Made by a program: the position numbers and the translations under genes. Shown here piece after piece: positions 1-64,000 of a DNA stretch of 64,000 bases. The notes under the pieces were generated by a model. The model was given only the letters and a program-made list of their open reading frames with translations. It made no database searches and had not been told where the DNA came from. Positions within the stretch are counted from its first letter, which is position 1, and each line of letters opens with the position of its first letter. The DNA lies in NCBI GenBank assembly GCA_030692565.1, contig JAUYAO010000056.1:1-64000 (forward strand). Reading direction: 5' to 3'. Source of the stretch: Nitrospira sp. Its GTDB lineage: Bacteria > Nitrospirota > Nitrospiria > Nitrospirales > Nitrospiraceae.

Positions 1-41
1 CCAGACAGACCTGACGGACCGAACAGACGAGACAGACAGAT
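1..41. repeat. Low-complexity GACAGA-like tract
   Basis: A short run built on CAGACAGA/GACAGA units lies just downstream of the 3' end of the MacA-like gene at the window edge. No hairpin is visible in it. It may be intergenic filler before the next gene of the operon, which lies outside the window. Confidence 0.4.
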
Positions 42-58
42 ACACGGCCTTTGGCTAT

Positions 59-1384
59 CTATCTCATTCTCGGAGTCGAGTCGAACCCCGGTGGCAGTTT
101 CTTTTGTGCCTGTTCCTCGGGAGTGTCTATGCCGAGGATCACCCGGTCGCCTTCTTTCACTGGTCCTTCGGTAATTTCCGTAAACAGGGAGTCTGCAATA
201 CCGGTGCTGACGTCGGCCTGATGGGTTGTGCTCTCCAGATCCAACACCCAGACCCGCGACGCTTTCTTGTCCACTGGAATGTTAGGCATCCGGAACCGTA
301 GCGCGCCGTTCGGCACGCGCAGCGGAGATTCTTTCTTGGCGGTGACGATGGTTACGTTGGCCGTCATGCCCGGCTTGAGCTTCAGGTCTTTGTTGTCGAC
401 CGTGATGACGACATCGTATGTTACGACGTTCTGCACGCTGATCGGCGCATTCCGCACCTGTGTGACGGTTCCATCGAAGAAGTGTTTCGGATAGGCATCC
501 ACGCGAAAGCTGGCCGTCTTTCCTTCAGCCACGCCGCCGATATCGGACTCGCTGACATTGGCGTTCACCTGCATCCTCATCAGGTCCTGCGCGATGACAA
601 AGAGGGTGGGTGTTTGAAAGCTGGCCACGACGGTCTGACCGATGTCCACGGTGCGGGAGATCACGATGCCGTTGACCGGCGAGTAGATGGTGGTATAGCC
701 GAGATCCAACTCGGCGGAGGCGAGCGTCGCCTGCGCCTGGTCCACCTGCGCCTGCATCACCTGCACATTGGCTTCGGCGTCGCGATAGTTTGTTTCGGCC
801 AGATCGAGGTCCGCCTGCGAGACGAAGGCCTGCTTTCGAAGAGTGGCCATCCGGTCGCGCTCTCGCTTTCGCTGGGCTCCCATGTTCGTGGCCTTGGCCA
901 GGTTGCCGGCGGCGCTTTTCACGCCGGCACGCGCCTGGTTGACGCGTGATTGGAATGGGAGTGGATCGATCTGGGCAAGAGGTTGGCCTTGTTTGACCAC
1001 GGCGTTGAAATCTACGAAGAGCTTCGCAATCTTGCCGGACACCTGACTGCCGACCAGGACGGACATGACTGGATTGACGGTTCCGGTGGCGGTGACGAGG
1101 GATGTGATAGGGCCCCGGTCGGCGAGGGCTGTCTTATACTGGATCGGGGGGGGACCGCCGTTGAACCAATACCAGATGCCGGCGCCGATCAGGAGCAGTG
1201 AGGCCATACCACCGAGCAACCAGGGGCGCCCCGATCTGGCTCGTCTCTGCGGGAGGGGAATCACGGTGATGGGGAGCGGACGTTCATGTTCTCGTGCTGG
1301 ATCGGATGGAGGCGAGACCGCCGGGCGTGGGATCACCTCGCTGACGGGGACATGCCGGGTTGGCTCATTCGGGTCGTCGGTCAT
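59..1384 (-). CDS. MacA-like periplasmic adaptor (HlyD/RND membrane fusion protein)
   Basis: 441 aa. The N-terminal 50 residues are cytoplasmic, followed by one membrane anchor (about 54-74), a lipoyl/biotinyl half-motif (VGSQVSGKIAKL), an alpha-helical hairpin rich in Ala/Gln (about 150-225), the second lipoyl half (IYSPVNGIVISRTVDIGQ) and beta-barrel domains. Adaptors of this family link an inner-membrane transporter to a TolC channel. The linker residues and the VDIGQTV motif favour the MacA branch, whose partner is the ABC transporter MacB. No MacB is visible; it would lie to the left, beyond the window. The ATG overlaps the stop of the upstream P-type ATPase (ATGA), so translation is probably coupled. 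Confidence 0.88.
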   Translation of the reverse strand: MTDDPNEPTRHVPVSEVIPRPAVSPPSDPAREHERPLPITVIPLPQRRARSGRPWLLGGMASLLLIGAGIWYWFNGGPPPIQYKTALADRGPITSLVTATGTVNPVMSVLVGSQVSGKIAKLFVDFNAVVKQGQPLAQIDPLPFQSRVNQARAGVKSAAGNLAKATNMGAQRKRERDRMATLRKQAFVSQADLDLAETNYRDAEANVQVMQAQVDQAQATLASAELDLGYTTIYSPVNGIVISRTVDIGQTVVASFQTPTLFVIAQDLMRMQVNANVSESDIGGVAEGKTASFRVDAYPKHFFDGTVTQVRNAPISVQNVVTYDVVITVDNKDLKLKPGMTANVTIVTAKKESPLRVPNGALRFRMPNIPVDKKASRVWVLDLESTTHQADVSTGIADSLFTEITEGPVKEGDRVILGIDTPEEQAQKKLPPGFDSTPRMR

Positions 1385-4188
1385 AATGCACTCGCTTTCT
1401 GTACCAGGTCAGTCGGCGCACGATGACGCAGCCTGTTCGCAATGATCTTACGAGCTTCCTCTGCCAATAACAGCATGAGGGCGCCCAGCGCGAGCGGACC
1501 GAAGATCCAGGCAGGCACAGGGCTCGTTCCAAAAATCTCGTGGCCTATCGGCGTATAGGCAATGGCGGCCAGCAGCGTCAGCTCGACAGCAATGCCCCAG
1601 AGGATGAGGGGGTTGCTGAACCAGCCACTCCTGGTGGCGCTGAGTCGATCGGACCGGCAGGCAAACACATTCGCCACCTGGGCTAAGACGATTCCGGCGA
1701 AGGTCACGGTCGTGGCCTCCTTATAGAGGGGTGAAGACCAATCCAGATGAGTGCCCCAGGTCCATCCCTGGCTCGTGAGGTAGAGAAAGAATCCACTCAT
1801 CGCCACGATGGCTTCGATCAGACCGAGAAACAGGTACGCGCGCAGCAGGAGCGGGAGATTCAGGAGCCGTTCGGATCTCGGGCGCGGCGGAATATCCATG
1901 ACGTCGGCCACCGGGCGTTCTGTGCCGAGGCCCAGCGCCGGAATCATGTCGGTGCCGAGATCGACTGCCAATACTTGCGGAATCGTGAGCGCCAGCGGGA
2001 TGCCGAAGAAGCCATAGCCCAGGAACGGCACAATTTCAGGGACGTTGCTGGCCAGGATATAGCTGGTGAATTTGCGAATGTTTTCATAGACCGCCCGGCC
2101 TTCTTCGATCGCACCGACGATCGTGGCGAAGTTGTCGTCGAGTAAAATGATATCCGCGGTTTCCTTGGCGACATCGGTTCCGGCGATGCCCATGGCCACT
2201 CCGATGTCGGCTTTCTTAAGGGCCGGCGCATCGTTGACGCCATCGCCGGTGACGGCCACCACGTGACCCATATCTTTGAGCGTTGAGACGATGCGCATCT
2301 TATGGCGCGGCGCCATACGGGCAAACACCGGATCCGGCTCTCCCGATCGCGACGGGGTCAGTAGTTGGCGAAGCACGTCATCGCTCATGCCGTCGAGCTG
2401 TGTCCCCTCGATCACCGGGATAAAGCCGGTCAGTTGTTGCGGTGCCTGTTCCGGCGCCAGGCCGATCTTGCGGGCAATCGCCAGGGCGGTGAGGGGATGA
2501 TCGCCCGTGATCATGACCACACGCACGCCGGCTTTGCGGCATTTGAGGATCGCCTCGGGGACTTCCCGGTGCGGCGGGTCCATCATGGCGATGAGTCCGA
2601 GAAACGTCAGATTCTCCTCGATGGTCTCCACTTCGATTTGTTCGGGCTGATGGGCGACTTCGCGCATCGCCACGGCGAGCACGCGGTATGCCTGTTCGGC
2701 GAACGTCCGGTTTTGATTCAGGATCCGCGCCCGCTCGTCCGGTGTCATGGAGATGGCTTCGCCATGAACCAATGCTGTTGTACAGAGTGTGAGCACGGCT
2801 TCCGGGGCGCCCTTGGTAAAAGCTACGAGACGGCCTTCTGACCAGTGCAGGGTGCTCATCCGTTTGCGATCGGCATCGAAGGCCAGTTCTCCCATGCGGC
2901 GCAACGGGGGACGGTGGGCCAGCCCATGCTCGATGGCAAATTCCAGGAGCGCGACTTCCGTCGGATCGCCCGTGACGACGAACCGTCCGTCCGAGTGCCG
3001 GACGCGCTTGGCGTTGTGGCAATTGACGAGGGCGTCGAATAAGGGTTGCCACTGTTCGGCGTCCGCCGTCGTGATCAAGCGGCCTCTGGTGAAGAGGCAT
3101 CCCTCGCGCGATTCGATCACGAGCCCGTCGGTGCAGAACCGATCCACTTTCATCCGATTTTCCGTGAGCGTGCCGGTCTTGTCGGTGCAGATGACCGTTG
3201 TGCAGCCGAGCGTTTCGACGGAGGACAGGTGCTTGATCAGGGCGTTGCGCTTCGCCATCCGTTGGCTGCTCATGGCCAGGGCGAGGGTGACTGTCGGCAG
3301 GAGACCTTCGGGCACGTTCGCCACGATGATGCCGATGCCGAAAATCGCGCTGATCCAGAAGCCGAGTCCGGTGCCCATTCCGATCACAAAGAAGGCCGCT
3401 CCCATGGCCAGAGAAATGGCGGCGACGATGCGGGTGACAGTAATAATTTCTTTTTGCAGCGGGCTGAGGCCGATGGCGACCGAGGTCGTGAGATTGGCGA
3501 TTTTGCCGAACTCTGTGTGCATTCCGACCGCAAATACGACCGCGCGCCCATGGCCGGAGAGGATGGTGGTGCCGGCGAAGACGATGTTCGGGAGGTCGAG
3601 CCAATGGCCATCCTTAGTAGATTCGGCAATCCGTCGCTTCGGGTTCGATTCACCAGTCAGAGCGGCGTTGTCCACTCGCACGCCGGTGGCTTCGATCAAG
3701 CGCGCATCTGCCGGGATTCGTTCCCCTTCCTCCAGGATGAGGATGTCGCCCGGTACGATGTCACTGCGAGGACGTTCAAGCGGTTGTCCTCCTCGCATGA
3801 CCCAGGCCTTCTCTGGCAGCAGGCGATGGAGTGCCTGCACGGCGCGCTCGGCTTTGTACTCTTGAAAGAAGGCGAACACAGCATTGATGACGATGACACC
3901 GAGGATGGCCCAGCCCAGGGTGGCCATGCCCTCGCCGGGTTTCAAGAAGTCGGCGGCGAATGCGAGGCCGGCCGCGATCCAGAGCAATAGAGCGAGGAAG
4001 TGGGTGAAGTGGCGGGTGAGTCCTCGCAGGAGGGTGTAGCGATCAGGTCCCGTGAGCCGGTTGGCGCCGAATTGGACAAGCCGTTGCTGGGCCTCTTCCG
4101 GCGTGAGGCCGCCGGTGGCGGTCTCAAGCCGCTTCAGCACCTCGTCGAACGCGAGGGTTCCAATATCGTGGTACCGGAACTCAGGCAC
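1381..4188 (-). CDS. P2-type cation-transporting ATPase (Na,K-ATPase-like)
   Basis: 935 aa, full length for P2 ATPases. Visible in order: N-terminal cation-ATPase domain (about 5-75), actuator TGES (ALTGESNPK), TM4 motif VPEGLLP, phosphorylation site DKTGTLT, hinge GDGVNDAPALKKADIG, and six C-terminal membrane segments. TM5 (ASNVPEIVPF) and TM6 (DLGTDMIPA) resemble the Na,K/H,K-ATPase (P2C) group more than SERCA. The transported ion cannot be fixed from sequence. The start is GTG and overlaps the 3' end of the upstream USP gene by 8 bp; the 3' end overlaps macA by 4 bp. Together the three form an operon, so this pump is probably a stress-linked ion-homeostasis gene. Confidence 0.9.
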   Translation of the reverse strand: MPEFRYHDIGTLAFDEVLKRLETATGGLTPEEAQQRLVQFGANRLTGPDRYTLLRGLTRHFTHFLALLLWIAAGLAFAADFLKPGEGMATLGWAILGVIVINAVFAFFQEYKAERAVQALHRLLPEKAWVMRGGQPLERPRSDIVPGDILILEEGERIPADARLIEATGVRVDNAALTGESNPKRRIAESTKDGHWLDLPNIVFAGTTILSGHGRAVVFAVGMHTEFGKIANLTTSVAIGLSPLQKEIITVTRIVAAISLAMGAAFFVIGMGTGLGFWISAIFGIGIIVANVPEGLLPTVTLALAMSSQRMAKRNALIKHLSSVETLGCTTVICTDKTGTLTENRMKVDRFCTDGLVIESREGCLFTRGRLITTADAEQWQPLFDALVNCHNAKRVRHSDGRFVVTGDPTEVALLEFAIEHGLAHRPPLRRMGELAFDADRKRMSTLHWSEGRLVAFTKGAPEAVLTLCTTALVHGEAISMTPDERARILNQNRTFAEQAYRVLAVAMREVAHQPEQIEVETIEENLTFLGLIAMMDPPHREVPEAILKCRKAGVRVVMITGDHPLTALAIARKIGLAPEQAPQQLTGFIPVIEGTQLDGMSDDVLRQLLTPSRSGEPDPVFARMAPRHKMRIVSTLKDMGHVVAVTGDGVNDAPALKKADIGVAMGIAGTDVAKETADIILLDDNFATIVGAIEEGRAVYENIRKFTSYILASNVPEIVPFLGYGFFGIPLALTIPQVLAVDLGTDMIPALGLGTERPVADVMDIPPRPRSERLLNLPLLLRAYLFLGLIEAIVAMSGFFLYLTSQGWTWGTHLDWSSPLYKEATTVTFAGIVLAQVANVFACRSDRLSATRSGWFSNPLILWGIAVELTLLAAIAYTPIGHEIFGTSPVPAWIFGPLALGALMLLLAEEARKIIANRLRHRAPTDLVQKASAL

Positions 4189-5086
4189 GTGTGCCTCGCA
4201 CGAGGAGGACCGAACAAGGCGCGTGGCGCAGAAGCGTTTCGGATACGCTGCCGAGATGCAGTCGCTCGGTCTTGGTCAGTTCACGAGAGCCGAATACCAG
4301 GAGATCATCGTGTTCGGCCTCCACGTGTTTGACGATGGTGTCGATCACATGATTCATCCGCACGTGGGGCACCGCCGGGTATCCGTCCTTGATAAAGTCC
4401 TCCCGCAAGGCATCGACGAGGCTGGAGGCGCGATCCATGACCGGTTGGGTCAGGGCTGTCAATTGCGATTCCGACAGATAGCGGGAGGCAAGGTCTGTCA
4501 CCGGGCTTTCGGCGGAAGTCAGAATCGACACCGTCGCGGAGTCCGGAAGAATGCGGGTTCGGAGAAAACGGGCTGCGGCCCGTGAGGGTTTCGAGTCATC
4601 CACTGCGAGCGTCACATGGCTGAACCTAGTGAGGGGCTGTTTAACCACCAAGAGCGAACAGGGGGCGACGGCCGCCACTTGCCGGGAGGTGCTGCCCAGC
4701 AGAAAGGCTTTGATGTCGCTTAATCCTCGAGACCCCATCAGGATGAGATCCGCCTTCAACCGTTTAGCCTGCCGGGCGATCGTCTTGGCAAAGGGACCGT
4801 GCGCGAGGATGGTCTGGAATTTTGTGCGAGGGCCGGTGCCCGCTTGGCTGAGGGCGACCCGTGCTGACCGTTCCGCTTCACGTAAGAGTAATGTGCCGGC
4901 CTTCTCTAAGGCAGCGAGGGCGCGTCTGACGGCCACCGGATTTCTCCCTTTGGCCGCCTGGAGCAGCGAAGGATCGACGACGTGCAAAAGCACCACATGC
5001 TCAGGTTCCCGGCTGGCGAGCGCTTGGAGTGCCTGGACTCCCCACTGAGCATACTCTGACCCATCGACCGCACAGACAATGCGCAT
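4181..5086 (-). CDS. Tandem universal stress protein (UspA family, two domains)
   Basis: 301 aa with two Usp domains (about 1-145 and 155-300). Each shows the ATP-binding signature late in the domain: LILMGSRGLSDIKAFLLGS in the first and LLVFGSRELTKTERLHLGS in the second. The family binds ATP or acts as a cytoplasmic stress protein; the substrate is unknown. ATG is preceded by AAGGAG (RBS on the minus strand). It is the first gene of the USP-ATPase-MacA operon. A candidate sigma-54 promoter lies about 62-76 bp upstream. Confidence 0.92.
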   Translation of the reverse strand: MRIVCAVDGSEYAQWGVQALQALASREPEHVVLLHVVDPSLLQAAKGRNPVAVRRALAALEKAGTLLLREAERSARVALSQAGTGPRTKFQTILAHGPFAKTIARQAKRLKADLILMGSRGLSDIKAFLLGSTSRQVAAVAPCSLLVVKQPLTRFSHVTLAVDDSKPSRAAARFLRTRILPDSATVSILTSAESPVTDLASRYLSESQLTALTQPVMDRASSLVDALREDFIKDGYPAVPHVRMNHVIDTIVKHVEAEHDDLLVFGSRELTKTERLHLGSVSETLLRHAPCSVLLVRGTRA

Positions 5087-5147
5087 GAGAGACTCCTTCT
5101 TCTTCTAAAAAGCTTCAGCGACCGCGAACATGTCAGGTATCTAATCT

Positions 5148-5162
5148 GCATTGGATATGCCT
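5148..5162 (-). promoter_or_regulatory. Candidate sigma-54 (-24/-12) promoter for USP-ATPase-MacA operon
   Basis: On the minus strand the sequence reads AGGCATATCCAATGCA. GG and GC are spaced exactly as in the TGGCAC-N5-TTGCA consensus, with GGCA and TGCA conserved. The predicted transcript start is near 5136, giving a leader of about 50 nt before the ATG at 5086. The call rests on motif match and context only. Confidence 0.45.
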
Positions 5163-5373
5163 GTGGAGTCTGGCAATGGCTGTGGTGAATCTGCATGGTT
5201 TCCAGGGTTTGAAGGCAATCGATGCCTCCATCGAACGGAGTACTGCGGCTTTTTGCAGCAGAGTCGAAATGGTGACTGTGGTGATTGGCCTCAGTCTTCC
5301 CAGGGGGAGGACGAGTTGAATTGGGAATGCGCGTGCCTGTGTGGAAATCCTGATTCCGAGCGATGGCACGTTA

Positions 5374-5388
5374 TGGCATTGTCATTGC
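5374..5388 (+). promoter_or_regulatory. Candidate sigma-54 (-24/-12) promoter for exported-protein gene
   Basis: TGGCATTGTCATTGCG matches the -24/-12 consensus with TGGCA and TTGC both perfect and exact spacing. The predicted transcript start is near 5400, about 20 nt before the ATG at 5421, leaving room for the AGGAGG ribosome-binding site at 5411. This is one of the two strongest matches in the window. Confidence 0.62.
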
Positions 5389-5420
5389 GTGAGTGAAGGA
5401 GTGAGCCAAAAGGAGGACGT

Positions 5421-5942
5421 ATGAAACGAAGTCTTGTATGGATGGTCGGGTTTTCAGCAGTCTTCAGCGGGGAAGTGGGGCTGGCCGATGGCGGCGCGGT
5501 GGCACGGATCGGGGCTTCAAGTGAGTTTGTCGAGTTGAGTCATCAGATTGAAGGCCGTACGACGGTCGACTTGCTGCCTCTTCACCGGGCCGGCGACGTG
5601 CGGTATTTCAGTGCCGGTATCGGCCTTGAAGAGCGGGCGGCCCAGTACCCGCCGTTTTCGTTGAAGCTCGTCTTTACTGCAGGAGGGAAACCGTTCCTCT
5701 CTGGGGTCTCCGTGACGATCCAACCGGTCAAAGGCGGAGCCGCCGTGACGATCCCTCAAGAACAGGTGGAGGGGCCTTGGCTCTTCGTTGATTTGGCGCC
5801 GGGTAGCTATAACGTCACGGCGATCCATCGGGACCGGAAGCAGGAACTAAAGGGGATTACAGTTGTAGCGGGGAAACAGAAAACGATGCATCTCCGATGG
5901 TCAGAGGATCGCGGCCTTGCCGGAGCGTGGCCGGCCGAATAA
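5421..5942 (+). CDS. Exported protein of unknown function
   Basis: 173 aa. The N-terminus (about 1-22) is a Sec-type signal peptide ending near GLADGG, so the mature protein should be periplasmic. The middle and C-terminal part is beta-rich (LKLVFTAGGKPFLSGVSVTI, then DLAPGSYNVTAI) and resembles a carboxypeptidase-regulatory/prealbumin-like fold, but I cannot assign a family. A strong RBS (AGGAGG) sits 5 nt before the ATG. It is probably transcribed from its own sigma-54 promoter and precedes the CBS genes, which have a separate candidate promoter. Confidence 0.8.
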   Translation: MKRSLVWMVGFSAVFSGEVGLADGGAVARIGASSEFVELSHQIEGRTTVDLLPLHRAGDVRYFSAGIGLEERAAQYPPFSLKLVFTAGGKPFLSGVSVTIQPVKGGAAVTIPQEQVEGPWLFVDLAPGSYNVTAIHRDRKQELKGITVVAGKQKTMHLRWSEDRGLAGAWPAE

Positions 5943-5956
5943 ATGACCCCGTAGGT

Positions 5957-5971
5957 TGGTACTGTCTCTGC
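5957..5971 (+). promoter_or_regulatory. Possible sigma-54 promoter for CBS genes
   Basis: TGGTACTGTCTCTGCA keeps the GG and GC elements at correct spacing but differs at two consensus positions (TGGTA, CTGC). The predicted start, near 5983, lies just at the RBS (AAGAAGGAG) of the CBS gene at 6000. Weaker than the 5374 site. Confidence 0.33.
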
Positions 5972-5999
5972 AATATGACCAAAGAAGGAGCGTGATGTC

Positions 6000-6464
6000 A
6001 TGCCGAAGACGATGAACAAGAAGCCGGCAAAGAAGCCGGCAAAAATTTCGAAAGTGCCGGACTTTGCTTCGATACTGGTGAAGCCGGTGATGGAAAAACG
6101 GGTGCAGTCCGCCCGCGTGAAGACGAAGGGTGATGTGATTGCGTCTCTCATGATCGAGGGATTTGGCGCGGTCCCGGTGGTGGATGGCGCGAGAAAGCTG
6201 ATCGGGATTGTGAGTGAGCATGACCTGCTTGCCGCGATGGACGATGGGCACGCACTGGGGGAGCTGACGGCGGCTGATGTCATGACGGGGAATCCCTATT
6301 CGGTCCGGCCCGAAACGACGCTGGGAACGCTGGTGCATGTCTTACGGGCCAGCGATCTTGTCCGTGTGCCGGTCGTGGATGCCAAGGATCGACTGATCGG
6401 TATCATTGCCCGGCGCGATATCTTGCGAACCTATTTGGGCGGCGGTTCAGCCAGAAGAAAGTGA
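6000..6464 (+). CDS. CBS-domain protein (two CBS repeats)
   Basis: 154 aa. A Lys/Pro/Ala-rich N-terminus (about 1-20) precedes a CBS pair (about 25-145) with typical turns (GAVPVVDGARKLIGIVSEHD and RVPVVDAKDRLIGIIARRD). CBS pairs bind adenosyl ligands such as AMP, ATP or NAD(H) and sense energy or redox state. There is no attached enzyme or membrane domain, so this is a stand-alone sensor like mycobacterial Hrp1. RBS is AAGAAGGAG. A second CBS gene follows 10 bp downstream. Confidence 0.9.
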   Translation: MPKTMNKKPAKKPAKISKVPDFASILVKPVMEKRVQSARVKTKGDVIASLMIEGFGAVPVVDGARKLIGIVSEHDLLAAMDDGHALGELTAADVMTGNPYSVRPETTLGTLVHVLRASDLVRVPVVDAKDRLIGIIARRDILRTYLGGGSARRK

Positions 6465-6474
6465 GGGAAAGGCG

Positions 6475-6909
6475 ATGCGACAAACAGAATTTTTCCTGAA
6501 AGCCTGCGATCCAAAAACCTTGACCGTCGGTCAGTTGATGCAGGACTCGGTCACACGCTGTACGTCGCGGACGGACGCGCTGACCTTGACCCACATGATG
6601 ACCCATCGGAATTTCGGGAGTCTGCCCGTGGTGGAGGAGGATGGGACGCTGGTGGGCGTGGTGAGTGAATACGATCTCTTGCAGGTGATGATCGAAGGGC
6701 GGGATCTGCGCAAGGTTCTGGCGACCGAGATCATGTCGGCCTATCCAGTGACGGTGACGGAAGACCAGACTCTCGTGCAAGTGGCCGATCTGTTCCAAGA
6801 CCGGTATCTCACGCGAGTGCCCGTCGTGCGGAACGGCAAACTGGTCGGTATTCTGGCGCGACGGGATCTGCTGTTCGGGTATACGCAGGCCTCCCAGTAT
6901 TGGTCTTAG
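6475..6909 (+). CDS. CBS-domain protein (second of tandem pair)
   Basis: 144 aa. The start at 6475 (MRQTEFF) is preferred over an in-frame ATG at 6406, which lies inside the previous gene; GAGGGAAAGG upstream provides an RBS. The two CBS repeats (about 17-135) contain FGSLPVVEEDGTLVGVVSEY and RVPVVRNGKLVGILARRD. It is a paralogue of the preceding gene, and the pair may form a heterodimer. Cytoplasmic. Confidence 0.9.
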   Translation: MRQTEFFLKACDPKTLTVGQLMQDSVTRCTSRTDALTLTHMMTHRNFGSLPVVEEDGTLVGVVSEYDLLQVMIEGRDLRKVLATEIMSAYPVTVTEDQTLVQVADLFQDRYLTRVPVVRNGKLVGILARRDLLFGYTQASQYWS

Positions 6910-6992
6910 TCGGCTGTTGAAAAGGCCCGCCAGCGGCGTTGCCGGGCAGTCAGTTTGAGCGCAGCTCGACCGTGCAGGTTAAGGAGTACTCT

Positions 6993-7331
6993 ATGATGAT
7001 CGATCACAATCACCGTCTCCGGGCCGAGTTGGATCAGCATGAGCTGGCGGCGCTTCAGCGTTTCATGGTGGCGATTCAGGAGGAGCCGTATGAATCCAAA
7101 CCCCGTGTCGATGTTACGGAGGTGTTTCGCGGATCGGAAGGGCAGATCTTCGTGCCGGTGACTGTTGCCGGAGAGAGCCCTGACCCGCATCTCGCGATGC
7201 TGATGGGGCACAAGGCGGAACAGTTCTATAAACAGAGCGGGTGCCGGTTTGTTCTCCTGCAGCGAATCGACAGCGATCCTTCGCGGCAAACCTATGTGTG
7301 GGATGGGGCGGCTTGGAAGACGGTGCCGTAG
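6993..7331 (+). CDS. Small protein of unknown function
   Basis: 112 aa, no signal peptide, no recognised domain. It contains a probable helix (AELDQHELAALQRFMVAI) followed by a beta-rich segment ending VWDGAAWKTVP. The start at 6993 follows AAGGAG by 6 nt. It lies 83 bp behind the CBS pair on the same strand and is probably co-transcribed, so it belongs to the same stress set by position only. Confidence 0.72.
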   Translation: MMIDHNHRLRAELDQHELAALQRFMVAIQEEPYESKPRVDVTEVFRGSEGQIFVPVTVAGESPDPHLAMLMGHKAEQFYKQSGCRFVLLQRIDSDPSRQTYVWDGAAWKTVP

Positions 7332-7373
7332 TCCGCATGCGTCGTGAGTGTGTCTGCTATTTGCCGCCGGTCG

Positions 7374-7400
7374 GGCTAGGGGCGAGTGGCTAGGGGCGAG
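7374..7400. repeat. 13-bp perfect direct repeat
   Basis: GGCTAGGGGCGAG occurs twice, separated by a single T. It sits beside a dispersed CATTCGTCAA repeat and about 220 bp from the broken-gene junction, so it may mark a recombination-prone spot. Confidence 0.7.
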
Positions 7401-7410
7401 ACAAGATCCT

Positions 7411-7437
7411 CATTCGTCAATGGTCATTCGTCAATCG
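7411..7437 (+). repeat. Dispersed intergenic repeat, copy A
   Basis: CATTCGTCAA is repeated directly at 7411-7420 and 7425-7434. The stretch 7415-7437 matches the reverse complement of 28109-28131 with one mismatch, including 17 identical bases (TGGTCATTCGTCAATCG). This points to a small genome-wide repeat family found in intergenic gaps. Confidence 0.65.
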
Positions 7438-7625
7438 GCGGAAAACGCATGTCGAGTTCGTCTCGCCGTTCCCGCTTGTCGGGCGATTCTCGCTTTGCTC
7501 GTGATGCTGCTCATCGCAGTGCTTTCTCCCGCCGCCTATTCGGAGCCTTCCAAGAAACATCCCAGCCCCTGTCAGATCGCCTATCCCAGCGATGCGACTA
7601 TCGAGTGGGACTGTCGGACGGCGCG
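7420..7625 (+). pseudogene. 5' fragment of a probable L,D-transpeptidase-type exported protein
   Basis: The reading frame from the ATG at 7420 encodes a signal peptide (ILALLVMLLIAVLSPAAYS) and a segment HPSPCQIAYPSDATIEWDC. This resembles the N-terminus of LysM/L,D-transpeptidase-like exported proteins that I recall from Nitrospira; the identification is from memory. After about 7620 the frame runs into sequence antisense to the truncated lipoprotein at 7598-7951 and becomes Arg-rich with no domain. The catalytic part is missing, so this is a 3'-truncated gene at a rearrangement junction. Confidence 0.5.
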
Positions 7626-7951
7626 ATGTCCGCCAGGATGCGGCGTGTTTCGTCGAAGGGCACGACGAGCACTCCCCCCTGTCGCGCCAGGTGCTCCGTG
7701 AGCAGTCGCTGGGCTTTCGTCTGGATCTCGTCAACGAGCTGAGCCAGGATCACCGACTCGATTTCTGGTGACGGCGCTTCGTCAAACGAATGGATCTGGG
7801 TGCTCTTGGTGATCGGAGCTTCGAGAATGATGGGTTCCACGACGACTTTCAGCGGGAGTTTCTGGGCCGCACCTGGTGATCCGCCCAAACCGGCGCAGCC
7901 GGATAACGCAACAGAGATCAGACAGATTCCGCCAAACAGAGATCGGGTCAA
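7598..7951 (-). pseudogene. 3'-truncated lipoprotein gene (paralogue of the lipoprotein at 11407-12339)
   Basis: 117 aa. The TTG start follows GGAGG; the signal peptide ends in a lipobox (ALSGC). The body is closely similar to residues about 60-170 of the intact 310-aa paralogue (shared APITKSTQ, PSPE, AQRLLTE, PF-ETRR). Similarity stops after about DETRR, and the last 10 residues are antisense to the truncated transpeptidase fragment. The intact paralogue continues for another 200 residues, so this copy has lost its 3' two-thirds. A short product may still be made. Confidence 0.72.
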
Positions 7952-8036
7952 GAAATCCTCCTACAATCCGAGTCGGAGCTGGCGGTTTGTCAACAGTACG
8001 CTACTCAAGATGACCCGGGCGAATTGGTGCTCCGGC

Positions 8037-8447
8037 TTAATGGACATGCCCGTGTCCGTCATCCACCAAGCCCGTCTTTCCGGGAACGTGCACATTCCGT
8101 AAGGGTGGGGAATTCCAGATGACAGTGTGGCCCGGCGCCAAGTTCGCGGCCTCGATAAAATGGCGATCTCCTTCTTTGAAGTCTTTCAGTTTGTACAGCG
8201 CCATCCCGAGATTGTAATGGGCCTCCGCCAGGCCCGGGGCTGCCGTGATCGCGGCCTCGAAATGTTGTCTCGCTTGCGGCCACTGATTCTGCTCGTATGC
8301 CAGGATGCCCGCTTCATGGTGCTGCACCGCCGTTGTGATCGTGCCCGTCGGCGCGGACAATGGCTTGCGCGCGGGGACCGATTGGCATCCGCTTGCCAGG
8401 GCAAGCCCGATCACGAACGCGAGCATCACACCTACTGTACTGTGCAT
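8037..8447 (-). CDS. TPR-repeat lipoprotein
   Basis: 136 aa from the ATG at 8447, which has an excellent RBS (AAAAGGAGGAAA); an upstream in-frame extension to 8567 lacks one. The signal peptide ends in a lipobox (LASGC, Cys about 22). Two TPR-like helix pairs follow (about 45-110: HHEAGILAYEQNQWPQARQH and AHYNLGMALYKLKDFKEGD). The C-terminus is His/Gly-rich (DDGHGHVH), which would suit metal binding in this metal-resistance block. It is probably an envelope protein interacting with partner proteins. Confidence 0.8.
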   Translation of the reverse strand: MHSTVGVMLAFVIGLALASGCQSVPARKPLSAPTGTITTAVQHHEAGILAYEQNQWPQARQHFEAAITAAPGLAEAHYNLGMALYKLKDFKEGDRHFIEAANLAPGHTVIWNSPPLRNVHVPGKTGLVDDGHGHVH

Positions 8448-8594
8448 GACTTTCCTCCTTTTCTGAACGATCCCGTCTCCAGTGGTTCGTACACTTCCAA
8501 TGGCCTCATCGCCTGTGTTGGCGCCGCGTGCCGGCGCTGTGGCAGAGCGTGCTGTTTCCTCCAACACCTCCGACGGCCAGCTCGGGGCGCGCCC

Positions 8595-8843
8595 TCACTC
8601 TGGTTTCTTCAAGATCAGGAGGAGGCGCGCTGGCTGACCATTCCCTGTGACCGCTGCGGCAAGCTCCCACCCAGTACTTCCATGCTGACTCAACGCGGCT
8701 TGCACTCTTTCGGCATCGGCCGCCACGTCAATCACCTTGTACTCGAGCGGCTTGGAGTGGTGTGGCCACACGGCCAATACGATGGTCGCCACCAGCAATG
8801 TCCCGGCCACACCCCATATCCAATTGAAGCCATCAGGTTTCAT
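8595..8843 (-). CDS. Small membrane protein with DUF4177-like domain
   Basis: 82 aa. One membrane helix (about 9-28) is followed by a domain with the pattern LEYKVIDV...STGWELAAAV...LLILKKPE, typical of DUF4177-type small proteins of unknown function. RBS GAGGAGGAGG lies 6 nt before the ATG. It sits between the TPR lipoprotein and the P-type ATPase of the metal block. Confidence 0.72.
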   Translation of the reverse strand: MKPDGFNWIWGVAGTLLVATIVLAVWPHHSKPLEYKVIDVAADAERVQAALSQHGSTGWELAAAVTGNGQPARLLLILKKPE

Positions 8844-9060
8844 GACAGACCTCCTCCTCTCGTCACTTGCTTCATCCCAGCAGTTGATACCCGAACAGGC
8901 AACAAAACCGGAACGTGTGTGCCCATCATTTGGTACAAGGGGCAGGACTTTGAAGCTCTACCCGTTGCCTCATCGCTTCTGCCAGCGCTGCTGGCGTCGG
9001 CGGATAATTCTCTACGGCATCATGACTTCCTTCTCTTTCGCGAGCCGGCTCAGGCTACTC

Positions 9061-11022
9061 TCACAGAGGCGCCCCCGTGTCGAGACGTGGTTCCCTGTGC
9101 CAACCGACCCGCAGTCCATTCGCGACGGCCAAGAGTTCGCTTGTCTCGTGAGCGAGGACCACAAGAGCGACGCTGAGCAAGCCGCTGACTGCCAGAGGGA
9201 TCAGCACAGCGAGGAGCAGGAGGGAGAACGCGATGTTCTGCGCACTGATTTGTCTGGCCTTGCGTCCCAGTCGAAGCGCTTCGATCACCTTGGAAAGGTC
9301 GTCGGCCATCAATGCCACATCTGCCGCTTCAATAGCCGCATCCGTGCCGACTGCACCCATCGCCACGCCGCAGGTGGCGGCCGCCAGGGCTGGGGCGTCG
9401 TTGATCCCGTCCCCGACCATCAGCACGGCGCCATAGCGGGCTTCCAGGTCCTGCACTGCTCGGACTTTGTCTTCCGGCTTGAGCTCCGCCCGGTAGGAAT
9501 CGATACCCAACTTCTGGGCCACGCTCTGCGCCGTTCGCGCATTATCTCCCGTCAACATGACAATGCGGACGTGCATCCGGTGGAGATCGGCAATGACGTT
9601 TCGCATCCCCTCGCGGATACGGTCCTGCAGCGCCAGCAGGCCACGCAGTTCTTGTTGTCTCCCTACCAGCACTACAGTCTTCCCGTCTGCCTGTAACGCT
9701 CGCAGACGGTCCTGCACCGGCTTCAGGTCCACGCCAAGCTCTTGGAACAGATCGGGACTCCCGACGTACCAGCTCTGATCTCCCACCACCGCCGTCGCGC
9801 CAGCGCCTGTGAGCGCCTGAAACGCTCGCACTTCAACAGGGACGATTCCCTCAGTCCGCGCCCGGTCCACGATCGCCCGCGCCAGCGGATGCTCGGAGCC
9901 ATATTCCACACCAGCAGCAATCGCGAGGATCTCAGCTTCTGAGCCGGTAAGGGAAATGAAGTCGGTCACGACTGGCTTCCCATACGTCAGGGTGCCGGTC
10001 TTGTCGAACGCGATCACGCGAATCCCTCCGAGATGCTCCAGGTGCACCCCACCCTTGATCAAGATCCCGCGCTTCCCCGCGGTGCCGATCGCGGCCGCGG
10101 TCGCGACCGGCGTGGACATCACGAGCGCGCAAGGCGCAGCCGCGACGAGAAGCACCACGGCTCGCCTCGCCCAGTCGGCCAGTGGCCATCCCAAAAGCCA
10201 CGGCACGAGAAGACACCCAAAGGAGGCGAGCAGGACCAGCGGGCTATAGCAGCGACCGAAGCGCTCAATCCATTGCTGTGCCGCGCCCTTCCGTTCCTGC
10301 GCGTCCTCAACCAGATGGATGATCTTGGCCAGGGTATTGTCCTGAAACGAGGCCGTCGCCTCCACCACTAAGAGTCCTTGTCGATTGAGCGAGCCGGCGA
10401 ACACCTTCATCCCTGGGCTCTTGTCCACCGGAATAGATTCTCCCGTAATCGGGGATTCATCGAGGCTCGAGCTGCCTGATCGGATGATCCCGTCGGTGGG
10501 GAGCGCCTCGCCAGGGCGAATCAGGAAGTGATCGCCCACTTGGAGGCGGTCAGCCGGGATGGTCAGCTCCTCTCCGTTGCGCAGGACATGGGCTTCCTTC
10601 GGTGCGAGATCCAGCAAAGCCCGAATCGCCGACCGCGTCCGGGCATAGGTGTACTCCTCCAAGCCTTCAGCGGACCCGTAGAGAAAGACGAGAAAGGCCG
10701 CTTCATCCCAGAGGCCCAAGATGCCGGATCCCACCGTCGCTGCGAGCATCAAGAGGTCAATCCCCACGACCCGGTCGCGAACCAGTGCTTCCACAGCCTC
10801 GCGACTCCAGTGATACCCGCCTAAGGGGATCGCCAGGAGGTAACACACGTCCTCGGCTTGCGAAGAGATCAGCCCCAGATGGGCGAGGACGAATCCCGCA
10901 CCAGCCAGCGCGCCAGCCATGAGCGCGTTGCGAAGCACGGGGTAGCGCCACCATGGCCCGTCAAAGCCGTCCGTGTGATCACGTCCTTCCGGCATCACTG
11001 GGCTCATTCTGCTCTTACACAT
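9061..11022 (-). CDS. P1B-type heavy-metal ATPase with APC instead of CPC motif
   Basis: 653 aa from the ATG at 11022, which follows AGGGAGGA; a longer frame to 11088 is not needed. Visible: actuator ITGESIPV, TM6 motif AAAPCALVMSTPVA, DKTGTLTYGKP, the P1B HP dipeptide (SEHPLARAI), GDGINDAPAL and a TM8 motif HETSELLAV. There is no N-terminal metal-binding CXXC domain; instead the N-terminus has one Cys, Met and His residues. The transmembrane motif is APC rather than CPC, SPC or TPC, so specificity is uncertain (zinc, iron, cobalt or other). The CDF and RND neighbours suggest divalent-cation export. Confidence 0.88.
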   Translation of the reverse strand: MCKSRMSPVMPEGRDHTDGFDGPWWRYPVLRNALMAGALAGAGFVLAHLGLISSQAEDVCYLLAIPLGGYHWSREAVEALVRDRVVGIDLLMLAATVGSGILGLWDEAAFLVFLYGSAEGLEEYTYARTRSAIRALLDLAPKEAHVLRNGEELTIPADRLQVGDHFLIRPGEALPTDGIIRSGSSSLDESPITGESIPVDKSPGMKVFAGSLNRQGLLVVEATASFQDNTLAKIIHLVEDAQERKGAAQQWIERFGRCYSPLVLLASFGCLLVPWLLGWPLADWARRAVVLLVAAAPCALVMSTPVATAAAIGTAGKRGILIKGGVHLEHLGGIRVIAFDKTGTLTYGKPVVTDFISLTGSEAEILAIAAGVEYGSEHPLARAIVDRARTEGIVPVEVRAFQALTGAGATAVVGDQSWYVGSPDLFQELGVDLKPVQDRLRALQADGKTVVLVGRQQELRGLLALQDRIREGMRNVIADLHRMHVRIVMLTGDNARTAQSVAQKLGIDSYRAELKPEDKVRAVQDLEARYGAVLMVGDGINDAPALAAATCGVAMGAVGTDAAIEAADVALMADDLSKVIEALRLGRKARQISAQNIAFSLLLLAVLIPLAVSGLLSVALVVLAHETSELLAVANGLRVGWHREPRLDTGAPL

Positions 11023-11142
11023 GCTGTTCCTCCCTTGGTCGCCCAGACCAGTCACGCTCAGGGGTCTCTTCCTTTTGAGCGTCGCCAACCCCCCTCTGAT
11101 GCGGGAGCTTCCCGGCGTGCCAATCAGCGCTATCCGAAGTCC

Positions 11143-11376
11143 TTAAAGAAGATCCTTGCGCTTCTCTTCGAATTCCTGCTTATTGATCTCCCCACGGGCG
11201 TAGCGCTTCTTCAGAATCTCCAGGGCCGATTCCGGCTCGCGAGAGGATGACCCAAATCCCTTTTGTTCCAACCACGACTTCATCCACAGCACCACAGCGA
11301 CCGTCCCCACCGCCCAGAAGATAACCATCAAGACATAACCGACCCAGCCCCAAAGCCCCACCATTGGTTCGTGCAT
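11143..11376 (-). CDS. SHOCT-domain small membrane protein
   Basis: 77 aa. One membrane helix (about 10-32) is followed by a linker and a C-terminal SHOCT motif (ILKKRYARGEINKQEFEEKR). SHOCT modules are short oligomerisation-type domains found at the ends of membrane proteins. It lies between the P1B ATPase and the lipoprotein gene on the same strand. RBS near GAAGGAGAC. Function unknown. Confidence 0.85.
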   Translation of the reverse strand: MHEPMVGLWGWVGYVLMVIFWAVGTVAVVLWMKSWLEQKGFGSSSREPESALEILKKRYARGEINKQEFEEKRKDLL

Positions 11377-11406
11377 GGCTGTCTCCTTCAGCTTTCCATT
11401 AACTCC

Positions 11407-12339
11407 TCATCGCCGCGTGTCTCCGGGTTCCTGTTCGGGACCACAAGGCTTCAGTCGAAGCGACTGGCCCGCTGCATCCGCAACGTCTCTGATGGCGCGT
11501 TCCAGGTTGACCCCAAGTTGGACCTCTTTCCGCCGTCGCTCTTCGGGAGGGAACACGGCGAGAGTTTTCCCAGGAATCAGGACCATGACCGTCTGCGTAC
11601 TCCAAAGCGGTCCGCCACAGGGTCCTGTCTGCACGGCCTCGACTTGGACCCGCACGGGTCGAAGTCCCCACCCAAAGGCATAGGCCCCGCCCCACCAAAA
11701 GGGCAGATCCGTGGAAAGATCGAGAGCCATGAAGCCGCCCACGACGGCCGGGTTCCAGCCTGAGGCGAACCCGACAGTCATGAGATGAGCGGTCGCCGTC
11801 ATCGCCCAACCTCCCACCCAGTACTGCCAGTGCACGGCACCATAATCCGGGAGGCGTCCTGTGACAATGATATCGGCCCCGCTCTCGTCGGCAAGGGCAC
11901 GGAGTTGCGCTTCACTGAGCCGTTCCCGCCGAACGCCGAGATTGCCGAACATACGCCTGGTCTCGCCGAATGGCACGACCCGGAATCCCGGTTGCGCAGC
12001 CAACTGTTCCGTCAACAGCCGCTGCGCTCTGAGCTCTACCTCCTCGATAAGCTGAGCCCGGATGGCCGGTTCGACCTCTGGAGACGGCGTCTCCTCGAAC
12101 GTCTGCATCTGCGTACTTTTTGTGATGGGCGCGTCCAGCGTGACCTGCACCACAAGGAGCTTGAGCGGTGGATCAGGCGGAGGCAGCTCTCCTGACCACC
12201 AGCCTGCGCACCCGCCGCTAGGCAAGACCACGAACAGGAGTAGGGCGCTATGCAGGAGAAGCTCTCCCCGCTTCCCCTCCCGTTGCTCGGAACGTCCCGG
12301 CCAACCCACTTTCAGCCCGATAACACTTGAATAGGTCAC
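11407..12339 (-). CDS. Lipoprotein of unknown function (intact paralogue of 7598-7951)
   Basis: 310 aa from a GTG at 12339 preceded by GAAGGGAAG; a TTG at 12384 is possible, but overlaps the next gene. A signal peptide with lipobox (LPSGGC) precedes a domain with APITKSTQMQTFEETPSPE and AQRLLTEQLAAQPG. A segment like a curli/CsgG-type nucleotide-free fold follows (ESGADIIVTGRL), then hydrophobic stretches (about 195-235). It may be an outer-membrane or periplasmic accessory of the metal block. The family is not recognised. Confidence 0.72.
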   Translation of the reverse strand: MTYSSVIGLKVGWPGRSEQREGKRGELLLHSALLLFVVLPSGGCAGWWSGELPPPDPPLKLLVVQVTLDAPITKSTQMQTFEETPSPEVEPAIRAQLIEEVELRAQRLLTEQLAAQPGFRVVPFGETRRMFGNLGVRRERLSEAQLRALADESGADIIVTGRLPDYGAVHWQYWVGGWAMTATAHLMTVGFASGWNPAVVGGFMALDLSTDLPFWWGGAYAFGWGLRPVRVQVEAVQTGPCGGPLWSTQTVMVLIPGKTLAVFPPEERRRKEVQLGVNLERAIRDVADAAGQSLRLKPCGPEQEPGDTRR

Positions 12340-12368
12340 TGTGCACTTCCCTTCGCGAGGTTCTCTTC

Positions 12369-12779
12369 TTACTGCGGCATACAATGCTGGAAGATGTCCT
12401 CACAATGCTCATGCGACTCCGATGATTCCGGCATCGCCCGATACTGCACCTCGATGACGCGATGGTCTTGCAGCGTCAGGATCGCCGTGCAACTGTGCTT
12501 GGCTCCCTCGGGGCGGCTGCCTTTGGTCCCAGGAAATGATCCTTCGAGCGATCCACTTTCTTTTGAGTAGGTCAGGATTCTCACATTGTCATGGGATGCG
12601 ACTGTCCGCGGCGGGCCCGCGCAGACCACAACCTCCGCTTCGGACTTGCCGATCAGCGTCTGCGTGACATAGAAGGGTTGCGGGGTCGTCTCGACGCAGC
12701 CGAGATACGCGAGCGGGACGAGTGTGACAACGAGGACCGCAAGAACCTCTCGACAGTCGGCACGGTACAAGCGCGTCAT
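12369..12779 (-). CDS. Lipoprotein-like exported protein, unknown function
   Basis: 136 aa from the ATG at 12779, which follows GGAGG; the much longer open frame upstream is antisense noise overlapping the ynfA-like locus. The signal peptide (LAVLVVTLVPLAYLGC) contains a plausible lipobox. The domain that follows (QTLIGKSEAEVVVCAGPP, then KESGSLEGSF) resembles small SmpA/OmlA-type lipoproteins that begin with a 'GKSeaeV' turn. The C-terminus has His and Cys residues (HEHCEDIFQHC), possibly metal binding. Confidence 0.68.
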   Translation of the reverse strand: MTRLYRADCREVLAVLVVTLVPLAYLGCVETTPQPFYVTQTLIGKSEAEVVVCAGPPRTVASHDNVRILTYSKESGSLEGSFPGTKGSRPEGAKHSCTAILTLQDHRVIEVQYRAMPESSESHEHCEDIFQHCMPQ

Positions 12780-12841
12780 GCTGTGCCTCCATAATGGCGT
12801 AGTCGTCATAGTCAGCACGGCGCCAGGTCTCATCCCCCTCA

Positions 12842-13170
12842 TCACGGACGAGTCGCGTACATGATCATCCCCATGCCGGCCGGGCAGATGATCGCTCCCA
12901 TGGCATCGAAGCGATCCGGTTTGGTTCCGTCGAAGCTCCAGCCCCAGAGAAGCGACAGTACGATGAACATCCCACCGTAGGCGGCGTGCACCCGGCCGAA
13001 GTGCGCCGGTTGGAAAGTCGGAATCACGCCGCACAGGATCAAGATGGCCGCCCCGGCAACGGCATATCTCCAGTGATGACCTTCCCTGAATGAGCGCCAT
13101 ACGAGATCGCCGCCGCCGATTTTGCACAGCCGGCGAGTACAAATGATCCCAGTGAACCGGGCGGACTCAT
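12842..13170 (-). pseudogene. YnfA/UPF0060-family membrane protein, frameshifted
   Basis: The C-terminal 66 codons (ending at 12842) read AHFGRVHAAYGGMFIVLSLL and KPDRFDAMGA, classic for the UPF0060/YnfA family of four-helix membrane proteins. In the same frame, upstream codons encode DLVWRSFREGHHWRYAVAGA, but there is no start. The N-terminus (MSPPGSLGSFVLAG, ATG at 13170) is in another frame. Restoring one base near 13128 joins them into about 109 aa, the normal family length of about 108. So this is either a 1-nt deletion pseudogene or a sequencing error. Confidence 0.8.
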
Positions 13171-13242
13171 GGTGATCTCTTCTCCATCTATACAGGCATA
13201 GGCAGGCGCAGGATGCACACGCATCGGAACCTCACCTGATTC

Positions 13243-14124
13243 CTATTCGATCTGAACCGGGTTCGATCGTTCCTCCACGATCTGCAGCGTGACATGGTCA
13301 ATTCCGAAGCGATCTTGCAACAGCTGTTGCAAGCGCCCCAACACGGCGTCCCGATCCGCTCCAACAGAGACGATCACGTGGGCACTCAGGGCGTCGAGGC
13401 CGGAGGTGATGGTCCAAATATGCAGATCGTGAATCCCTTTCACGTCGGGCACGCCGGCCATGGCTTGTCCGACCTCTTTGGCGTCCAGATGAGTCGGCAC
13501 GCCTTCCATGAGCACATGCACGGCCTGAGTGAGCAGTCCCCACGTGCGCCAGACGATAAAGATACTGATGCCCGCGCTCAGAAAAGGATCGATGAGCAAC
13601 CACCCGGTGAGCCAGATCGTGACCCCCCCAAGGATGACTCCGACCGAACTGATCGCGTCGCTGAGCACTTCTAAATACGCACTGCGAACATTCAGACTCG
13701 ACGCGGATTCGTCAGCGAGCAGCTTCATGCCTGCGATATTCACGGCGAGACCGACGAGTCCGATGAGTAGCATCGGCACGCCCAGCACGTGGGGCGGCTC
13801 GAAGGCACGCCGGTAGGCCTCGTACAGAATCCAGATGGCCAACAGCAACAGCACCACCGCATTGATGACCGCGGCGAGGATCTCGGCGCGGTGATATCCG
13901 TAGCTCTTCTCCGGCGTCGAGGGTCTGGCCGCCATCCACATGGCAAAGGCGCTGAGTCCAAGGGCTGCTACATCCGTCAACATATGGCCTGCGTCGGCCA
14001 ACAGGGCCAAACTTCCCGTGAGCAGACCGCCGACCACCTCGATGACCATGAATGTTCCGGTCATCAGCAGGACGATCAGCAGGCTCCGTCGTTTCTGCGT
14101 TCTATCTTGTCTCGAGTCTTCCAC
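13243..14124 (-). CDS. Cation diffusion facilitator (CzcD-type zinc/cobalt/cadmium exporter)
   Basis: 293 aa starting at a GTG (14124) placed 6 nt after GGAGG; a GTG 30 bp upstream is less well placed. Six membrane helices (about 15-205) precede a cytoplasmic domain (about 205-285). Metal-site motifs: LLADAGHMLTD in TM2 and YLEVLSDAISS in TM5, and a cytoplasmic HDLHIWTI motif. CDF proteins exchange cytoplasmic Zn2+, Co2+ or Cd2+ for protons. It is part of a minus-strand metal block with a second CDF and a CzcCBA pump. Confidence 0.92.
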   Translation of the reverse strand: MEDSRQDRTQKRRSLLIVLLMTGTFMVIEVVGGLLTGSLALLADAGHMLTDVAALGLSAFAMWMAARPSTPEKSYGYHRAEILAAVINAVVLLLLAIWILYEAYRRAFEPPHVLGVPMLLIGLVGLAVNIAGMKLLADESASSLNVRSAYLEVLSDAISSVGVILGGVTIWLTGWLLIDPFLSAGISIFIVWRTWGLLTQAVHVLMEGVPTHLDAKEVGQAMAGVPDVKGIHDLHIWTITSGLDALSAHVIVSVGADRDAVLGRLQQLLQDRFGIDHVTLQIVEERSNPVQIE

Positions 14125-14215
14125 AGAGCCCTCCAGTGCTTCACTCAGAAACACACCATCCTATTTGTCGATCGACACCCGTTGTGCATTCAACGAGTAC
14201 AGTGGGCTCCAATCT

Positions 14216-15235
14216 TTAATGCGAATGGGGAGGCCATTCATCATGAGTGTGGTTGGCAATGGCATGGTGCACTTCGCCAGAAGCCGTGGCCGGGTCAATA
14301 TGAATGGTGGCATTGGAGAGGTATTGCAACTCATGCAGGAGATTGTGGCGCACCTCCTTGGCAATGTCATGGCCTTGCTCCACCGAGAGATCCGCCCGCA
14401 CCGCAACATTGACCTCAGCATGGAGCCGATGGCCCAACCATCTGACTCGGACTTCACTGACGTCACAGACCCCTGAGGTGTGATGGACGGCATGAGTAAT
14501 CTCATCAATGACCTCGGGATCGATCCCATCCAGCAGCCGCGTGAAGACGGCCTTGCCGGATTGCCAGACGATGCGCACGATGACTGCCGTGATCACAAGA
14601 CCTACAATCGGATCTGCCAACGCATATCCCAGCCAGACGCCGACCGCACCGAATAAGACCGATAAACTCGTCAAGCCATCGGCCCGGGCGTGGTAGCCGT
14701 CGGCGATGAGCGCGGTGCTGCCGATCTCTTTGCCTACCCGTATGCGAAAGATCGCCACCGCCTCATTGCCGACGAACCCAATCAGTGAGGCGGCGATCAC
14801 AGCCCCCACATAGGAAATCGGTTGGGGGTGCAGCAGCCGCTCCACGGAAAGATAGCCAGTGATCAGAGCGCTGAGCAACATGATGCCGACAATCACGACG
14901 CCGGCTACGTCCTCTACACGCCCGTACCCGTAAGTGAATCGCCTGGTGGGTTGCCATTGCCCGAGCCTGAATGCGATCCAGAGCGGAATAGCCGTCAGCG
15001 CGTCCCCGAGGTTATGAATGGTGTCGGCCAGCAGGGCGACACTTCCCGTGATCCCCACGATGAGAATCTGCAACAGGGCCGTGGCGGCCAATCCGAGGAA
15101 TGACCATTTCACGGCCCACATTCCTCGTTGCGTCGTCAAGAGCGCGGGATCGATCGCTCCGTGAGTATGGCCGTGTGTCTTCTCTGCGTGGGACGCATCA
15201 GATGGTCTATGGTGGTGGGACTCGTGTTTACGCAT
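14216..15235 (-). CDS. Cation diffusion facilitator with His-rich N-terminus
   Basis: 339 aa from the ATG at 15235, which overlaps the stop of the RND pump gene by 8 bp and follows GGAGGG. The N-terminus is His-rich (HESHHH and HGHTHG) and the C-terminus ends in NHTHDEWPPHSH, both likely metal-binding tails. TM motifs are LLADTIHNLGDA (H and D ligands) and LIADGYHARADGLTS; a cytoplasmic domain follows. The HARAD pattern fits the Fe/Ni/Co-type (DmeF or FieF-like) CDFs better than CzcD. It is translationally coupled to czcA. Confidence 0.9.
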   Translation of the reverse strand: MRKHESHHHRPSDASHAEKTHGHTHGAIDPALLTTQRGMWAVKWSFLGLAATALLQILIVGITGSVALLADTIHNLGDALTAIPLWIAFRLGQWQPTRRFTYGYGRVEDVAGVVIVGIMLLSALITGYLSVERLLHPQPISYVGAVIAASLIGFVGNEAVAIFRIRVGKEIGSTALIADGYHARADGLTSLSVLFGAVGVWLGYALADPIVGLVITAVIVRIVWQSGKAVFTRLLDGIDPEVIDEITHAVHHTSGVCDVSEVRVRWLGHRLHAEVNVAVRADLSVEQGHDIAKEVRHNLLHELQYLSNATIHIDPATASGEVHHAIANHTHDEWPPHSH

Positions 15236-18200
15236 CTGTCGACCCTCCGCTGATTGTCTGCTCCACCCCTTGGAGCTTATTAGAACGTTTCTCACCGATT
15301 CTGCCATAGAGCGCCGGGATGACCAGCAACGTTAAGATCGTCGATGTGATCAATCCCCCGATGACGACGGTGGCGAGGGGCCGCTGGACCTCGGCTCCCA
15401 TGCTGGTCGCCACAGCCATGGGGAGAAAGCCGAGGCTGGCGACGAGTGCGGTCATGAGCACGGGCCTGAGCCGGTCCATGGCTCCCTGCATGACAGCCTC
15501 ATCAGTTGGGAGCCCTTCTGCTTCGAGTTGTCGGATGTGGCTGACCAGCACCACACCATTGAGCACCGCAATGCCAAACAGAGCGATAAATCCAATGACC
15601 GCTGAAATACTGAGTGGCAGGCCACGCAGCCAGAGGGCGAGCACACCACCGGACAACGCTAAGGGCACATTGAGAAAAATCAGCAGCGCGGGGCGCATAG
15701 CCCCGAAAATGACCGACAGCACACCCAGGATTAGAAGGAGGGTGATGGGCACGACCACGGCTAATCGGCTGGTGGCTTCTTGAAGATGCTGAAACTGTCC
15801 ACCCCATGTCAGTTCGTACCCTGTCGGGAGCGATACCTCACGTGCCACGACGCGTTGAGCCTCTGCCACGAAGCTTCCCAAGTCCCTTCCCCGGATGTTG
15901 TTCTCCACCACGATGCGACGCTGCACATGCTCCCTGCTGATCTGAGCCGGTCCCGTGTCTACTCGGATGGCCGCCACGCGGGAGAGGGGGACAAGTTCAC
16001 CCTGACCGGTGGGGATGAGCAGATTGCCCAACGAAGCAGGATCTGCCGAGGCACTGTCGGCTAACCGGACGACGAGATCGAACCGCCTGGGGCCTTGAAC
16101 CACGGTGCCGACGACGCGTCCCACACGGGTCGTTTGCACGAGGGTCAGCACGTCGTCTGCCGTCAGCCCATAGCGCGCGATCTGTTCACGGTCCACAATC
16201 ACTCGCAGAAGTGGAAGGCCCGCCACTTGCTCGACTTTGACGTCTGCTGCGCCGCGGACAGTTTCCAACGCACGAGCCACTGCCTCGGCCTGTTGCTTGA
16301 GGACCTCCAGGTCAGGACCGAAGATCTTGACCGCCAGATCGGAGCGCGTCCCCGCGATCAACTCGTTGAAACGCATCTCGATCGGTTGCGTAAAGCCGAG
16401 GCCGACACCCGGAACCGCATCGAGAATGGCGGGCTTCATCTTGGCGATCAGATCTTCGCGCGTGCCGGCCGTCGTCCATTCCTGCTGCGGCTTGAGAATG
16501 ACAAACACATCGGACAGCTCCACTCCCATCACGTCGGTCGCCACCTCAGGGCTCCCGGTCCTGCTCACCACCTGCACGACTTCCGGAAACTTCCGAAGCA
16601 CTCGTTCAACATCCAGGGCATTCTTGACCGACTCACTCAGCGACACGCTGGGCAATCGCCAGATTTGAATGGCCATGTCCCCCTCGTCGAGGCGCGGCAC
16701 AAACTCGATGCCAAGCCAGGCGCTCAATCCGAGGCTCACGACGAACAGACTGACCGCCGGCGTCACCACCCAGGCCGGGCGCGCCGTCGCCCATCTGAGA
16801 CAGGGTTCATAGGTACGGCGCAGCAATCCGAACAGGCGCGTGTCCTCGTGTCCCGATTGAGCCCGCACAAACCAGAAGGCGAGCAGAGGCGTCACCGTCA
16901 CCGCGAGGAGGAGCGAGCCGGCCAGCGCCAGGATGACGGTGAGGGCCATCGGCCGGAACATCTTCCCCTCGATCCCGGTCAGCGCCAGGATAGGCACGTA
17001 CACAAGAATGATGATGGTGACGGCGAGGGTCATGGGACGCAGGACCTCGCGGCCGGCTGCCAAAATCTCGTTCAATCGCTCCTCCTGGCTCATCACGCCC
17101 TTCTTCGCCAATCGTCGAAGAATGTTATCGATCATCACGACCGAACCATCCACGAGCAACCCGAAGTCGATCGCGCCGAGGCTCATCAGATTGCCGGAGA
17201 GTCCGGCCTGCATCATTCCGCTGAATGCGATCAGCATCGACAAGGGAATGGCGGAGGCCACGATCACACCGGCGCGAAGATCGCCGAGAAAGAGGAACAG
17301 CACGGCAATGACGAGAAGTCCTCCCTCCAGCAGATTATTGCGCACGGTATGGATGACCTTCGAGACCAACAGCGTTCGGTCATAGTAGGGTTCGATGGTC
17401 ACACCTGGGGGGAGGGTCGCTTCAATCTCTCTCACTCTGGTCTTGACCCGCTCGACGACCTGTTGCGCATTCTCGCCCGCCAACATCTGCACCATGCCGA
17501 TGACGGTTTCGCCTTCTCCCATCGCAGTCGCCGCGCCGATGCGAAGCGCCGAGGCCTCCTTCACCTCCGCGAGGTCTGCAATGTAGATCGGTACTCCCCC
17601 GGAGCCGTGCGCCACGACAATCCTTGCAAGGTCGGCCACCTGCGTCGCTAAGGCTTCACCGCGAATGAGCAATTGTTCGCGTTGACGCTCAATGTAGCCG
17701 CCGCCGGCGATGGCATTGTTGCGTTCGAGCGCCTCAAACACGTGCCGAAGTGACAACTTGTAGGACAGGAGCTTGGCCGGGTCCACGATGACTTGGAACT
17801 GTTGCGGTTCTCCTCCCCAAATATTCACTTCCACCACGCCCGGCACCGCCCGCAGCCGCATCCCGATCTCCCACTCAAGAAGCGTTCGCAGCGCCATGGG
17901 GCTATAGCCATTTCCTTTGAGTGTGAATTGATAGACTTCGCCCAATCCGGTCGTCAGCGGTCCCACGATTGGACGGCCATACTCGACCGGGATACGTTCC
18001 ATCGCGCGGGTCAGCCGTTCGGTGACCAACTGTCTCGCGCGATAGATGTCCGTCTGATCTTCGAAGATCACCGTGACCACTGAGAGCCCATAGCGCGACA
18101 CAGAGCGGAGCTCGCGCAGGGCAGGCAATCCGCTCAGCGAGGCCTCGATCGGAAATGTGATGAACTGCTCCACTTCAACTGGGCCGAGCGCTGGTGAACG

Positions 18201-18350
18201 GGTGAGGATTTGGACCTGGACCGGCGTCAGATCCGGCATGGCGTCAATGGTGAGGTGGGTGAAGGACCACAGGCCCAGAGCGATCACGAGGATGATCGCC
18301 ACCAGAGTGAAGAAACGGTAGCGCAGCGAGAGGGTGAACAGCCGTTCCAT
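15228..18350 (-). CDS. czcA: CzcA/CusA-type heavy-metal RND efflux pump
   Basis: 1040 aa, full length, with twelve membrane segments and two large periplasmic loops. The TM4 proton-relay motif reads DFGLLVDGSVVMIDN. This has the DFG...DG form of divalent-cation pumps (Zn/Co/Cd, HME1-like) rather than the Cu/Ag CusA form, with D in place of the usual E. RND pumps export metal from periplasm or cytoplasm through a tripartite channel. The gene lies 1 bp behind the adaptor gene, with the outer-membrane factor gene first in the operon (C-B-A order). Confidence 0.93.
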   Translation of the reverse strand: MERLFTLSLRYRFFTLVAIILVIALGLWSFTHLTIDAMPDLTPVQVQILTRSPALGPVEVEQFITFPIEASLSGLPALRELRSVSRYGLSVVTVIFEDQTDIYRARQLVTERLTRAMERIPVEYGRPIVGPLTTGLGEVYQFTLKGNGYSPMALRTLLEWEIGMRLRAVPGVVEVNIWGGEPQQFQVIVDPAKLLSYKLSLRHVFEALERNNAIAGGGYIERQREQLLIRGEALATQVADLARIVVAHGSGGVPIYIADLAEVKEASALRIGAATAMGEGETVIGMVQMLAGENAQQVVERVKTRVREIEATLPPGVTIEPYYDRTLLVSKVIHTVRNNLLEGGLLVIAVLFLFLGDLRAGVIVASAIPLSMLIAFSGMMQAGLSGNLMSLGAIDFGLLVDGSVVMIDNILRRLAKKGVMSQEERLNEILAAGREVLRPMTLAVTIIILVYVPILALTGIEGKMFRPMALTVILALAGSLLLAVTVTPLLAFWFVRAQSGHEDTRLFGLLRRTYEPCLRWATARPAWVVTPAVSLFVVSLGLSAWLGIEFVPRLDEGDMAIQIWRLPSVSLSESVKNALDVERVLRKFPEVVQVVSRTGSPEVATDVMGVELSDVFVILKPQQEWTTAGTREDLIAKMKPAILDAVPGVGLGFTQPIEMRFNELIAGTRSDLAVKIFGPDLEVLKQQAEAVARALETVRGAADVKVEQVAGLPLLRVIVDREQIARYGLTADDVLTLVQTTRVGRVVGTVVQGPRRFDLVVRLADSASADPASLGNLLIPTGQGELVPLSRVAAIRVDTGPAQISREHVQRRIVVENNIRGRDLGSFVAEAQRVVAREVSLPTGYELTWGGQFQHLQEATSRLAVVVPITLLLILGVLSVIFGAMRPALLIFLNVPLALSGGVLALWLRGLPLSISAVIGFIALFGIAVLNGVVLVSHIRQLEAEGLPTDEAVMQGAMDRLRPVLMTALVASLGFLPMAVATSMGAEVQRPLATVVIGGLITSTILTLLVIPALYGRIGEKRSNKLQGVEQTISGGSTDA

Positions 18351-18351
18351 T

Positions 18352-19530
18352 TTATTCTCCCTCTCCGGACCCGATGTGTTCTTTGAGTAGGACGTTCTTC
18401 AGATCAAAGACGCCGTCGATCACCACCTGCTCGCCCGCAGTCAGTCCTTTCTTCACTTCAACCCAACCCCCGCCCTCGCGGCCGGCTTCGATCGGCACGA
18501 ATACATACCCGGTCTCGCGCTGAACGAAGATCCCGCGCACGTTGTCCACCACCGTCAGGGCCGACAGGGGGACCGCCAAGGTTGGTGGACTCACGGTAGC
18601 CAACTGAACGTCCACATACTCCCGTGGCTTCAGGCTCTGCTGCTGGTTCGCGACCTCGAAGCGAACTCGAATCGTGCGGGTCGTCTCGTCCGCGACCGGC
18701 GCAAGATAGGTGAGCGGAGCCGTGACCGGCTCGCCGCCCTTTGGCAGGATCGTTCCCACATCGCCCTCCTTGAACTTTCGGGCCTGCTCGATCGGCAGAT
18801 TGGCAAAGACCCAGACTCGGCTCGTGTTCACGACTTCGAATAATGCGTTTCCCGGCGCCACACCCTGGCCGCGCACGGCATTCTGTGCGATGACCGTTCC
18901 AGCGATCGGCGATGTCAATGTATAGCGATGACTCTCCTCATGCTGGCCTCGCTCAAGCGCGGTCAGTTCCGCCATCGAGAGGCCCATGTTCAGGAGTTTT
19001 TCGCGGATATGCTGGTATCGTGCCTTTGTTTCCAAATATCGCCCCTTGTCTTCGATGAGCTTCCGCTCGGTCACGATGTCGTCGGCTCGCAACTTCTCCG
19101 TGCGCCGGAAGCTGTTCTCGGCGACATCGGCCTGCGCCTTCCCGACAAGGTATTCTTCGATGAGTTGATCGAGCTGCAAGCTGCCGATGGCCGCCAGTGG
19201 TTGACCTGGCTTGACTCGATCACCCAATTGGACGTGGATCGTTTCAACCTGCCCTTCGATACGTGAGGTGATCTTCGCCACCTGCTTCAAATCCAGTGCG
19301 ACCTCGCCGGGAGCCGTGACCACATCGGGAATCTGGTGCAGGGTGACGGATTCTGTTCGTAGGCGATCTCGGACGACGGAGGGCGGTTGGAGTCGGTGGG
19401 GGGCCGTCGTGCTAGTCTTCGACCCTGCGGCCGAAGGGTGTTTGGGCGGCTCTGTTCCTCGATCGCCACAACCTGCAAGAATCAGGATGATTGTAGCGAT
19501 CATTCCAGTTATCGGTGTTCGTGGTGTCAT
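18352..19530 (-). CDS. czcB: CzcB/CusB-type periplasmic adaptor lipoprotein
   Basis: 392 aa. The signal sequence has a lipobox (LILAGC, Cys about 21). A lipoyl half-motif (TSRIEGQVETIHVQLGDRVK), a helical hairpin (about 130-210), a second lipoyl half (TLTSPIAGTVIAQNAVRGQG) and beta-barrel/membrane-proximal domains follow. It connects the RND pump to the TolC-type channel. No CusF-like or His-rich metal-binding extension is present. It sits between czcC and czcA. Confidence 0.92.
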   Translation of the reverse strand: MTPRTPITGMIATIILILAGCGDRGTEPPKHPSAAGSKTSTTAPHRLQPPSVVRDRLRTESVTLHQIPDVVTAPGEVALDLKQVAKITSRIEGQVETIHVQLGDRVKPGQPLAAIGSLQLDQLIEEYLVGKAQADVAENSFRRTEKLRADDIVTERKLIEDKGRYLETKARYQHIREKLLNMGLSMAELTALERGQHEESHRYTLTSPIAGTVIAQNAVRGQGVAPGNALFEVVNTSRVWVFANLPIEQARKFKEGDVGTILPKGGEPVTAPLTYLAPVADETTRTIRVRFEVANQQQSLKPREYVDVQLATVSPPTLAVPLSALTVVDNVRGIFVQRETGYVFVPIEAGREGGGWVEVKKGLTAGEQVVIDGVFDLKNVLLKEHIGSGEGE

Positions 19531-19570
19531 TGGGATACTCCCGTCTCATCCATCGGCAACTGTGACGTAC

Positions 19571-20830
19571 TCATAGCGGCGCACCCAGGGATCGCTCCAA
19601 CCGGACGAAGGCGATTGAGAGATCCGCGCGCGCCTGGGCATATTCCAGCAGGGTCTGCCGGTAGACACGCTGGGCATCCAGCACATCCAACAAACTCGCC
19701 GCGCCCTGCCGGAAGCTAGTGCGGGCCACGGTCAAGGTCTGTTCCGCTTGTTTGAGCAAGCCGGTCTCAAAGACGTGAAGTTGATCCTGTGCCGTGCGGA
19801 CTTCTTGCACATGTTGAGTGATCGCTTGTTCCAACTCATTCTGGGCCCGCAGCCGCTCAGCCTCCGCGCGGTGTTTCGTGCCCAGGGCGGTCTCAATCTC
19901 CCCCTGCCGTCGATACCAGAGGGGGAGCGGCACGCTCAGCCCGGCGGTCATCGACTCATCGCCGGCTTCCCGGTGATATTGTCCTTGCACACTGATGTTG
20001 GGCACCCGGGATTCTCGCTCAAACCGCACGGTATGCTCGGCCTGCTCCGCGAGCTTGGTCAGACGCCGCAGGGAGGGGTGTTGCTCAAATGCCTGAGCGG
20101 TCAGACGATCCAGATCCAGTCCTTGTTTCGGAGACTGGAAGTCCCCTTGGATGGAGAACTGTTTTCCCAATGCACCGGCGGTAAGGGTATTGAGGCGGGT
20201 CTTTGCTACCAAGAAGGCATTCTGTGCGCGGGCGACGTCTTTCTGGGCCTTCTGTACCTCGACGCCGGCTTTCATCGTATCGAAGGAAGTCGCTTCGCCC
20301 GCCGCGACCCGTGCTTTCACCGTACGCAACACCTCTTCGACCGTGGTCACGTTCTGCGCGGCGAGCTCAGCATCACGTTGGGCGAAGAGCAGCGAATAAA
20401 ATGCCACTTTGACATCGGCGAGGAGCGTCAGTCGGGTTTCTTCCAGCGCCGCACTGGCGCCAGCAACGCCGGCATTCGCGGCCTCTTGGCGGGCCTGCCG
20501 CTTGCCTGTCCATTCAAGCGGTTGTTCGACCGTCACGGTCCGTTCGGTGATGCGCACACCGGTGCTGGGGTCGCGAATGGCGCCGCGGCCGGCACTACCT
20601 GAGACCGACGGATTCGGGTAGGCCCCTGCCGCGATTTGTTGCCCGTGACTTTGTCTGACGAATCCCTCAGCGCCGGCCAGGGTCGGACTGCGCTCGATGG
20701 CCAAGGCCACGATGCTGTCGAGCGAGTAGGTGCCGGTGAGGGGATCGGCTGCCCACGCCGTTTCGGCTGTCTGGCTTAGACCGCTCACTCCGCATAACAG
20801 CACGAGAGAAACGAGTATACGAGTAATCAT
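19571..20830 (-). CDS. czcC: CzcC-type outer-membrane efflux channel (TolC family)
   Basis: 419 aa. The signal peptide (about 1-27, ending TAWAADP) is followed by two outer-membrane-efflux repeats with long helices (for example ARVAAGEATSFDTMKAGVEV and RTSFRQGAASLLDVLDAQRV). It forms the outer-membrane duct for the pump. The ATG has a strong RBS (GAGGAGG). It is the first gene of the czcCBA set, followed 40 bp later by the adaptor gene. Confidence 0.92.
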   Translation of the reverse strand: MITRILVSLVLLCGVSGLSQTAETAWAADPLTGTYSLDSIVALAIERSPTLAGAEGFVRQSHGQQIAAGAYPNPSVSGSAGRGAIRDPSTGVRITERTVTVEQPLEWTGKRQARQEAANAGVAGASAALEETRLTLLADVKVAFYSLLFAQRDAELAAQNVTTVEEVLRTVKARVAAGEATSFDTMKAGVEVQKAQKDVARAQNAFLVAKTRLNTLTAGALGKQFSIQGDFQSPKQGLDLDRLTAQAFEQHPSLRRLTKLAEQAEHTVRFERESRVPNISVQGQYHREAGDESMTAGLSVPLPLWYRRQGEIETALGTKHRAEAERLRAQNELEQAITQHVQEVRTAQDQLHVFETGLLKQAEQTLTVARTSFRQGAASLLDVLDAQRVYRQTLLEYAQARADLSIAFVRLERSLGAPL

Positions 20831-20928
20831 CTGAGCCTCCTCTGCTCAACAGATACCGGGCTCAACTCGTGAGGAGTGAGCCTGCAATGCCACGATGCCT
20901 GTGATGGCGTGGATTCGTACCGACGGAT

Positions 20929-21399
20929 TTAGAGAAGGAGTGAGGGGGGCGCACGGGAAGGGAACTGATGCACAAAGAGGGTGGACACCGGAATGGCAGC
21001 CAGGTCTTCTGCAGCTCGTTCGCGGCACTCTATGGTGGTGGTTTCTCCGATAGGCGGCACTATGGTCTGCACGAGAAGCGGCTTTAGATCTGTGCGATGG
21101 TGCGAGTCGGTGAGCAGCGAGAATCCCAACTCCGAATGCTCGAACCAGGTATGTGAAAGATGAACGGACTTGTCGGCAGCGGAGTGGGTCGACGCCTCGT
21201 GGATGTCGAACTCACCGTCGAGGTCGGCAGAAAATACGGTGTGCACGGTTCCGCTATGTATAGCTTCATCGTGACCTGAGTGCTCGGCAGATTCGGGATG
21301 TACGTGGAACAGAGGGACCGAGAGGACCCACAGCACGACCCACACCCGAATGATCATGGGCGCCAGCCGGTGCGTTAGGATATGAAGAACGTTACGCAT
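20929..21399 (-). CDS. His-rich exported protein, probable metal-resistance accessory
   Basis: 156 aa. An N-terminal hydrophobic segment (about 15-33) is followed by a region with many His, Asp and Glu residues (HVHPESAEHSGHDEAIHS; about 15 His in all), then a Pro-rich tail. It resembles the small His-rich proteins often encoded just ahead of czc/cus efflux operons, which may buffer periplasmic metal. It is likely the leader gene of the czcCBA operon; 98 bp separate it from czcC. The ATG follows GAGAGGA. Confidence 0.68.
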   Translation of the reverse strand: MRNVLHILTHRLAPMIIRVWVVLWVLSVPLFHVHPESAEHSGHDEAIHSGTVHTVFSADLDGEFDIHEASTHSAADKSVHLSHTWFEHSELGFSLLTDSHHRTDLKPLLVQTIVPPIGETTTIECRERAAEDLAAIPVSTLFVHQFPSRAPPSLLL

Positions 21400-21488
21400 C
21401 GTGTCCTCTCGTCTTCAAAACTACGCTATCACAATCGCGGTCCACTGTATATGCGATCTGTCGATCGATGGAAATGAAGTGTGCCTAT

Positions 21489-21584
21489 TCACGGTTCGGT
21501 GATGATGCGTCCGTTCGAGCGCTCTTCGCCTTCGCCCCATTCCGCGACGGCCTGTGCCATTTCGGCGAGGGGCCGAAGAGCGAA
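21489..21584 (-). pseudogene. Leftover 3' end of a second Lon-like protease gene
   Basis: Read on the minus strand, about 31 codons end in a stop at 21489 and give LAEMAQAVAEWGEGEER, then GRIITEP. This nearly duplicates the C-terminus of the intact Lon-like protease at 23624-26047 (LAEMALAVAEWGEGEER, GRIITEP). Flanking DNA on both sides is unrelated to that gene. The rest of the second copy is absent. It marks the right edge of the metal block. Confidence 0.75.
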
Positions 21585-21618
21585 TGGTGATGATGTTCGA
21601 TGCCGGTCAGTTCGTCGA

Positions 21619-22956
21619 TCAGTGAGTTCGGTCATCTATTGATTCAGTCAAGGCTCTCAGCGCGTCAGAGATTCGTACTTCGTAAGGAGCGGCTATTTCG
21701 AGTTCCCGCAACAAAGCAGGGAGTTCTGTTAGTTGCGCAGCGGCGCGGGTGCGGCTGGCGGCGAGGGATGGGAGCGGGGCGATGAGCTGGCCGTCGCGCA
21801 TGACCGGTTGGAGGAGGCCTTGTCCTTCGTGTCGATCCGTACTCGTCGTCAGCAGATCGTAGGCCCATTGCCCGTCGGCGGCGCGTTCCCGATAGACCTG
21901 TTTGCGTCCCGGCCAAGTGGCTTTGCCTTCGGACCGTTTGCGGCAGGGCCGACCGGCGTATTCCTGCAGTTTATAGGCGCAGTCCAGCGAAGGCGCATCG
22001 GCTGACGTCGTCATTGCCGTGCCGACGGCAAAGCAGTTGATCGGCGCGTGGCTTTGGATCAACTCTCTCAATCGGTGCTCATCGAGATTGCCGCTGGCCA
22101 GGATCGTTGCGTGCGGCAAGCCGCCCTCGTCCAGAATCTTTCTGACCTTCCTGGCATGCTCGGCAAGATCGCCGCTATCTAGTCGAATGCCTTTCACGGG
22201 GATGCCTTTGGCGAGGAGCGAGGGCGCGAGTGCCACGACTTTATGCGCAGCGGCTTCGGTGTCGTAGGTGTCGATCAGCAGCACGACGTTATCCGGCTGC
22301 GCCTGCGAGAAGTGGGTGAAGGACTCGGATTCGTCCTCGTGGGCTTGGACGAACGAATGGGCCATGGTGCCGAAAATGGGGAGGCCGAATGCTTTGCCTG
22401 CCAGGACGGTGGCGGTTCCGGCAAAGCCGGCGAGGTAGCTGGCGCGAGCGGCATAGAGACCGGCCTCGGCGCCGTGCGCGCGGCGAAGACCAAAGTCGAT
22501 GAGCGGCTTGCCCTCTGCGACCATGACCGAGCGCGCGGCTTTTGAGGCGATCATCGTCTGGAAGTTGAGCAGGTTCATGATGCGGGTTTCGACCAGTTGC
22601 GCTTGTGGCATGGGTGCGACGATGCGCAGAATCGGCTCGGTGGGAAAAAAGATTGTTCCTTCTGCCATCGCCTCAACCGATCCGGAGAAGCGCAGTGTTT
22701 CGAGATAGCGCAGGAGCGTCGGCGAGAGGCGGCCGGTCTGTGCGAGCCAGGCGATGTCGTCGGAGGTGAAGCGTAAGGTGGAAAGATAATCCACGACCTG
22801 CGGGAGTCCGGCAGCCATGAGGAAATTGCGATGGGGCGGCAGGCGGCGGACGAAGAATTCGAAGACGGCCGGTTTCTCCATCCCCTGCTCCAGATAGGCT
22901 TGGGCCATCGTCAACTGGTACAGGTCCGTTAGGAGTGCGTGGTTGGATGGATTCAT
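21619..22956 (-). CDS. pncB: Nicotinate phosphoribosyltransferase
   Basis: 445 aa from the ATG at 22956 (MNPSNHALLTDLYQLTMAQA), which overlaps the nicotinamidase stop as ATGA; a longer open frame to 23121 is antisense noise. It converts nicotinate and PRPP to nicotinate mononucleotide in NAD salvage. Visible: N-terminal DLYQLTMAQAYL and VFEFFVRRLP, a GTMAHSFVQAH motif with the conserved His, and GIRLDSGDLAEHARKVR in the PRT core. Third gene of an operon with the nicotinamidase and Lon-like protease. Confidence 0.93.
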   Translation of the reverse strand: MNPSNHALLTDLYQLTMAQAYLEQGMEKPAVFEFFVRRLPPHRNFLMAAGLPQVVDYLSTLRFTSDDIAWLAQTGRLSPTLLRYLETLRFSGSVEAMAEGTIFFPTEPILRIVAPMPQAQLVETRIMNLLNFQTMIASKAARSVMVAEGKPLIDFGLRRAHGAEAGLYAARASYLAGFAGTATVLAGKAFGLPIFGTMAHSFVQAHEDESESFTHFSQAQPDNVVLLIDTYDTEAAAHKVVALAPSLLAKGIPVKGIRLDSGDLAEHARKVRKILDEGGLPHATILASGNLDEHRLRELIQSHAPINCFAVGTAMTTSADAPSLDCAYKLQEYAGRPCRKRSEGKATWPGRKQVYRERAADGQWAYDLLTTSTDRHEGQGLLQPVMRDGQLIAPLPSLAASRTRAAAQLTELPALLRELEIAAPYEVRISDALRALTESIDDRTH

Positions 22957-23627
22957 TGAGCGAGCTGTTCCAACCGGATGGGGACAGCGCCGCTGCGGAT
23001 CATTTCGTCGATCGCCCGCTGACCGTCTCCCGGTTGACGATTGACGGCGGCGATGCCGTCGAGCAGGAGGCAGGTCTCGTAGCCGAGTCTGCGCGCGTCT
23101 CTTACGCTGTAGAGCACGCAATAGTCGGTGGCCAGGCCGCCGATGAAGATACGCCGCACATGATCGCGCTGGAGCAGTTCATGCAGCGGCGTGTCTTCGA
23201 AGACCGAGTAGACGTCTTTGTCCGGTGTGGTGGCTTTGTAAATCGTCTCGACGGTCGATGGGATTGGGAACTGCGTGGGTGCCAGCGAGCCGGGCGTATC
23301 TGCCACGCAGTGCACGGGCCAGGGGCCGCCTTGTTCTCTGAACGAACAATGGCGCGGCGGATGCCAATCGCGCGAGAAAATGATTGGGAGGCGGCGTGTC
23401 ACGAAACGGTCGCAATAGTGGCGCAGAACCGGCAGGAGCCCGTCGCCTCCGGCAATGCCGAGTGCGCCGCCGGGAAGAAAATCATTCTGCAGGTCCACGA
23501 CCAACAGCGCATCGCCCGGCGCGAGGACGACATGGTTAGACGATGGAGTTGCCGGATGGGTCGAGAGCAGCGTCATGGGTATTCCCGCTAAGCAGGCGGT
23601 CAGGCCAGTGGAGTCTCGGTTGCTCAC
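22953..23627 (-). CDS. pncA: Nicotinamidase (isochorismatase-like hydrolase)
   Basis: 224 aa from a GTG at 23627 that overlaps the Lon-like gene stop (GTGA); an internal ATG at codon 18 is an alternative. It hydrolyses nicotinamide to nicotinate. Catalytic triad: Asp in LLVVDLQNDFL, Lys in YKATTPDKD, Cys in GLATDYCVLYS; metal-site DWHPPRH. It feeds pncB immediately downstream. Co-expression with a protease and a hibernation factor suggests NAD recycling during stress. Confidence 0.93.
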   Translation of the reverse strand: MSNRDSTGLTACLAGIPMTLLSTHPATPSSNHVVLAPGDALLVVDLQNDFLPGGALGIAGGDGLLPVLRHYCDRFVTRRLPIIFSRDWHPPRHCSFREQGGPWPVHCVADTPGSLAPTQFPIPSTVETIYKATTPDKDVYSVFEDTPLHELLQRDHVRRIFIGGLATDYCVLYSVRDARRLGYETCLLLDGIAAVNRQPGDGQRAIDEMIRSGAVPIRLEQLAQ

Positions 23628-26047
23628 GGTTCCGTGATGATCCGTCCGCCGGGTCGTTCCTCGCCTTCACCCCATTCCGCCACGGCCAGGGCCATTTCGG
23701 CGAGGCGTTGAGCGGCACGGCCAAACACCGTGTCGGGAGGATAGTCCCCGTCGATACCGCGTTCTCCGGCCGTCACGCCGGTGAGCAATTCAATGGCCTC
23801 TTCCAGCGTGTTCACCGCGTAGACGGTGAACTGTCCCGATTCCACCGCTTCGACTACATCGCGGCGAAGCGCGAGATGTTTCGTATTACGCGCCGGAATG
23901 ATCACGCCCTGTTTGCCGGTGAGGCCGCGCCGTGAACAGGATTCAAGAAATCCTTCGATTTTCTCGTTGACGCCGCCGATAGGCTGGACTTCGCCCAATT
24001 GGTTGACGGATCCGGTAACGGCAAGATATTGCCGGATCGGCAGATCGGCCAGGCTGGACAAAATTGCGGTCAACTCGGCGACAGCGGCGCTGTCTCCTTC
24101 AATCTCGGAGTAGGTTTGTTCGAAGGTCAAGGACGCGCTCATGGCGAAGGGGTGTAGTCCGGCGAACTTGCCGGCCAGATAGCCGGCGATGGTCATGACG
24201 CCCTTGCTGTGGATGTTGCCGGCGAGTTCCGCTTCCCGTTGCACATCGATGACGCCTTTGGTGCCGACATAGGTGCGCGCCGTTATGCGGGTGGGGCGGC
24301 CGAACGCATAGTCGCCGAGTTCATGGACGGAGAGACCATTCACCTGGCCGACGCTCTCGCCGTCGAGATCGACCATCAGGGTACCTTCTTTGATTTCGTC
24401 CTGGATCCAATGTTCGGCCAGATTCGACCGGTGGCGTTTGTGCGCGATGGCCGCGTCCACATCTCCGCGCGTCACAAACGAATGACCTTCTTTCCTGGCC
24501 CAGTAGCCGGCCTCGCGGATGAGGTCGCTCACGAGGCTGAATCGCAGTGACAGACGGTCGTGCCGATCGGCAAAGCGGAAGGCTTGCCGAATCACTTCGG
24601 CGACCGCATCGGCGCCAAAGTGCGGCAGCCCTTCTTCGCGGCAGAGCTTTGCGATGAAGCGGGCGTACTGGCGATCCTGCCGTTCGCTTCGGACCACTTC
24701 CGTGTCGAAGTCCGCCTTCACTTTAAAGAGCTTGGCAAAGTCCTCTTCGTAGGCCTGGAGCAGGTGGTAGATCATGGGCGGCCCGACCATGATGATTTTC
24801 ACCGTGACGGGGATGGCTTGCGGCCGGAGGCCGGCGGTGGAGAAACCATAGAATTCGGCGGGGTCTTCGATTTTCACTTCAGCCGTTTTGATGACTCGCT
24901 TCAGCGCGTCCCAGGAAAAGGGTTGATGCAACATGTCCAGCGCGTTCACGATCAGGTAGCCGCCGTTGGCTTGGAGGACGGCGCCGGCACGGATTTCAGT
25001 GAAATCCGTGTACATGACGCCCATATGGGCGCGGCGTTCGATTTTGCCGATCAGGTTGGTGTAAGTCGGGTGCGATTCGTCGATGACGGGCGCGCCGCCG
25101 GTCGAGTCATGCTCGACGATGAGATTCACGAGATAGCGGGTCATGTCAGGCCGACGGAGTTCCAAGCCGGGAATGGGTAATGCCGGTCCTTCATGGGGAA
25201 GAAAGTCTTTGTAATGGTGGATGACGTTGTCTTTCACTCGCTCGAGATAGGCGGAGACCGCCGGTAGACTCTGGTAGGACCGCAGTAAGGTCTCATACCG
25301 GCCTTCGAGCACGTTGGTCACCACCTGGTGATCGAGGTGGCGGAGCTGGTGCTCCATTTCTTTATCGAGTCCGTGGAGGCGCACATGAAAGTCACGGATC
25401 TCGCCTTCGAGGGCGAGCCGGCGTTCGGTGAGGTCCCGTTGCTCTGATTCGGTCATGGCCTCCATGGCTTCGTCGGTCATGGGATGTCCGTCTTTGAGCG
25501 GCACGAGTCCGAATCCCGCCGGCGTTTCGTCGAACCCGAACCCGCGGGCGAGACTCAACTTGGTGAGCTCTTGGAACAGCGTTTTCTTCTTGGCCTCAGT
25601 TTCGTCATGCAGCTTGGCTTTGCCGTCGAGGTACTTCTTGCTTTCGAACGCGGCAGGGATGTCACGCCGGAAGCTCTCGATGAACGTGGCCATGTCCCCT
25701 TTGAAGGCACCGCCTTGTCCGGCGGGAAACGAGAGACTGACCGGCCGTGAGGGGTCCTGAAAATTGTTGACGTAGCACCAGTCGGAAGGAGCCTGGGCTG
25801 TCCGGGCCAGCCGTGTCACCATCTGACGGACTAGGGTGGCTTTCCCTGTGCCGACCGGGCCGGAGACGTACAGATTGAACCCCGGGCTCTTCATCGAGAG
25901 ACCGAACTCCAGCGCTTCGACCGCCCGTTCCTGGCCGATAATATCGGTGAGCGGTTCGAGTTCGCTCGTGTCTTCGAACCCTAACTGCGCGGGATCGACT
26001 GTGGGCGACAGCATCGAAACGGGAACTCTAAATTTGTCCGTGCTCAT
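23624..26047 (-). CDS. Lon-like ATP-dependent protease (COG1067/AAA_32 type)
   Basis: 807 aa. Walker A is GPVGTGKATL (about 63-72, with Ala after the Lys where Thr/Ser is usual), in an N-terminal AAA region interrupted by a long helical insert. The Lon proteolytic domain at the C-terminus has the serine motif EGDSAAVAEL and the lysine motif GGVNEKIEGF. It differs from classical LonA in lacking its N-terminal domain. Its ATG directly follows the stop of the hibernation-factor fusion gene without a gap, so the two are coupled. Degradation of stress-damaged or stalled proteins is the likely job. Confidence 0.9.
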   Translation of the reverse strand: MSTDKFRVPVSMLSPTVDPAQLGFEDTSELEPLTDIIGQERAVEALEFGLSMKSPGFNLYVSGPVGTGKATLVRQMVTRLARTAQAPSDWCYVNNFQDPSRPVSLSFPAGQGGAFKGDMATFIESFRRDIPAAFESKKYLDGKAKLHDETEAKKKTLFQELTKLSLARGFGFDETPAGFGLVPLKDGHPMTDEAMEAMTESEQRDLTERRLALEGEIRDFHVRLHGLDKEMEHQLRHLDHQVVTNVLEGRYETLLRSYQSLPAVSAYLERVKDNVIHHYKDFLPHEGPALPIPGLELRRPDMTRYLVNLIVEHDSTGGAPVIDESHPTYTNLIGKIERRAHMGVMYTDFTEIRAGAVLQANGGYLIVNALDMLHQPFSWDALKRVIKTAEVKIEDPAEFYGFSTAGLRPQAIPVTVKIIMVGPPMIYHLLQAYEEDFAKLFKVKADFDTEVVRSERQDRQYARFIAKLCREEGLPHFGADAVAEVIRQAFRFADRHDRLSLRFSLVSDLIREAGYWARKEGHSFVTRGDVDAAIAHKRHRSNLAEHWIQDEIKEGTLMVDLDGESVGQVNGLSVHELGDYAFGRPTRITARTYVGTKGVIDVQREAELAGNIHSKGVMTIAGYLAGKFAGLHPFAMSASLTFEQTYSEIEGDSAAVAELTAILSSLADLPIRQYLAVTGSVNQLGEVQPIGGVNEKIEGFLESCSRRGLTGKQGVIIPARNTKHLALRRDVVEAVESGQFTVYAVNTLEEAIELLTGVTAGERGIDGDYPPDTVFGRAAQRLAEMALAVAEWGEGEERPGGRIITEP

Positions 26048-26602
26048 CTACACTGCTTTCGTTGCGACCACCGGAGGTGGCTGTACGGTTGTGGCCTGGG
26101 GGCCTTTCTTGCCTTGCTCCACTCCGAACACCACTTCTGTTCCGTCTTCGAGCTGCTCAAACGTGAGGCTGTGAAGTGCATTCGCATGAAAATACACTTC
26201 CCCGCCGCCCTCCTGGAGGATGAACCCATAGCCCTCCTTCGGGAAGAGCTTGCAGATCACTCCGCGATTAGGCGGAACAGGTGAGAGGCGTACTTCGGTC
26301 TGTGCGCGTTTCTCACGAAACTTCCGCAGTTCAATCGTCACGGCTTCAAAGGCGCTCCGGATGGCTTCTTCGAATGTCTTATCCTCCTTCCGGGCCGTCA
26401 AAGTATGCCGACCGGGTAGCGTGACGACCACGAGCGCCTCGGCGACATGGTCCTGCTTTTTGTGATGGCGGTTCTTTGTCAGCGTGACACGACCGTGTGT
26501 GAGGTCATCATGACCCCGCCGGAGATCCTCGATGCGCGCTTCGATTTCTGTCTTCCAACGGGGCGTCATCTCAACATTGCGGCTTTGGATTTCTAAGTCC
26601 AT
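26048..26602 (-). CDS. Ribosome hibernation factor (HPF/RaiA) fused to a cold-shock domain
   Basis: 184 aa. Residues about 1-105 have the HPF/RaiA pattern (RNVEMTPRWKTEIEARIEDL, then VVVTLPGRHTLTARKEDKTF). Residues about 110-170 are a cold-shock domain (RGVICKLFPKEGYGFILQEG, VYFHANAL). HPF proteins silence 70S ribosomes in stationary phase; the cold-shock domain would add RNA binding. RBS AAAGGAGGG precedes the ATG. It is first gene of the operon with the Lon-like protease, nicotinamidase and pncB. Confidence 0.92.
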   Translation of the reverse strand: MDLEIQSRNVEMTPRWKTEIEARIEDLRRGHDDLTHGRVTLTKNRHHKKQDHVAEALVVVTLPGRHTLTARKEDKTFEEAIRSAFEAVTIELRKFREKRAQTEVRLSPVPPNRGVICKLFPKEGYGFILQEGGGEVYFHANALHSLTFEQLEDGTEVVFGVEQGKKGPQATTVQPPPVVATKAV

Positions 26603-26636
26603 CTGGTGCCCTCCTTTTCTTCAGTTCTAACTATCA

Positions 26637-26651
26637 GCAAGCAGGATGCCG
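26637..26651 (-). promoter_or_regulatory. Candidate sigma-54 promoter for the HPF-Lon-NAD salvage operon
   Basis: The minus strand reads CGGCATCCTGCTTGCT, with GGCA at -24 and TTGC at -12 at exact spacing (only the first T differs). The predicted start, near 26625, gives a leader of about 22 nt containing the AAAGGAGGG ribosome-binding site. Confidence 0.55.
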
Positions 26652-26833
26652 CTTGCGTCAAATCCACCGGTTGGAGAATGGCCTCAGAAAGAGGCCATCG
26701 TTTACGCCGTTTTGCGAATGGCCATACTTTTCACGCGGTGAATGACAAGGCAGACTGGCGCATTTCTCCTCAGTGATCGTGATGCGGGTGAAGCGCAATG
26801 CGTCACTTGCAGCACCGTGAGAGGAGGTAGGAG

Positions 26834-26986
26834 ATGGCGAAAGCGGAAATGTATCGTTGGGATCGCTGTTACAGGCGGTCGTTCAGATGGCTGTTCGATT
26901 GGAATGTGACTTGCGTGTCATTTCTGTATGCCGACGCTGAGAAAACAGGCTCTCGAAGAGTATCTCCAGTCGCGTTTTGGACCTGA
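26834..26986 (+). CDS. Possible short gene (50 codons) overlapping the phosphotransferase start
   Basis: The ATG at 26834 has one of the best ribosome-binding sites in the window (GAGGAGGTAGGAG). It opens a 50-codon frame rich in Trp, Arg and Tyr (MAKAEMYRWDRCYRRSFRWL) that ends inside the next gene in a different frame. No family is recognised. It could be a leader peptide that couples translation to the phosphotransferase, which has no RBS of its own, or a chance frame. Confidence 0.35.
   Translation: MAKAEMYRWDRCYRRSFRWLFDWNVTCVSFLYADAEKTGSRRVSPVAFWT
26900..26914 (+). promoter_or_regulatory. Weak sigma-54-like match before the phosphotransferase
   Basis: TGGAATGTGACTTGCG has perfect TTGC and correct spacing, but the -24 element is TGGAA. 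The predicted start near 26926 is 2 nt from the ATG at 26928, which would make the mRNA leaderless. It may be chance. Confidence 0.25.
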
Positions 26987-28016
26987 CGTTACGTTGCTGT
27001 CGTTCGGCGTGATTGGAAAGGCAAGTTCAGAAGGTGCGCATAAACAATACGGCTATGGGATACCGGTCAAGCTGACGTTCCGTGTCGGCAACGATGTACG
27101 GTCGGCTGTGTTGGAAACTATGAAGCCCGGTCCCTTCGGGCACGAGCACATGGCTGATCGGGCGCAGGCGATGTTGTGGGACTACGAGTCCTATGGACGG
27201 CTCCCGCGGCATGTGAAGGCGCTCGACGTCGGCATCTTTACAGGCACACAGAAATTGTTGTCTGTTGCAGAGGGGCGGGAATACTTTGTCCTGAATCAAT
27301 GGACCGAGGGGATAAGTTATCACGAAGATCTGGAACGACTCGCCGAGGGGCGATCGCTCCGTCCGCTCGATCGCAAGCGGACCGTCGCCCTTGCGCGTTA
27401 TCTGGCGCAGATCCACGCGCATAAGAAACGGGATGCCGATTTATACCGCCGCCGTTTGCGGGAGTTGATCGGTCACGGCGAATGCATCATGGGGCTGACC
27501 GACAGTTACCCCGAGCGGTTCGGGTTTATCACGGAAGACTTGTTGCGCGGAATTGAGGATGCCGCCAACCGTTGGCGGTGGCGTCTGCGCGGACAGACTA
27601 AACGATTGTCGCAAGTGCACGGGGATTTCCACCCTTGGAATGTGTTGTTCAAGAAGGGTGTCGATTTCGCAGTGCTCGATCGCTCACGCGGGGAGTGGGG
27701 TGAACCGGCGGACGACGTGACATCCATGACGATCAACTATTTCTTCTATTCACTCTGCCGGTGGGGACGGCTGAAGGGGCCGTACGAAGTGCTTTTCCGC
27801 CTGTTTTGGGAGGAGTATATCGAGGCAAGCGGCGATGAGGATGTGTCGGCAACAGCGGCGCCGTTCTTTGCGTTTCGCGGCTTGGTACTGGCGAGTCCTG
27901 TCTGGTATCCCACGTTGCCGATCGGTGTGCGTCGAACCATCTTTCGATTTATAGATCAGGTCCTCGCTGCACCGCGCTTCGATCCGTCACGGGTGAATGA
28001 GTATTGTGGTCGATGA
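26928..28016 (+). CDS. Aminoglycoside-phosphotransferase-family kinase
   Basis: 362 aa. The kinase-like fold has an N-lobe (about 1-100), the catalytic loop VHGDFHPWNVLF and the metal motif DFAVLDRSRGEWGEPADDV. The APH family phosphorylates small molecules or sugars; the true substrate here is unknown. In stress clusters, a gene of this type is often paired with a small P-loop kinase, as here with the APS-kinase-like gene 109 bp downstream. There is no clear RBS in front of its ATG. Confidence 0.85.
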   Translation: MPTLRKQALEEYLQSRFGPDVTLLSFGVIGKASSEGAHKQYGYGIPVKLTFRVGNDVRSAVLETMKPGPFGHEHMADRAQAMLWDYESYGRLPRHVKALDVGIFTGTQKLLSVAEGREYFVLNQWTEGISYHEDLERLAEGRSLRPLDRKRTVALARYLAQIHAHKKRDADLYRRRLRELIGHGECIMGLTDSYPERFGFITEDLLRGIEDAANRWRWRLRGQTKRLSQVHGDFHPWNVLFKKGVDFAVLDRSRGEWGEPADDVTSMTINYFFYSLCRWGRLKGPYEVLFRLFWEEYIEASGDEDVSATAAPFFAFRGLVLASPVWYPTLPIGVRRTIFRFIDQVLAAPRFDPSRVNEYCGR

Positions 28017-28108
28017 AAGACCCGTCAACCGTCAAGCGTCAAACGGGGGGAAGTGCGGTGGCGGGGGATGGCACAGGTCGTAATGTTTGAGGGGAAGCTC
28101 TTCTGACA

Positions 28109-28131
28109 CGATTGACGAATGACCAATGACG
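28109..28131 (-). repeat. Dispersed intergenic repeat, copy B
   Basis: The reverse complement of this stretch matches 7415-7437 with one mismatch, including 17 identical bases. The ATG of the APS-kinase-like gene (28126) lies inside the repeat, so the repeat supplies its start codon. A related CGTCAA-rich tract lies just upstream (28024-28046). Confidence 0.65.
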
Positions 28132-28665
28132 ATTCACGGATCTTCACGAGCCTTCGCCATCTGGATTACGGGCCTGCCGGCTTCCGGCAAGAGCACGATC
28201 GTAAGGGCGCTCACGCCGCAGCTTGAAGCGCAAGGCCTGAGAGTGGAAGTATTGGAGTCGGATGAGGTCAGGCGTGTGCTCACGCCGGAGGCAACCTACT
28301 CGCAGGCCGAGCGGGACCTCTTCTACCGCGCTTTAGCGCTGATGGGGGCGAAGCTGGTGGCGCAGGGCGTGACCGTGATCTTTGACGCCACAGCCACCCG
28401 GCGTGAGCATCGTGACTTTGCCAGGAGACTGATTCCCCGATTCATCGAAGTGGCGGTGGAATGTCCGCTGGAAATCTGCACGCAGCGTGACTACAAAGGG
28501 ACGTATCAACGAGGACAGCGAGGTGAGTCCAACACTGTGCCGGGGTTGCAGTCCCCGTATGAACCGCCGGTCAGTCCGGATCTGACCATCGATACGACGA
28601 AAGTCCAGGCGAGCGCAGCGGCGGAGAATGTTCTCGCGCTTGTGAAGAAACGATTTCTTCAGTAA
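28126..28665 (+). CDS. APS-kinase-like (CysC-type) P-loop kinase
   Basis: 179 aa. Walker A GLPASGKSTI (about 17-26) and a body like adenylyl-sulfate kinase (VEVLESDEVRRVLTPEATYS, RDYKGTYQRG). CysC phosphorylates APS to PAPS in sulfate activation; stand-alone stress-cluster copies may act on other substrates. The ATG lies within a dispersed repeat and has no strong RBS, although no other in-frame start precedes the Walker motif. It ends 14 bp before a convergent gene. Confidence 0.82.
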   Translation: MTIHGSSRAFAIWITGLPASGKSTIVRALTPQLEAQGLRVEVLESDEVRRVLTPEATYSQAERDLFYRALALMGAKLVAQGVTVIFDATATRREHRDFARRLIPRFIEVAVECPLEICTQRDYKGTYQRGQRGESNTVPGLQSPYEPPVSPDLTIDTTKVQASAAAENVLALVKKRFLQ

Positions 28666-28679
28666 ATAGCCGCTTCTTT

Positions 28680-29342
28680 TTATTCTTTTGCTTTTCCCTC
28701 TCGATGAAAGTGCCGCAGAAACCACTTGCATGCGTGCTTGGCAACCTGTTCCAGCGTGCCTGGTTCTTCAAATAGATGTGTGGCTCCGGGGACGACGATC
28801 AGTTTCTTCTCACAGTTGAGCATTTCGTAGGCTGATTGGTTCATCTCAATCACCGGTTCATCCCATCCACCGACAATCAGCAGAGTAGGCGCGGTCACCG
28901 AGGGCAGGTAGGCTTCTGCCAAGTCGGGCCGTCCGCCTCGCGACACGATGGCCTGGATGTTTTGTGGGTCTCTGGCAGCGGCTTGCAACGCTGCACCGGC
29001 TCCGGTGCTGGCGCCGAAATAGCCGATGCCAAGCTTCTTTGTGCGCGGGTCTTCGTCCAGCCAGGCTTTGGCCAGCAACAGCCGATCGGCCAGCAGATCG
29101 ATAGCAAACACTTTCCGTCGATCCTCGGCTTCGTCCGGCGTGAGCAGGTCAAGCAGCAGCGTCGCGAGGCCGTTCTGCTGCAGATGGTGGGCTACGAAGT
29201 TGTTTCGCGGACTTAATCGGCCGCTGCCGCTGCCGTGAGCAAAAACGATGATACCGCTTGGATCTGGCGGGAGGCCCAGGATGCTTTCAAGAGCCAGCGC
29301 TCCCTGGATGATCCGGACATTGTGCTCGTGGTTAGTCATCAT
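28680..29342 (-). CDS. Alpha/beta hydrolase (dienelactone hydrolase-like)
   Basis: 220 aa. Oxyanion/HG motif (IIVFAHGSGSG), nucleophile elbow GYFGASTGAGAAL (Ser in G-A-S-T-G), Asp in IVGGWDEPVIE and His in VPGATHLF form a catalytic triad. The substrate is unknown. Hydrolases of this type recur in stress-island clusters, sometimes fused to phosphoribosyltransferases; this one is stand-alone. It converges on the APS-kinase-like gene, and an AT-rich gap lies upstream. Confidence 0.88.
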   Translation of the reverse strand: MMTNHEHNVRIIQGALALESILGLPPDPSGIIVFAHGSGSGRLSPRNNFVAHHLQQNGLATLLLDLLTPDEAEDRRKVFAIDLLADRLLLAKAWLDEDPRTKKLGIGYFGASTGAGAALQAAARDPQNIQAIVSRGGRPDLAEAYLPSVTAPTLLIVGGWDEPVIEMNQSAYEMLNCEKKLIVVPGATHLFEEPGTLEQVAKHACKWFLRHFHREGKAKE

Positions 29343-29589
29343 CGCTTGATCCGATCGTTCATATTTGAACTACGTTCGCAAGTAGTTAATAAGTTAGAAT
29401 AAAATAAAGAGCGTTTTGATCTTTGCTGTGAATATTTTCTCTAGAAGCGTACTCGCATGAAGACGGTTTTGACTAAGACTCTTCAGAAATCGATGTCCCG
29501 AGCAATGCTCAGCGTATAAATGCTACAAGCTGTACAATAATGTACGTATAAGTAGTCTCCACAGAGACAATTTTAGGCTATTTGTATTC

Positions 29590-29602
29590 TAAGTTATTGA
29601 TA
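29590..29602 (-). promoter_or_regulatory. Candidate IHF-binding site
   Basis: The minus strand reads TATCAATAACTTA, a full match to the IHF consensus WATCAANNNNTTR. It is placed about 45-57 nt upstream of the predicted start of the adjacent sigma-54 promoter, the usual position for IHF bending between activator and polymerase. Confidence 0.5.
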
Positions 29603-29620
29603 ATTATAAAACTGAAATAC

Positions 29621-29635
29621 TGGATCGCAACTTGC
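29621..29635 (+). promoter_or_regulatory. Candidate sigma-54 promoter for zinc-ribbon gene
   Basis: TGGATCGCAACTTGCT has TGG and TTGC at exact spacing (TGGAT instead of TGGCA). The predicted start near 29647 leaves a 36-nt leader with RBS GGGGAGGAA. The nearby IHF site supports the call. Confidence 0.48.
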
Positions 29636-29682
29636 TCAACCCCTCAGGCATACGTCAACTTTCACCTGGGGAGGAAATAATC

Positions 29683-29862
29683 ATGGGTTGTCCGAAATGC
29701 AAAGGCTTGATGATGTTGGAGCGCTTCTCGGATTTCTTTCTGGTGTTTTATGCTTGGAAGTGCGTCAATTGCGGAGCGATCATTGATCGGACGATCTCCA
29801 ACAACCGCAAGAACAGTCTGGCTGCCAAAGCCGCGAAAGAAGTTGAAACCGCCGCTGCCTAA
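29683..29862 (+). CDS. Small zinc-ribbon protein
   Basis: 59 aa from the ATG at 29683, which follows GGGGAGGAA; an in-frame extension upstream is not needed. Two CXXC pairs (C3/C6 in MGCPKCKG, C27/C30 in WKCVNCG) flank a hydrophobic segment (RFSDFFLVFYAW), and the tail is basic. Probably a zinc-binding regulatory or adaptor protein, cytoplasmic. Function unknown. It is a single-gene unit with its own sigma-54-type promoter. Confidence 0.8.
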   Translation: MGCPKCKGLMMLERFSDFFLVFYAWKCVNCGAIIDRTISNNRKNSLAAKAAKEVETAAA

Positions 29863-29883
29863 CCGGTTGTCCGTTAGGCATTG

Positions 29884-29943
29884 GAACTCCGGCACGGTGC
29901 GTTCGGCATCGTCGAAATTGTGGGACTGTGCCGGCTGGAGTTC
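29884..29943 (+). repeat. Imperfect inverted repeat downstream of the zinc-ribbon gene
   Basis: GAACTCCGGCAC at the left pairs with GTGCCGGCTGGAGTTC at the right, with a 4-nt bulge, and about 32 nt lie between the arms. It could act as a transcription end or processing site, but no T-run follows, so it is not a standard terminator. Confidence 0.45.
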
Positions 29944-30093
29944 TTAGGTGGAGGCCCAGCCACAACCATTCATGGCCTGATCACAGCAGGTTGCCTGTCA
30001 CGTCGATTCTTTCTGTCGCTCGTGATTATCCTCACCCTAAATCACCCCGCTGCCTCTTAACTCCCTCATGCTTCGTCGCCGCCGGCATGCCAG

Positions 30094-31515
30094 CTATCGA
30101 CCTCCGGCTTTCTTCTTTGTCACTGCGCAAGGCGCCGGTCGACTGAGCTCCGCCGGCAACAGAGTCTGGTTATCGACACAGGCGGTATCCAGCTGCGCTT
30201 GGGTCAGTCCGGCCGATGAGGCCAGATTGGCTCCGTAGAAGTTCGCCTGACGGATGTCGGCCGCATCAAGGCGTGCGCCGCTGAGATCTGCCCCATTGAA
30301 TGAGGCTCTCTGCAGCTTGGCTTCCTGCAGATTGGCGTGGGTCAAATTCGCATGGCTGAAATTGGCATCACTCAAATCGGCGGCGACGAGATTGGCTGAG
30401 TCGAGTGTGGCCTCATTGAATTGTGCCCTAGGCAGGGATGCTTTGGGGGCATAGATCTCGTGCAGGGCGGCTTTGGTAAAGACGGCGTCGGCGCCGTGTG
30501 TGCCGATCATGACGGCATGATGCAGGTTAGCGTCGCGAAAGTCGGCCTTTTCAATGACAGCCTTGTAGAGAATCACCATGCGCATTTTTGCTGATTGGAG
30601 TGAGGCCTTGATGAGGCGCGCGCCTTCCAGATTGGCGCCTTCAAGATCGGCTTGTGCGAGGCGGGTACCCTCCAGATTTGCATGACGGAGATCCGCTCCG
30701 CGGAGGATGGCATCGCGAAGATCGGCGTGTCGAAGGTCGGTATCATCCAGATAGGCGCTTTCTAGATCCGCTTCCATCATACGGGCGTCATTCAAGCGAG
30801 CTCCGTCGAGCAGCGCCCCCTGCAGATTGGTCTGAAGCAGTAGGGCCTTCGACAAGTCGGTCCGGCGAAGATCCGCACCCATCAAATCGGCTCCGGTTAG
30901 GACTGCCTTCTGAAGATTGGCTCCGTAGAGGTAGCTGTCGACCAGCGTCGCGTTCGTAAAGTCAGCCGACGATAAATCGGCTCCCTCGAAATGGGCTCGC
31001 TCGAAGATGGCATCGTGTAGCTGGGCGCCGGATAACGCGGCGTTGTACAGCGCCGCTTCATCGCCGATCGCACGGAGGAGGTTGGCATGTGTCAGTTTGG
31101 CATGACGCAAGTCCGCACCGACTAAATTGCTGTCTTCGAGGTTGGCTTTGGTGAGGTCGGCGCCGGCAAGGCTGGCTTGCGTCAGGATGCTTTGTCTGAG
31201 ATTGGCCTGCCTGAGGTTGACGCCTTCCATCCGGGCACGTTCGAGATTGGCCCCTTCGAGGGAGGCCTGCCGTAAGTCGGCTCCACAGAAATCCGCCCGT
31301 TTATGCCCGGGGCTGTCTCGCTGTTCGAGCCATTCCTGGTGTGCGTGGAGTGTGCTGCGGATGGCGGCTGGAGACAAGGTGCTTTTCTTGTGTGGTTGCT
31401 CGCATCGCTGGACATGGTTTGGTGGAGGTGTTGTGGTTGCTGCCAGAATTGGGGTTGTGGCAATGGTGGATACGATCAACAGGAACAGTCCCTGGCGTAC
31501 GGCGGAATGGATCAT
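30094..31515 (-). CDS. Exported pentapeptide-repeat protein
   Basis: 473 aa from the ATG at 31515, which follows GAGGAG; an upstream in-frame extension is not needed. The signal peptide (about 1-25) is followed by about 370 residues of A(D/N)LXX pentapeptide repeats in long coils (about 75-445). It forms a right-handed quadrilateral beta-helix. Members are often gyrase mimics, but this one should be periplasmic, so that role is unlikely. Many Ala/Leu/Asp positions are regular. It is the last gene of the sORF-USP-FmdB-cytochrome operon, 53 bp behind the cytochrome. Confidence 0.88.
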   Translation of the reverse strand: MIHSAVRQGLFLLIVSTIATTPILAATTTPPPNHVQRCEQPHKKSTLSPAAIRSTLHAHQEWLEQRDSPGHKRADFCGADLRQASLEGANLERARMEGVNLRQANLRQSILTQASLAGADLTKANLEDSNLVGADLRHAKLTHANLLRAIGDEAALYNAALSGAQLHDAIFERAHFEGADLSSADFTNATLVDSYLYGANLQKAVLTGADLMGADLRRTDLSKALLLQTNLQGALLDGARLNDARMMEADLESAYLDDTDLRHADLRDAILRGADLRHANLEGTRLAQADLEGANLEGARLIKASLQSAKMRMVILYKAVIEKADFRDANLHHAVMIGTHGADAVFTKAALHEIYAPKASLPRAQFNEATLDSANLVAADLSDANFSHANLTHANLQEAKLQRASFNGADLSGARLDAADIRQANFYGANLASSAGLTQAQLDTACVDNQTLLPAELSRPAPCAVTKKKAGGR

Positions 31516-31568
31516 CTCGGTCTCCTCTAGATGGTTCGTTCTTACGGGCAATAGTCAATGGAGGTATG

Positions 31569-31937
31569 TCACTTGCCTTGCTGGGAGAGCAGCCGCACAT
31601 AGGCCAACACATCAATCATTTGGCCCTCGGTCAGGCTGCCGGTCCAGGCATGCATGGGACTGAAGACGATCCCATGTTCGATCGTGCGCAGCAGCTCCTC
31701 ATCGGATTTCAGAAAGGATCGAAACAGATGGAAGTTAGCCGGCGCGACTCTGAGCGATGCAGCGGTGGGGCCGTCTCCCCAGCCGGTTTGGCCGTGGCAA
31801 GTTGCGCAGTGGTTCTGATACAGCGCCTTGCCTCGGTGCAGGTCGGCGGGAAGATCCTGGGCCGCAACGGACAGGGCACTGAGTAAGAGACTGACGCCGG
31901 CGGCGAATACGAGCGTTCGAGATGTCTTGTGCATCAT
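31569..31937 (-). CDS. Small c-type cytochrome
   Basis: 122 aa. The signal peptide (about 1-27) precedes a single haem-binding CATCH motif and a distal Met in FSPMHAW. A monohaem class I cytochrome, periplasmic, an electron carrier. The ATG at 31937 overlaps the upstream zinc-ribbon gene stop (TGATG) with AAGAAGAG as RBS. Its electron donor is unknown; the window also holds a formate dehydrogenase and cupredoxins. Confidence 0.9.
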   Translation of the reverse strand: MMHKTSRTLVFAAGVSLLLSALSVAAQDLPADLHRGKALYQNHCATCHGQTGWGDGPTAASLRVAPANFHLFRSFLKSDEELLRTIEHGIVFSPMHAWTGSLTEGQMIDVLAYVRLLSQQGK

Positions 31938-32101
31938 CAACTCTTCTTGGTGGTGTGGGCAATGAATGAGGTGAATAGTTGTTGTAGTTTCTTACTGCCG
32001 CAGGACGGACATTGCACTTCACCGCGTTCGTGCTCTTTCAGAGTCACCACGATCAGCGATTCTTTGCCGCAATCGAGACATTTATAATCATACATTGGCA
32101 T
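31937..32101 (-). CDS. FmdB-family zinc-ribbon protein
   Basis: 54 aa from the ATG at 32101 (MPMYDYKCLDCG), the characteristic FmdB N-terminus; an upstream extension is unlikely. Two CXXC knuckles (C8/C11 and C31/C34 in CPSCG) form a zinc ribbon. FmdB proteins are thought to be regulatory. It lies 17 bp behind the USP gene and is coupled to the cytochrome gene. Basic C-terminus (HTTKKS). Confidence 0.85.
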   Translation of the reverse strand: MPMYDYKCLDCGKESLIVVTLKEHERGEVQCPSCGSKKLQQLFTSFIAHTTKKS

Positions 32102-32117
32102 ATCAGCAACGGCTCCG

Positions 32118-32981
32118 CTAGTGGAAGACCAAGAGTGGACATGGCGCATGATGAAGGACCGCGTGCGCGACGCTGCCGAGCACCATCCGGCTCAGCCCGT
32201 GGCGACCGCGGGACCCCATCATCAGCAGATCGGCACTGATGGCTTTGGCCTCTTGGAGAATCGCTTCGACCGGAACGCCCAAGGTTGATTTCGCATGAGT
32301 GCTGTAGCCCATTTGTTTCAGATCCGCTGCCACGGAGTTGATGAAGCTTTCGGCGCTCCGGAGCGCCTGGCCTTCCATTTCGCGCTCCGCGACGGCGTCG
32401 ACCGGCCACGGCGGCCTGGTCTGCGGGAGCACCGTGAGCGCAGTGATCGTGACTGCTTCCCGGAATGGATGCTGTCGGAGGAACAAGAGCGCTCGCTCGG
32501 CGTCTTGTGATCCTTGCAGCGGCAGCAACACCTGTTTTAGGGACTTCACAAAGTTCGGCAGGATGAGGACGGCGCTCTTGGAGAAGGTGAGCACCCGATG
32601 GGAGACACTGCCGATCAGCCGTTCCTTGATCGGTCCAAGCCCGCGTCCTCCGACAAGAATGAGGTCGATCTGATGCTGCGCTGCATACTCCACGATCCGA
32701 TCGGCGGGTGAGCCGATCTCCATATGTTTGGTCACGGGGCCAGAATCCATCGGCAGGAGCGACACAATGCGATCAAGCAACCGTGCGCCATCTTCGCGCA
32801 TTGTGCGCTCGATGGTCGTATAGAGTTCTTGTGCGACTTCCGGCACCATCATCGGATAGGCCGGTGACGGGACATCCAGGATATGCAGAATATGCAATTC
32901 CTCAGCGCGGGAGAGGTATTTGAGCGCACGAACCGCCTCATAGGATTGATCCGATCCATCGATGGCCAGCAGCATTTTCAT
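32118..32981 (-). CDS. Tandem universal stress protein
   Basis: 287 aa with two Usp domains (about 1-150 and 155-287). The first ends with LILVGGRGLGPIKERLIGS and the second with LLMMGSRGRHGLSRMVLGS, so both retain the ATP-binding signature. Begins MKMLLAIDGSDQSYEA. It follows a 31-aa membrane peptide gene by 18 bp and precedes FmdB. Part of the minus-strand operon driven from the divergent sigma-54 region. Confidence 0.92.
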   Translation of the reverse strand: MKMLLAIDGSDQSYEAVRALKYLSRAEELHILHILDVPSPAYPMMVPEVAQELYTTIERTMREDGARLLDRIVSLLPMDSGPVTKHMEIGSPADRIVEYAAQHQIDLILVGGRGLGPIKERLIGSVSHRVLTFSKSAVLILPNFVKSLKQVLLPLQGSQDAERALLFLRQHPFREAVTITALTVLPQTRPPWPVDAVAEREMEGQALRSAESFINSVAADLKQMGYSTHAKSTLGVPVEAILQEAKAISADLLMMGSRGRHGLSRMVLGSVAHAVLHHAPCPLLVFH

Positions 32982-32999
32982 CGGCGACCTCTCTGTTGC

Positions 33000-33095
33000 T
33001 CAGTGACAGTCCGTTGGACAGAAGAAGAGGAGATACAGGCCGACCGCCACACCCAGCCCAATTGCTCCTACCAGAATCCAGTGCGTGCGTGTCAT
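33000..33095 (-). CDS. 31-aa single-helix membrane peptide
   Basis: ATG at 33095 with a strong RBS (AAGAGGAG). The peptide begins with TRTH, has one hydrophobic helix (WILVGAIGLGVAVGLYLLFF, residues 6-25) and ends CPTDCH. Too short for routine gene calling. The Cys/His tail could bind a metal or haem, or form a disulfide. It is the first gene after the minus-strand sigma-54 candidate and lies 18 bp ahead of the USP gene. I infer a stress-induced membrane anchor or regulator. Confidence 0.72.
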   Translation of the reverse strand: MTRTHWILVGAIGLGVAVGLYLLFFCPTDCH

Positions 33096-33123
33096 AGGCG
33101 TCTCCTCTTACTCGGTGGAGTCA

Positions 33124-33138
33124 GCAAGTCCAATGCCG
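33124..33138 (-). promoter_or_regulatory. Candidate sigma-54 promoter for sORF-USP-FmdB-cytochrome operon
   Basis: The minus strand reads CGGCATTGGACTTGCT: GGCA and TTGC exact with correct spacing. The predicted start near 33112 is 17 nt before the sORF ATG at 33095, with the AAGAGGAG RBS in between. Confidence 0.6.
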
Positions 33139-33409
33139 TTCCATCGTTTCAGATCGCAGGGGAGGAGGGTGAGGTGAAAGCGCAAGGGACGAAAGGGTTT
33201 CTCGCTGAATGATGTCTTGAGCCCTTCTGCGTCCCTCTGCACTGAGCGCAACGTCTGTTGCCTTCTGCCCCAGGAGGCATCGCGCGACTGTAGCAGGCCT
33301 CCCCGATGGGAGAGACAATAGTGAAGGCCCGGAGTGTTCGGGATGGGCAGCGGCGAGCAAGCCGTTGTTTCTATGCGAGGTCAGTCTCAGGATCGTGATT
33401 GTGATGCAG

Positions 33410-33424
33410 TGGCATTGGCCTTGC
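33410..33424 (+). promoter_or_regulatory. Candidate sigma-54 promoter for the USP/formate operon
   Basis: TGGCATTGGCCTTGCT has perfect TGGCA and TTGC elements at exact spacing and is nearly identical in its upstream half to the 5374 site. The predicted start near 33436 gives a 27-nt leader to the USP gene at 33463. Confidence 0.65.
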
Positions 33425-33462
33425 TGATAGGGGAGAGAGATCTGTTGAGTCGAGAGGTTGCC

Positions 33463-33942
33463 ATGGGAGACAGATTGTTTTCCTCCATTCTAGTGCCGGT
33501 GGATTTTTCGCCTTGCTCGGAAGAGGCCTTCCGGGTGGCCTGCGGGTTGGCGCGGCTGTGCGGCGCCGAGGTCCTGGTGGCGCATGTGATTGACACGAGC
33601 GCGCTCAGCGCTTTTAATCGGATGGGGTTGCTTGCGGTGCCGTCTGATGGGACGGCCCAGAAGCGGCGTCTGCGGCATTTTGCCCGGTTGAATGTTCGTC
33701 GATTGCTCGATTCCGAGGCGGCAAAGGGGATTGCGATGACTCGGGTCGTGTTAGAGGGCGCGCCGTTTGTGGAGATTGCCAAGACTGCCAGGGTCGAAAA
33801 GGTCGATCTCGTCGTCATGGGCAGCTACGGAGGACGGTCGGGGAGCGTTGATAAGATTTTCTTTGGCAGTACGGCAGAAAAGGTGGTGCGGACAGCAGGA
33901 TGTCCAGTGCTGACGGTGCCGCTGCCGGTGAAGCCGCGATGA
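33463..33942 (+). CDS. Universal stress protein (single domain)
   Basis: 159 aa from the ATG at 33463 (MGDRLFSSILVPVDFSPCSE). GAGAGG upstream is the RBS; an open frame reaching back to 33334 crosses the sigma-54 promoter and is unlikely. The Usp ATP motif is DLVVMGSYGGRSGSVDKIFFGS. First gene of the plus-strand operon; the cupredoxin gene follows 34 bp later. Confidence 0.9.
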   Translation: MGDRLFSSILVPVDFSPCSEEAFRVACGLARLCGAEVLVAHVIDTSALSAFNRMGLLAVPSDGTAQKRRLRHFARLNVRRLLDSEAAKGIAMTRVVLEGAPFVEIAKTARVEKVDLVVMGSYGGRSGSVDKIFFGSTAEKVVRTAGCPVLTVPLPVKPR

Positions 33943-33976
33943 TCACTATAATCTGCAATCAAGGAGGCCTGGCACG

Positions 33977-34405
33977 ATGAGAACGCAGAGAGGGCGGATG
34001 TGGGGATGGGCGACCGTGGTGAGCATGACCTGGGCTTTATGGAGCGGGGCGGAGCTTCCGCTCTGGTCGCAGGCTGAACAGGTCGTGGACGTCACGATTA
34101 AGGATTTCAAGTTTATGACCAAGCAAACCACGCTTCGGCTGGGTGTGGCGACGGTGATCAGGATTAAGAACGAGGATACGGAGCGCCACGATTTCGGTTC
34201 AACCATGTTTGAAGGGATTCCGACGCAGGTGGAGAAGGACGGCGTGATTGTCTATGGACGAGGGGTCGGGGGGGTCTTCCTCGATGCCAAACGGGATGCG
34301 GCATTGCGGTTCAATATGTCCCGTCCTGGCCGTCACGAATTTCGCTGCTCAATCCATCCGAATATGAACGGGGAGCTTCTGCTCTTGAACGTGGAGGCCG
34401 TGTGA
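33977..34405 (+). CDS. Cupredoxin-like exported protein
   Basis: 142 aa. A signal peptide (about 1-32, ending LWSQAEQ) precedes a beta-sandwich. Copper-ligand pattern: His in ERHDFGS, then C and H in GRHEFRCSIHPNMNGE, with Met. Plastocyanin-type electron carrier, periplasmic. It could accept electrons from an inner-membrane complex. Lies in an operon between two USP genes; its stop overlaps the GTG start of the next gene (GTGA). Confidence 0.82.
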   Translation: MRTQRGRMWGWATVVSMTWALWSGAELPLWSQAEQVVDVTIKDFKFMTKQTTLRLGVATVIRIKNEDTERHDFGSTMFEGIPTQVEKDGVIVYGRGVGGVFLDAKRDAALRFNMSRPGRHEFRCSIHPNMNGELLLLNVEAV

Positions 34406-35361
34406 GCGGAGAGACCGACAGACCACGCATTCTTCTGGCAACCGATTTTTCCAAATGGGCCCTGCGGGCGGAGGAATACGCCTGTTGCCTGGCCGCGACA
34501 TGGCGGGCCACGCTGACCGTCCTCACGGTGCTGGAGTTCCCGCCCGGCATGAATCCGGAGTATCCCGTCAACCAGGTCTATCTCGGCGAGCTCATGAAAG
34601 CAGGGGCAAAGCAGTTGGTGGATTTGAAGGCGCGGGCCTCGGCTCGCGGGATTTCTTTGCATACACGGATCGCCACAGGAATTCCTTGTGACGAGGTGTT
34701 GGCGGCCGTGAAGGCGGAGGATTCGGATCTGGTGGTCGTCGGCACGAAAGGCAAGTCCGGTCTGGCGCATGTGCTGCTCGGAAGCACCGCAGAACGAGTC
34801 ATTCGCACGGCGCCCTATCCGGTGCTCACCGTGCGTATGGATTCGGATGAGGTGTCTTCAGCGGAGGCGGGTCCGTGTGGGGGAATCAGTCTCAATCGAA
34901 TTCTGGTCCCGGTCGATTTCTCAGATTGTTCCCTGGAAGCCGTGGAGTACGCCGCACTCATGGCTCAACGGCATAGCGCATCTCTGACGCTGTTGCATGT
35001 GCTGGAACCTGTCTCCTACGGCTTGGATTTCACGCTCTTGCATAGCGGCAAGCGGGAGGAGATGCGGGAGCGGTTGACGGCTCGATTGGGTGATATGACG
35101 CGGGCGCTGGCCGATGCCAAGATTCAAGCCGATTCGCAGGTGCGTGGGGGAACCCCGTTTGAATCGATTCTCGACAGTGCCAGGACTATTCCGGCCGATC
35201 TGATTGTCATGGGAACGCATGGGCGTCGCGGGTTGTCCCATGCACTGAGCGGGAGTGTGGCGGAGGCGGTGCTACGCCAGTCTCGTTGCCCGGTGCTCAC
35301 CGTCCGCAGCCCGAAATATGCCTCGGGGCATCGCCGGGTGTTACCCGGAATGACCACATAA
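34402..35361 (+). CDS. Tandem universal stress protein
   Basis: 319 aa starting at a GTG that overlaps the cupredoxin stop. Two Usp domains (about 8-150 and 165-300) both keep the nucleotide motif: LVVVGTKGKSGLAHVLLGS and LIVMGTHGRRGLSHALSGS. A short acidic/Gly linker joins the domains. Cytoplasmic. The third gene of the sigma-54-type plus operon. Confidence 0.92.
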   Translation: MSGETDRPRILLATDFSKWALRAEEYACCLAATWRATLTVLTVLEFPPGMNPEYPVNQVYLGELMKAGAKQLVDLKARASARGISLHTRIATGIPCDEVLAAVKAEDSDLVVVGTKGKSGLAHVLLGSTAERVIRTAPYPVLTVRMDSDEVSSAEAGPCGGISLNRILVPVDFSDCSLEAVEYAALMAQRHSASLTLLHVLEPVSYGLDFTLLHSGKREEMRERLTARLGDMTRALADAKIQADSQVRGGTPFESILDSARTIPADLIVMGTHGRRGLSHALSGSVAEAVLRQSRCPVLTVRSPKYASGHRRVLPGMTT

Positions 35362-35391
35362 GTGTCCAGTCTTTTACCAGGGGGGGCTATT

Positions 35392-35607
35392 ATGGCGACC
35401 GTGATCCGAAAGCGAAAGAATCCACCGGCCAGCCGGCCGTCACGCACGGCCAATCCGATCGAATTGCCCGATGGCATGAGGGATCGTATCGCCGCGAAGG
35501 CGTATGAATTATGGCATGAGCGGGGTCGTCAAGAAGGCCGGGATCTCGAAGATTGGCTCGATGCGGAGGCGATCGTGATGGAAGAGATTCATGAAGCTCG
35601 CGAATGA
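35392..35607 (+). CDS. DUF2934-family small protein
   Basis: 71 aa from the ATG at 35392 behind a G-rich RBS (AGGGGGG). The C-terminal 45 residues have the DUF2934 pattern (RIAAKAYELWHERGRQEGRD, LEDWLDAEAIV). The N-terminus is basic. Function unknown. It overlaps the next gene by 17 bp and sits between the USP and formate dehydrogenase genes. Confidence 0.8.
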   Translation: MATVIRKRKNPPASRPSRTANPIELPDGMRDRIAAKAYELWHERGRQEGRDLEDWLDAEAIVMEEIHEARE

Positions 35608-36994
35608 ATCAACGGCCGGTGTGTGGGCGCCGTTGCCGCCGGGGCTGGATGGCCTGGTGGATCGGTTGGAGGCGCTGTCCCTCGGTCCGATGTTTGCGGC
35701 GGAACGGGATCGTGCCTTGCGCCAGGCGTTACGTCCGTATTTTGAGTTTGCCGGGAACGCCCCGCTTCCCCCGTTTGCTCAGGAGGTCGATCTCGCAACG
35801 TTCACGATCTATGCGGACTACTATCCCCAGGACGGACAGCTGACCCTGATCGAGCAGTTGCGCGATGTGGTGACTGAGCATATTCCTGAGGAAGAGCGGG
35901 CCTGGATGGATCCGCTCAAACACTCGTATCTGGACCTGGTCGAAATCGTACCCGCCGGCGACGCGACGGGGAAATGGGCCTGCCGGTCTTTGGGAAACGG
36001 CCGTCTTTATCAGGTGCAAGGCGGTGAGTTTAGCCTGGGGGCGCAGGCCGGTCAGGTGTTGTTGACGCGATTCGTGCAACAGCCCGGTGACCCTGAAACG
36101 AACGAGGTCGTACTCGGCGGGAGTGCGCTGCTGCTTTCTCCTGAGGAAGGCCGAACGTTGTACGACGCTGTCTGCGCATTGCGTCGCCAACGGGAAATCA
36201 ATGCCGGGTCTTTCGAGCTCGGCGACTGGCATGAGTTTGCCAAGCGATTCGGATATGAGTTGCTCTGGGTCTATTCGCAGATGCGTCTGCGAGCGCTCTA
36301 CCAGGTCGTGGCCGGAATCCGGTACTGTCATCCCGATGGGCAGCCGTATCTCTATTCGTTTGCGCTCTACGAGCATCGGGAATTCAAATTTCTTCGTGAG
36401 ACCTTGGCCGGAATGAGTGGTCTGGATCCTGATCCGGCGACTGTTCACACATCAGGCGGATCGGGCGCACGCATGCGGTGGGTGCAACATGGATCGGTTG
36501 AGGCGGGCAATCCGGCGGTCGTCACTCGTCTCACGTTGACGTCTACTCAACTGTGGGTGGAAACCGACTCGCGTGAACGGCTGGATACTCTGAAGCACCA
36601 GTTGGCGTCGGCCTTAGGTTTTTCGCTCCATTTCCTGGGAGAAGCGACCGTCCCTCCGCCACACCTGTTGAGTGAGGAAGAACTCGATGCCGAACAGCCG
36701 GTACGAGTCATCGTGACTCAGGAGCAGGATGCGACGTTGTTGCAAGCGTTTTTGGAGACCGCCTATCTGGATTGGACCGATCGGGAAGCGCCGGTGCTGG
36801 GGGGCAAAACGCCGCGCCATGCCGCCACGACGCAGGACGGACGTGAACAGGTGGCCCGGTTGCTCGATGAGATGGAACAGAACGATTTCGGCTGGTCCCG
36901 TATCGGCCGACCGGCATTTGACTATAACGTGCTCCGCGGGCATGTTGGCATCGATGAGGTACGCCGTGAAGACGCTCCCGCCGAACGCGCTTGA
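35591..36994 (+). CDS. Unknown 467-aa protein ahead of formate dehydrogenase
   Basis: No signal peptide or membrane segment; probably cytoplasmic. The N-terminal about 370 residues are not recognised (contains PYFEFAGNAPLPPFAQEVDL and YEHREFKFLRETLAGM). The C-terminal part (about 385-460: AYLDWTDREAPVLGGKTPRH then GREQVARLLDEMEQND) resembles the short helical tail found on SEC-C/MbcA-Xre-type proteins. Position directly before fdsG (overlap about 29-41 bp) suggests an assembly or regulatory partner of the formate enzyme. It is not FdhD or a known maturase. Confidence 0.72.
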   Translation: MKLANESTAGVWAPLPPGLDGLVDRLEALSLGPMFAAERDRALRQALRPYFEFAGNAPLPPFAQEVDLATFTIYADYYPQDGQLTLIEQLRDVVTEHIPEEERAWMDPLKHSYLDLVEIVPAGDATGKWACRSLGNGRLYQVQGGEFSLGAQAGQVLLTRFVQQPGDPETNEVVLGGSALLLSPEEGRTLYDAVCALRRQREINAGSFELGDWHEFAKRFGYELLWVYSQMRLRALYQVVAGIRYCHPDGQPYLYSFALYEHREFKFLRETLAGMSGLDPDPATVHTSGGSGARMRWVQHGSVEAGNPAVVTRLTLTSTQLWVETDSRERLDTLKHQLASALGFSLHFLGEATVPPPHLLSEEELDAEQPVRVIVTQEQDATLLQAFLETAYLDWTDREAPVLGGKTPRHAATTQDGREQVARLLDEMEQNDFGWSRIGRPAFDYNVLRGHVGIDEVRREDAPAERA

Positions 36995-37436
36995 TGACCT
37001 CCTGACCCGTGCACGCCCGGCCGAGGGCGCGTCCCCGAACATCCTTCGCGTACTCCATGCTATCCACGATGTGTGCGGATTTATCGATCCAGGACTTATC
37101 CCGGCTATCGCTCGCTCGCAAGGGGGCACCGAGGCCGAGGTGGCCGGTGTGTTGTCCTACTATCCTTCGCTGAATACTCAGCCGGTCGGGCGACATCGAG
37201 TTCAGGTATGCCTTGGCGAGTCCTGCCTTGCCAATCGATGCGATCGAGTGGTGGAGGTGATTCAGTCAAAGCTGGGGATCGATTTGGGCCAGACGACGTC
37301 CGATAGCCGGTTCACGCTTGAGCCGGTGTCCTGTGTCGGCAATTGTGCGGTGTCGCCGAGCGTGCGAATCGACGGAGAACTACACGGGCGGGTCCGGCCT
37401 AGCGATGTCCCTGGCCTTCTGGATCGTTATCGATGA
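36966..37436 (+). CDS. fdsG: Formate dehydrogenase gamma subunit (NuoE-like, 2Fe-2S)
   Basis: 156 aa from a GTG at 36966 (MKTLPPNALDD) with GAGG 6 nt upstream; an ATG at 36954 is also possible. NuoE/HoxE-like: a thioredoxin-like 2Fe-2S domain with CLGESC early and CVGNCAVSP late. It passes electrons to the NAD-binding subunit in soluble NAD-dependent formate dehydrogenases. It overlaps the unknown gene upstream and the fdsB ATG downstream (ATGA). Confidence 0.88.
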   Translation: MKTLPPNALDDLLTRARPAEGASPNILRVLHAIHDVCGFIDPGLIPAIARSQGGTEAEVAGVLSYYPSLNTQPVGRHRVQVCLGESCLANRCDRVVEVIQSKLGIDLGQTTSDSRFTLEPVSCVGNCAVSPSVRIDGELHGRVRPSDVPGLLDRYR

Positions 37437-38926
37437 GCCGCATCAGACTCTACCTTTCCAACGACACCTCATCTTGTGCGGCCGGAGCGGAACGCCTCGC
37501 CGAGGCTTGGCGTTCACGGTCCGACGTTGAGCTAGTCCGAACGTCTTCCCGCGGCGCGTTCTTTCTTGAGCCGATGGTCGAGCGCGATAGTCCTGATGGG
37601 CGCCTGGCCTGGTGCCAGGTGGCGCCCGCCGATCTTCCCAGGATTCTGGCAGGCGACGGCGGCGTTCCGGTTTCCACTATTCCATTCCTTGCGAAGCAGA
37701 CGAGACATACGTTCGCCTCATTTGGCGTGACCGAGCCCTTGTCGACGGAGGCGTATCAGGCGCATGGCGGTCTTGCCGGTCTTCGTGCCGCGCAGCAGGT
37801 GAGTCCTGCGGCCATTATCCAGGAGATCAAGACGTCTCGATTGCGCGGACGGGGGGGCGCTGCCTTTCCTGTGTGGAAAAAGTGGGAGGTCGCTGCCGCG
37901 ACCACGGCGGACCGCAAGTACGTGGTCGCCAATGCCGATGAGGGCGATGCGGGAACCTACTGTGACCGGATGATCATGGAGGGCGATCCGTTCCGCCTGA
38001 TCGAAGGCATGCTGATTTGCGGGCGGGCCATCGGGGCGCAGGCCGGTTACGTCTACTGCCGACGGGAGTACCCGACCGCCACAGCCGGCTTGCATGCGGC
38101 CATTCGGGCGGCGGAGGCCGCCGGGTGGCTGGAAATTGACGGGCGGCGGTTCTCCATCGCGGTGGTGTCCGGAGCAGGTTCCTATGTGTGCGGCGAAGAA
38201 ACGGCCCTATTGGAATCGCTGGAAGGGCGGCGCGGTGTCGTGCGTGCGCGGCCTCCGCATCCGGCGCAGTCCGGTCTCTACGGCCGGCCGACGATTGTCA
38301 GTAACGTCCTCACCTTTGCCACGATCCCGAATATCCTCGCGCGGGGTGGAGCCTGGCATGCGTCGATGGGAACAGAGGGTTCGCGCGGCACCGCAGTCCT
38401 TCAACTCGGCGGACGGGTGAAGCAGCCGGGACTCATTGAGATTCCGTTCGGTCTCACGCTCCGTGAGGTGCTCGATCAATTCGGACAGGGAATGGCAGAT
38501 GGCGCGCGCCTGAAGGCCGTGCAGGTCGGAGGACCGCTCGGCAGCCTATTTGCGGACGCGCAGTTGGATATTCCGATCTGTTTCGATGCGTTTGCCAAGG
38601 CGGATGCGATTCTCGGTCATGGCGGTATCGTCGTGTTCGATGACGAGACCGATATGTTGGAGCTCTCCCGGCATCTGATGGCCTTTGTGGCGGATGAGTC
38701 CTGCGGGAAATGCGTGCCTTGCCGTATCGGATCTCTGCGGGCGCGCGAGATCCTTGAAACGGTTCAAGCGGGGCAGGCGACGGAGGCGGATTTGGCCCTG
38801 CTGACTGAGCTGGGCGATACGATGAAGGCAACCAGCTTGTGCGGACTGGGATCGCGAGCTCCCTATCCGGTGCTGTCGGCCTTAGAGCAATTTCCCGTGG
38901 ATTTTCGCAGCCGGGTGCGATCATGA
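37433..38926 (+). CDS. fdsB: Formate dehydrogenase beta subunit (NuoF-like, NAD/FMN)
   Basis: 497 aa. The N-terminus (about 1-90) is thioredoxin-like, as in FdsB/HoxF. NAD/FMN motifs: GRGGAAFPVWKKW, NADEGDAGTYCDRM and YVCGEETALLESLEGRRG. 4Fe-4S ligands C424, C427, C430 (SCGKCVPCRIGS) and C470. It reduces NAD+ with electrons from formate. Coupled to fdsG (ATGA) and to fdsA (ATGA). Confidence 0.93.
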   Translation: MSRIRLYLSNDTSSCAAGAERLAEAWRSRSDVELVRTSSRGAFFLEPMVERDSPDGRLAWCQVAPADLPRILAGDGGVPVSTIPFLAKQTRHTFASFGVTEPLSTEAYQAHGGLAGLRAAQQVSPAAIIQEIKTSRLRGRGGAAFPVWKKWEVAAATTADRKYVVANADEGDAGTYCDRMIMEGDPFRLIEGMLICGRAIGAQAGYVYCRREYPTATAGLHAAIRAAEAAGWLEIDGRRFSIAVVSGAGSYVCGEETALLESLEGRRGVVRARPPHPAQSGLYGRPTIVSNVLTFATIPNILARGGAWHASMGTEGSRGTAVLQLGGRVKQPGLIEIPFGLTLREVLDQFGQGMADGARLKAVQVGGPLGSLFADAQLDIPICFDAFAKADAILGHGGIVVFDDETDMLELSRHLMAFVADESCGKCVPCRIGSLRAREILETVQAGQATEADLALLTELGDTMKATSLCGLGSRAPYPVLSALEQFPVDFRSRVRS

Positions 38927-41676
38927 GTGATTCAATATTGATGACGATCGACGGCTCGCCGGTGACGGCGCATGCAGTCGATACGGTATTCACCGCTGCC
39001 AAGCGGGCGGGCTTGACGATCCCCGGCCTCTGCACCTCTGACCATCTTGCGCCATTCGGGTCGTGTCGGCTCTGTGTCTGTGAAGTGGAAGGACAGAAAG
39101 GGACGCCGGCCTCCTGCACGATGCCTGTACAGGCCGGTATGGCGGTGCATACGCAGACCGACCGGCTGGTTCGGCTGCGACGGAACGTGACGGAACTCTT
39201 GCTGTCAGAGCAGCCGACAGATGGGACGTTGCCTGCCGTGCTCCAAGAATTGGCGCGGTCGGTGGGCCTCGACCATGTTCGGTACCGCCAGCCGACTGTC
39301 CGGGATCAAGTACGGGACAGCTCGAATCCGTTTTTTACCTTTGATAATGCCAGATGTATTTCCTGCGCGCGCTGCGTGCGGGCGTGCGACGAGATCCAAG
39401 GGACGTTCGCCCTCACGATGGTGGGGAGGGGATTCGGTGCCAGGCCGATGGCCGGCGCGGCTTTCTACGGGGACGCTTCCACGGGGTTTGCTACCTCAAA
39501 TTGCGTGTCCTGCGGGGCTTGCGTGAAGGAATGTCCGACCGGTGCTCTGGTCGAGAAGACCGTACAGCAGCATGGTCACCCAACGGAGACTGTCCGCACG
39601 ACCTGCGCCTATTGCGGTGTGGGCTGCATTTTCGACGCCGGTCTTCGGGACGGGCGGGTGGTGACGATGGTGCCGGCCGATGACGGACCCTCCAATCACG
39701 GTCATGCCTGTATGAAGGGGCGATTCGGCTGGACCTATATCTATGCAGAGGACCGGCTGAAGACGCCGATGTTGCGCACTGGAAACACCTGGCAGTCTAT
39801 CTCCTGGGAAGCGGCCCTCGACCGTGTGGCTGACGAGTTCACCAGAATCAAGAAGGAGTTCGGTTCTGATGCGCTGGCGGCTATCTCTTCCAGCCGGGGG
39901 ACGAACGAGGAAAATTATCTCTTCGGGAAATTCATTCGCTGCGTCATGGGGACCAATCACATCGACAACTGCGCGCGGGTCTGCCACAGCGCGACCGTCA
40001 CCGGCATGATGGAGACGCTGGGCGCGTCCGCCGCCACCAACTCGATCCAGGATCTCGATCAGGCCAAGCTCATCATGGTGGTGGGCGCCAACCCGACCGA
40101 ATCGCATCCGGTGGTCGGTGCGAGCATCAAACAGGCGCATCGCCGGGGCGTTCCGCTCATTGTGATTGACCCCCGAAAGACCGAACTGGCTCGGCTGGCG
40201 ACGCTGCACTTGCCGCTCAAGCCCGGAACGAACGTCGCTCTCCTGAACGGCATCGGTCATGTGATCGCGAAAGAGGGCCTGCTCGACGGCGCCTTCATCG
40301 ACGCTCGAACCGATGGCCTCGACGATTGGCTGAAGGCCGTTGAGCCCTGTACCCCGGAAAGAACGGAGCAGATCACCGGCGTGCCGACCGATCTGATTCG
40401 TGAGGCGGCCAGGCGGTATGCGACGAGCGGCGCGTCTTTGTGCGTGCACGGCCTGGGTATGACGGAGCATCGCTGGGGGAGCCACGGTGTGATGGCCTTG
40501 GTGGATCTGGCGCTGGCGACGGGGAATATCGGCCGGCCAGGGACCGGCATCAATCCGCTCCGTGGCCAGAACAATGTGCAAGGCGCGTCGGACGTGGGCT
40601 GCTTGCCGGTGTATTTTGCCGGCTATCAATCGTTGGACGATGTAGAGCTGGGAAGGCTGCATCAGCAGGTCACCGGGCGGCCCTTGCCGACGAAACGCGG
40701 GATGAAGACGCCGGACATGTGGGACGCGGCGTTGGCCGGACGGTTGAAGGGTTTGTGGGTCATCGGCTATGACGTGGCGCAGACCGATCCTAATCTCAAG
40801 AAGGTCCGTGAGGCCTTGAGAAGCATTGAGTTCTTGGTGGTGCAGGATTTGTTCATGAGTGAAACGGCCAAGCTGGCCCATCTCGTCCTGCCCGGCGCCT
40901 CGTTCCTGGAGAAGGACGGCACGTTCACGAACCTGGAACGGCGGATTCAACGCATACGAAAAGCGGTCGATCCGCCTCAGGGTGTCTTGTCGGACTGGCA
41001 GGTCGTCTGTGAAGTATCGACTCGCATGGGCTATCCGATGAGCTATCGGCACCCGTCGGACATCATGGATGAGATCGCGCGGCTGACGCCGATGTTCGCC
41101 GGGGTGTCGTATGACCGGCTGGAGGCGCCGGAAGGGTTGCAGTGGCCGGTTCCTGCGGTCGGGCATGGTGGTACCGCGCTCATGCATCGCGACCGGTTCC
41201 CGAAAGGAAAAGCGCACTTCGTCGGGGTGGACTATCTGCCGCCCGGCGAATCGCCGACGGAGGAGTATCCCTTTACGCTCGTGACCGGACGGATCCTGCA
41301 ACATTACAATTGCGGCGCACAAACGCGGCGGACCGATATTCTCGAGGTCGTGGATGTCGATGTGCTGGAGATGCATCCGGAAGATGCGGCGAGGATGCAG
41401 GTCGGGGGAGGGGATCTGATCCGGCTGGTGAGTCCGAGAGGGGCCGTCCTCTTGCCGGTGGTAGTCAGCGAGCGCGTGCAGCCGGGACAGCTCTTTACCA
41501 GTTTCCATTTTCCCGCCAGCGACGTCAATTCTTTGCTGTCCTCCAGTTCCGATGACCTGTCGCGTTGTCCGGAATACAAGGTCTCGGTCGTCCGGGTCGA
41601 ACGAGTGGAACGGGAAGAACTCGATGCGGAGGATGAGCGAGAACTGGAAGCCGTCCACGTGAGACTGATTACGTGA
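38923..41676 (+). CDS. fdsA: NAD-dependent formate dehydrogenase alpha subunit (molybdopterin)
   Basis: 917 aa from the ATG at 38923. In order: 2Fe-2S domain with C37, C48, C51, C65; His/Cys domain; two 4Fe-4S ferredoxin clusters (C145-C155 and C194-C204); bis-MGD entry motif TTCAYCGVGCIFDAG; catalytic Cys354 in NCARVCHSATVTGM (TGC, not selenocysteine); then Mo-cofactor-binding domains and a C-terminal MopB domain. It oxidises formate to CO2; the Fds complex is cytoplasmic. The gene overlaps fdsB and the transporter gene. Confidence 0.94.
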   Translation: MSDSILMTIDGSPVTAHAVDTVFTAAKRAGLTIPGLCTSDHLAPFGSCRLCVCEVEGQKGTPASCTMPVQAGMAVHTQTDRLVRLRRNVTELLLSEQPTDGTLPAVLQELARSVGLDHVRYRQPTVRDQVRDSSNPFFTFDNARCISCARCVRACDEIQGTFALTMVGRGFGARPMAGAAFYGDASTGFATSNCVSCGACVKECPTGALVEKTVQQHGHPTETVRTTCAYCGVGCIFDAGLRDGRVVTMVPADDGPSNHGHACMKGRFGWTYIYAEDRLKTPMLRTGNTWQSISWEAALDRVADEFTRIKKEFGSDALAAISSSRGTNEENYLFGKFIRCVMGTNHIDNCARVCHSATVTGMMETLGASAATNSIQDLDQAKLIMVVGANPTESHPVVGASIKQAHRRGVPLIVIDPRKTELARLATLHLPLKPGTNVALLNGIGHVIAKEGLLDGAFIDARTDGLDDWLKAVEPCTPERTEQITGVPTDLIREAARRYATSGASLCVHGLGMTEHRWGSHGVMALVDLALATGNIGRPGTGINPLRGQNNVQGASDVGCLPVYFAGYQSLDDVELGRLHQQVTGRPLPTKRGMKTPDMWDAALAGRLKGLWVIGYDVAQTDPNLKKVREALRSIEFLVVQDLFMSETAKLAHLVLPGASFLEKDGTFTNLERRIQRIRKAVDPPQGVLSDWQVVCEVSTRMGYPMSYRHPSDIMDEIARLTPMFAGVSYDRLEAPEGLQWPVPAVGHGGTALMHRDRFPKGKAHFVGVDYLPPGESPTEEYPFTLVTGRILQHYNCGAQTRRTDILEVVDVDVLEMHPEDAARMQVGGGDLIRLVSPRGAVLLPVVVSERVQPGQLFTSFHFPASDVNSLLSSSSDDLSRCPEYKVSVVRVERVEREELDAEDERELEAVHVRLIT

Positions 41677-42533
41677 ACGCGCCGCTGCCCACGTCTCCCT
41701 CAACCATTGTGCCCATGCCAGACGCCTACGCTCCGGCGGAGGTGGCGAAGCGGGTCCGCGATGTCGGGGGGAAGAAGGCGACCGCTCCGGCAGTCACCCT
41801 GTTGGCCCTTGCGGTTCTTGCCGGAGCCTTCATTGCGCTCGGCGCACTGTTCTATGTCGTGACGGTGACAGCCGGGCCTGGCCAAACGAGCCATTTCGGA
41901 TTCACGAGGCTGATTGGCGGGGCGGCGTTCAGTCTCGGGTTGATTCTCGTGGTGGTCGGCGGGGCGGAATTGTTTACCGGCAATAATTTGATGGCGATGG
42001 CCTGGGCCGCCGGGCGCGTGACGGGTGTGCAAGTGTTGCGCAACTGGGGATTGGTCTATCTTGGAAATCTGGCGGGCGCCATCGGGACGGTCGCGCTGGT
42101 GTTGTTGGCCGGGATTCCTCAACTGGGTGATGGCGTCGTCGGCGAGACGATGATCCGGATTGCGCGCGCAAAAGTCACGCTCGATCCCGTGTCGGCGCTG
42201 GCGCGAGGGGTGCTCTGCAATGTGCTCGTCTGCCTGGCGGTCTGGCTCTGTATGGCGGCGAGAAGTGTAACGGATAAGATCCTGGCGATCGTCTTTCCGA
42301 TCAGTGCGTTTGTCGCCTGCGGGTTCGAACATTCCGTGGCCAATATGTTCTTCCTTCCTTTGGGGATCGCGTTGACGGCTTCGGGGGGCGACCCGATCGC
42401 CTGGACAGGGGCCTGGGTCAATCTTGCGGTCGTCACCATCGGCAATGTGATCGGCGGAACAGGGCTCGTAGCCTTGGTCTACTGGTTCGTGTATCTTCGC
42501 GGGGACGGCATGAGTCCCGAGGCCAGGGGGTAG
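41673..42533 (+). CDS. focA: Formate/nitrite transporter (FocA-type)
   Basis: 286 aa, GTG start overlapping the fdsA stop (GTGA). Six membrane helices follow an N-terminus of about 45 residues. FNT signature regions: LVVVGGAELFTGNNLMAMAW and SAFVACGFEHSVANMFFLPLGI. FNT channels carry formate or nitrite across the membrane. Immediate linkage to fdsGBA argues for formate uptake. The family forms pentamers. Confidence 0.92.
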   Translation: MNAPLPTSPSTIVPMPDAYAPAEVAKRVRDVGGKKATAPAVTLLALAVLAGAFIALGALFYVVTVTAGPGQTSHFGFTRLIGGAAFSLGLILVVVGGAELFTGNNLMAMAWAAGRVTGVQVLRNWGLVYLGNLAGAIGTVALVLLAGIPQLGDGVVGETMIRIARAKVTLDPVSALARGVLCNVLVCLAVWLCMAARSVTDKILAIVFPISAFVACGFEHSVANMFFLPLGIALTASGGDPIAWTGAWVNLAVVTIGNVIGGTGLVALVYWFVYLRGDGMSPEARG

Positions 42534-42576
42534 AGGACGAAGACGGTTCTCCCTACGGAGCGGCGCGCGAGATCCT

Positions 42577-43506
42577 ATGATTTATACGGTCACTCTCAAT
42601 CCGGCGTTGGATCATTTTCTCGATGTCGACGATCTGCGTGTGGACGATGCGAACCGAGTCAAGGGCGAGTGCCTCTATGCCGGCGGGAAGGGCATCGATG
42701 TGTCGCGCGCGATCCGGCATTTGGGCGGAGAGAGCATGGCGCTGGGATTTATCGGCGGGCATACCGGCCAGGTCATGATCGAGTTGCTGAAGGCGGAGGG
42801 GGTGACCTGTTATTTCACCGCCATTGCGCAGGAGACGCGGCGCAATATTATCGTGACCACCGCGCGGGGGCGTACCCAGACGATGCTCAATTCGCGCGGG
42901 CCGATGGTGACGAAGACAGAATGGGCCGCCTTTCTCGCGCACCTCACGCTGCTGAATCTTCGGGATGCCTACGTGGTCGTGAGCGGGAGTCTTCCGAGGG
43001 GCGTTCCGACTGATGCCTATCGTCAAATCATCGCGTTAGTTCAATCGCGCGGCGCCCGAGCGGTCCTGGATGCTGATGGCCCCTGTCTGAAATCGGGCCT
43101 TCGGGCAAAGCCGTTTGCCATCAAGCCGAATGTGAATGAACTGCGCCGGCTGACAGGGCGACCGCTGCGGTCTGAACGCGATCTCATTCGGGCCGCCGAA
43201 CGAGTGCGGGATTCCGGGGTGGAGGTCGTCATGGTATCGCGAGGGGCGCAAGGGGTTGTGGTGCTTGGGCCAGGGGAGCGGTATCGGGCGAAGCCCCCGG
43301 CGGTGAAGGTCCGCAGTACTGTCGGAGCGGGCGATTCGACGGTGGCGGGATTTGTGTTCACCCATGCCGCAGGAAAAGGGCTGGAGGCCTGTGCGCGGAT
43401 CGCCACGGCGGCGGGGACTGCGGCGACGCTGGCGCCGGGGAATCAGCTGTGCCGCGTGGACGATGTGCGGCGATTGGCTCTCAAAGTGAAAGTGGTGTCG
43501 TTTTAA
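42577..43506 (+). CDS. PfkB-family sugar kinase (6-phosphofructokinase 2-like)
   Basis: 309 aa. Begins YTVTLNPALDHFLDVDDL, with AGGKGIDVSRAIRHLGGES and the anion-hole/catalytic motif STVGAGDSTVAGF. It resembles PfkB/LacC/FruK enzymes that phosphorylate fructose-6-phosphate or similar. 43 bp downstream of focA, so likely co-transcribed. PfkB-type kinases recur in dormancy regulons such as DosR. Substrate not settled by sequence. Confidence 0.9.
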   Translation: MIYTVTLNPALDHFLDVDDLRVDDANRVKGECLYAGGKGIDVSRAIRHLGGESMALGFIGGHTGQVMIELLKAEGVTCYFTAIAQETRRNIIVTTARGRTQTMLNSRGPMVTKTEWAAFLAHLTLLNLRDAYVVVSGSLPRGVPTDAYRQIIALVQSRGARAVLDADGPCLKSGLRAKPFAIKPNVNELRRLTGRPLRSERDLIRAAERVRDSGVEVVMVSRGAQGVVVLGPGERYRAKPPAVKVRSTVGAGDSTVAGFVFTHAAGKGLEACARIATAAGTAATLAPGNQLCRVDDVRRLALKVKVVSF

Positions 43507-43528
43507 TCTCGTGCACGATGGAGGACGT

Positions 43529-44386
43529 ATGAAAGTGCTTGTGGCGACCGATGGATCGAAATATGGCCGATGGGCAATTGAATGGGTGGCGAAACTCCCG
43601 CTGACGGTCAAGCCGGGCGTGCGGGTGTTGCATGTGGTGGATGTCGCGAGCCTCCGTGCGCCGTTCATGATTCAGCCGGTGGTGGTGGGGACCGAGCGAT
43701 ACATTCAGCAAGAAGTGAAACGCATGGAAGCGGCGGCGGCGTCTGCGAAGACGGAGTCGAAGGACTTGCTCTCGTCGTTGGGCATGAGCGGTACGGTCAC
43801 CCTGGAGCGGGGCGCGGTGGCGGCGACCATCACGAAGCATGCCTCGCGAGGCGTCGGGTTGCTGGCGCTTGGGTCACGAGGGCTGGACGCGTTGGATCGT
43901 TTCATGCTCGGGAGCATCTCGACCCATGCGATCCATCATGCCGCCTGTTCGGTGCTGATCGTCAAAGAGGCCTCTCGTCCGCTCAAGCAGATCGTCCTGG
44001 CGATCGATGGGTCTGCGGCATCGGACAAGGCGGTTCGGTTTCTCGTCAAAAATATCAATCCGCAGTCGAACGGGCCTGAAGAGCAACCGGTGAACGTCAC
44101 CGTGGTGCACGCGATGCCTTTCCTCAAATATCCGGAAGTCCGGGAAACGGGTAAGGCGATTGTTCAGCGGTATGCCGACAAATTGGCCAAGGCCGGGTTT
44201 CAAGTTCAAGAGGCTCCGAAGCTCGGCAAGCCGGCCGAGGAGATTCTCAAAGTCGCCAAGGCTCATAAGGCCGATCTGATCGTCACCGGGGCCAAGGGCC
44301 TCGGTGCCATCGGGCGAGTCTTGTTGGGGAGTGTGTCGACGCGCGTGGTGCAGCACAGCACCTGTTCCGTCCTGGTTGTCCGCTGA
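43529..44386 (+). CDS. Tandem universal stress protein
   Basis: 285 aa from the ATG at 43529, which follows GGAGG. Two Usp domains (about 1-145 and 148-285): LLALGSRGLDALDRFMLGS and LIVTGAKGLGAIGRVLLGS. Last gene of the plus-strand operon, 22 bp behind the PfkB kinase and convergent with the signalling cassette downstream. Confidence 0.92.
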   Translation: MKVLVATDGSKYGRWAIEWVAKLPLTVKPGVRVLHVVDVASLRAPFMIQPVVVGTERYIQQEVKRMEAAAASAKTESKDLLSSLGMSGTVTLERGAVAATITKHASRGVGLLALGSRGLDALDRFMLGSISTHAIHHAACSVLIVKEASRPLKQIVLAIDGSAASDKAVRFLVKNINPQSNGPEEQPVNVTVVHAMPFLKYPEVRETGKAIVQRYADKLAKAGFQVQEAPKLGKPAEEILKVAKAHKADLIVTGAKGLGAIGRVLLGSVSTRVVQHSTCSVLVVR

Positions 44387-44414
44387 GCGCGGGAAGCGGC
44401 CGTCCCAGGTTCGG

Positions 44415-44741
44415 TTAGGCGCGGTAGATGATGTGGACGCGGGAGAGGAAGTCTTCGAGCGCGGCGGTCTGTCTCTTGATCGCGGGTTCGTCGCGTCGGC
44501 CTGCCGCCAACTCCATCACGCCGCCGATGTCGCTAATGGCGTTGAATCCATACCCGCCCCCGTCGCCCCGCATGCGGTGACCCAGGATGCGAATCGTCTC
44601 GAAATCCTTTTCGGTCATGGCGGTGCGGAGCGTCTGAAGATCCTTCTGGCGGTTGGCCAGGAAGGTGGGGATGATGTCCTCCAGATCCGGATCGATATAG
44701 ACGGTGATGCGTTCGGGAGAGGCGAGCTTCGGATTGGTCAT
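44415..44741 (-). CDS. Hpt (histidine phosphotransfer) protein
   Basis: 108 aa, almost all one Hpt four-helix domain; the phosphoacceptor His lies in [15 protein letters not shown]. It transfers phosphoryl groups between receiver domains. It overlaps the stop of the hybrid kinase gene (ATGA), which lacks its own Hpt. So the two form one phosphorelay. Cytoplasmic. Confidence 0.88.
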
Positions 44742-46996
44742 GGGCGGTGTCCTTTACAGGCTTGTAAGAGCTCGATGAGGGTCGTCTTTTTGACGGGTTT
44801 GGTCATGTGCGTATTGCACCCGGCCTCGAAGATCTTCACCGCTTCTTCCTTCAAAGCCAAGGCGGTGAGGGCGATGATGTGTGTGGCTGGCAGATCGTGA
44901 TCGCGCTCCCACCGGCGAATGGTTTTCGTGGCGGTCAGGCCGTCCATCACCGGCATTTGCATATCCATCAGAATCAGATCGTAGTGGCCGTTCTTGAATT
45001 TTTCGACGGCGATGGCTCCGTTATCCGCAATATCCAGGCGGTGGCTGGTGCTTTTGAGATAGGAACGGATCAGCAGCTGATTGTCCGCGGAGTCTTCGAC
45101 CAGCAGGACTCGCAGGGATGTTGCCGGAGTGGTGTGTTCCGGGATGGCTGTGTGAGGCACAGGTACTGGTGTGCCTTTGGTGCGCCCCAAGGCAATGCCG
45201 ATCGTTTGGTACAGATCGGATCGTCGGATCGGCTTGACGAGATACCCTCCCAACCCAAGGTCATAGGTGCGGGCGATATCGTCGGCCCAGTGGTTGGACG
45301 TGAGCATGATAACCGTGAGCCCTTTTCGACTCGGCGAGGCGTTCAACGCTTCGGCCACGGCGAATCCGTCCATGCCGGGCATACGGCAATCCAGCAGGAG
45401 CAGTTCGTACGGCGTGGCGGATCCGGATGCACGTTCGAGTTCGGCCAGGCCCGCGGGACCGTTCTCTGCCTCGGAGACGGTGGCTCCCCAGGCACCTAAC
45501 GTCTCCCTCAGAATCAGGCGATTGGTGGGGTGGTCGTCGACGACTAACGCATGCACGCCTGACAAGTTGATTTGCGGGGGCATCCTGCTCCCAGGCGGGT
45601 TGGAGGCGACGCCAAAGGCGAGCGTGCAATGAAACGTGCTGCCCTGTCCCACCGTACTGTCAGCCCAGATCTGCCCGTTCATCCGTTCCGCCAAGTGTTT
45701 GGAAATGGTCAGGCCCAATCCGGTCCCTCCGTAATGTCGAGCGGTCGAACTATGGGCTTGGGTAAAGCTTTCGAAGATCTTTGCCAGTTGCTCAGGCGGA
45801 ACCCCGATTCCAGTGTCGGTGACGGAAAAGCGGATCACACCCGGAGTGGCGGCACCCGGCTCATTGGAAATCCGGACGATTACCGAGCCCTTGTCCGTAA
45901 ACTTCAACGCGTTGCCGATCAAGTTAATCAGAATCTGATTGAGCCGATGCGGATCGCCGATCAGCGAAGACGGGACCTCCGGTGCCAGATGACAGGCGAG
46001 CTCCAACCCCTTTTCGTTCGCGCGCATGGCGAGAATCTCGATCGCTTTGTCCAGGACTTCGTTCAGGTCGAAGTCGATGGATTCAAGGTCCAGATGACCG
46101 GACTCCACTTTTGATAAATCTAAAATATCGTTGATCAGGTTGAGGAGGTTCCCGCCGGCCCGTCGGAAAATACGCAGGTACTTTCGTTGTTCCGGCGTCA
46201 TCTGGGTTTCCCAGAGCAGATCGGCCATGCCAATAATGGCGTTCATGGGGGTACGAATCTCATGGCTCATGCTGGCGAGAAATTCGCTTTTCGCCTGACT
46301 GGCCACTTCAGCCGCCTCTTTTGCGACACGGAGAGCCTGTTCGACCTCCCGCCGCTCGGCGGCCTCTAGCGCCAGTGTGGCCATGGTGGCGAGGGAACTG
46401 GTGAGATGGGCCTCATAGGGCGTCCATTGGCGACGTCCGCCCACGTGTTCTGCACAGAGGATCCCGACCACCTGTCCTTTTTGTCTAATCGGCGCATCGA
46501 GCATGGCCCCGATGCGGAGAGGGCGAAGATAGGTTTCGGCAAAATCGGCTGTGCGTGGATCGGACAGGGCGTCGTGGGCGGAGATCGCATGTTCTTCGCC
46601 GGCGAGTGCGCGGAAGTAGCGCGGGTAGTCCGCGACTGTGAGGGTGGTATCAGGCCGGGCGGGGTGCGTGCCTCGTTCATACAGATCGGTCTGGGATATG
46701 GCGAGCCGGTTCTTATCGAAGAGCCAAATGCCGGCGCGGTCCACTTGCAAGAGGTTTCCGCACGCGGTCGTAATGGCCTGAAATGCGGCGGGCAGATCTC
46801 CACTGGTCAGTGCGTCATTGTGGGCGAGGGTTTTGAGGGCATCCTGGTATTTCTCCAAGAGCATGGCAGGAGTGGTGCGAGGTCGTTTCGAAGTAGCGCT
46901 ACGTGTAGTCGATGGGGTAGTGCGGGCTCGTCGGCGTGGATCGGCGGCTGATGGTCTCGTCGATTCCCGTCGAGGAAGATCTGGGTGACGTGGCAT
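44738..46996 (-). CDS. Hybrid sensor histidine kinase (GAF-HisKA-HATPase-REC-REC)
   Basis: 752 aa. A basic, Ser/Thr/Pro-rich N-terminus (1-45) precedes a GAF domain (about 65-212), HisKA with H245 ([11 protein letters not shown]), HATPase with [11 protein letters not shown] and [13 protein letters not shown], then two receivers (about 470-590, [12 protein letters not shown]; about 610-740, [13 protein letters not shown]). No membrane segment, so a cytoplasmic sensor. A start at M45 is possible. The partner Hpt is downstream and a diguanylate cyclase is upstream on the same strand. Confidence 0.92.
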
Positions 46997-47040
46997 ACCG
47001 CTCTCTTCTGGACCAGTTCGGATGACCTTCTCGACTGAGC

Positions 47041-48045
47041 TTAGCTGTCGCGGGTGTCTTGGACCAAGGAGAGGATCCCGGCTGGTTTGACACGGTTCCG
47101 GCCTTCCTGTTTGGCCTGGTAGAGCGCTTGGTCGGCGGCCTTGATGAGATCGGTCGGCGAGGTATGGCGATTGGGAACCATGCTGGCATAGCCGACGCTG
47201 ACCGTCACCAGGGCGTCGTCAGTATGAGAAATCCGTAACTCCTCGACCCGTCGTCGGAGACCTTCGGCGACTTGTGCCGCGCCATCGATGCCGGTGCCGG
47301 GAAGGACGATGACGAATTCATCTCCGCCGTAGCGGGCCACCAGGTCGCCTGGCCGGTTGACGGCTCCCGTGACGGCCGTGGCCACTTGTTTGAGACACTC
47401 GTCTCCCGCTGTATGACCTTTGCTGTCGTTATAGGTCTTGAATCGATCGATATCGAACATGATGAGCGAGACCGGGGTCGACTCGCGGACGGCGCGTCGC
47501 CATTCCTGGTCGAGGAAATCGTCGAATTGACGCCGATTCGTAATGCCGGTGAGGCCGTCCAAGCAGGAGAGCCGGAGCAGCATCTGGTTGGCTTCCTGGA
47601 GCTGCCGCATGACTTCAAGGAGTTCCTGTTCCCGCGCCCGCCGTCGGTCGATTTCATGGACGAGGCGGAGCACCGACCGCACGCGGGTCAGCAGTTCGAT
47701 CTTATTGACGGGCTTGGCGACGTAGTCCATGGCGCCGGCGGCAAACGCGAGTTGAAGTTCCACCGGGTCTGTCTTGACGGTCACCATGATGATGGGCGTA
47801 TCCCGGAATCGGTCGTTCGCTTTAATCTGGCGACAGGCTTCGATCCCGCTCATGGCCGGCATGAGGATGTCCATGAGAATCAAGTCGACCCTGGCCGTGG
47901 CTTGTTTCCCGTTATCCAATCCGATGAGTTTGAAGGCATGATTGGCCGACTCGGCCACGAGAATTTGCTCGTATCCGGCGGCGGAGAGGATCGATTGCAA
48001 CAGCAAGCGATCATCGGGAGAATCGTCGACGATCAGGATAGCCAT
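47041..48045 (-). CDS. Response regulator with diguanylate cyclase output (REC-GGDEF)
   Basis: 334 aa from the ATG at 48045 ([12 protein letters not shown]). REC domain (about 1-125; phosphoacceptor in [13 protein letters not shown]), coiled linker ([18 protein letters not shown]), GGDEF domain with [11 protein letters not shown] and an upstream inhibitory RPGD (I-site). It makes c-di-GMP on phosphorylation. No strong RBS. It shares its N-terminal half with the next gene upstream, so it probably arose by duplication. Confidence 0.92.
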
Positions 48046-48089
48046 GTGTGTAATGTACTCGTAGTAAGCTGCTTGAAGAACCGTACCAG

Positions 48090-48728
48090 CTAGTCCGGAT
48101 AAACACCAGGATAAAGCTTTTTGACACAGGGCTGGCAGAGGCCGTGGCTGAATTCGGCCTCGGAGTGGTCGCAGAGATATTCTTCCAGCTGCTGCCAGAA
48201 GCCCCCGTCGTTGCGGATCTTCTTGCAGGAGGCGCAAATTGGAATCAGGCCGCGAAGGACTTTCACCTCTTTGAGTGCCCGCTGCAATTCGTCGTTGCTC
48301 CGCTGTAGCTCGCTTTCCCGTTCTTTCCGGCAATCCATCTCGTGCTTGAGAGCCAGGGCAGAAGAGACGCGCGCAAGGAGTTCCACGCTGTTCACGGGCT
48401 TATTGATGTAGTCCATGGCTCCGGCTGCAAAGGCCTCTTTCAGATTGCTGAGGTCGTTTTTTGCAGTGACCATGATGATCGGGATGTCGCGGAGGTGGCC
48501 GGTACTTTTTATCTGTCGGCAGGCAGAGACGCCGTCAAGGTCCGGCATCAGCACGTCCATGAGGATGAGATCGACCGGGGTGGACAGCGCGGGTCCCTCC
48601 AGATTGAGGGTGGCAAACGCGGCTTTGGCGGATTCCGCCGTCAGGATATCTCCGTGCCCCGCCTTGGTCAGGAGCGAGCGCAGGAGCAGATGCTGGTCAG
48701 GGGAGTCATCGACAATAAGAATAGCCAT
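48090..48728 (-). CDS. Response regulator with zinc-finger-like C-terminus
   Basis: 212 aa from the ATG at 48728. REC domain (about 1-125, [13 protein letters not shown]), coiled coil (about 130-165, [20 protein letters not shown]) and a C-terminal Cys-rich module ([20 protein letters not shown] then [11 protein letters not shown]) seen at the ends of some PAS/REC proteins, probably metal binding. No DNA-binding domain. Paralogue of the diguanylate cyclase gene that follows it by 44 bp. Confidence 0.88.
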
Positions 48729-48853
48729 GATACTTTCTCTTAACGGATGATTGCAGAAAAAACTGGAGAGGGCATGGACGTCCATCCTCTCCGCGGAATA
48801 TTTCCTAAGTATAGCAAATGCGATGGGGGAGTCCGAGCGAGGCCGGGAAATGG

Positions 48854-49300
48854 TTACTGGAGTTTCGACTTGACGAGATCGCTGATGACTTTTCCGTCGA
48901 CGGGTTGTCCGGCCAGGCGGACCATCACGGCTTTCATGACCGTGCCCATGTCTTTCAGTGCGCTCGCGCCCGACTCAGCGATCACGCTTCCGACAAGCTC
49001 CTCAAGCTGTTGCGGAGAGAGTGCTTGCGGGAGATAGCCTTCAATGATCGTGATTTCCTGGCGCTCTTTTGCCGCCAGCTCAGGCCGCTGAGCCTTCTCG
49101 TACTGTTCGACGGAGTCACGGCGTTGCTTGATCAAGGTCGTCATGATCTTGCTCATCTCCGCGTCGTCCAGATCTTTCTTGAGTTCCATTTCCTTGTTGA
49201 TGATCGCGGCCTTGACCATCCGGATGACATCCATCCGAAGCTGATCCCTCGATTTCATCGCGAGTTTCAAATCTTCTGTTAAGCGGTCGCGTAACGACAT
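48854..49300 (-). CDS. GatB/YqeY-domain protein
   Basis: 148 aa from the ATG at 49300 with GAGG 6 nt upstream; a GTG 6 bp earlier is possible. GatB/YqeY fold (SLRDRLTEDLKLAMKSRDQL, EGYLPQALSPQQLEELV, GTVMKAVMVRLAGQPVDGK). Related to the tail of GatB, which helps tRNA-dependent amidation; the role of stand-alone YqeY is unclear. Monocistronic here. Confidence 0.92.
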   Translation of the reverse strand: MSLRDRLTEDLKLAMKSRDQLRMDVIRMVKAAIINKEMELKKDLDDAEMSKIMTTLIKQRRDSVEQYEKAQRPELAAKERQEITIIEGYLPQALSPQQLEELVGSVIAESGASALKDMGTVMKAVMVRLAGQPVDGKVISDLVKSKLQ

Positions 49301-49472
49301 GATCACCTCAATCGTTCATTGGAATCAGTTTCAGCGATTCAGAATACTCTGGCCCCATGAGCGAGTCAACGAAGGGGGTGTCGTGGCGTTGGATGACATG
49401 AAAGCGTATGATGCATGACATGGAAAGCAACCGGAGCGAGGTGGTCGGATAGGCGAGAGGAAAGGGGAGGTT

Positions 49473-49673
49473 ATGAGGAATCGCGTTCGAGTGACGGGAG
49501 TCGGAGCGGTGATGGCGAGTATGCTTCTGAGTCTTGGCGGTTGTGCGAGCGAGGCTCCGAAGTCGACGTCTACGATGACGCCGGAGCAGGTGCGCGGTCA
49601 TGCCGACAAGGCCTTTGAGAAATTGAAGCTGGAAGAGCAGGGACGCTCGGCCGATCCCGCGATGCCCCGTTAG
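49473..49673 (+). CDS. Small lipoprotein
   Basis: 66 aa. A signal peptide with lipobox SLGGC (Cys 24) precedes a short acidic/basic helix (PEQVRGHADKAFEKLKLEEQ). Function unknown. RBS is GGGAGG. It converges with the MFS gene, and the two stop codons overlap. Confidence 0.7.
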   Translation: MRNRVRVTGVGAVMASMLLSLGGCASEAPKSTSTMTPEQVRGHADKAFEKLKLEEQGRSADPAMPR

Positions 49674-51064
49674 CGAGAGGATTGCTCCGGCAGTCGAAGG
49701 AGCAGCGCGCCCAGGGGTTTGATCAGCGGGAGTTCCAGAAATAATCGCGCCGAGGTTCGCTGTTCGACTCGCCGGGGTTCGTGAAATGTTCGGAGCAAGG
49801 CCAGAGAGATGATGAGTCGCAGGCTTCCTGAGATGAAGAAGATGAACGGGAGATTCGATACAGGATCAATGTGAAGAGTTCCGAATCGGAGATCCCCCGG
49901 CACGGTGCCGATGAGCCAACTGCCGACAAGCGTGCCCATGGCCCATCCGATCGCATTCACGGTGCTTGAGACAGCCACCGCTTTTGCCCGATCCGCCGGA
50001 CGCACGGCGTCGAAGACGTAGTTGCTCAGCCCGAGCGACAATCCCGCCCAGACCACCCCTCCCAAAAAATTCACGAGCACCAGAAACAGCCACGTCGTGC
50101 TGATCAGATACAGCATGGGGAGAAACGCCACGAGCAATCCTGTAAAGGTGAGCAGCGCCTTGTTCCCAAAACGGTCTCCGAATTCGCCCCAGCCTGGGAG
50201 GGTCACAAACTGGCCGACAATGGCGGCAGCGGCCCAGGTACCGTAGGCCCAGTACGAGAGATGCAAGTCCTGCAGCATATAGATCACGAAGAACGGACCG
50301 GAGATCAACACGGCGAGGTGCATCAGGCCTGAAAAGAGAAGGAAGTGGCGGAAGTCTCTCGAGGTGCCGGTGCGGAGAAAGGCAAGAAATCCACGGCTTG
50401 CCGGTTCTTCGTGTTGGATCTGGAGATCGGTGACCTTGGCCAGCGAGAGCGCGGATAGGCTGCGGAACACTCCTGCGATCAGGAAGAGCAGGATGAATCC
50501 GACCCAGAGGCGGTCATAGTGTTCGAAGAGACTGAGGAGTGCGCCGCCTAAGCAAAGCGCTGCAAAACTCGTGATGGCCATGAGTCGCGAGCGCCGGGCA
50601 AAATAGGCGCCTCGCTCGTTGGCGCTGAGTAGATCGGTGATCAGGCTTGTCCAGGCAGGGGAGGTGAAATGGGTCGCCCCAAAGTAGAGAGCCGATCCGG
50701 CGACGAGCAGCCATGGCCCCCATTGGGGGAAGAGGAGCGGAAGTGCCAGGATGGGCAGCCAGGCGATAGACTGGCCGATGATGCCCCAGAGTACGTGGGT
50801 CTTGCGATGGGGAAACCAATGCGACACTTTCACGGACACGAATTGGGCCCAGGTGCCGAGCAGCTGCGGGAGCGCGGAGAGCAGGCTCAACTGAAACGGG
50901 GTGGCGTGGAGCATGAGGGCAAAGGCCGAAAGATATTGCTCGCCGGCCCCCTGTGTCGTGGCCTGAAAGATGCCGTCGCGCAGACCAAACCGCCGGCCTG
51001 AATCATGCGCGGCGGCTGTTTCGGCTGATTCCTGAGTCGAGGCAGCGGGGATGGCTGAATTCAT
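49670..51064 (-). CDS. MFS transporter
   Basis: 464 aa from the ATG at 51064 (MNSAIPAAST); a GTG 33 bp upstream is possible. About 12 membrane helices, with a conserved loop between TM2 and TM3 (SHWFPHRKTHVLWG). The N-terminal region DGIFQATTQGAGEQYLSAFA is like BtlA-type/uncharacterised major facilitators. The substrate is unknown. Converges with the small lipoprotein gene. Confidence 0.85.
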   Translation of the reverse strand: MNSAIPAASTQESAETAAAHDSGRRFGLRDGIFQATTQGAGEQYLSAFALMLHATPFQLSLLSALPQLLGTWAQFVSVKVSHWFPHRKTHVLWGIIGQSIAWLPILALPLLFPQWGPWLLVAGSALYFGATHFTSPAWTSLITDLLSANERGAYFARRSRLMAITSFAALCLGGALLSLFEHYDRLWVGFILLFLIAGVFRSLSALSLAKVTDLQIQHEEPASRGFLAFLRTGTSRDFRHFLLFSGLMHLAVLISGPFFVIYMLQDLHLSYWAYGTWAAAAIVGQFVTLPGWGEFGDRFGNKALLTFTGLLVAFLPMLYLISTTWLFLVLVNFLGGVVWAGLSLGLSNYVFDAVRPADRAKAVAVSSTVNAIGWAMGTLVGSWLIGTVPGDLRFGTLHIDPVSNLPFIFFISGSLRLIISLALLRTFHEPRRVEQRTSARLFLELPLIKPLGALLLRLPEQSSR

Positions 51065-51205
51065 TCGGTTATGTTCACAAGGAAGTAGGACCGTCACGGC
51101 ACTCTATCACAGGACGCGACCAACCAATCTCCTCATCGGTCGAGGCGAGCGGATGGTTGACCCCTGTTGCTGAGTCCCGATACCATGAGTACGAGGATGA
51201 GGACA

Positions 51206-51862
51206 ATGGGAAGTCTCTGGCTCAGAGTTTGTGAGAACCGATGGCGTACCTTGGTGACGTCATCTCCTGTGGGATGCTGCCTCTTGGTCCTGGGCCTCTG
51301 GATCTCTCCGGCAAACGGGAAAGACTTGATGCCTCAAAAGGAACAGGAAACGACGGAGTTTGGATCAACGCAAAGCCCCTCGTTCGACGATCAGAAAGCC
51401 GGAATTCCTCAGTCGCTGTTTACCTGGATCAAGATGGCCAGGGGGTACGAAGTCGAGTGGGATACGTTCGGCCGAAAGGGCTGGTACACGCAGGACCCAC
51501 GATTGAAGCCTGTGGATCCCACCTCGGTGTTCCCGCCGGATGCCGCGGCGGTCTACATTGTGTTTGAATCGGCTCCCTTGGAAGACCCCACACAGTTTAG
51601 TGCGCAGTGGTTCTTGGAGGGGGAGGGCGGTACCCTGCCGGCCAAGCCGTTTGGGCAGGATATTCTGGAACTGCCTGGCTATGAACGGTATGGGTTTCTT
51701 GAGTTGAAGCGACCGGGCGAACGCTGGCCGATGGGGAGCTATGTGGTCAAGTTGTATATCGCTCCGCATGGGCAACAGTCCTTTCATGCGGTCAATCAGG
51801 TGGGGACGTTGCGGTTTACGATTACCGACAAGATGCTCCCTTCCCCTCCGTCGGCGCGCTGA
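51206..51862 (+). CDS. Exported protein of unknown function
   Basis: 218 aa from the ATG at 51206 (several in-frame ATGs nearby; GAGGA upstream). A signal/anchor segment (about 18-37, CCLLVLGLWISPANG) precedes a periplasmic domain of mixed beta structure containing AAAVYIVFESAPLEDP and WPMGSYVVKLYIAPHGQQ. I do not recognise a family. RBS weak. The next gene lies 56 bp downstream. Confidence 0.7.
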   Translation: MGSLWLRVCENRWRTLVTSSPVGCCLLVLGLWISPANGKDLMPQKEQETTEFGSTQSPSFDDQKAGIPQSLFTWIKMARGYEVEWDTFGRKGWYTQDPRLKPVDPTSVFPPDAAAVYIVFESAPLEDPTQFSAQWFLEGEGGTLPAKPFGQDILELPGYERYGFLELKRPGERWPMGSYVVKLYIAPHGQQSFHAVNQVGTLRFTITDKMLPSPPSAR

Positions 51863-51918
51863 GCGATACCGATTCTCACACGATTTCATTTCGAGACTAC
51901 GAAGGAGTACAGGCCACG

Positions 51919-52206
51919 ATGGGAGAACGCGTGAAGGTGTCTGATCTAGAGAAACTGACCTTGCTCTATGAGCGATTTCGGGATGTCTGTCTGGTCGAAA
52001 AGGAAGTCTGGAAAGAGATCTTCATGCCGCGGGATATTACGTTGGGAGGGCCTGTACGGACCAATATTCAGGATCGCTACGATGTCGAGATCGATGATAA
52101 CGCCATCGAAGATACGCTGGAGGCGAACATTCCCCTGGGCAAGGCGTCACTCGAAGCCGCGATACAGGAGTATCGGCAGCACATCACGTTCTATCGCAGA
52201 GCGTGA
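51919..52206 (+). CDS. Small conserved-looking cytoplasmic protein
   Basis: 95 aa, RBS AAGGAG. A helix (KVSDLEKLTLLYERFRDVCL), a central IFMPRDITLGGP and an acidic middle (DVEIDDNAIEDTLEANI) followed by a helix ending YRRA. No Cys, no signal peptide. No family assigned. Ends 5 bp before the convergent peroxidase gene. Confidence 0.7.
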   Translation: MGERVKVSDLEKLTLLYERFRDVCLVEKEVWKEIFMPRDITLGGPVRTNIQDRYDVEIDDNAIEDTLEANIPLGKASLEAAIQEYRQHITFYRRA

Positions 52207-52211
52207 TGCGA

Positions 52212-52808
52212 CTACTTGGTTGCGAGTACCCGTTCTACTTCTTTGACGATTTCAGGCGATGACGGCTTCATGCGGTGCGGAAAGCGCGCCACGACATTGC
52301 CGTTTCGATCGACCAGGTACTTCTGGAAATTCCATTCCACTTCGCCGGGGAACGGACTTTTTTCAGTCAGGTATTGATAGAGCGGGTGCTTGTCCGATCC
52401 CTTGACGCTGATTTTGCTGAAGAGGGGAAAGCTGACGCTGTACTTCGTCAGGCAGAAGCCCTTGATCTCCGCGTTTGTTCCCGGTTCCTGCTGGCCGAAA
52501 TTGTTGGCAGGAAACGCCAGAATCTCAAACCCCTTGTCATGGTATTGCTCATAGATGGCTTCAAGCTCTGTGTACTGCGGGGTATTGCCGCAGAAGCTGG
52601 CCGTGTTGACGACCAGAAGCGCCTTGCCTCTGTAGTGTCCGAGGTTGACCGGTTTCCCATCGATATCGTCCATCGTGAAGTCATAGAGGCTGGTCGTTTT
52701 CGCCGTCATCAGTAGTCCTTCCGGTTCAGCTTGCACAGCAGGGACCGCCATGAAGAGCCCGCTCATGAGCGTCGCTAGAGATGCTGCAGTGAGGAATGTG
52801 TTCATCAT
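52212..52808 (-). CDS. Glutathione-peroxidase-family protein, exported
   Basis: 198 aa. Signal peptide (about 1-28, ending VPAVQAEPE). GPx fold: peroxidatic Cys in NTASFCGNTPQY, Gln in FPANNFGQQEPG, Trp in VEWNFQKYLVD and a further Cys in EIKGFCLTKY. The Cys (not Sec) form is typical of bacterial thioredoxin-dependent peroxidases that reduce lipid and hydrogen peroxides. RBS GAAGGAG. Periplasmic location is unusual for bacterial BtuE/GPx-like enzymes. Confidence 0.88.
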   Translation of the reverse strand: MMNTFLTAASLATLMSGLFMAVPAVQAEPEGLLMTAKTTSLYDFTMDDIDGKPVNLGHYRGKALLVVNTASFCGNTPQYTELEAIYEQYHDKGFEILAFPANNFGQQEPGTNAEIKGFCLTKYSVSFPLFSKISVKGSDKHPLYQYLTEKSPFPGEVEWNFQKYLVDRNGNVVARFPHRMKPSSPEIVKEVERVLATK

Positions 52809-52823
52809 GGGCTCCTTCTTCCT

Positions 52824-53744
52824 TTAGAGCTGTTCTAGTGCCGCGACCCGCTCTTCGATCGGCGGGTGTGTGGCGAGGAGATGCATGAATCCTGAGGTGT
52901 TTCCGGATATCTTCATCGTGGCCAACGCATCCTGGCCGCTGGGCTGAAACTGCGTGCGGCTGACCCATCGATCGATGCCGCGCAACGCCCCGATCATCGA
53001 GTCTTTCCCATAGACCTTGGCTGCAAAGGCATCGGCGGCAAACTCACGCCGGCGTGAATGCCAGCTTACGACGATCATGGCGAGGAACGAGAGCACCACT
53101 TGCAAGACGATGTAGACCACCAAGCCCAGAATCGGGTTGCCTGCGGAGCTGCCTTCTTCCCGGTCCTGCCCCGAGGGTTGCCCCACCATGCTGGAGAGGA
53201 AATTGCTGATGTAGTGCACGAAGGTGTTCATGAGCCCGGCGAGTACCGTGGTTGTGAACATATCGCCGTTATAGACGTGTCCCATCTCATGGGCGAGCAC
53301 GGCCTTCACTTCAGTGTCCTTCAAATTCTGTAGCAGCCCGGTGGAGACAGCGACCATGGAGTTGTTCTTACTGGGACCGGTGGCAAAGGCATTGGGGTCC
53401 GGTGAGCTGTAGACCCAGACTTCGGGCATGGTAATCCCCAACCGTTGAGCAATCTCCTGGACCGATCCAAAGATCACATGCTCCGCCTGCGTCCGGGGCT
53501 GGGTGATCTGCTCGCAGTCGAGCATCGCGCGGGCCATCTGTTTCGAGAAGGCCAAACTGATGAACGCGCCGCCGAATCCGATCACGAGCGACCAGACGAG
53601 CAGTTGCTGGCTAAACACCCCGCGCACATCGATGCCGAATGCCGGGAGCACCGTATTGACCAGCAGGTTGGCCGTGAACGAGAGCGTCAGATAGATTAAG
53701 AAGTTCGCAATTAAGAAGAGCCCAATGCCCTTAAGCCACTTCAT
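52824..53744 (-). CDS. htpX: HtpX-type membrane metalloprotease
   Basis: 306 aa. Two N-terminal membrane helices (about 4-30 and 40-60), catalytic LAHEMGHVYNGD, further membrane segments (about 160-215) and a C-terminal LATHPPIEERVAALEQL. HtpX degrades misfolded membrane proteins with FtsH. An extended -10 promoter (TGTG-TATAAT) lies about 63-68 nt upstream, suggesting a sigma-70 or heat-shock-like promoter. Confidence 0.93.
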   Translation of the reverse strand: MKWLKGIGLFLIANFLIYLTLSFTANLLVNTVLPAFGIDVRGVFSQQLLVWSLVIGFGGAFISLAFSKQMARAMLDCEQITQPRTQAEHVIFGSVQEIAQRLGITMPEVWVYSSPDPNAFATGPSKNNSMVAVSTGLLQNLKDTEVKAVLAHEMGHVYNGDMFTTTVLAGLMNTFVHYISNFLSSMVGQPSGQDREEGSSAGNPILGLVVYIVLQVVLSFLAMIVVSWHSRRREFAADAFAAKVYGKDSMIGALRGIDRWVSRTQFQPSGQDALATMKISGNTSGFMHLLATHPPIEERVAALEQL

Positions 53745-53806
53745 CGATATCCTCCTTGGGGACAGAAACTCGCCGCCGGTAGGGGGTGAGTGATTTTGTT
53801 GCTTTG

Positions 53807-53812
53807 ATTATA
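53807..53812 (-). promoter_or_regulatory. Candidate sigma-70 extended -10 box for htpX
   Basis: The minus strand reads TGTGTATAATC. TATAAT is a perfect -10 hexamer with an extended TG. The -35 element is weak. The predicted start near 53800 gives a leader of about 56 nt to the htpX ATG. Confidence 0.4.
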
Positions 53813-53977
53813 CACAAACCGCTCGTTCGAAATGTAGGCGACGGTATGTGGCGTCCCGAGAATGGAATATAAGGCTCGATCGGCAAAGGTCAAGACACCG
53901 GAAGCTTCTGAATGTGTGGGGGAAAGTTGACCCCTTCGTCGTGATCCTGTTAGAAGGGTCTCATCGTGGAGGTGCAC

Positions 53978-54391
53978 ATGGGAGCGTGTAGGCTGATCGG
54001 TGCGGTTGGATTGATGATCGCCTTGCAGATTGCGGTTGCCCAGGCTGCGGATATTGCCCAGCCGGTTCCACCCTTTGTGGTTCCTCTGGCGGCTGATGGG
54101 GTTCAGCGCGCCACGATCACCCTCGACAGCTACTCCTATACGCCCAACCATGTCATTGTCGAATCGGGGAAGCCGGTGGAATTGATCTTGACGAGTATTA
54201 CGACCATTACGCCGCATAACTTTATTATCAAAGAGCTCTCTGTCGAGCAGGACGTGTCGGCAGGGAAGACCGTCGTCGTCAAATTCACACCGACGCAGAC
54301 GGGCGTGTTTCCTATCTATTGTGACAAGCGTCTCTGGCCCCTGCCCAGCCATCGCGACAAGGGGATGGAAGGCAAGTTCGAAGTAAAGTAG
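53978..54391 (+). CDS. Cupredoxin-like exported protein
   Basis: 137 aa from the ATG at 53978 with GGAGG 6 nt upstream; a GTG 12 bp earlier overlaps the RBS. Signal peptide (about 1-24, ending AQAAD). Copper-site pattern: His in ITPHNFIIKE, then C and H in PIYCDKRLWPLPSHRDKGM. Blue-copper or CuA-like periplasmic electron carrier. The next gene, a squalene/phytoene synthase, follows directly. Confidence 0.8.
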   Translation: MGACRLIGAVGLMIALQIAVAQAADIAQPVPPFVVPLAADGVQRATITLDSYSYTPNHVIVESGKPVELILTSITTITPHNFIIKELSVEQDVSAGKTVVVKFTPTQTGVFPIYCDKRLWPLPSHRDKGMEGKFEVK

Positions 54392-54401
54392 AGGTTGTTC
54401 C

Positions 54402-55442
54402 ACGAGTACGAATCCCTCCAAGACTGGGCTGCTTCGCGACCTGCTCAAGCAAGTGTCCCGCCTGTTCTATACGACGTTAGTCGTCGTGCCGGCAGATGTA
54501 CGGGATCAGGTCGGCTTGGGCTACTTGTTTGCCCGTGCCGCCGACACGATCGCCGATACGGATCTGATTGATCGTTCGCGGCGTCTCGACTTCCTCAGTC
54601 AGTTGAAAGCGCAGTTTGTGAGCGACCAGATCTCCTGGTCGCAGATTCGTGACATCCAGCAGGCGATGGGCCCGCTCCAGCAGGATTCGTCCGAGCGTGT
54701 GCTGCTTGAACGGCTGGAAGACTGTTTTCGACTCTTCCAGGACTGTTCCCCGGAGGATCGCCGTCGTATACAGCGGCTCATGACGACACTGACGCAGGGC
54801 ATGGAGTTGGACCTCAGCCGCTTTTCCGGACAGTCGGCCGACGAGCTGACGGCGTTGAAGACGCTCGACGATCTGGATCGGTATACCTATTACGTGGCCG
54901 GTTGCGTCGGCGAGTTCTGGACCGATCTCATGTGCGCCCATCGAAAAGCGTTGGCCTCATGGAATGTGAAGCACATGTCTGACGTGGGCGTGCGGTTCGG
55001 GAAAGGACTGCAGCTCACGAACATTGTGAAAGATGTCGCGCACGATCTGCAGAAGGGGCGCTGCTACATTCCGGAGACGATGCTGGATGAGGCGGGGCTC
55101 ACGCCGCGCGACCTGCTGAACCAGGCCAATCTGTCACGCTTTCGGCCGGTCTTGAGCAAGCTGATCCGCATGGCCACGGAGCATCTCGATCAGGGCTGGA
55201 TGTATACCATGTCGATTCCGCGCCACGAAATGCGGCTCCGGCTGTCCTGCATGTGGCCGATCCTGTCAGCCGGCGAATCGCTCAAGCTGGTGTTGCAGTC
55301 GCGGGATCTGTTGAATCCCGCCGTGAAAGTGAAGATCCCGCGCAGTAAGGTCTATCAGATCCTGGCGCTGACCACCTTCACCGGTGCCTGCGGTTATGTC
55401 GGGACGGCCTATTGGGGAAGACTGAGGAAGCAGATCGCCTAG
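54402..55442 (+). CDS. Squalene/phytoene synthase (probable ACG start)
   Basis: 346 aa if the start is the ACG at 54402, which has AGAGG 7 nt upstream and restores STNPSKTGLLRDLLKQVSR, the N-terminal helix usual in this family. The next standard start, GTG at 54453, has no RBS and cuts into that helix (329 aa). Asp-rich motifs: DTIAD (FARAADTIADTDL) and DVAHD (NIVKDVAHDLQKGR). The enzymes join two prenyl diphosphates. The C-terminus has a membrane segment (ILALTTFTGACGYVGTAY). No hopanoid genes are in view. Confidence 0.82.
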   Translation, partial: TSTNPSKTGLLRDLLKQVSRLFYTTLVVVPADVRDQVGLGYLFARAADTIADTDLIDRSRRLDFLSQLKAQFVSDQISWSQIRDIQQAMGPLQQDSSERVLLERLEDCFRLFQDCSPEDRRRIQRLMTTLTQGMELDLSRFSGQSADELTALKTLDDLDRYTYYVAGCVGEFWTDLMCAHRKALASWNVKHMSDVGVRFGKGLQLTNIVKDVAHDLQKGRCYIPETMLDEAGLTPRDLLNQANLSRFRPVLSKLIRMATEHLDQGWMYTMSIPRHEMRLRLSCMWPILSAGESLKLVLQSRDLLNPAVKVKIPRSKVYQILALTTFTGACGYVGTAYWGRLRKQIA

Positions 55443-55449
55443 GCTGGTT

Positions 55450-55752
55450 CTACTTCTTCTGCGGCTCCAGGAGCTTTTCGCCCTTCTTGAACACCGCGAA
55501 GATCGCTTGTGACGGGCAGGCGTCCAGGCAGAGACGGCAGCTTTCCAGGCAGCGGGAGGGATCGAACTTATAGGGAGGCGTCGAGATCCAGGCGCTGGTC
55601 GGGCAAATAGGGATGCAGATCCCGTTGTGCAGACAGCGGTCGGGATGGCGGACCAGGTGATCGCGAATGACCATCATAGGCTTTACTCCTTCAAAGAGAC
55701 CTTGGGAGAAGATCTCAAACATGTTTTTGTCGGGAAGACTGCTCACTTCCAC
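55450..55752 (-). CDS. 2[4Fe-4S] ferredoxin-like protein
   Basis: 100 aa. Two clusters: CLHNGICIPICPTSA and CLESCRLCLDACPSQA. Possible starts are a GTG at 55752 or internal ATGs. Small cytoplasmic electron carrier. It overlaps the preceding gene by 10 bp and is last in a four-gene minus operon with other Cys-rich proteins. Spacing in the first cluster is non-standard (C-X5-C-X3-CP). Confidence 0.8.
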   Translation of the reverse strand: MEVSSLPDKNMFEIFSQGLFEGVKPMMVIRDHLVRHPDRCLHNGICIPICPTSAWISTPPYKFDPSRCLESCRLCLDACPSQAIFAVFKKGEKLLEPQKK

Positions 55753-56156
55753 TCCTTCACGAGGGCTTTCAGTCGATCTTTGAGTTCGGGAATCTGTTCG
55801 AGATTATTCTCGATCGCGCCGATGATCTTTTCCACTCGGGCTGACTTCAGGGCATCCTTATCTTTCTTAGCTAGACGATCAAACTCCGCATAGGCTGCCT
55901 GGTGTTTGGGTTCAAGATGGGCGCGGGCATCAATCAGGGCCTGTCCGAATTCCCAGGCTTCCGGCGCCAACGGGGGCACGATGGTAAAAGAACCGTCGGT
56001 GAAGACGACTACCGCAGCGCCTTGTTTCCCGGTTAAAGAGAGCACGGCTTGAACGGTTTTGCCTTCACAGGCTTTCCAATCCAGTGTCAGCCCGGGAAAC
56101 TGTTTGGTGAAGGCCACCTTTTCCTGGTTGGCTTTCCACTTTTCTTCGACAGCCAT
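55743..56156 (-). CDS. Conserved-looking protein, unknown function
   Basis: 137 aa from the ATG at 56156. The N-terminus AVEEKWKANQEKVAFTKQF, a central QAVLSLTGKQGAAVVVFTDG and a long charged C-terminal helix (VEKIIGAIENNLEQIPELKD). No Cys pair motif beyond one CEGK. Part of the ferredoxin operon. No family recognised. Confidence 0.7.
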   Translation of the reverse strand: MAVEEKWKANQEKVAFTKQFPGLTLDWKACEGKTVQAVLSLTGKQGAAVVVFTDGSFTIVPPLAPEAWEFGQALIDARAHLEPKHQAAYAEFDRLAKKDKDALKSARVEKIIGAIENNLEQIPELKDRLKALVKEWK

Positions 56157-56173
56157 AGTATCCGTGTACCGTC

Positions 56174-56524
56174 TTATTGGGACAACGGTGGGAGTTTCGC
56201 CGGGGCCGGATGATCGGGCATGAGTAGCCGGGTGACGACGTCGCCCTTCATCACGTGGCACTCCATGATTTCTTTCACGTCGGCTTCCGACTTGACCGTG
56301 TACCAGACGCCTTCGGGATAGATCACCACGCTGGGCCCTTCGGCGCAACGGTCCAGGCAGCCGGCCTTGTTTGCGCGGACAGTATTTTTCAAATCTAGCC
56401 GTTTCGTTTCCTGCTTAAACATATCGTGCAGCGCTTGTGAACCCAGCTTCGAGCAACTGCCGCGGGGGTCATCGGCGGACCGCTGGTTGGTGCAGACGAA
56501 AATATGTCGTTTGAATCCAGGCAT
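56174..56524 (-). CDS. 2Fe-2S thioredoxin-like ferredoxin
   Basis: 116 aa. Pattern HIFVCTNQR...DPRGSCSKLGS...NKAGCLDRCAEGP...VWYTVKSEADV matches the thioredoxin-like 2Fe-2S ferredoxins (C11, C24, C56, C60). Such proteins donate electrons in various oxygenase or dehydrogenase systems. It is 17 bp ahead of the unknown gene and 10 bp behind the next Cys-rich gene. Confidence 0.88.
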   Translation of the reverse strand: MPGFKRHIFVCTNQRSADDPRGSCSKLGSQALHDMFKQETKRLDLKNTVRANKAGCLDRCAEGPSVVIYPEGVWYTVKSEADVKEIMECHVMKGDVVTRLLMPDHPAPAKLPPLSQ

Positions 56525-56534
56525 CGGTAGTGTC

Positions 56535-56918
56535 CTATACGGGCATGGTGGCGGTGTTGAGTCGTTCCATCAGCAACTGGACCTCTGCAACATGGAGAAA
56601 CGGAGATTGGCCGGGCTGGGCGTCCAGGATGGTGCGGATTTCACGCAGTCGCAGGAACGCGCGGCGAAACTCTTCGCCCTTGGCCAGTTCAGAGGATTGA
56701 GCGGCAGAGAGCTTGTCGTACTCCGTTCCGATATCGCGGAAGTCTCGCTGCAAAGTCTTGTGCATGGAACAGGATTCGCAATACCACTTCGGACTTTGGT
56801 CGGAAGAGGGCGACAGCCGATCGTAAGGGCGACCGAAAAAGTCTTTTCCCAGTGAATACTTAATCACCGGCCCGGAAGAAGCCTGACAGGCATGACACGA
56901 TCCGGTCGACAGGTCCAT
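56535..56918 (-). CDS. Cys-rich protein of unknown function
   Basis: 127 aa from the ATG at 56918 with GAGGAGG. Two CXXC pairs (CHACQ at 8-11 and CESC near 46-49) suggest a zinc or iron site; the rest is helical (FRRAFLRLREIRTILDA). First gene of the Cys-rich/ferredoxin operon. Function unknown. Confidence 0.75.
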   Translation of the reverse strand: MDLSTGSCHACQASSGPVIKYSLGKDFFGRPYDRLSPSSDQSPKWYCESCSMHKTLQRDFRDIGTEYDKLSAAQSSELAKGEEFRRAFLRLREIRTILDAQPGQSPFLHVAEVQLLMERLNTATMPV

Positions 56919-57131
56919 TGCGTGCCTCCTCGATAAGATGAGCGGGAAAGTATTCAACGGCGCGCGCATCTTACACCAGGGGTTTTTGGGCTGTCCAGTT
57001 GCATTGAAGGTGCATGTGCATATGAGAGATATAGGATAGTGCGAGTCCTCTTGACGACAGAGGTTGGCACCCTGGAACGCTTATGAGATGATGGCGGCAT
57101 GTTCGCTCTGGCCACCAGTTGAGGATTTATT

Positions 57132-58235
57132 ATGATTATCGGTGTTCCCAAAGAAATCAAAGACCATGAATATCGCGTCAGCCTGACGCCGGATGGGGCG
57201 TCGGCGTTGCGCAAGGCTGGGCACACGATTTGGGTGGAGCCGTCGGCCGGGGCAGGGAGTGGATTCACCGATGAAGAGTATCGACGGGCCGGTGCGACGA
57301 TCGCTTCATCCAAAGGAGAGGTGTTTGAGAAGGCGGACCTGATCGTCAAGGTCAAGGAACCGCTCTTGTCCGAGTGCTCGTTGTTTCGTCCCGGGCAGGT
57401 TCTGTTTACCTATCTGCATCTTGCCTCCCTTCCCGAACTCACGAAGACTCTCTTGGAGACGAAGATCACCGCCATCGCCTACGAAACGACTGTGGCACGC
57501 GATGGCAGCCTCCCGATGCTGAAGCCGATGAGCGAAATTGCCGGGCGCATGTCGGTTCAGGTGGGTGCCCACTATTTGGAAAAGCTTCAGGGCGGGCGCG
57601 GGGTATTGTTGGCTGGCGTACCCGGAGTTGAGCCTGGGAACGTTGTGGTGCTGGGAGCCGGCGTGGTCGGGGCTTCAGCGACCCGGATCGCGGTCGGATT
57701 GGGCGCCCAGATCACGGTGATTAATCTGGATGTGGACCGGCTACGCTATCTGGACGACTTGTACCAGGGGCGTATTGTGACGCGTGCGGTAAATGAAGCG
57801 GCTATCGAACAGGCGGTGCGCGACGCGGATCTTGTGATCGGTGCGGTGCTCGTTCCGGGGGCTAAATCGCCCAAGCTGGTTTCGCGGGCCTTGGTGGCGC
57901 GCATGAAGCCGGGAGCGGTCGTGGTGGACGTCTCAGTGGATCAGGGCGGTTGTTTCGAGACCACCAAGGCCACGACACATTCGGATCCCGTCTATCTCGT
58001 CGATGGCGTGTTGCACTACTGTGTGGCCAATATGCCGGGCATCGTCCCACGGACATCCACGTTCGCGCTCACGAATGCCACCTTGCCGTATCTCCTTCGC
58101 CTGGCCTCAGAAGGAGTCGAGCGGGCCATTCAATCCGATCCAGGATTAGCCAAGGGTGTCAACCTAAAAAACGGCCAAGTCACCTGTTCCGGAGTTGCTG
58201 AAGCACATGGCTTGCGTTTTACCCCCATCTTGTAA
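57132..58235 (+). CDS. ald: Alanine dehydrogenase
   Basis: 367 aa. Starts [20 protein letters not shown]; has the Lys/His catalytic region ([15 protein letters not shown]), Rossmann motif [14 protein letters not shown], and [20 protein letters not shown]. It interconverts alanine and pyruvate/ammonia with NAD. Cytoplasmic, monocistronic. RBS weak (GAGGATTT). Confidence 0.94.
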
Positions 58236-58270
58236 GACAATCCGGTTCCCGTTTTTATGAGTCGCCTTGT

Positions 58271-58347
58271 CGGGGCGTAGCGCAGCCCGGTAGCGCACTG
58301 CGTTCGGGACGCAGGGGTCGAAGGTTCAAATCCTTTCGCCCCGACCA
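58271..58347 (+). tRNA. tRNA-Pro (anticodon CGG)
   Basis: 77 nt including encoded CCA. The acceptor stem CGGGGCG pairs with CGCCCCG. Anticodon stem CTGCG/CGCAG with loop TTCGGGA gives anticodon CGG (reads CCG Pro codons). T-arm GGGTCGAAGGTTCAAATCC fits. No duplicated 3' end is seen nearby, so no integration scar. Confidence 0.95.
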
Positions 58348-58775
58348 AACCGCACTTCGTTCGGCCCGCGTGCTCTTTGTCGATGTATTGCAGTTGACGC
58401 ACGCGGATAAAGACCTCCAGCAGAGTTAGGTGTTGATTTTCTCCCACCCCGGAGCCTCCTCCGTCATCGAGGCGACGGGCGGGTTACCCAAGCTTCCTTT
58501 TCAATTCACCCATTACGTCGTGCGAGTCGGCTTCTCTTGATCGGTGCATCACCGTGATGGGCCGGACACACAACCGTCACGATTTTTTCGCGTGTGGTCT
58601 GCGCGGAAGTCACAGGCACAATGTTCCCGCGCGCGGCTGAATCCGCGACGGGCCGGCTCTGGTTGTGTGTTCGTAGGCTCGCGTAGATTTGCAAAACGCG
58701 TGACGGGTCTGAGGAGGTGTGAGAGTATTCCACCGTGTTGCGCAATCTGTTGGGGCTCGCAAGGTTGACTCGAGT
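58348..58775. other. Gene-free stretch between tRNA-Pro and acylphosphatase
   Basis: 428 bp. Only short frames with atypical composition occur here; none has a credible RBS and start together. No terminator hairpin or known RNA is recognised. A weak GAGGAGG at 58708 does not precede a good frame. Confidence 0.5.
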
Positions 58776-59057
58776 ATGACATCTCAGGTGCGCGCTCACA
58801 TTGTGGTGAATGGTCGTGTGCAGGGAGTCGGATACCGGGCCTTTGCTGCCCGAGTGGCCGCGCAGCGCAAACTGGTCGGGGGTGTGCGTAACCTCGACGA
58901 TGGTCGAGTCGAGTTGGATGTCGAAGGGCCGCGCGAGACGATCGACGCGCTGCTCACTGAGCTTGGCGTTGGACCTCCGGCCGCACGCGTCACGGCGGTG
59001 ACGGTGGAATGGAATCCGGGAACCGAACGATTTACCGAGTTCCAAATCTGGTACTAG
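58776..59057 (+). CDS. acyP: Acylphosphatase
   Basis: 93 aa from the ATG at 58776. Contains the substrate-binding VQGVGYRAF (Arg) and [13 protein letters not shown] (Asn), the family active site. It hydrolyses acyl phosphates. Length matches the family (about 90). Followed 28 bp later by the sigma-factor gene. Confidence 0.92.
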
Positions 59058-59085
59058 CGAACCGAGTCAAAGGATACCGACCGAT

Positions 59086-60039
59086 ATGAGTCGACAGGAC
59101 GAGGAGCTTCAGGACATGAGTGAAGCCCGACGACAGTCGGCCGACGAGATCGAGGGGATTGAAGTGGACGGTCCGCCTGACCGCGAGGAGAAATCCTCGA
59201 ATCGGTCTGAAGGACTGGACACGCTCAAGAGTTATCTGCGCGAAGTGCGTCGCTCGACGCTGCTCAATTTCAAGCAGGAGCAGGAATTAGGGAAGCGAGT
59301 GCAGGCCGGCGATGAGCAGGCCCGGCAGATCATGATCGAGTCCAATCTTCGCTTAGTGATCAGTATCGGCAAGCGCTACATCAATCGAGGCTTTCCTTTT
59401 TCGGATATCGTCGAGGAAGGCAATCTTGGACTGATCAAAGCGGTCGAGAAGTTCAACTATAAGCGCGGGTTCCGCTTCAGCACCTACGCATCCTGGTGGA
59501 TCCGCCAATACATCGAACGGGCCATCATCAATCAAGGCAAGCTGGTGCGTCTGCCGGTCCATGTGGTCGAGCGGCTGAATCGGTATATGGGGAAGGTTGA
59601 GCAACTGGTGCAGGAGCTTGGCCGGGAACCGCTGCCGCACGAAGTGGCGAAGAAGATGAAGACCAACGAGGAGGAGATCCTCGACTTGAAGCAGTTGACC
59701 CGGACGACCTGTTCGCTGGATAGCCCCATTAATGATCGCACGGATACCTTCCTGCGCGATGTCATCGAAGATCCCATGTGCATGTCTCCGGACGACACGG
59801 CGGATGGGATCCGGCGTCGCACAGAACTGATGAGTTGGGTCAAGGAGTTGCCTGAAAAAGAGCAAACTGTTATTGTGTCGCGGTTTGGGCTCGACGGTGA
59901 TGAGTCGAAGACACTGGAAGAGATAGGCCGGGCGATGGGGTTAACCCGCGAGCGGGTCCGCCAGATCGAAACAACGGCCTTAGTCCGGCTTCGGGGCACG
60001 ATCGAGCGAAAGACCATGACGCAGGCCGACCTGCTTTAG
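59086..60039 (+). CDS. RNA polymerase sigma-70-family factor (RpoD/RpoS-like)
   Basis: 317 aa. Region 1.2 ([20 protein letters not shown]), region 2 ([39 protein letters not shown]), region 3 and region 4 helix-turn-helix ([19 protein letters not shown]). It lacks region 1.1 and is about the size of RpoS-like factors. It directs core polymerase to stress or stationary promoters if RpoS-like. This is not RpoN; the sigma-54 sites in the window need a factor encoded elsewhere. Confidence 0.93.
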
Positions 60040-60053
60040 TTCCGGAGACCGCC

Positions 60054-60569
60054 ATCAACTATCAAGCCCTCATTCGCGAAGTGCCGGATTTCCCCAAGCC
60101 CGGTATTCTCTTTTACGACATTACGACATTGCTGAAGGACGCAACGGCGTTTCGCAAGCTGAGCGACGATCTCACCGCACGATACCAAGATGCACGGATC
60201 GATAAGGTGGTGGGCATCGAGTCGCGCGGGTTTATCTTCGGCGGCGTGCTGGCGGAGCGGCTGAAGGCCGGGTTTGTGCCGGTCCGCAAACCGGGGAAAT
60301 TGCCGGCCGATTGCTTCGAGGTGAAGTATAGCCTTGAATATGGATCGAACACCTTGGCGATCCATCGGGATGCCATCGGGTCGGGAGAGCGTGTCTTGAT
60401 CGTAGACGATCTCCTCGCCACGGGAGGGACGGCCGAGGCGACAATCAGCCTGATCCGCCAACTCGGAGGAGAAGTCGTGGGACTCGACTTTCTGGTCGAG
60501 CTCAAGGGGCTTAAGGGAAGAGACAAACTCGCTGGCTATCCTGTGCATTCGACGATCCTCTATTCCTAG
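60054..60569 (+). CDS. apt: Adenine phosphoribosyltransferase (probable ATC start)
   Basis: 171 aa if initiated at the ATC at 60054, which lies 7 nt after GGAG and restores the conserved N-terminus ([16 protein letters not shown]). The first standard start is a GTG at 60081 that would lose about 9 conserved residues and lacks an RBS. PRPP motif [14 protein letters not shown]. It makes AMP from adenine in purine salvage. Close behind the sigma-factor gene (14-bp gap). Confidence 0.85.
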
Positions 60570-60672
60570 GGCCCTCCCGGTTAGTGACCACCAGCCCTTG
60601 TCAAAGCCTACACGCCGTGATATAGATGCCGGACTTTTTTTGGGGGATTCTTTACCCAAGGAGCATTATTCT

Positions 60673-61233
60673 ATGGCGACCAAAGTGCCTGCGAAAAAGA
60701 AAACGGAAGCAAAGAAGACCAAGCCGGCCCCTGCGGTTGAGTCCAAGAAGGCTGCTCCATCTGTCGTCGTGACGGCAAAGGCGGCTCCTGCACAGATTAT
60801 TATTGAGGCGATGCGTCCCAAAGAATCGGCGAAAGACCGGGATGCCCGTGAACGCCGCCAAGAAACATTGCACCAGATGTTGATGGGCAAGCGCCAGGAG
60901 ATCATCCGCGAGATCGAAGGCAACCTGGGGCAGTCATTGACCGAGGATCAGCAGCGTCGACTGGAGTCGGCCCGAGATGTCGGTGACCAGGCGTTGATGG
61001 ATCTTGATCGCGAACTCGGCATCTCCCTCATGGAGATGCGCAATCGCCGTCGGCAAGCCATCGATGAGTCGCTCAATCGCTTGCGTGACGGCACCTATGG
61101 CATGTGTGCCGAGTGCGGAATCGAGATCAGCGAGAAGCGGCTTCAGGCCGTGCCGTTCGCCAAGCTCTGTGTCGAGTGTCAATCCAAAGCCGAGTTGTTG
61201 GAAAAGATTGAAAAGGAAGAAGATCGCGATTGA
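60673..61233 (+). CDS. DksA/TraR-type zinc-finger protein with Lys-rich N-terminus
   Basis: 186 aa from the ATG at 60673. The first about 60 residues are Lys/Ala/Pro-rich (KVPAKKKTEAKKTKPAPA), followed by a coiled coil (about 90-150) and a C4 zinc finger (CAECGIEI, CVEC). DksA binds RNA polymerase and, with ppGpp, tunes transcription. The basic extension is unusual for DksA and may bind DNA or RNA. Confidence 0.9.
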   Translation: MATKVPAKKKTEAKKTKPAPAVESKKAAPSVVVTAKAAPAQIIIEAMRPKESAKDRDARERRQETLHQMLMGKRQEIIREIEGNLGQSLTEDQQRRLESARDVGDQALMDLDRELGISLMEMRNRRRQAIDESLNRLRDGTYGMCAECGIEISEKRLQAVPFAKLCVECQSKAELLEKIEKEEDRD

Positions 61234-61348
61234 TCGCCCTCTTCCTCCCGCGCCCCGTCATGTGCTGAGCCGCGTCCCTCTTTCTTTGCGGTGCTGCATG
61301 AAACCTCATGCCGGGGCTGATATCTCTGGTTTCCCCTCCATTCATGTC

Positions 61349-62053
61349 ATGCCGCATGATGCCACATCCCAGCGCCGTGCCGTTGTCCTCCTGAGTGGGG
61401 GGCTGGATTCGACGGTCACGGTCGCCGTGGCCAGGCAGGAGGGGTACGAGCTCTTTTTGCTGACCGTCGCCTATCGTCAACGACACGCCATTGAGATCGA
61501 GCAAGCCAAACAGGTGGCTGCCGCATTCGGCGTCCACAACCATCTGGTCGTGGAGGTGGATCTCCGCGCGTTGGGGGGATCGGCGCTGACCGGAAATCTG
61601 GTCGTTCCCAAGGATCGTCGGGAGCAGGAGCGGGCGCAGGGCATTCCGGTCACCTATGTCCCCGCCAGAAACCTGATCTTTTTATCGTTGGCTGCGGCCC
61701 ATGCCGAAGTCGTGGGAGCATCGGCTATTTATTTCGGAGCCAATGTGCTGGATTACTCAGGCTATCCCGATTGCCGTCCGGAATTCATCCGCGCATTCGA
61801 GCAGGCCGTGGCGGCCGGCACGAAGAGCGGGGTCGAGGGGGCGCGCCTGGAAGTCCGTGCTCCATTGTTGACGTTGTCCAAGTCGGAGATCATTCAACTG
61901 GGCCTGAGACTCCAGGCCCCGCTCCAGCTGACGCATAGCTGCTATGATCCGATCGGATCGCTGGCCTGTGGCCGTTGTGATAGCTGTCTTATTCGTCGAC
62001 AAGGATTTGCCCAGGCGGGAGTTGAGGATCCGGTCGCATATGCGGTACGGTAG
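61349..62053 (+). CDS. queC: 7-cyano-7-deazaguanine synthase
   Basis: 234 aa from the ATG at 61349; an ATG at 61298 is possible. ATP-pyrophosphatase loop VVLLSGGLDSTVT and C-terminal zinc site (CYDP, CGRCDSC). It converts CDG to preQ0 in the queuosine pathway. Both candidate starts lack a strong RBS. Confidence 0.93.
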   Translation: MPHDATSQRRAVVLLSGGLDSTVTVAVARQEGYELFLLTVAYRQRHAIEIEQAKQVAAAFGVHNHLVVEVDLRALGGSALTGNLVVPKDRREQERAQGIPVTYVPARNLIFLSLAAAHAEVVGASAIYFGANVLDYSGYPDCRPEFIRAFEQAVAAGTKSGVEGARLEVRAPLLTLSKSEIIQLGLRLQAPLQLTHSCYDPIGSLACGRCDSCLIRRQGFAQAGVEDPVAYAVR

Positions 62054-62076
62054 ACTCCAACGGAAAGAGGGTTGTG

Positions 62077-62244
62077 ATGTCTCCTGAAGAATTTTTTATG
62101 TATCTCACCATCGGGTTGATCGTCCTCGTCCCGGTCGGTGCACGGGTGTATCGTCGGATTACGCTGGCGAAGACGCAGGCGATGCTGCAAGAGCAATTCG
62201 GGCAGCCGTCCCGGCCACCCGATCAATCCACTCCGAAGGAGTAA
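62077..62244 (+). CDS. 55-aa single-helix membrane peptide
   Basis: The ATG at 62077 follows AAAGAGGG. One hydrophobic helix (residues about 8-23, MYLTIGLIVLVPVGARVY) and a charged, Pro/Gln-rich tail. Not long enough for routine gene calling. It lies 23 bp behind queC and 7 bp before a cytochrome c gene, so probably belongs to the cytochrome unit. Confidence 0.7.
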   Translation: MSPEEFFMYLTIGLIVLVPVGARVYRRITLAKTQAMLQEQFGQPSRPPDQSTPKE

Positions 62245-62251
62245 GTCGTCG

Positions 62252-62644
62252 ATGAAGATCTCACGGGCGTGCGGCATGGCGGTCCTCTTCTGTGTTGTGG
62301 GTGTCGCTCCGGCCTGCAGTCAGGGCGAGTCCGCACCCAAGGCGGCGGTGAATGCAGTGGTTCCCGCGGACGTGCAGCCGGGAGAGGGTAAATTTAAAGC
62401 CAACTGTGCTGCCTGCCATGGGGTCGGTGGAGTCGGGACAAGTCAGGGCCCCCCGCTGGTCCATAAAATTTATGAACCGAACCATCATGGCGATGCCGCG
62501 TTTCAGCGAGCGGCTGCGAACGGGGTGAAGGCTCACCACTGGGAATTCGGAAATATGCCCAAGATCGACGGAGTGACTTCTGACGATGTCGATCAGATCA
62601 TCAAGTATGTGCGCTGGTTGCAGAAACAAGCCGGTATTTTCTAG
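62252..62644 (+). CDS. Small c-type cytochrome
   Basis: 130 aa. Signal peptide (about 1-25), haem motif CAACHGVGGV, distal Met in FGNMPKIDGVTSDD. Monohaem class I periplasmic electron carrier. Directly downstream of the 55-aa membrane peptide, with which it may form a unit. Confidence 0.9.
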   Translation: MKISRACGMAVLFCVVGVAPACSQGESAPKAAVNAVVPADVQPGEGKFKANCAACHGVGGVGTSQGPPLVHKIYEPNHHGDAAFQRAAANGVKAHHWEFGNMPKIDGVTSDDVDQIIKYVRWLQKQAGIF

Positions 62645-62833
62645 CGGCTTTTGCGACATCCCCTCTTCCGTCGTCAGTTCTCCTCGACTCGTGACGTAGC
62701 CTCTTTCCCTGGTTTGACAATCCGTCAAAGCGCTTCGTAAGGTATTGCCATGAGATTGGTTCGCCGCTGATAGGCGCCGGCTATTCACCCATCACCGTCT
62801 GCGATGGAGACGGGGCTAACCGAGGAGGGGCGT

Positions 62834-63670
62834 ATGAGGAGAGACGCGAGCAGTTTATGTGGAATCGTACTGGCATTCGGATGGATGGTCTTGGGGACCG
62901 GGTGCGTGGCCATCGAGGCAGGGCATGAGGGGGTCTTGGTCGAACAGCCGTTTTTCTTCGGCCATGGCGGCGTCGATCCGGTGCCCACCAAGACGGGCCG
63001 CGTGGTCGTGGCTCCCACCACGAAAGTCGTCGATGTCGATATCCGTCCGATTCAGTACTCCGAGCATTTCGATATTATCTCGTCAGAAAATGCGCCGGTC
63101 TCGTTCGATGCGTTCCTGATCGCGAATGTCATCGAGGGGAAATCGCCGGAGCTGATCAGCAAGTACGGCCCCAATTGGTATGCGAATAATGCGAAGGAAG
63201 CCTTTCGCACCTTTGTGCGCGAAGAAGTGCAGAGGTATCCCCTCTTCCAGCTGACGACCGATCCCACCACCAGGCAGAAGTTGCAGGATGCGATCGCCAA
63301 AGAAGTGCAGACCAAGCTGATCGAGAAGCAGGGCATCCCGGTTCGGCTCAATCGCGTGGTCGTCGGGAGCATTCTGCCGCCCAAGGGCGTGGTGGAGCAG
63401 ACGACGCAGACCATTATCCAGGAACAGCGCAAGATTACGATGGTGGAATTTCAAAAAGCGGAAGAGTCCCGGGAGAAAGCCGAAAAGCAACGCGGCATCG
63501 CGGATCGCGCCTATCGTGAATCTCTCGGCCTGACGGCGCCGGAATTTGTCGACCTGCGCCGCATCGAAGTGCAGAAGGAAATCGTGCAGCACTCACCCGC
63601 CGCCCTGACCGTCATCATGGGCTTAGAGCGCGTCGGCATCAACATGCCGCCGCTGGCATCGGGACAGTAG
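62834..63670 (+). CDS. SPFH/band-7 domain lipoprotein (prohibitin-like)
   Basis: 278 aa from the ATG at 62834, with GAGGAGGGG upstream. Signal sequence with lipobox LGTGC, then an SPFH domain (about 25-205, QYSEHFDIISSENAPVSFD) and a coiled-coil/helical C-terminal part (EFQKAEESREKAEKQRG). SPFH proteins form membrane scaffolds. The lipoprotein form suggests anchoring on the periplasmic side. Confidence 0.88.
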   Translation: MRRDASSLCGIVLAFGWMVLGTGCVAIEAGHEGVLVEQPFFFGHGGVDPVPTKTGRVVVAPTTKVVDVDIRPIQYSEHFDIISSENAPVSFDAFLIANVIEGKSPELISKYGPNWYANNAKEAFRTFVREEVQRYPLFQLTTDPTTRQKLQDAIAKEVQTKLIEKQGIPVRLNRVVVGSILPPKGVVEQTTQTIIQEQRKITMVEFQKAEESREKAEKQRGIADRAYRESLGLTAPEFVDLRRIEVQKEIVQHSPAALTVIMGLERVGINMPPLASGQ

Positions 63671-64000
63671 TCGATTGACGCGTTTTCTTCGGACGAGGAG
63701 GGCGGTGGGTCGCGCACAGAAGGTGTCGCTGACTGGGCAAGAAATGGTTTCAGGACAGGCTTGAGTCACAGAACCTAAGCGTGAGAGGGAAACGGTACGG
63801 TCTGTAGGGTTTATGTATATGGAAAGGGGAGTCTTCCGCCAGGGAGACTCCCCTTTTTTGTAGGCTGAACAGGCCGAGTCATATTGTGCCGTGAGAAAAC
63901 CTTGAGGGAACGACCGGGGGGCGTAGCTGGGTACAGACCATTACGATGCAGGCGAGAAGGCCAGCGCACGGCTTCTGATGTCAACCGAGGGCATGGCGCG
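63671..64000. other. Gene-free end of window, includes a rho-independent terminator
   Basis: 330 bp with no credible gene. A strong hairpin at 63823-63857 is followed by six T's. The 150 bp between the SPFH stop and the hairpin encode no obvious protein and could be an untranslated tail or a small RNA ending at the terminator. Confidence 0.5.
63823..63860 (+). terminator. Rho-independent terminator
   Basis: AAAGGGGAGTCTTCC pairs with GGGAGACTCCCCTTT around a 4-nt loop (GCCA), with one G-U pair. A run of T's follows. It probably ends transcription of the SPFH gene or of a short RNA in front of it. Confidence 0.85.

Follow-up and report, generated by a model that had tools for sequence, protein, structure and literature searches.

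A predicted bidirectional sigma-54 control region with a tandem dyad enhancer between stress and formate dehydrogenase operons of Nitrospira

The NtrC enhancer at glnAp2 consists of two 17-bp dyads, each with a 5-bp centre and the half-site TGCACC, which lie about three helical turns apart, and for enhancers of the NtrC family the -24/-12 promoter lies roughly 100-150 bp downstream. The element described here is alike in its 17-bp dyads, 5-bp centre, spacing of about three turns and position upstream of a -24/-12 promoter, but it differs in its half-site (TGnnGY), in lying centrally between opposed promoters and in its targets, which are stress and anaerobic genes.

In Desulfovibrio vulgaris, according to the excerpted text of a study of predicted sigma-54 regulons (PMC4641369), comparative footprinting ties enhancer-binding proteins (EBPs) to palindromic sites that precede conserved -24/-12 promoters; formate metabolism is included in these regulons, and TGT...ACA half-sites are common. 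Nitrospira, by contrast, belongs to another phylum and the target genes are others, and the same excerpted description contains no 33-bp tandem with a GC core. Four UspA proteins of N. marina are raised at low oxygen, and all of them adjoin operons which are also raised and which serve electron transport, carbon and alternative energy metabolism, and a formate dehydrogenase is raised too (PMC8115632). That study concerns protein abundance only, however, promoter and sigma factor being undiscussed (neither word is present), and the formate dehydrogenase of N. marina is divergent from that of other Nitrospira. Sigma-54-type regulators beside nxrAB in Nitrospira have been suggested to control energy metabolism (PMC6606698, PMC7522533), but those concern nitrite oxidoreductase. 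The literature searched yielded neither a link from these regulators to operons for universal stress proteins (USPs) or formate nor a published sigma-54 study of the stress and formate dehydrogenase operons considered here.

The window, that is, the whole stretch of 64,000 nucleotides analysed from a Nitrospira sp. contig (JAUYAO010000056.1), contains at 33096-33462 what is very probably (probability about 0.86) a bidirectional sigma-54 control region between two back-to-back operons. Both of its outward-facing sites combine a -24 GG with a -12 GC at the invariant spacing (TGGCAY-N5-TTGC). The promoters and the genes behind them are as follows.

33124-33138, minus strand: -24/-12 element CGGCATTGGACTTGC, predicted sigma-54 promoter of the minus operon; start predicted at ~33112, 17 nt 5' of the first ATG
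33000-33095, minus strand: single-span membrane protein of 31 aa, MTRTHWILVGAIGLGVAVGLYLLFFCPTDCH; first gene of the minus operon, unannotated
32118-32981, minus strand: universal stress protein with two Usp domains (PF00582)
31937-32101, minus strand: FmdB-type zinc ribbon protein (PF09723)
31569-31940, minus strand: cytochrome c (PF13442)
30094-31515, minus strand: pentapeptide repeat protein (PF00805)
33410-33424, plus strand: -24/-12 element TGGCATTGGCCTTGC, predicted sigma-54 promoter of the plus operon; start predicted at ~33436, 27 nt 5' of the ATG at 33463
33463-33942, plus strand: universal stress protein (PF00582), first gene of the plus operon
33977-34405, plus strand: cupredoxin (PF13473)
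34402-35361, plus strand: universal stress protein with two Usp domains (Pfam)
35362-35607, plus strand: DUF2934 protein (Pfam)
35591-36994, plus strand: protein of 467 aa, function unassigned, conserved across the genus; sub-threshold Xre_MbcA_ParS_C match only
36729-37436 (ORF), plus strand: NuoE-like formate dehydrogenase partner
37433-38926, plus strand: NuoF-like formate dehydrogenase partner
38926-41676, plus strand: FdhA (TIGR01591)
41673-42533, plus strand: formate/nitrite channel (PF01226)
42577-43506, plus strand: PfkB-family kinase (Pfam)
43511-44386, plus strand: universal stress protein, last gene of the plus operon

The genes of the plus operon span ~10.9 kb (33463-44386), and no gap between them exceeds ~45 bp. 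FdhA scores 825.4 bits against the NCBIfam family for the formate dehydrogenase alpha subunit (TIGR01591, cut-off 666.25 bits), and by such family assignment the NuoE-like, NuoF-like and FdhA proteins together form an NAD-type formate dehydrogenase. The 467-aa protein matched no family above cut-off and has no relative in the PDB. A hybrid histidine kinase with a GAF domain and two receiver domains (44738-46996, minus strand) is encoded convergently to the last part of the plus operon. The sequence-only reading had given the two promoter sites with exactly these sequences and coordinates; Pfam confirms the gene content it had claimed for the minus operon (membrane peptide, USP, FmdB, cytochrome and pentapeptide protein) and bears out the ~11-kb plus operon with USPs, cupredoxin, formate dehydrogenase, formate channel and PfkB kinase.

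The evidence that carries the promoter pair comes from footprinting of the orthologous divergent regions of the genus Nitrospira, aligned on the two flanking stress-protein genes (n=70). Of these 70 loci, 68 have both sites intact and facing outward, 182-345 bp apart, and the plus site, which is conserved in N. moscoviensis and N. defluvii too, lies mostly 31-53 bp from the USP start codon. One locus (L230) is without the sites, and in some loci an extra gene, MgtE-like by sequence, intervenes between the minus site and the USP, the minus site still being beside the enhancer. The rest of the intergenic DNA is mostly diverged; the only strongly conserved block between the promoters, apart from the two -24/-12 elements, is the putative enhancer (GCCTTCTGCyaCAG...CTGTAGCAG). 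Such genus-wide conservation strongly supports the divergent sigma-54 promoters that had been proposed for both operons, and we infer that both operons depend on sigma-54. In one relative (L076:2337 and 3941) the leading USP gene is tandemly duplicated together with its upstream region.

The conserved block between the promoters resolves into a tandem of NtrC-style 17-bp dyads, TGnnGY-N5-RCnnCA, the starts of which are 33 bp apart.

33256-33272: putative activator dyad 1, TGTTGCCTTCTGCCCCA, consensus TGTNGC-N5-GCNACA; conserved footprint block
33289-33305: putative activator dyad 2, TGTAGCAGGCCTCCCCG, offset from dyad 1 by 33 bp; the left half is conserved, the right one degenerate at this locus
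33248-33261: inverted repeat GCAAC-GTCT-GTTGC, not conserved; its right arm GTTGC overlaps dyad 1

The last of these had been put forward as a possible activator site; the repeat is present, but in that role it fails, not being conserved in the footprint; it reaches no further than the left edge of the conserved block. Another candidate, the conserved block read as one long inverted repeat, CTGCTACAG-N14-CTGTAGCAG, was replaced by the two 17-bp dyads, because secondary sites in relatives (TGTCGCCTTCTGCGACA) show two dyads. These secondary sites came from a profile of the conserved block (R1), built from sequence only and used for a search in the genus, which recovered the dyad block at this locus genus-wide and further copies elsewhere. 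The further copies are pairs of 17-bp dyads, each dyad having a 5-bp centre, with TGTCGCCTTCTGCGACA first and TGTAGCAAAGGGCTAC 33 bp further along. They lie ~135 bp before YGGYTC-N5-TTGCA promoters, behind which are found genes for cytochrome c', outer-membrane efflux, FtsH, phosphoketolase, trehalose/glycogen and MlaC.

Within the organism's own genome the R1 profile performed poorly because it is tuned to this locus, the 33256-33305 site alone being returned at a good E-value, and the strict dyad TGTNGC-N5-GCNACA occurred there four times, with four occurrences in the reversed control and hence no excess. The relaxed tandem (TGnnGY-N5-RCnnCA twice, at 33-bp spacing, with at most 2 mismatches) has three copies in the window against 0.33 expected under a Markov model; these begin at 5244, 26756 and 33256, are the only window copies at that threshold, and all lie between divergent sigma-54 sites. 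With at most 1 mismatch the same search of the own genome found nine places and none in the reversed control, missing 33256-33305 because dyad 2 of that tandem is weak, departing from the strict consensus at 3 positions. The gap from enhancer to -24 element is 81-84 bp in 6 of 12 own-genome cases, among them the cytochrome c'-hemerythrin operon, YtxH (then DnaJ), the REC-EBP2 genes described below and a locus with flavodoxin-like and G6PD genes; in the others it is 95-118 bp. One helical phase of the enhancer relative to the -24 element is common to half of the cases, the others differing, and phase was not used as support. Three of the own-genome places (C57, C45:41233 and C31:47738) are without a good sigma-54 site nearby, and these matches may well be chance. 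The geometry is that of an NtrC-type enhancer, with 33-34 bp between dyads and 81-118 bp to the -24 element; the NtrC half-site TGCACC-N5-GGTGCA is absent, the form here being TGnnGY-N5-RCnnCA. To judge from its sequence, the tandem works like NtrC sites, yet it is not an NtrC site.

The sequence-only reading had implied two divergent pairs in the window with a shared activator site, as at 5163-5373. Both pairs are real, but the window has three, the further one lying at 26602-26928; and a shared element does exist, in that both regions carry the same tandem dyad, but it is not the GCAAC-GTCT-GTTGC repeat.

5148-5388: first divergent pair, with minus site 5148-5162, plus site 5374-5388 and tandem dyads 5244-5293
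26637-26914 (within 26602-26928): third divergent pair, missed before, with tandem dyads 26756-26805
26637-26651, minus strand: minus site of the third pair, toward S30AE/cold-shock (S30AE-CSD) and LonB protease genes
26900-26914, plus strand: plus site of the third pair, toward APH-like and APS-kinase-like genes

Footprints of the first and third pairs show the same tandem in relatives. The third pair is conserved in 16 relatives; at the first, the minus site and dyads are conserved in almost all of 29, many relatives keeping these two elements without a clear plus site.

The genome encodes rpoN (PF04552, E=7.3e-57) and about 20 EBPs; the EBPs passed no NCBIfam equivalog cut-off. A search for an EBP linked to the motif common to 33096-33462 and 5163-5373, as had been proposed, does yield a candidate, chosen by position and shared sites.

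L274:9558-15344 (own genome C16): candidate regulator cluster in the order EBP1, PAS histidine kinase (HK), REC, EBP2; REC is preceded by the enhancer and a sigma-54 promoter

EBP2 lies behind a lone receiver gene (REC), the promoter of which has the same tandem and a sigma-54 site, and this enhancer recurs across the genus in those relatives with enough upstream sequence, with 3 mismatches in some. EBP1, a response-regulator EBP, stands just upstream with the PAS histidine kinase and is 84-98% identical across the genus; the order EBP1-HK-REC-EBP2 is kept in all 15 genomes examined. Among 36 genomes of relatives, 15 have secondary enhancers no more than 50 kb from EBP2, against ~1.5 expected. 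We therefore lean, by a little, towards this cluster as the source of the EBP acting at 33096-33462. EBP1 would be the better guess for the direct binder because of its higher conservation, and REC-EBP2 could then be a target or a second tier. Elsewhere, the sigma-54 interaction domain of one EBP gene (L282:2643-6000; own genome C4:67124-68912) is split by ~1.3 kb, probably an inserted element.

On the proposed mechanism, sigma-54 RNA polymerase would wait at the two outward-facing -24/-12 promoters, 33124-33138 and 33410-33424, while one EBP, as two dimers, would bind the tandem dyads at 33256-33305, loop to either promoter and open it with ATP, such that the minus and plus operons would be switched on together. 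The same enhancer would serve the pairs at 5148-5388 and 26637-26914 and further genes in the genome. In place of one regulator, each of the three divergent pairs may in principle be under a different paralogous EBP with related sites, an explanation we regard as unlikely while taking it seriously. The dyads differ systematically between the three loci (TGCGGC..GCAGCA, TGACGC..ACCACA), so that paralogous EBPs may share the regulon, and with ~20 EBPs encoded there is no shortage of them; yet the tandem geometry of 33-34 bp and the TGnnGY-N5-RCnnCA core are common to the loci and rare, and intermediates, for example TGTAGC..GCGACA, are found at the third pair in relatives.

It is improbable that sigma-70-type or other promoters mainly drive both operons, the conserved -24/-12 sites being minor or poised. 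Consensus -24/-12 matches alone are at chance level in the window (61 observed against 65.6 expected at up to 2 mismatches; 5 against 4.35 for sites scoring at least 15; no excess over shuffled sequence), and an argument for the promoter pair from consensus counts was dropped for this reason; the pair is significant because of its position and conservation. A scan of 33000-33500 with the E. coli consensus, from which sigma-70 promoters of Nitrospira may deviate, found no sigma-70-like promoter, and against such a promoter stand also the retention of both -24/-12 elements amid diverged DNA, leaders of fitting length and an enhancer close enough for looping. Binding of the dyads by a repressor or another regulator, such as one of CRP/FNR type, is less credible still: activator and repressor are indistinguishable from sequence alone, and in other bacteria FNR-type proteins often regulate such genes in response to oxygen, but tandem 17-bp dyads three helical turns apart, with 81-118 bp to the -24 element, are of NtrC type and not FNR boxes, and the element accompanies sigma-54 promoters both in the genome and in the genus.

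The proposed sigma-54 control region at 33096-33462 is ordinary in mechanism; it has good support, is found across the genus and belongs to a larger predicted regulon whose regulator can be put to the test. At something like even odds, the signal may be oxygen or energy limitation, this role being the likeliest because of the low-oxygen proteomics of N. marina and because the promoter is kept without formate dehydrogenase. In relatives devoid of the formate dehydrogenase genes, the promoter and the first genes are retained; the one such relative examined (L184:12124-15972) has a phosphofructokinase gene (PF00365) in place of the missing ones. The nitrite-oxidising Nitrospira dominate nitrite oxidation and survive oxygen-poor periods. 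The analysis provides a defined enhancer, a list of promoters with three divergent control regions among them, and a specific cluster as candidate regulator, and the switch to alternative energy sources is directly testable without genetics in this hard-to-grow organism. A wider reading, towards which we are evenly disposed, joins these elements into a sigma-54 survival regulon common to the genus, with one autoregulated two-component/EBP cluster in control via a single tandem enhancer; its members would be USPs, formate dehydrogenase or phosphofructokinase, S30AE-type proteins, LonB, cytochrome c' and hemerythrin, and its minus operon would open with a previously unrecognised 31-aa CPxDC membrane protein.

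The 31-aa ORF very probably is a real gene, because its length is kept, its ending is conserved and third-position variation is dominant. An ORF of exactly 31 aa follows the promoter in 42 of 62 loci, that length being absent from about a third; the C-terminal end reads CP-x-[DE]-C across loci and CPxDC here; and substitutions by codon position number 5666/1870/13340, the third position varying far more than the first and second. At 31 aa, the ORF is shorter than the usual ORF length limits.
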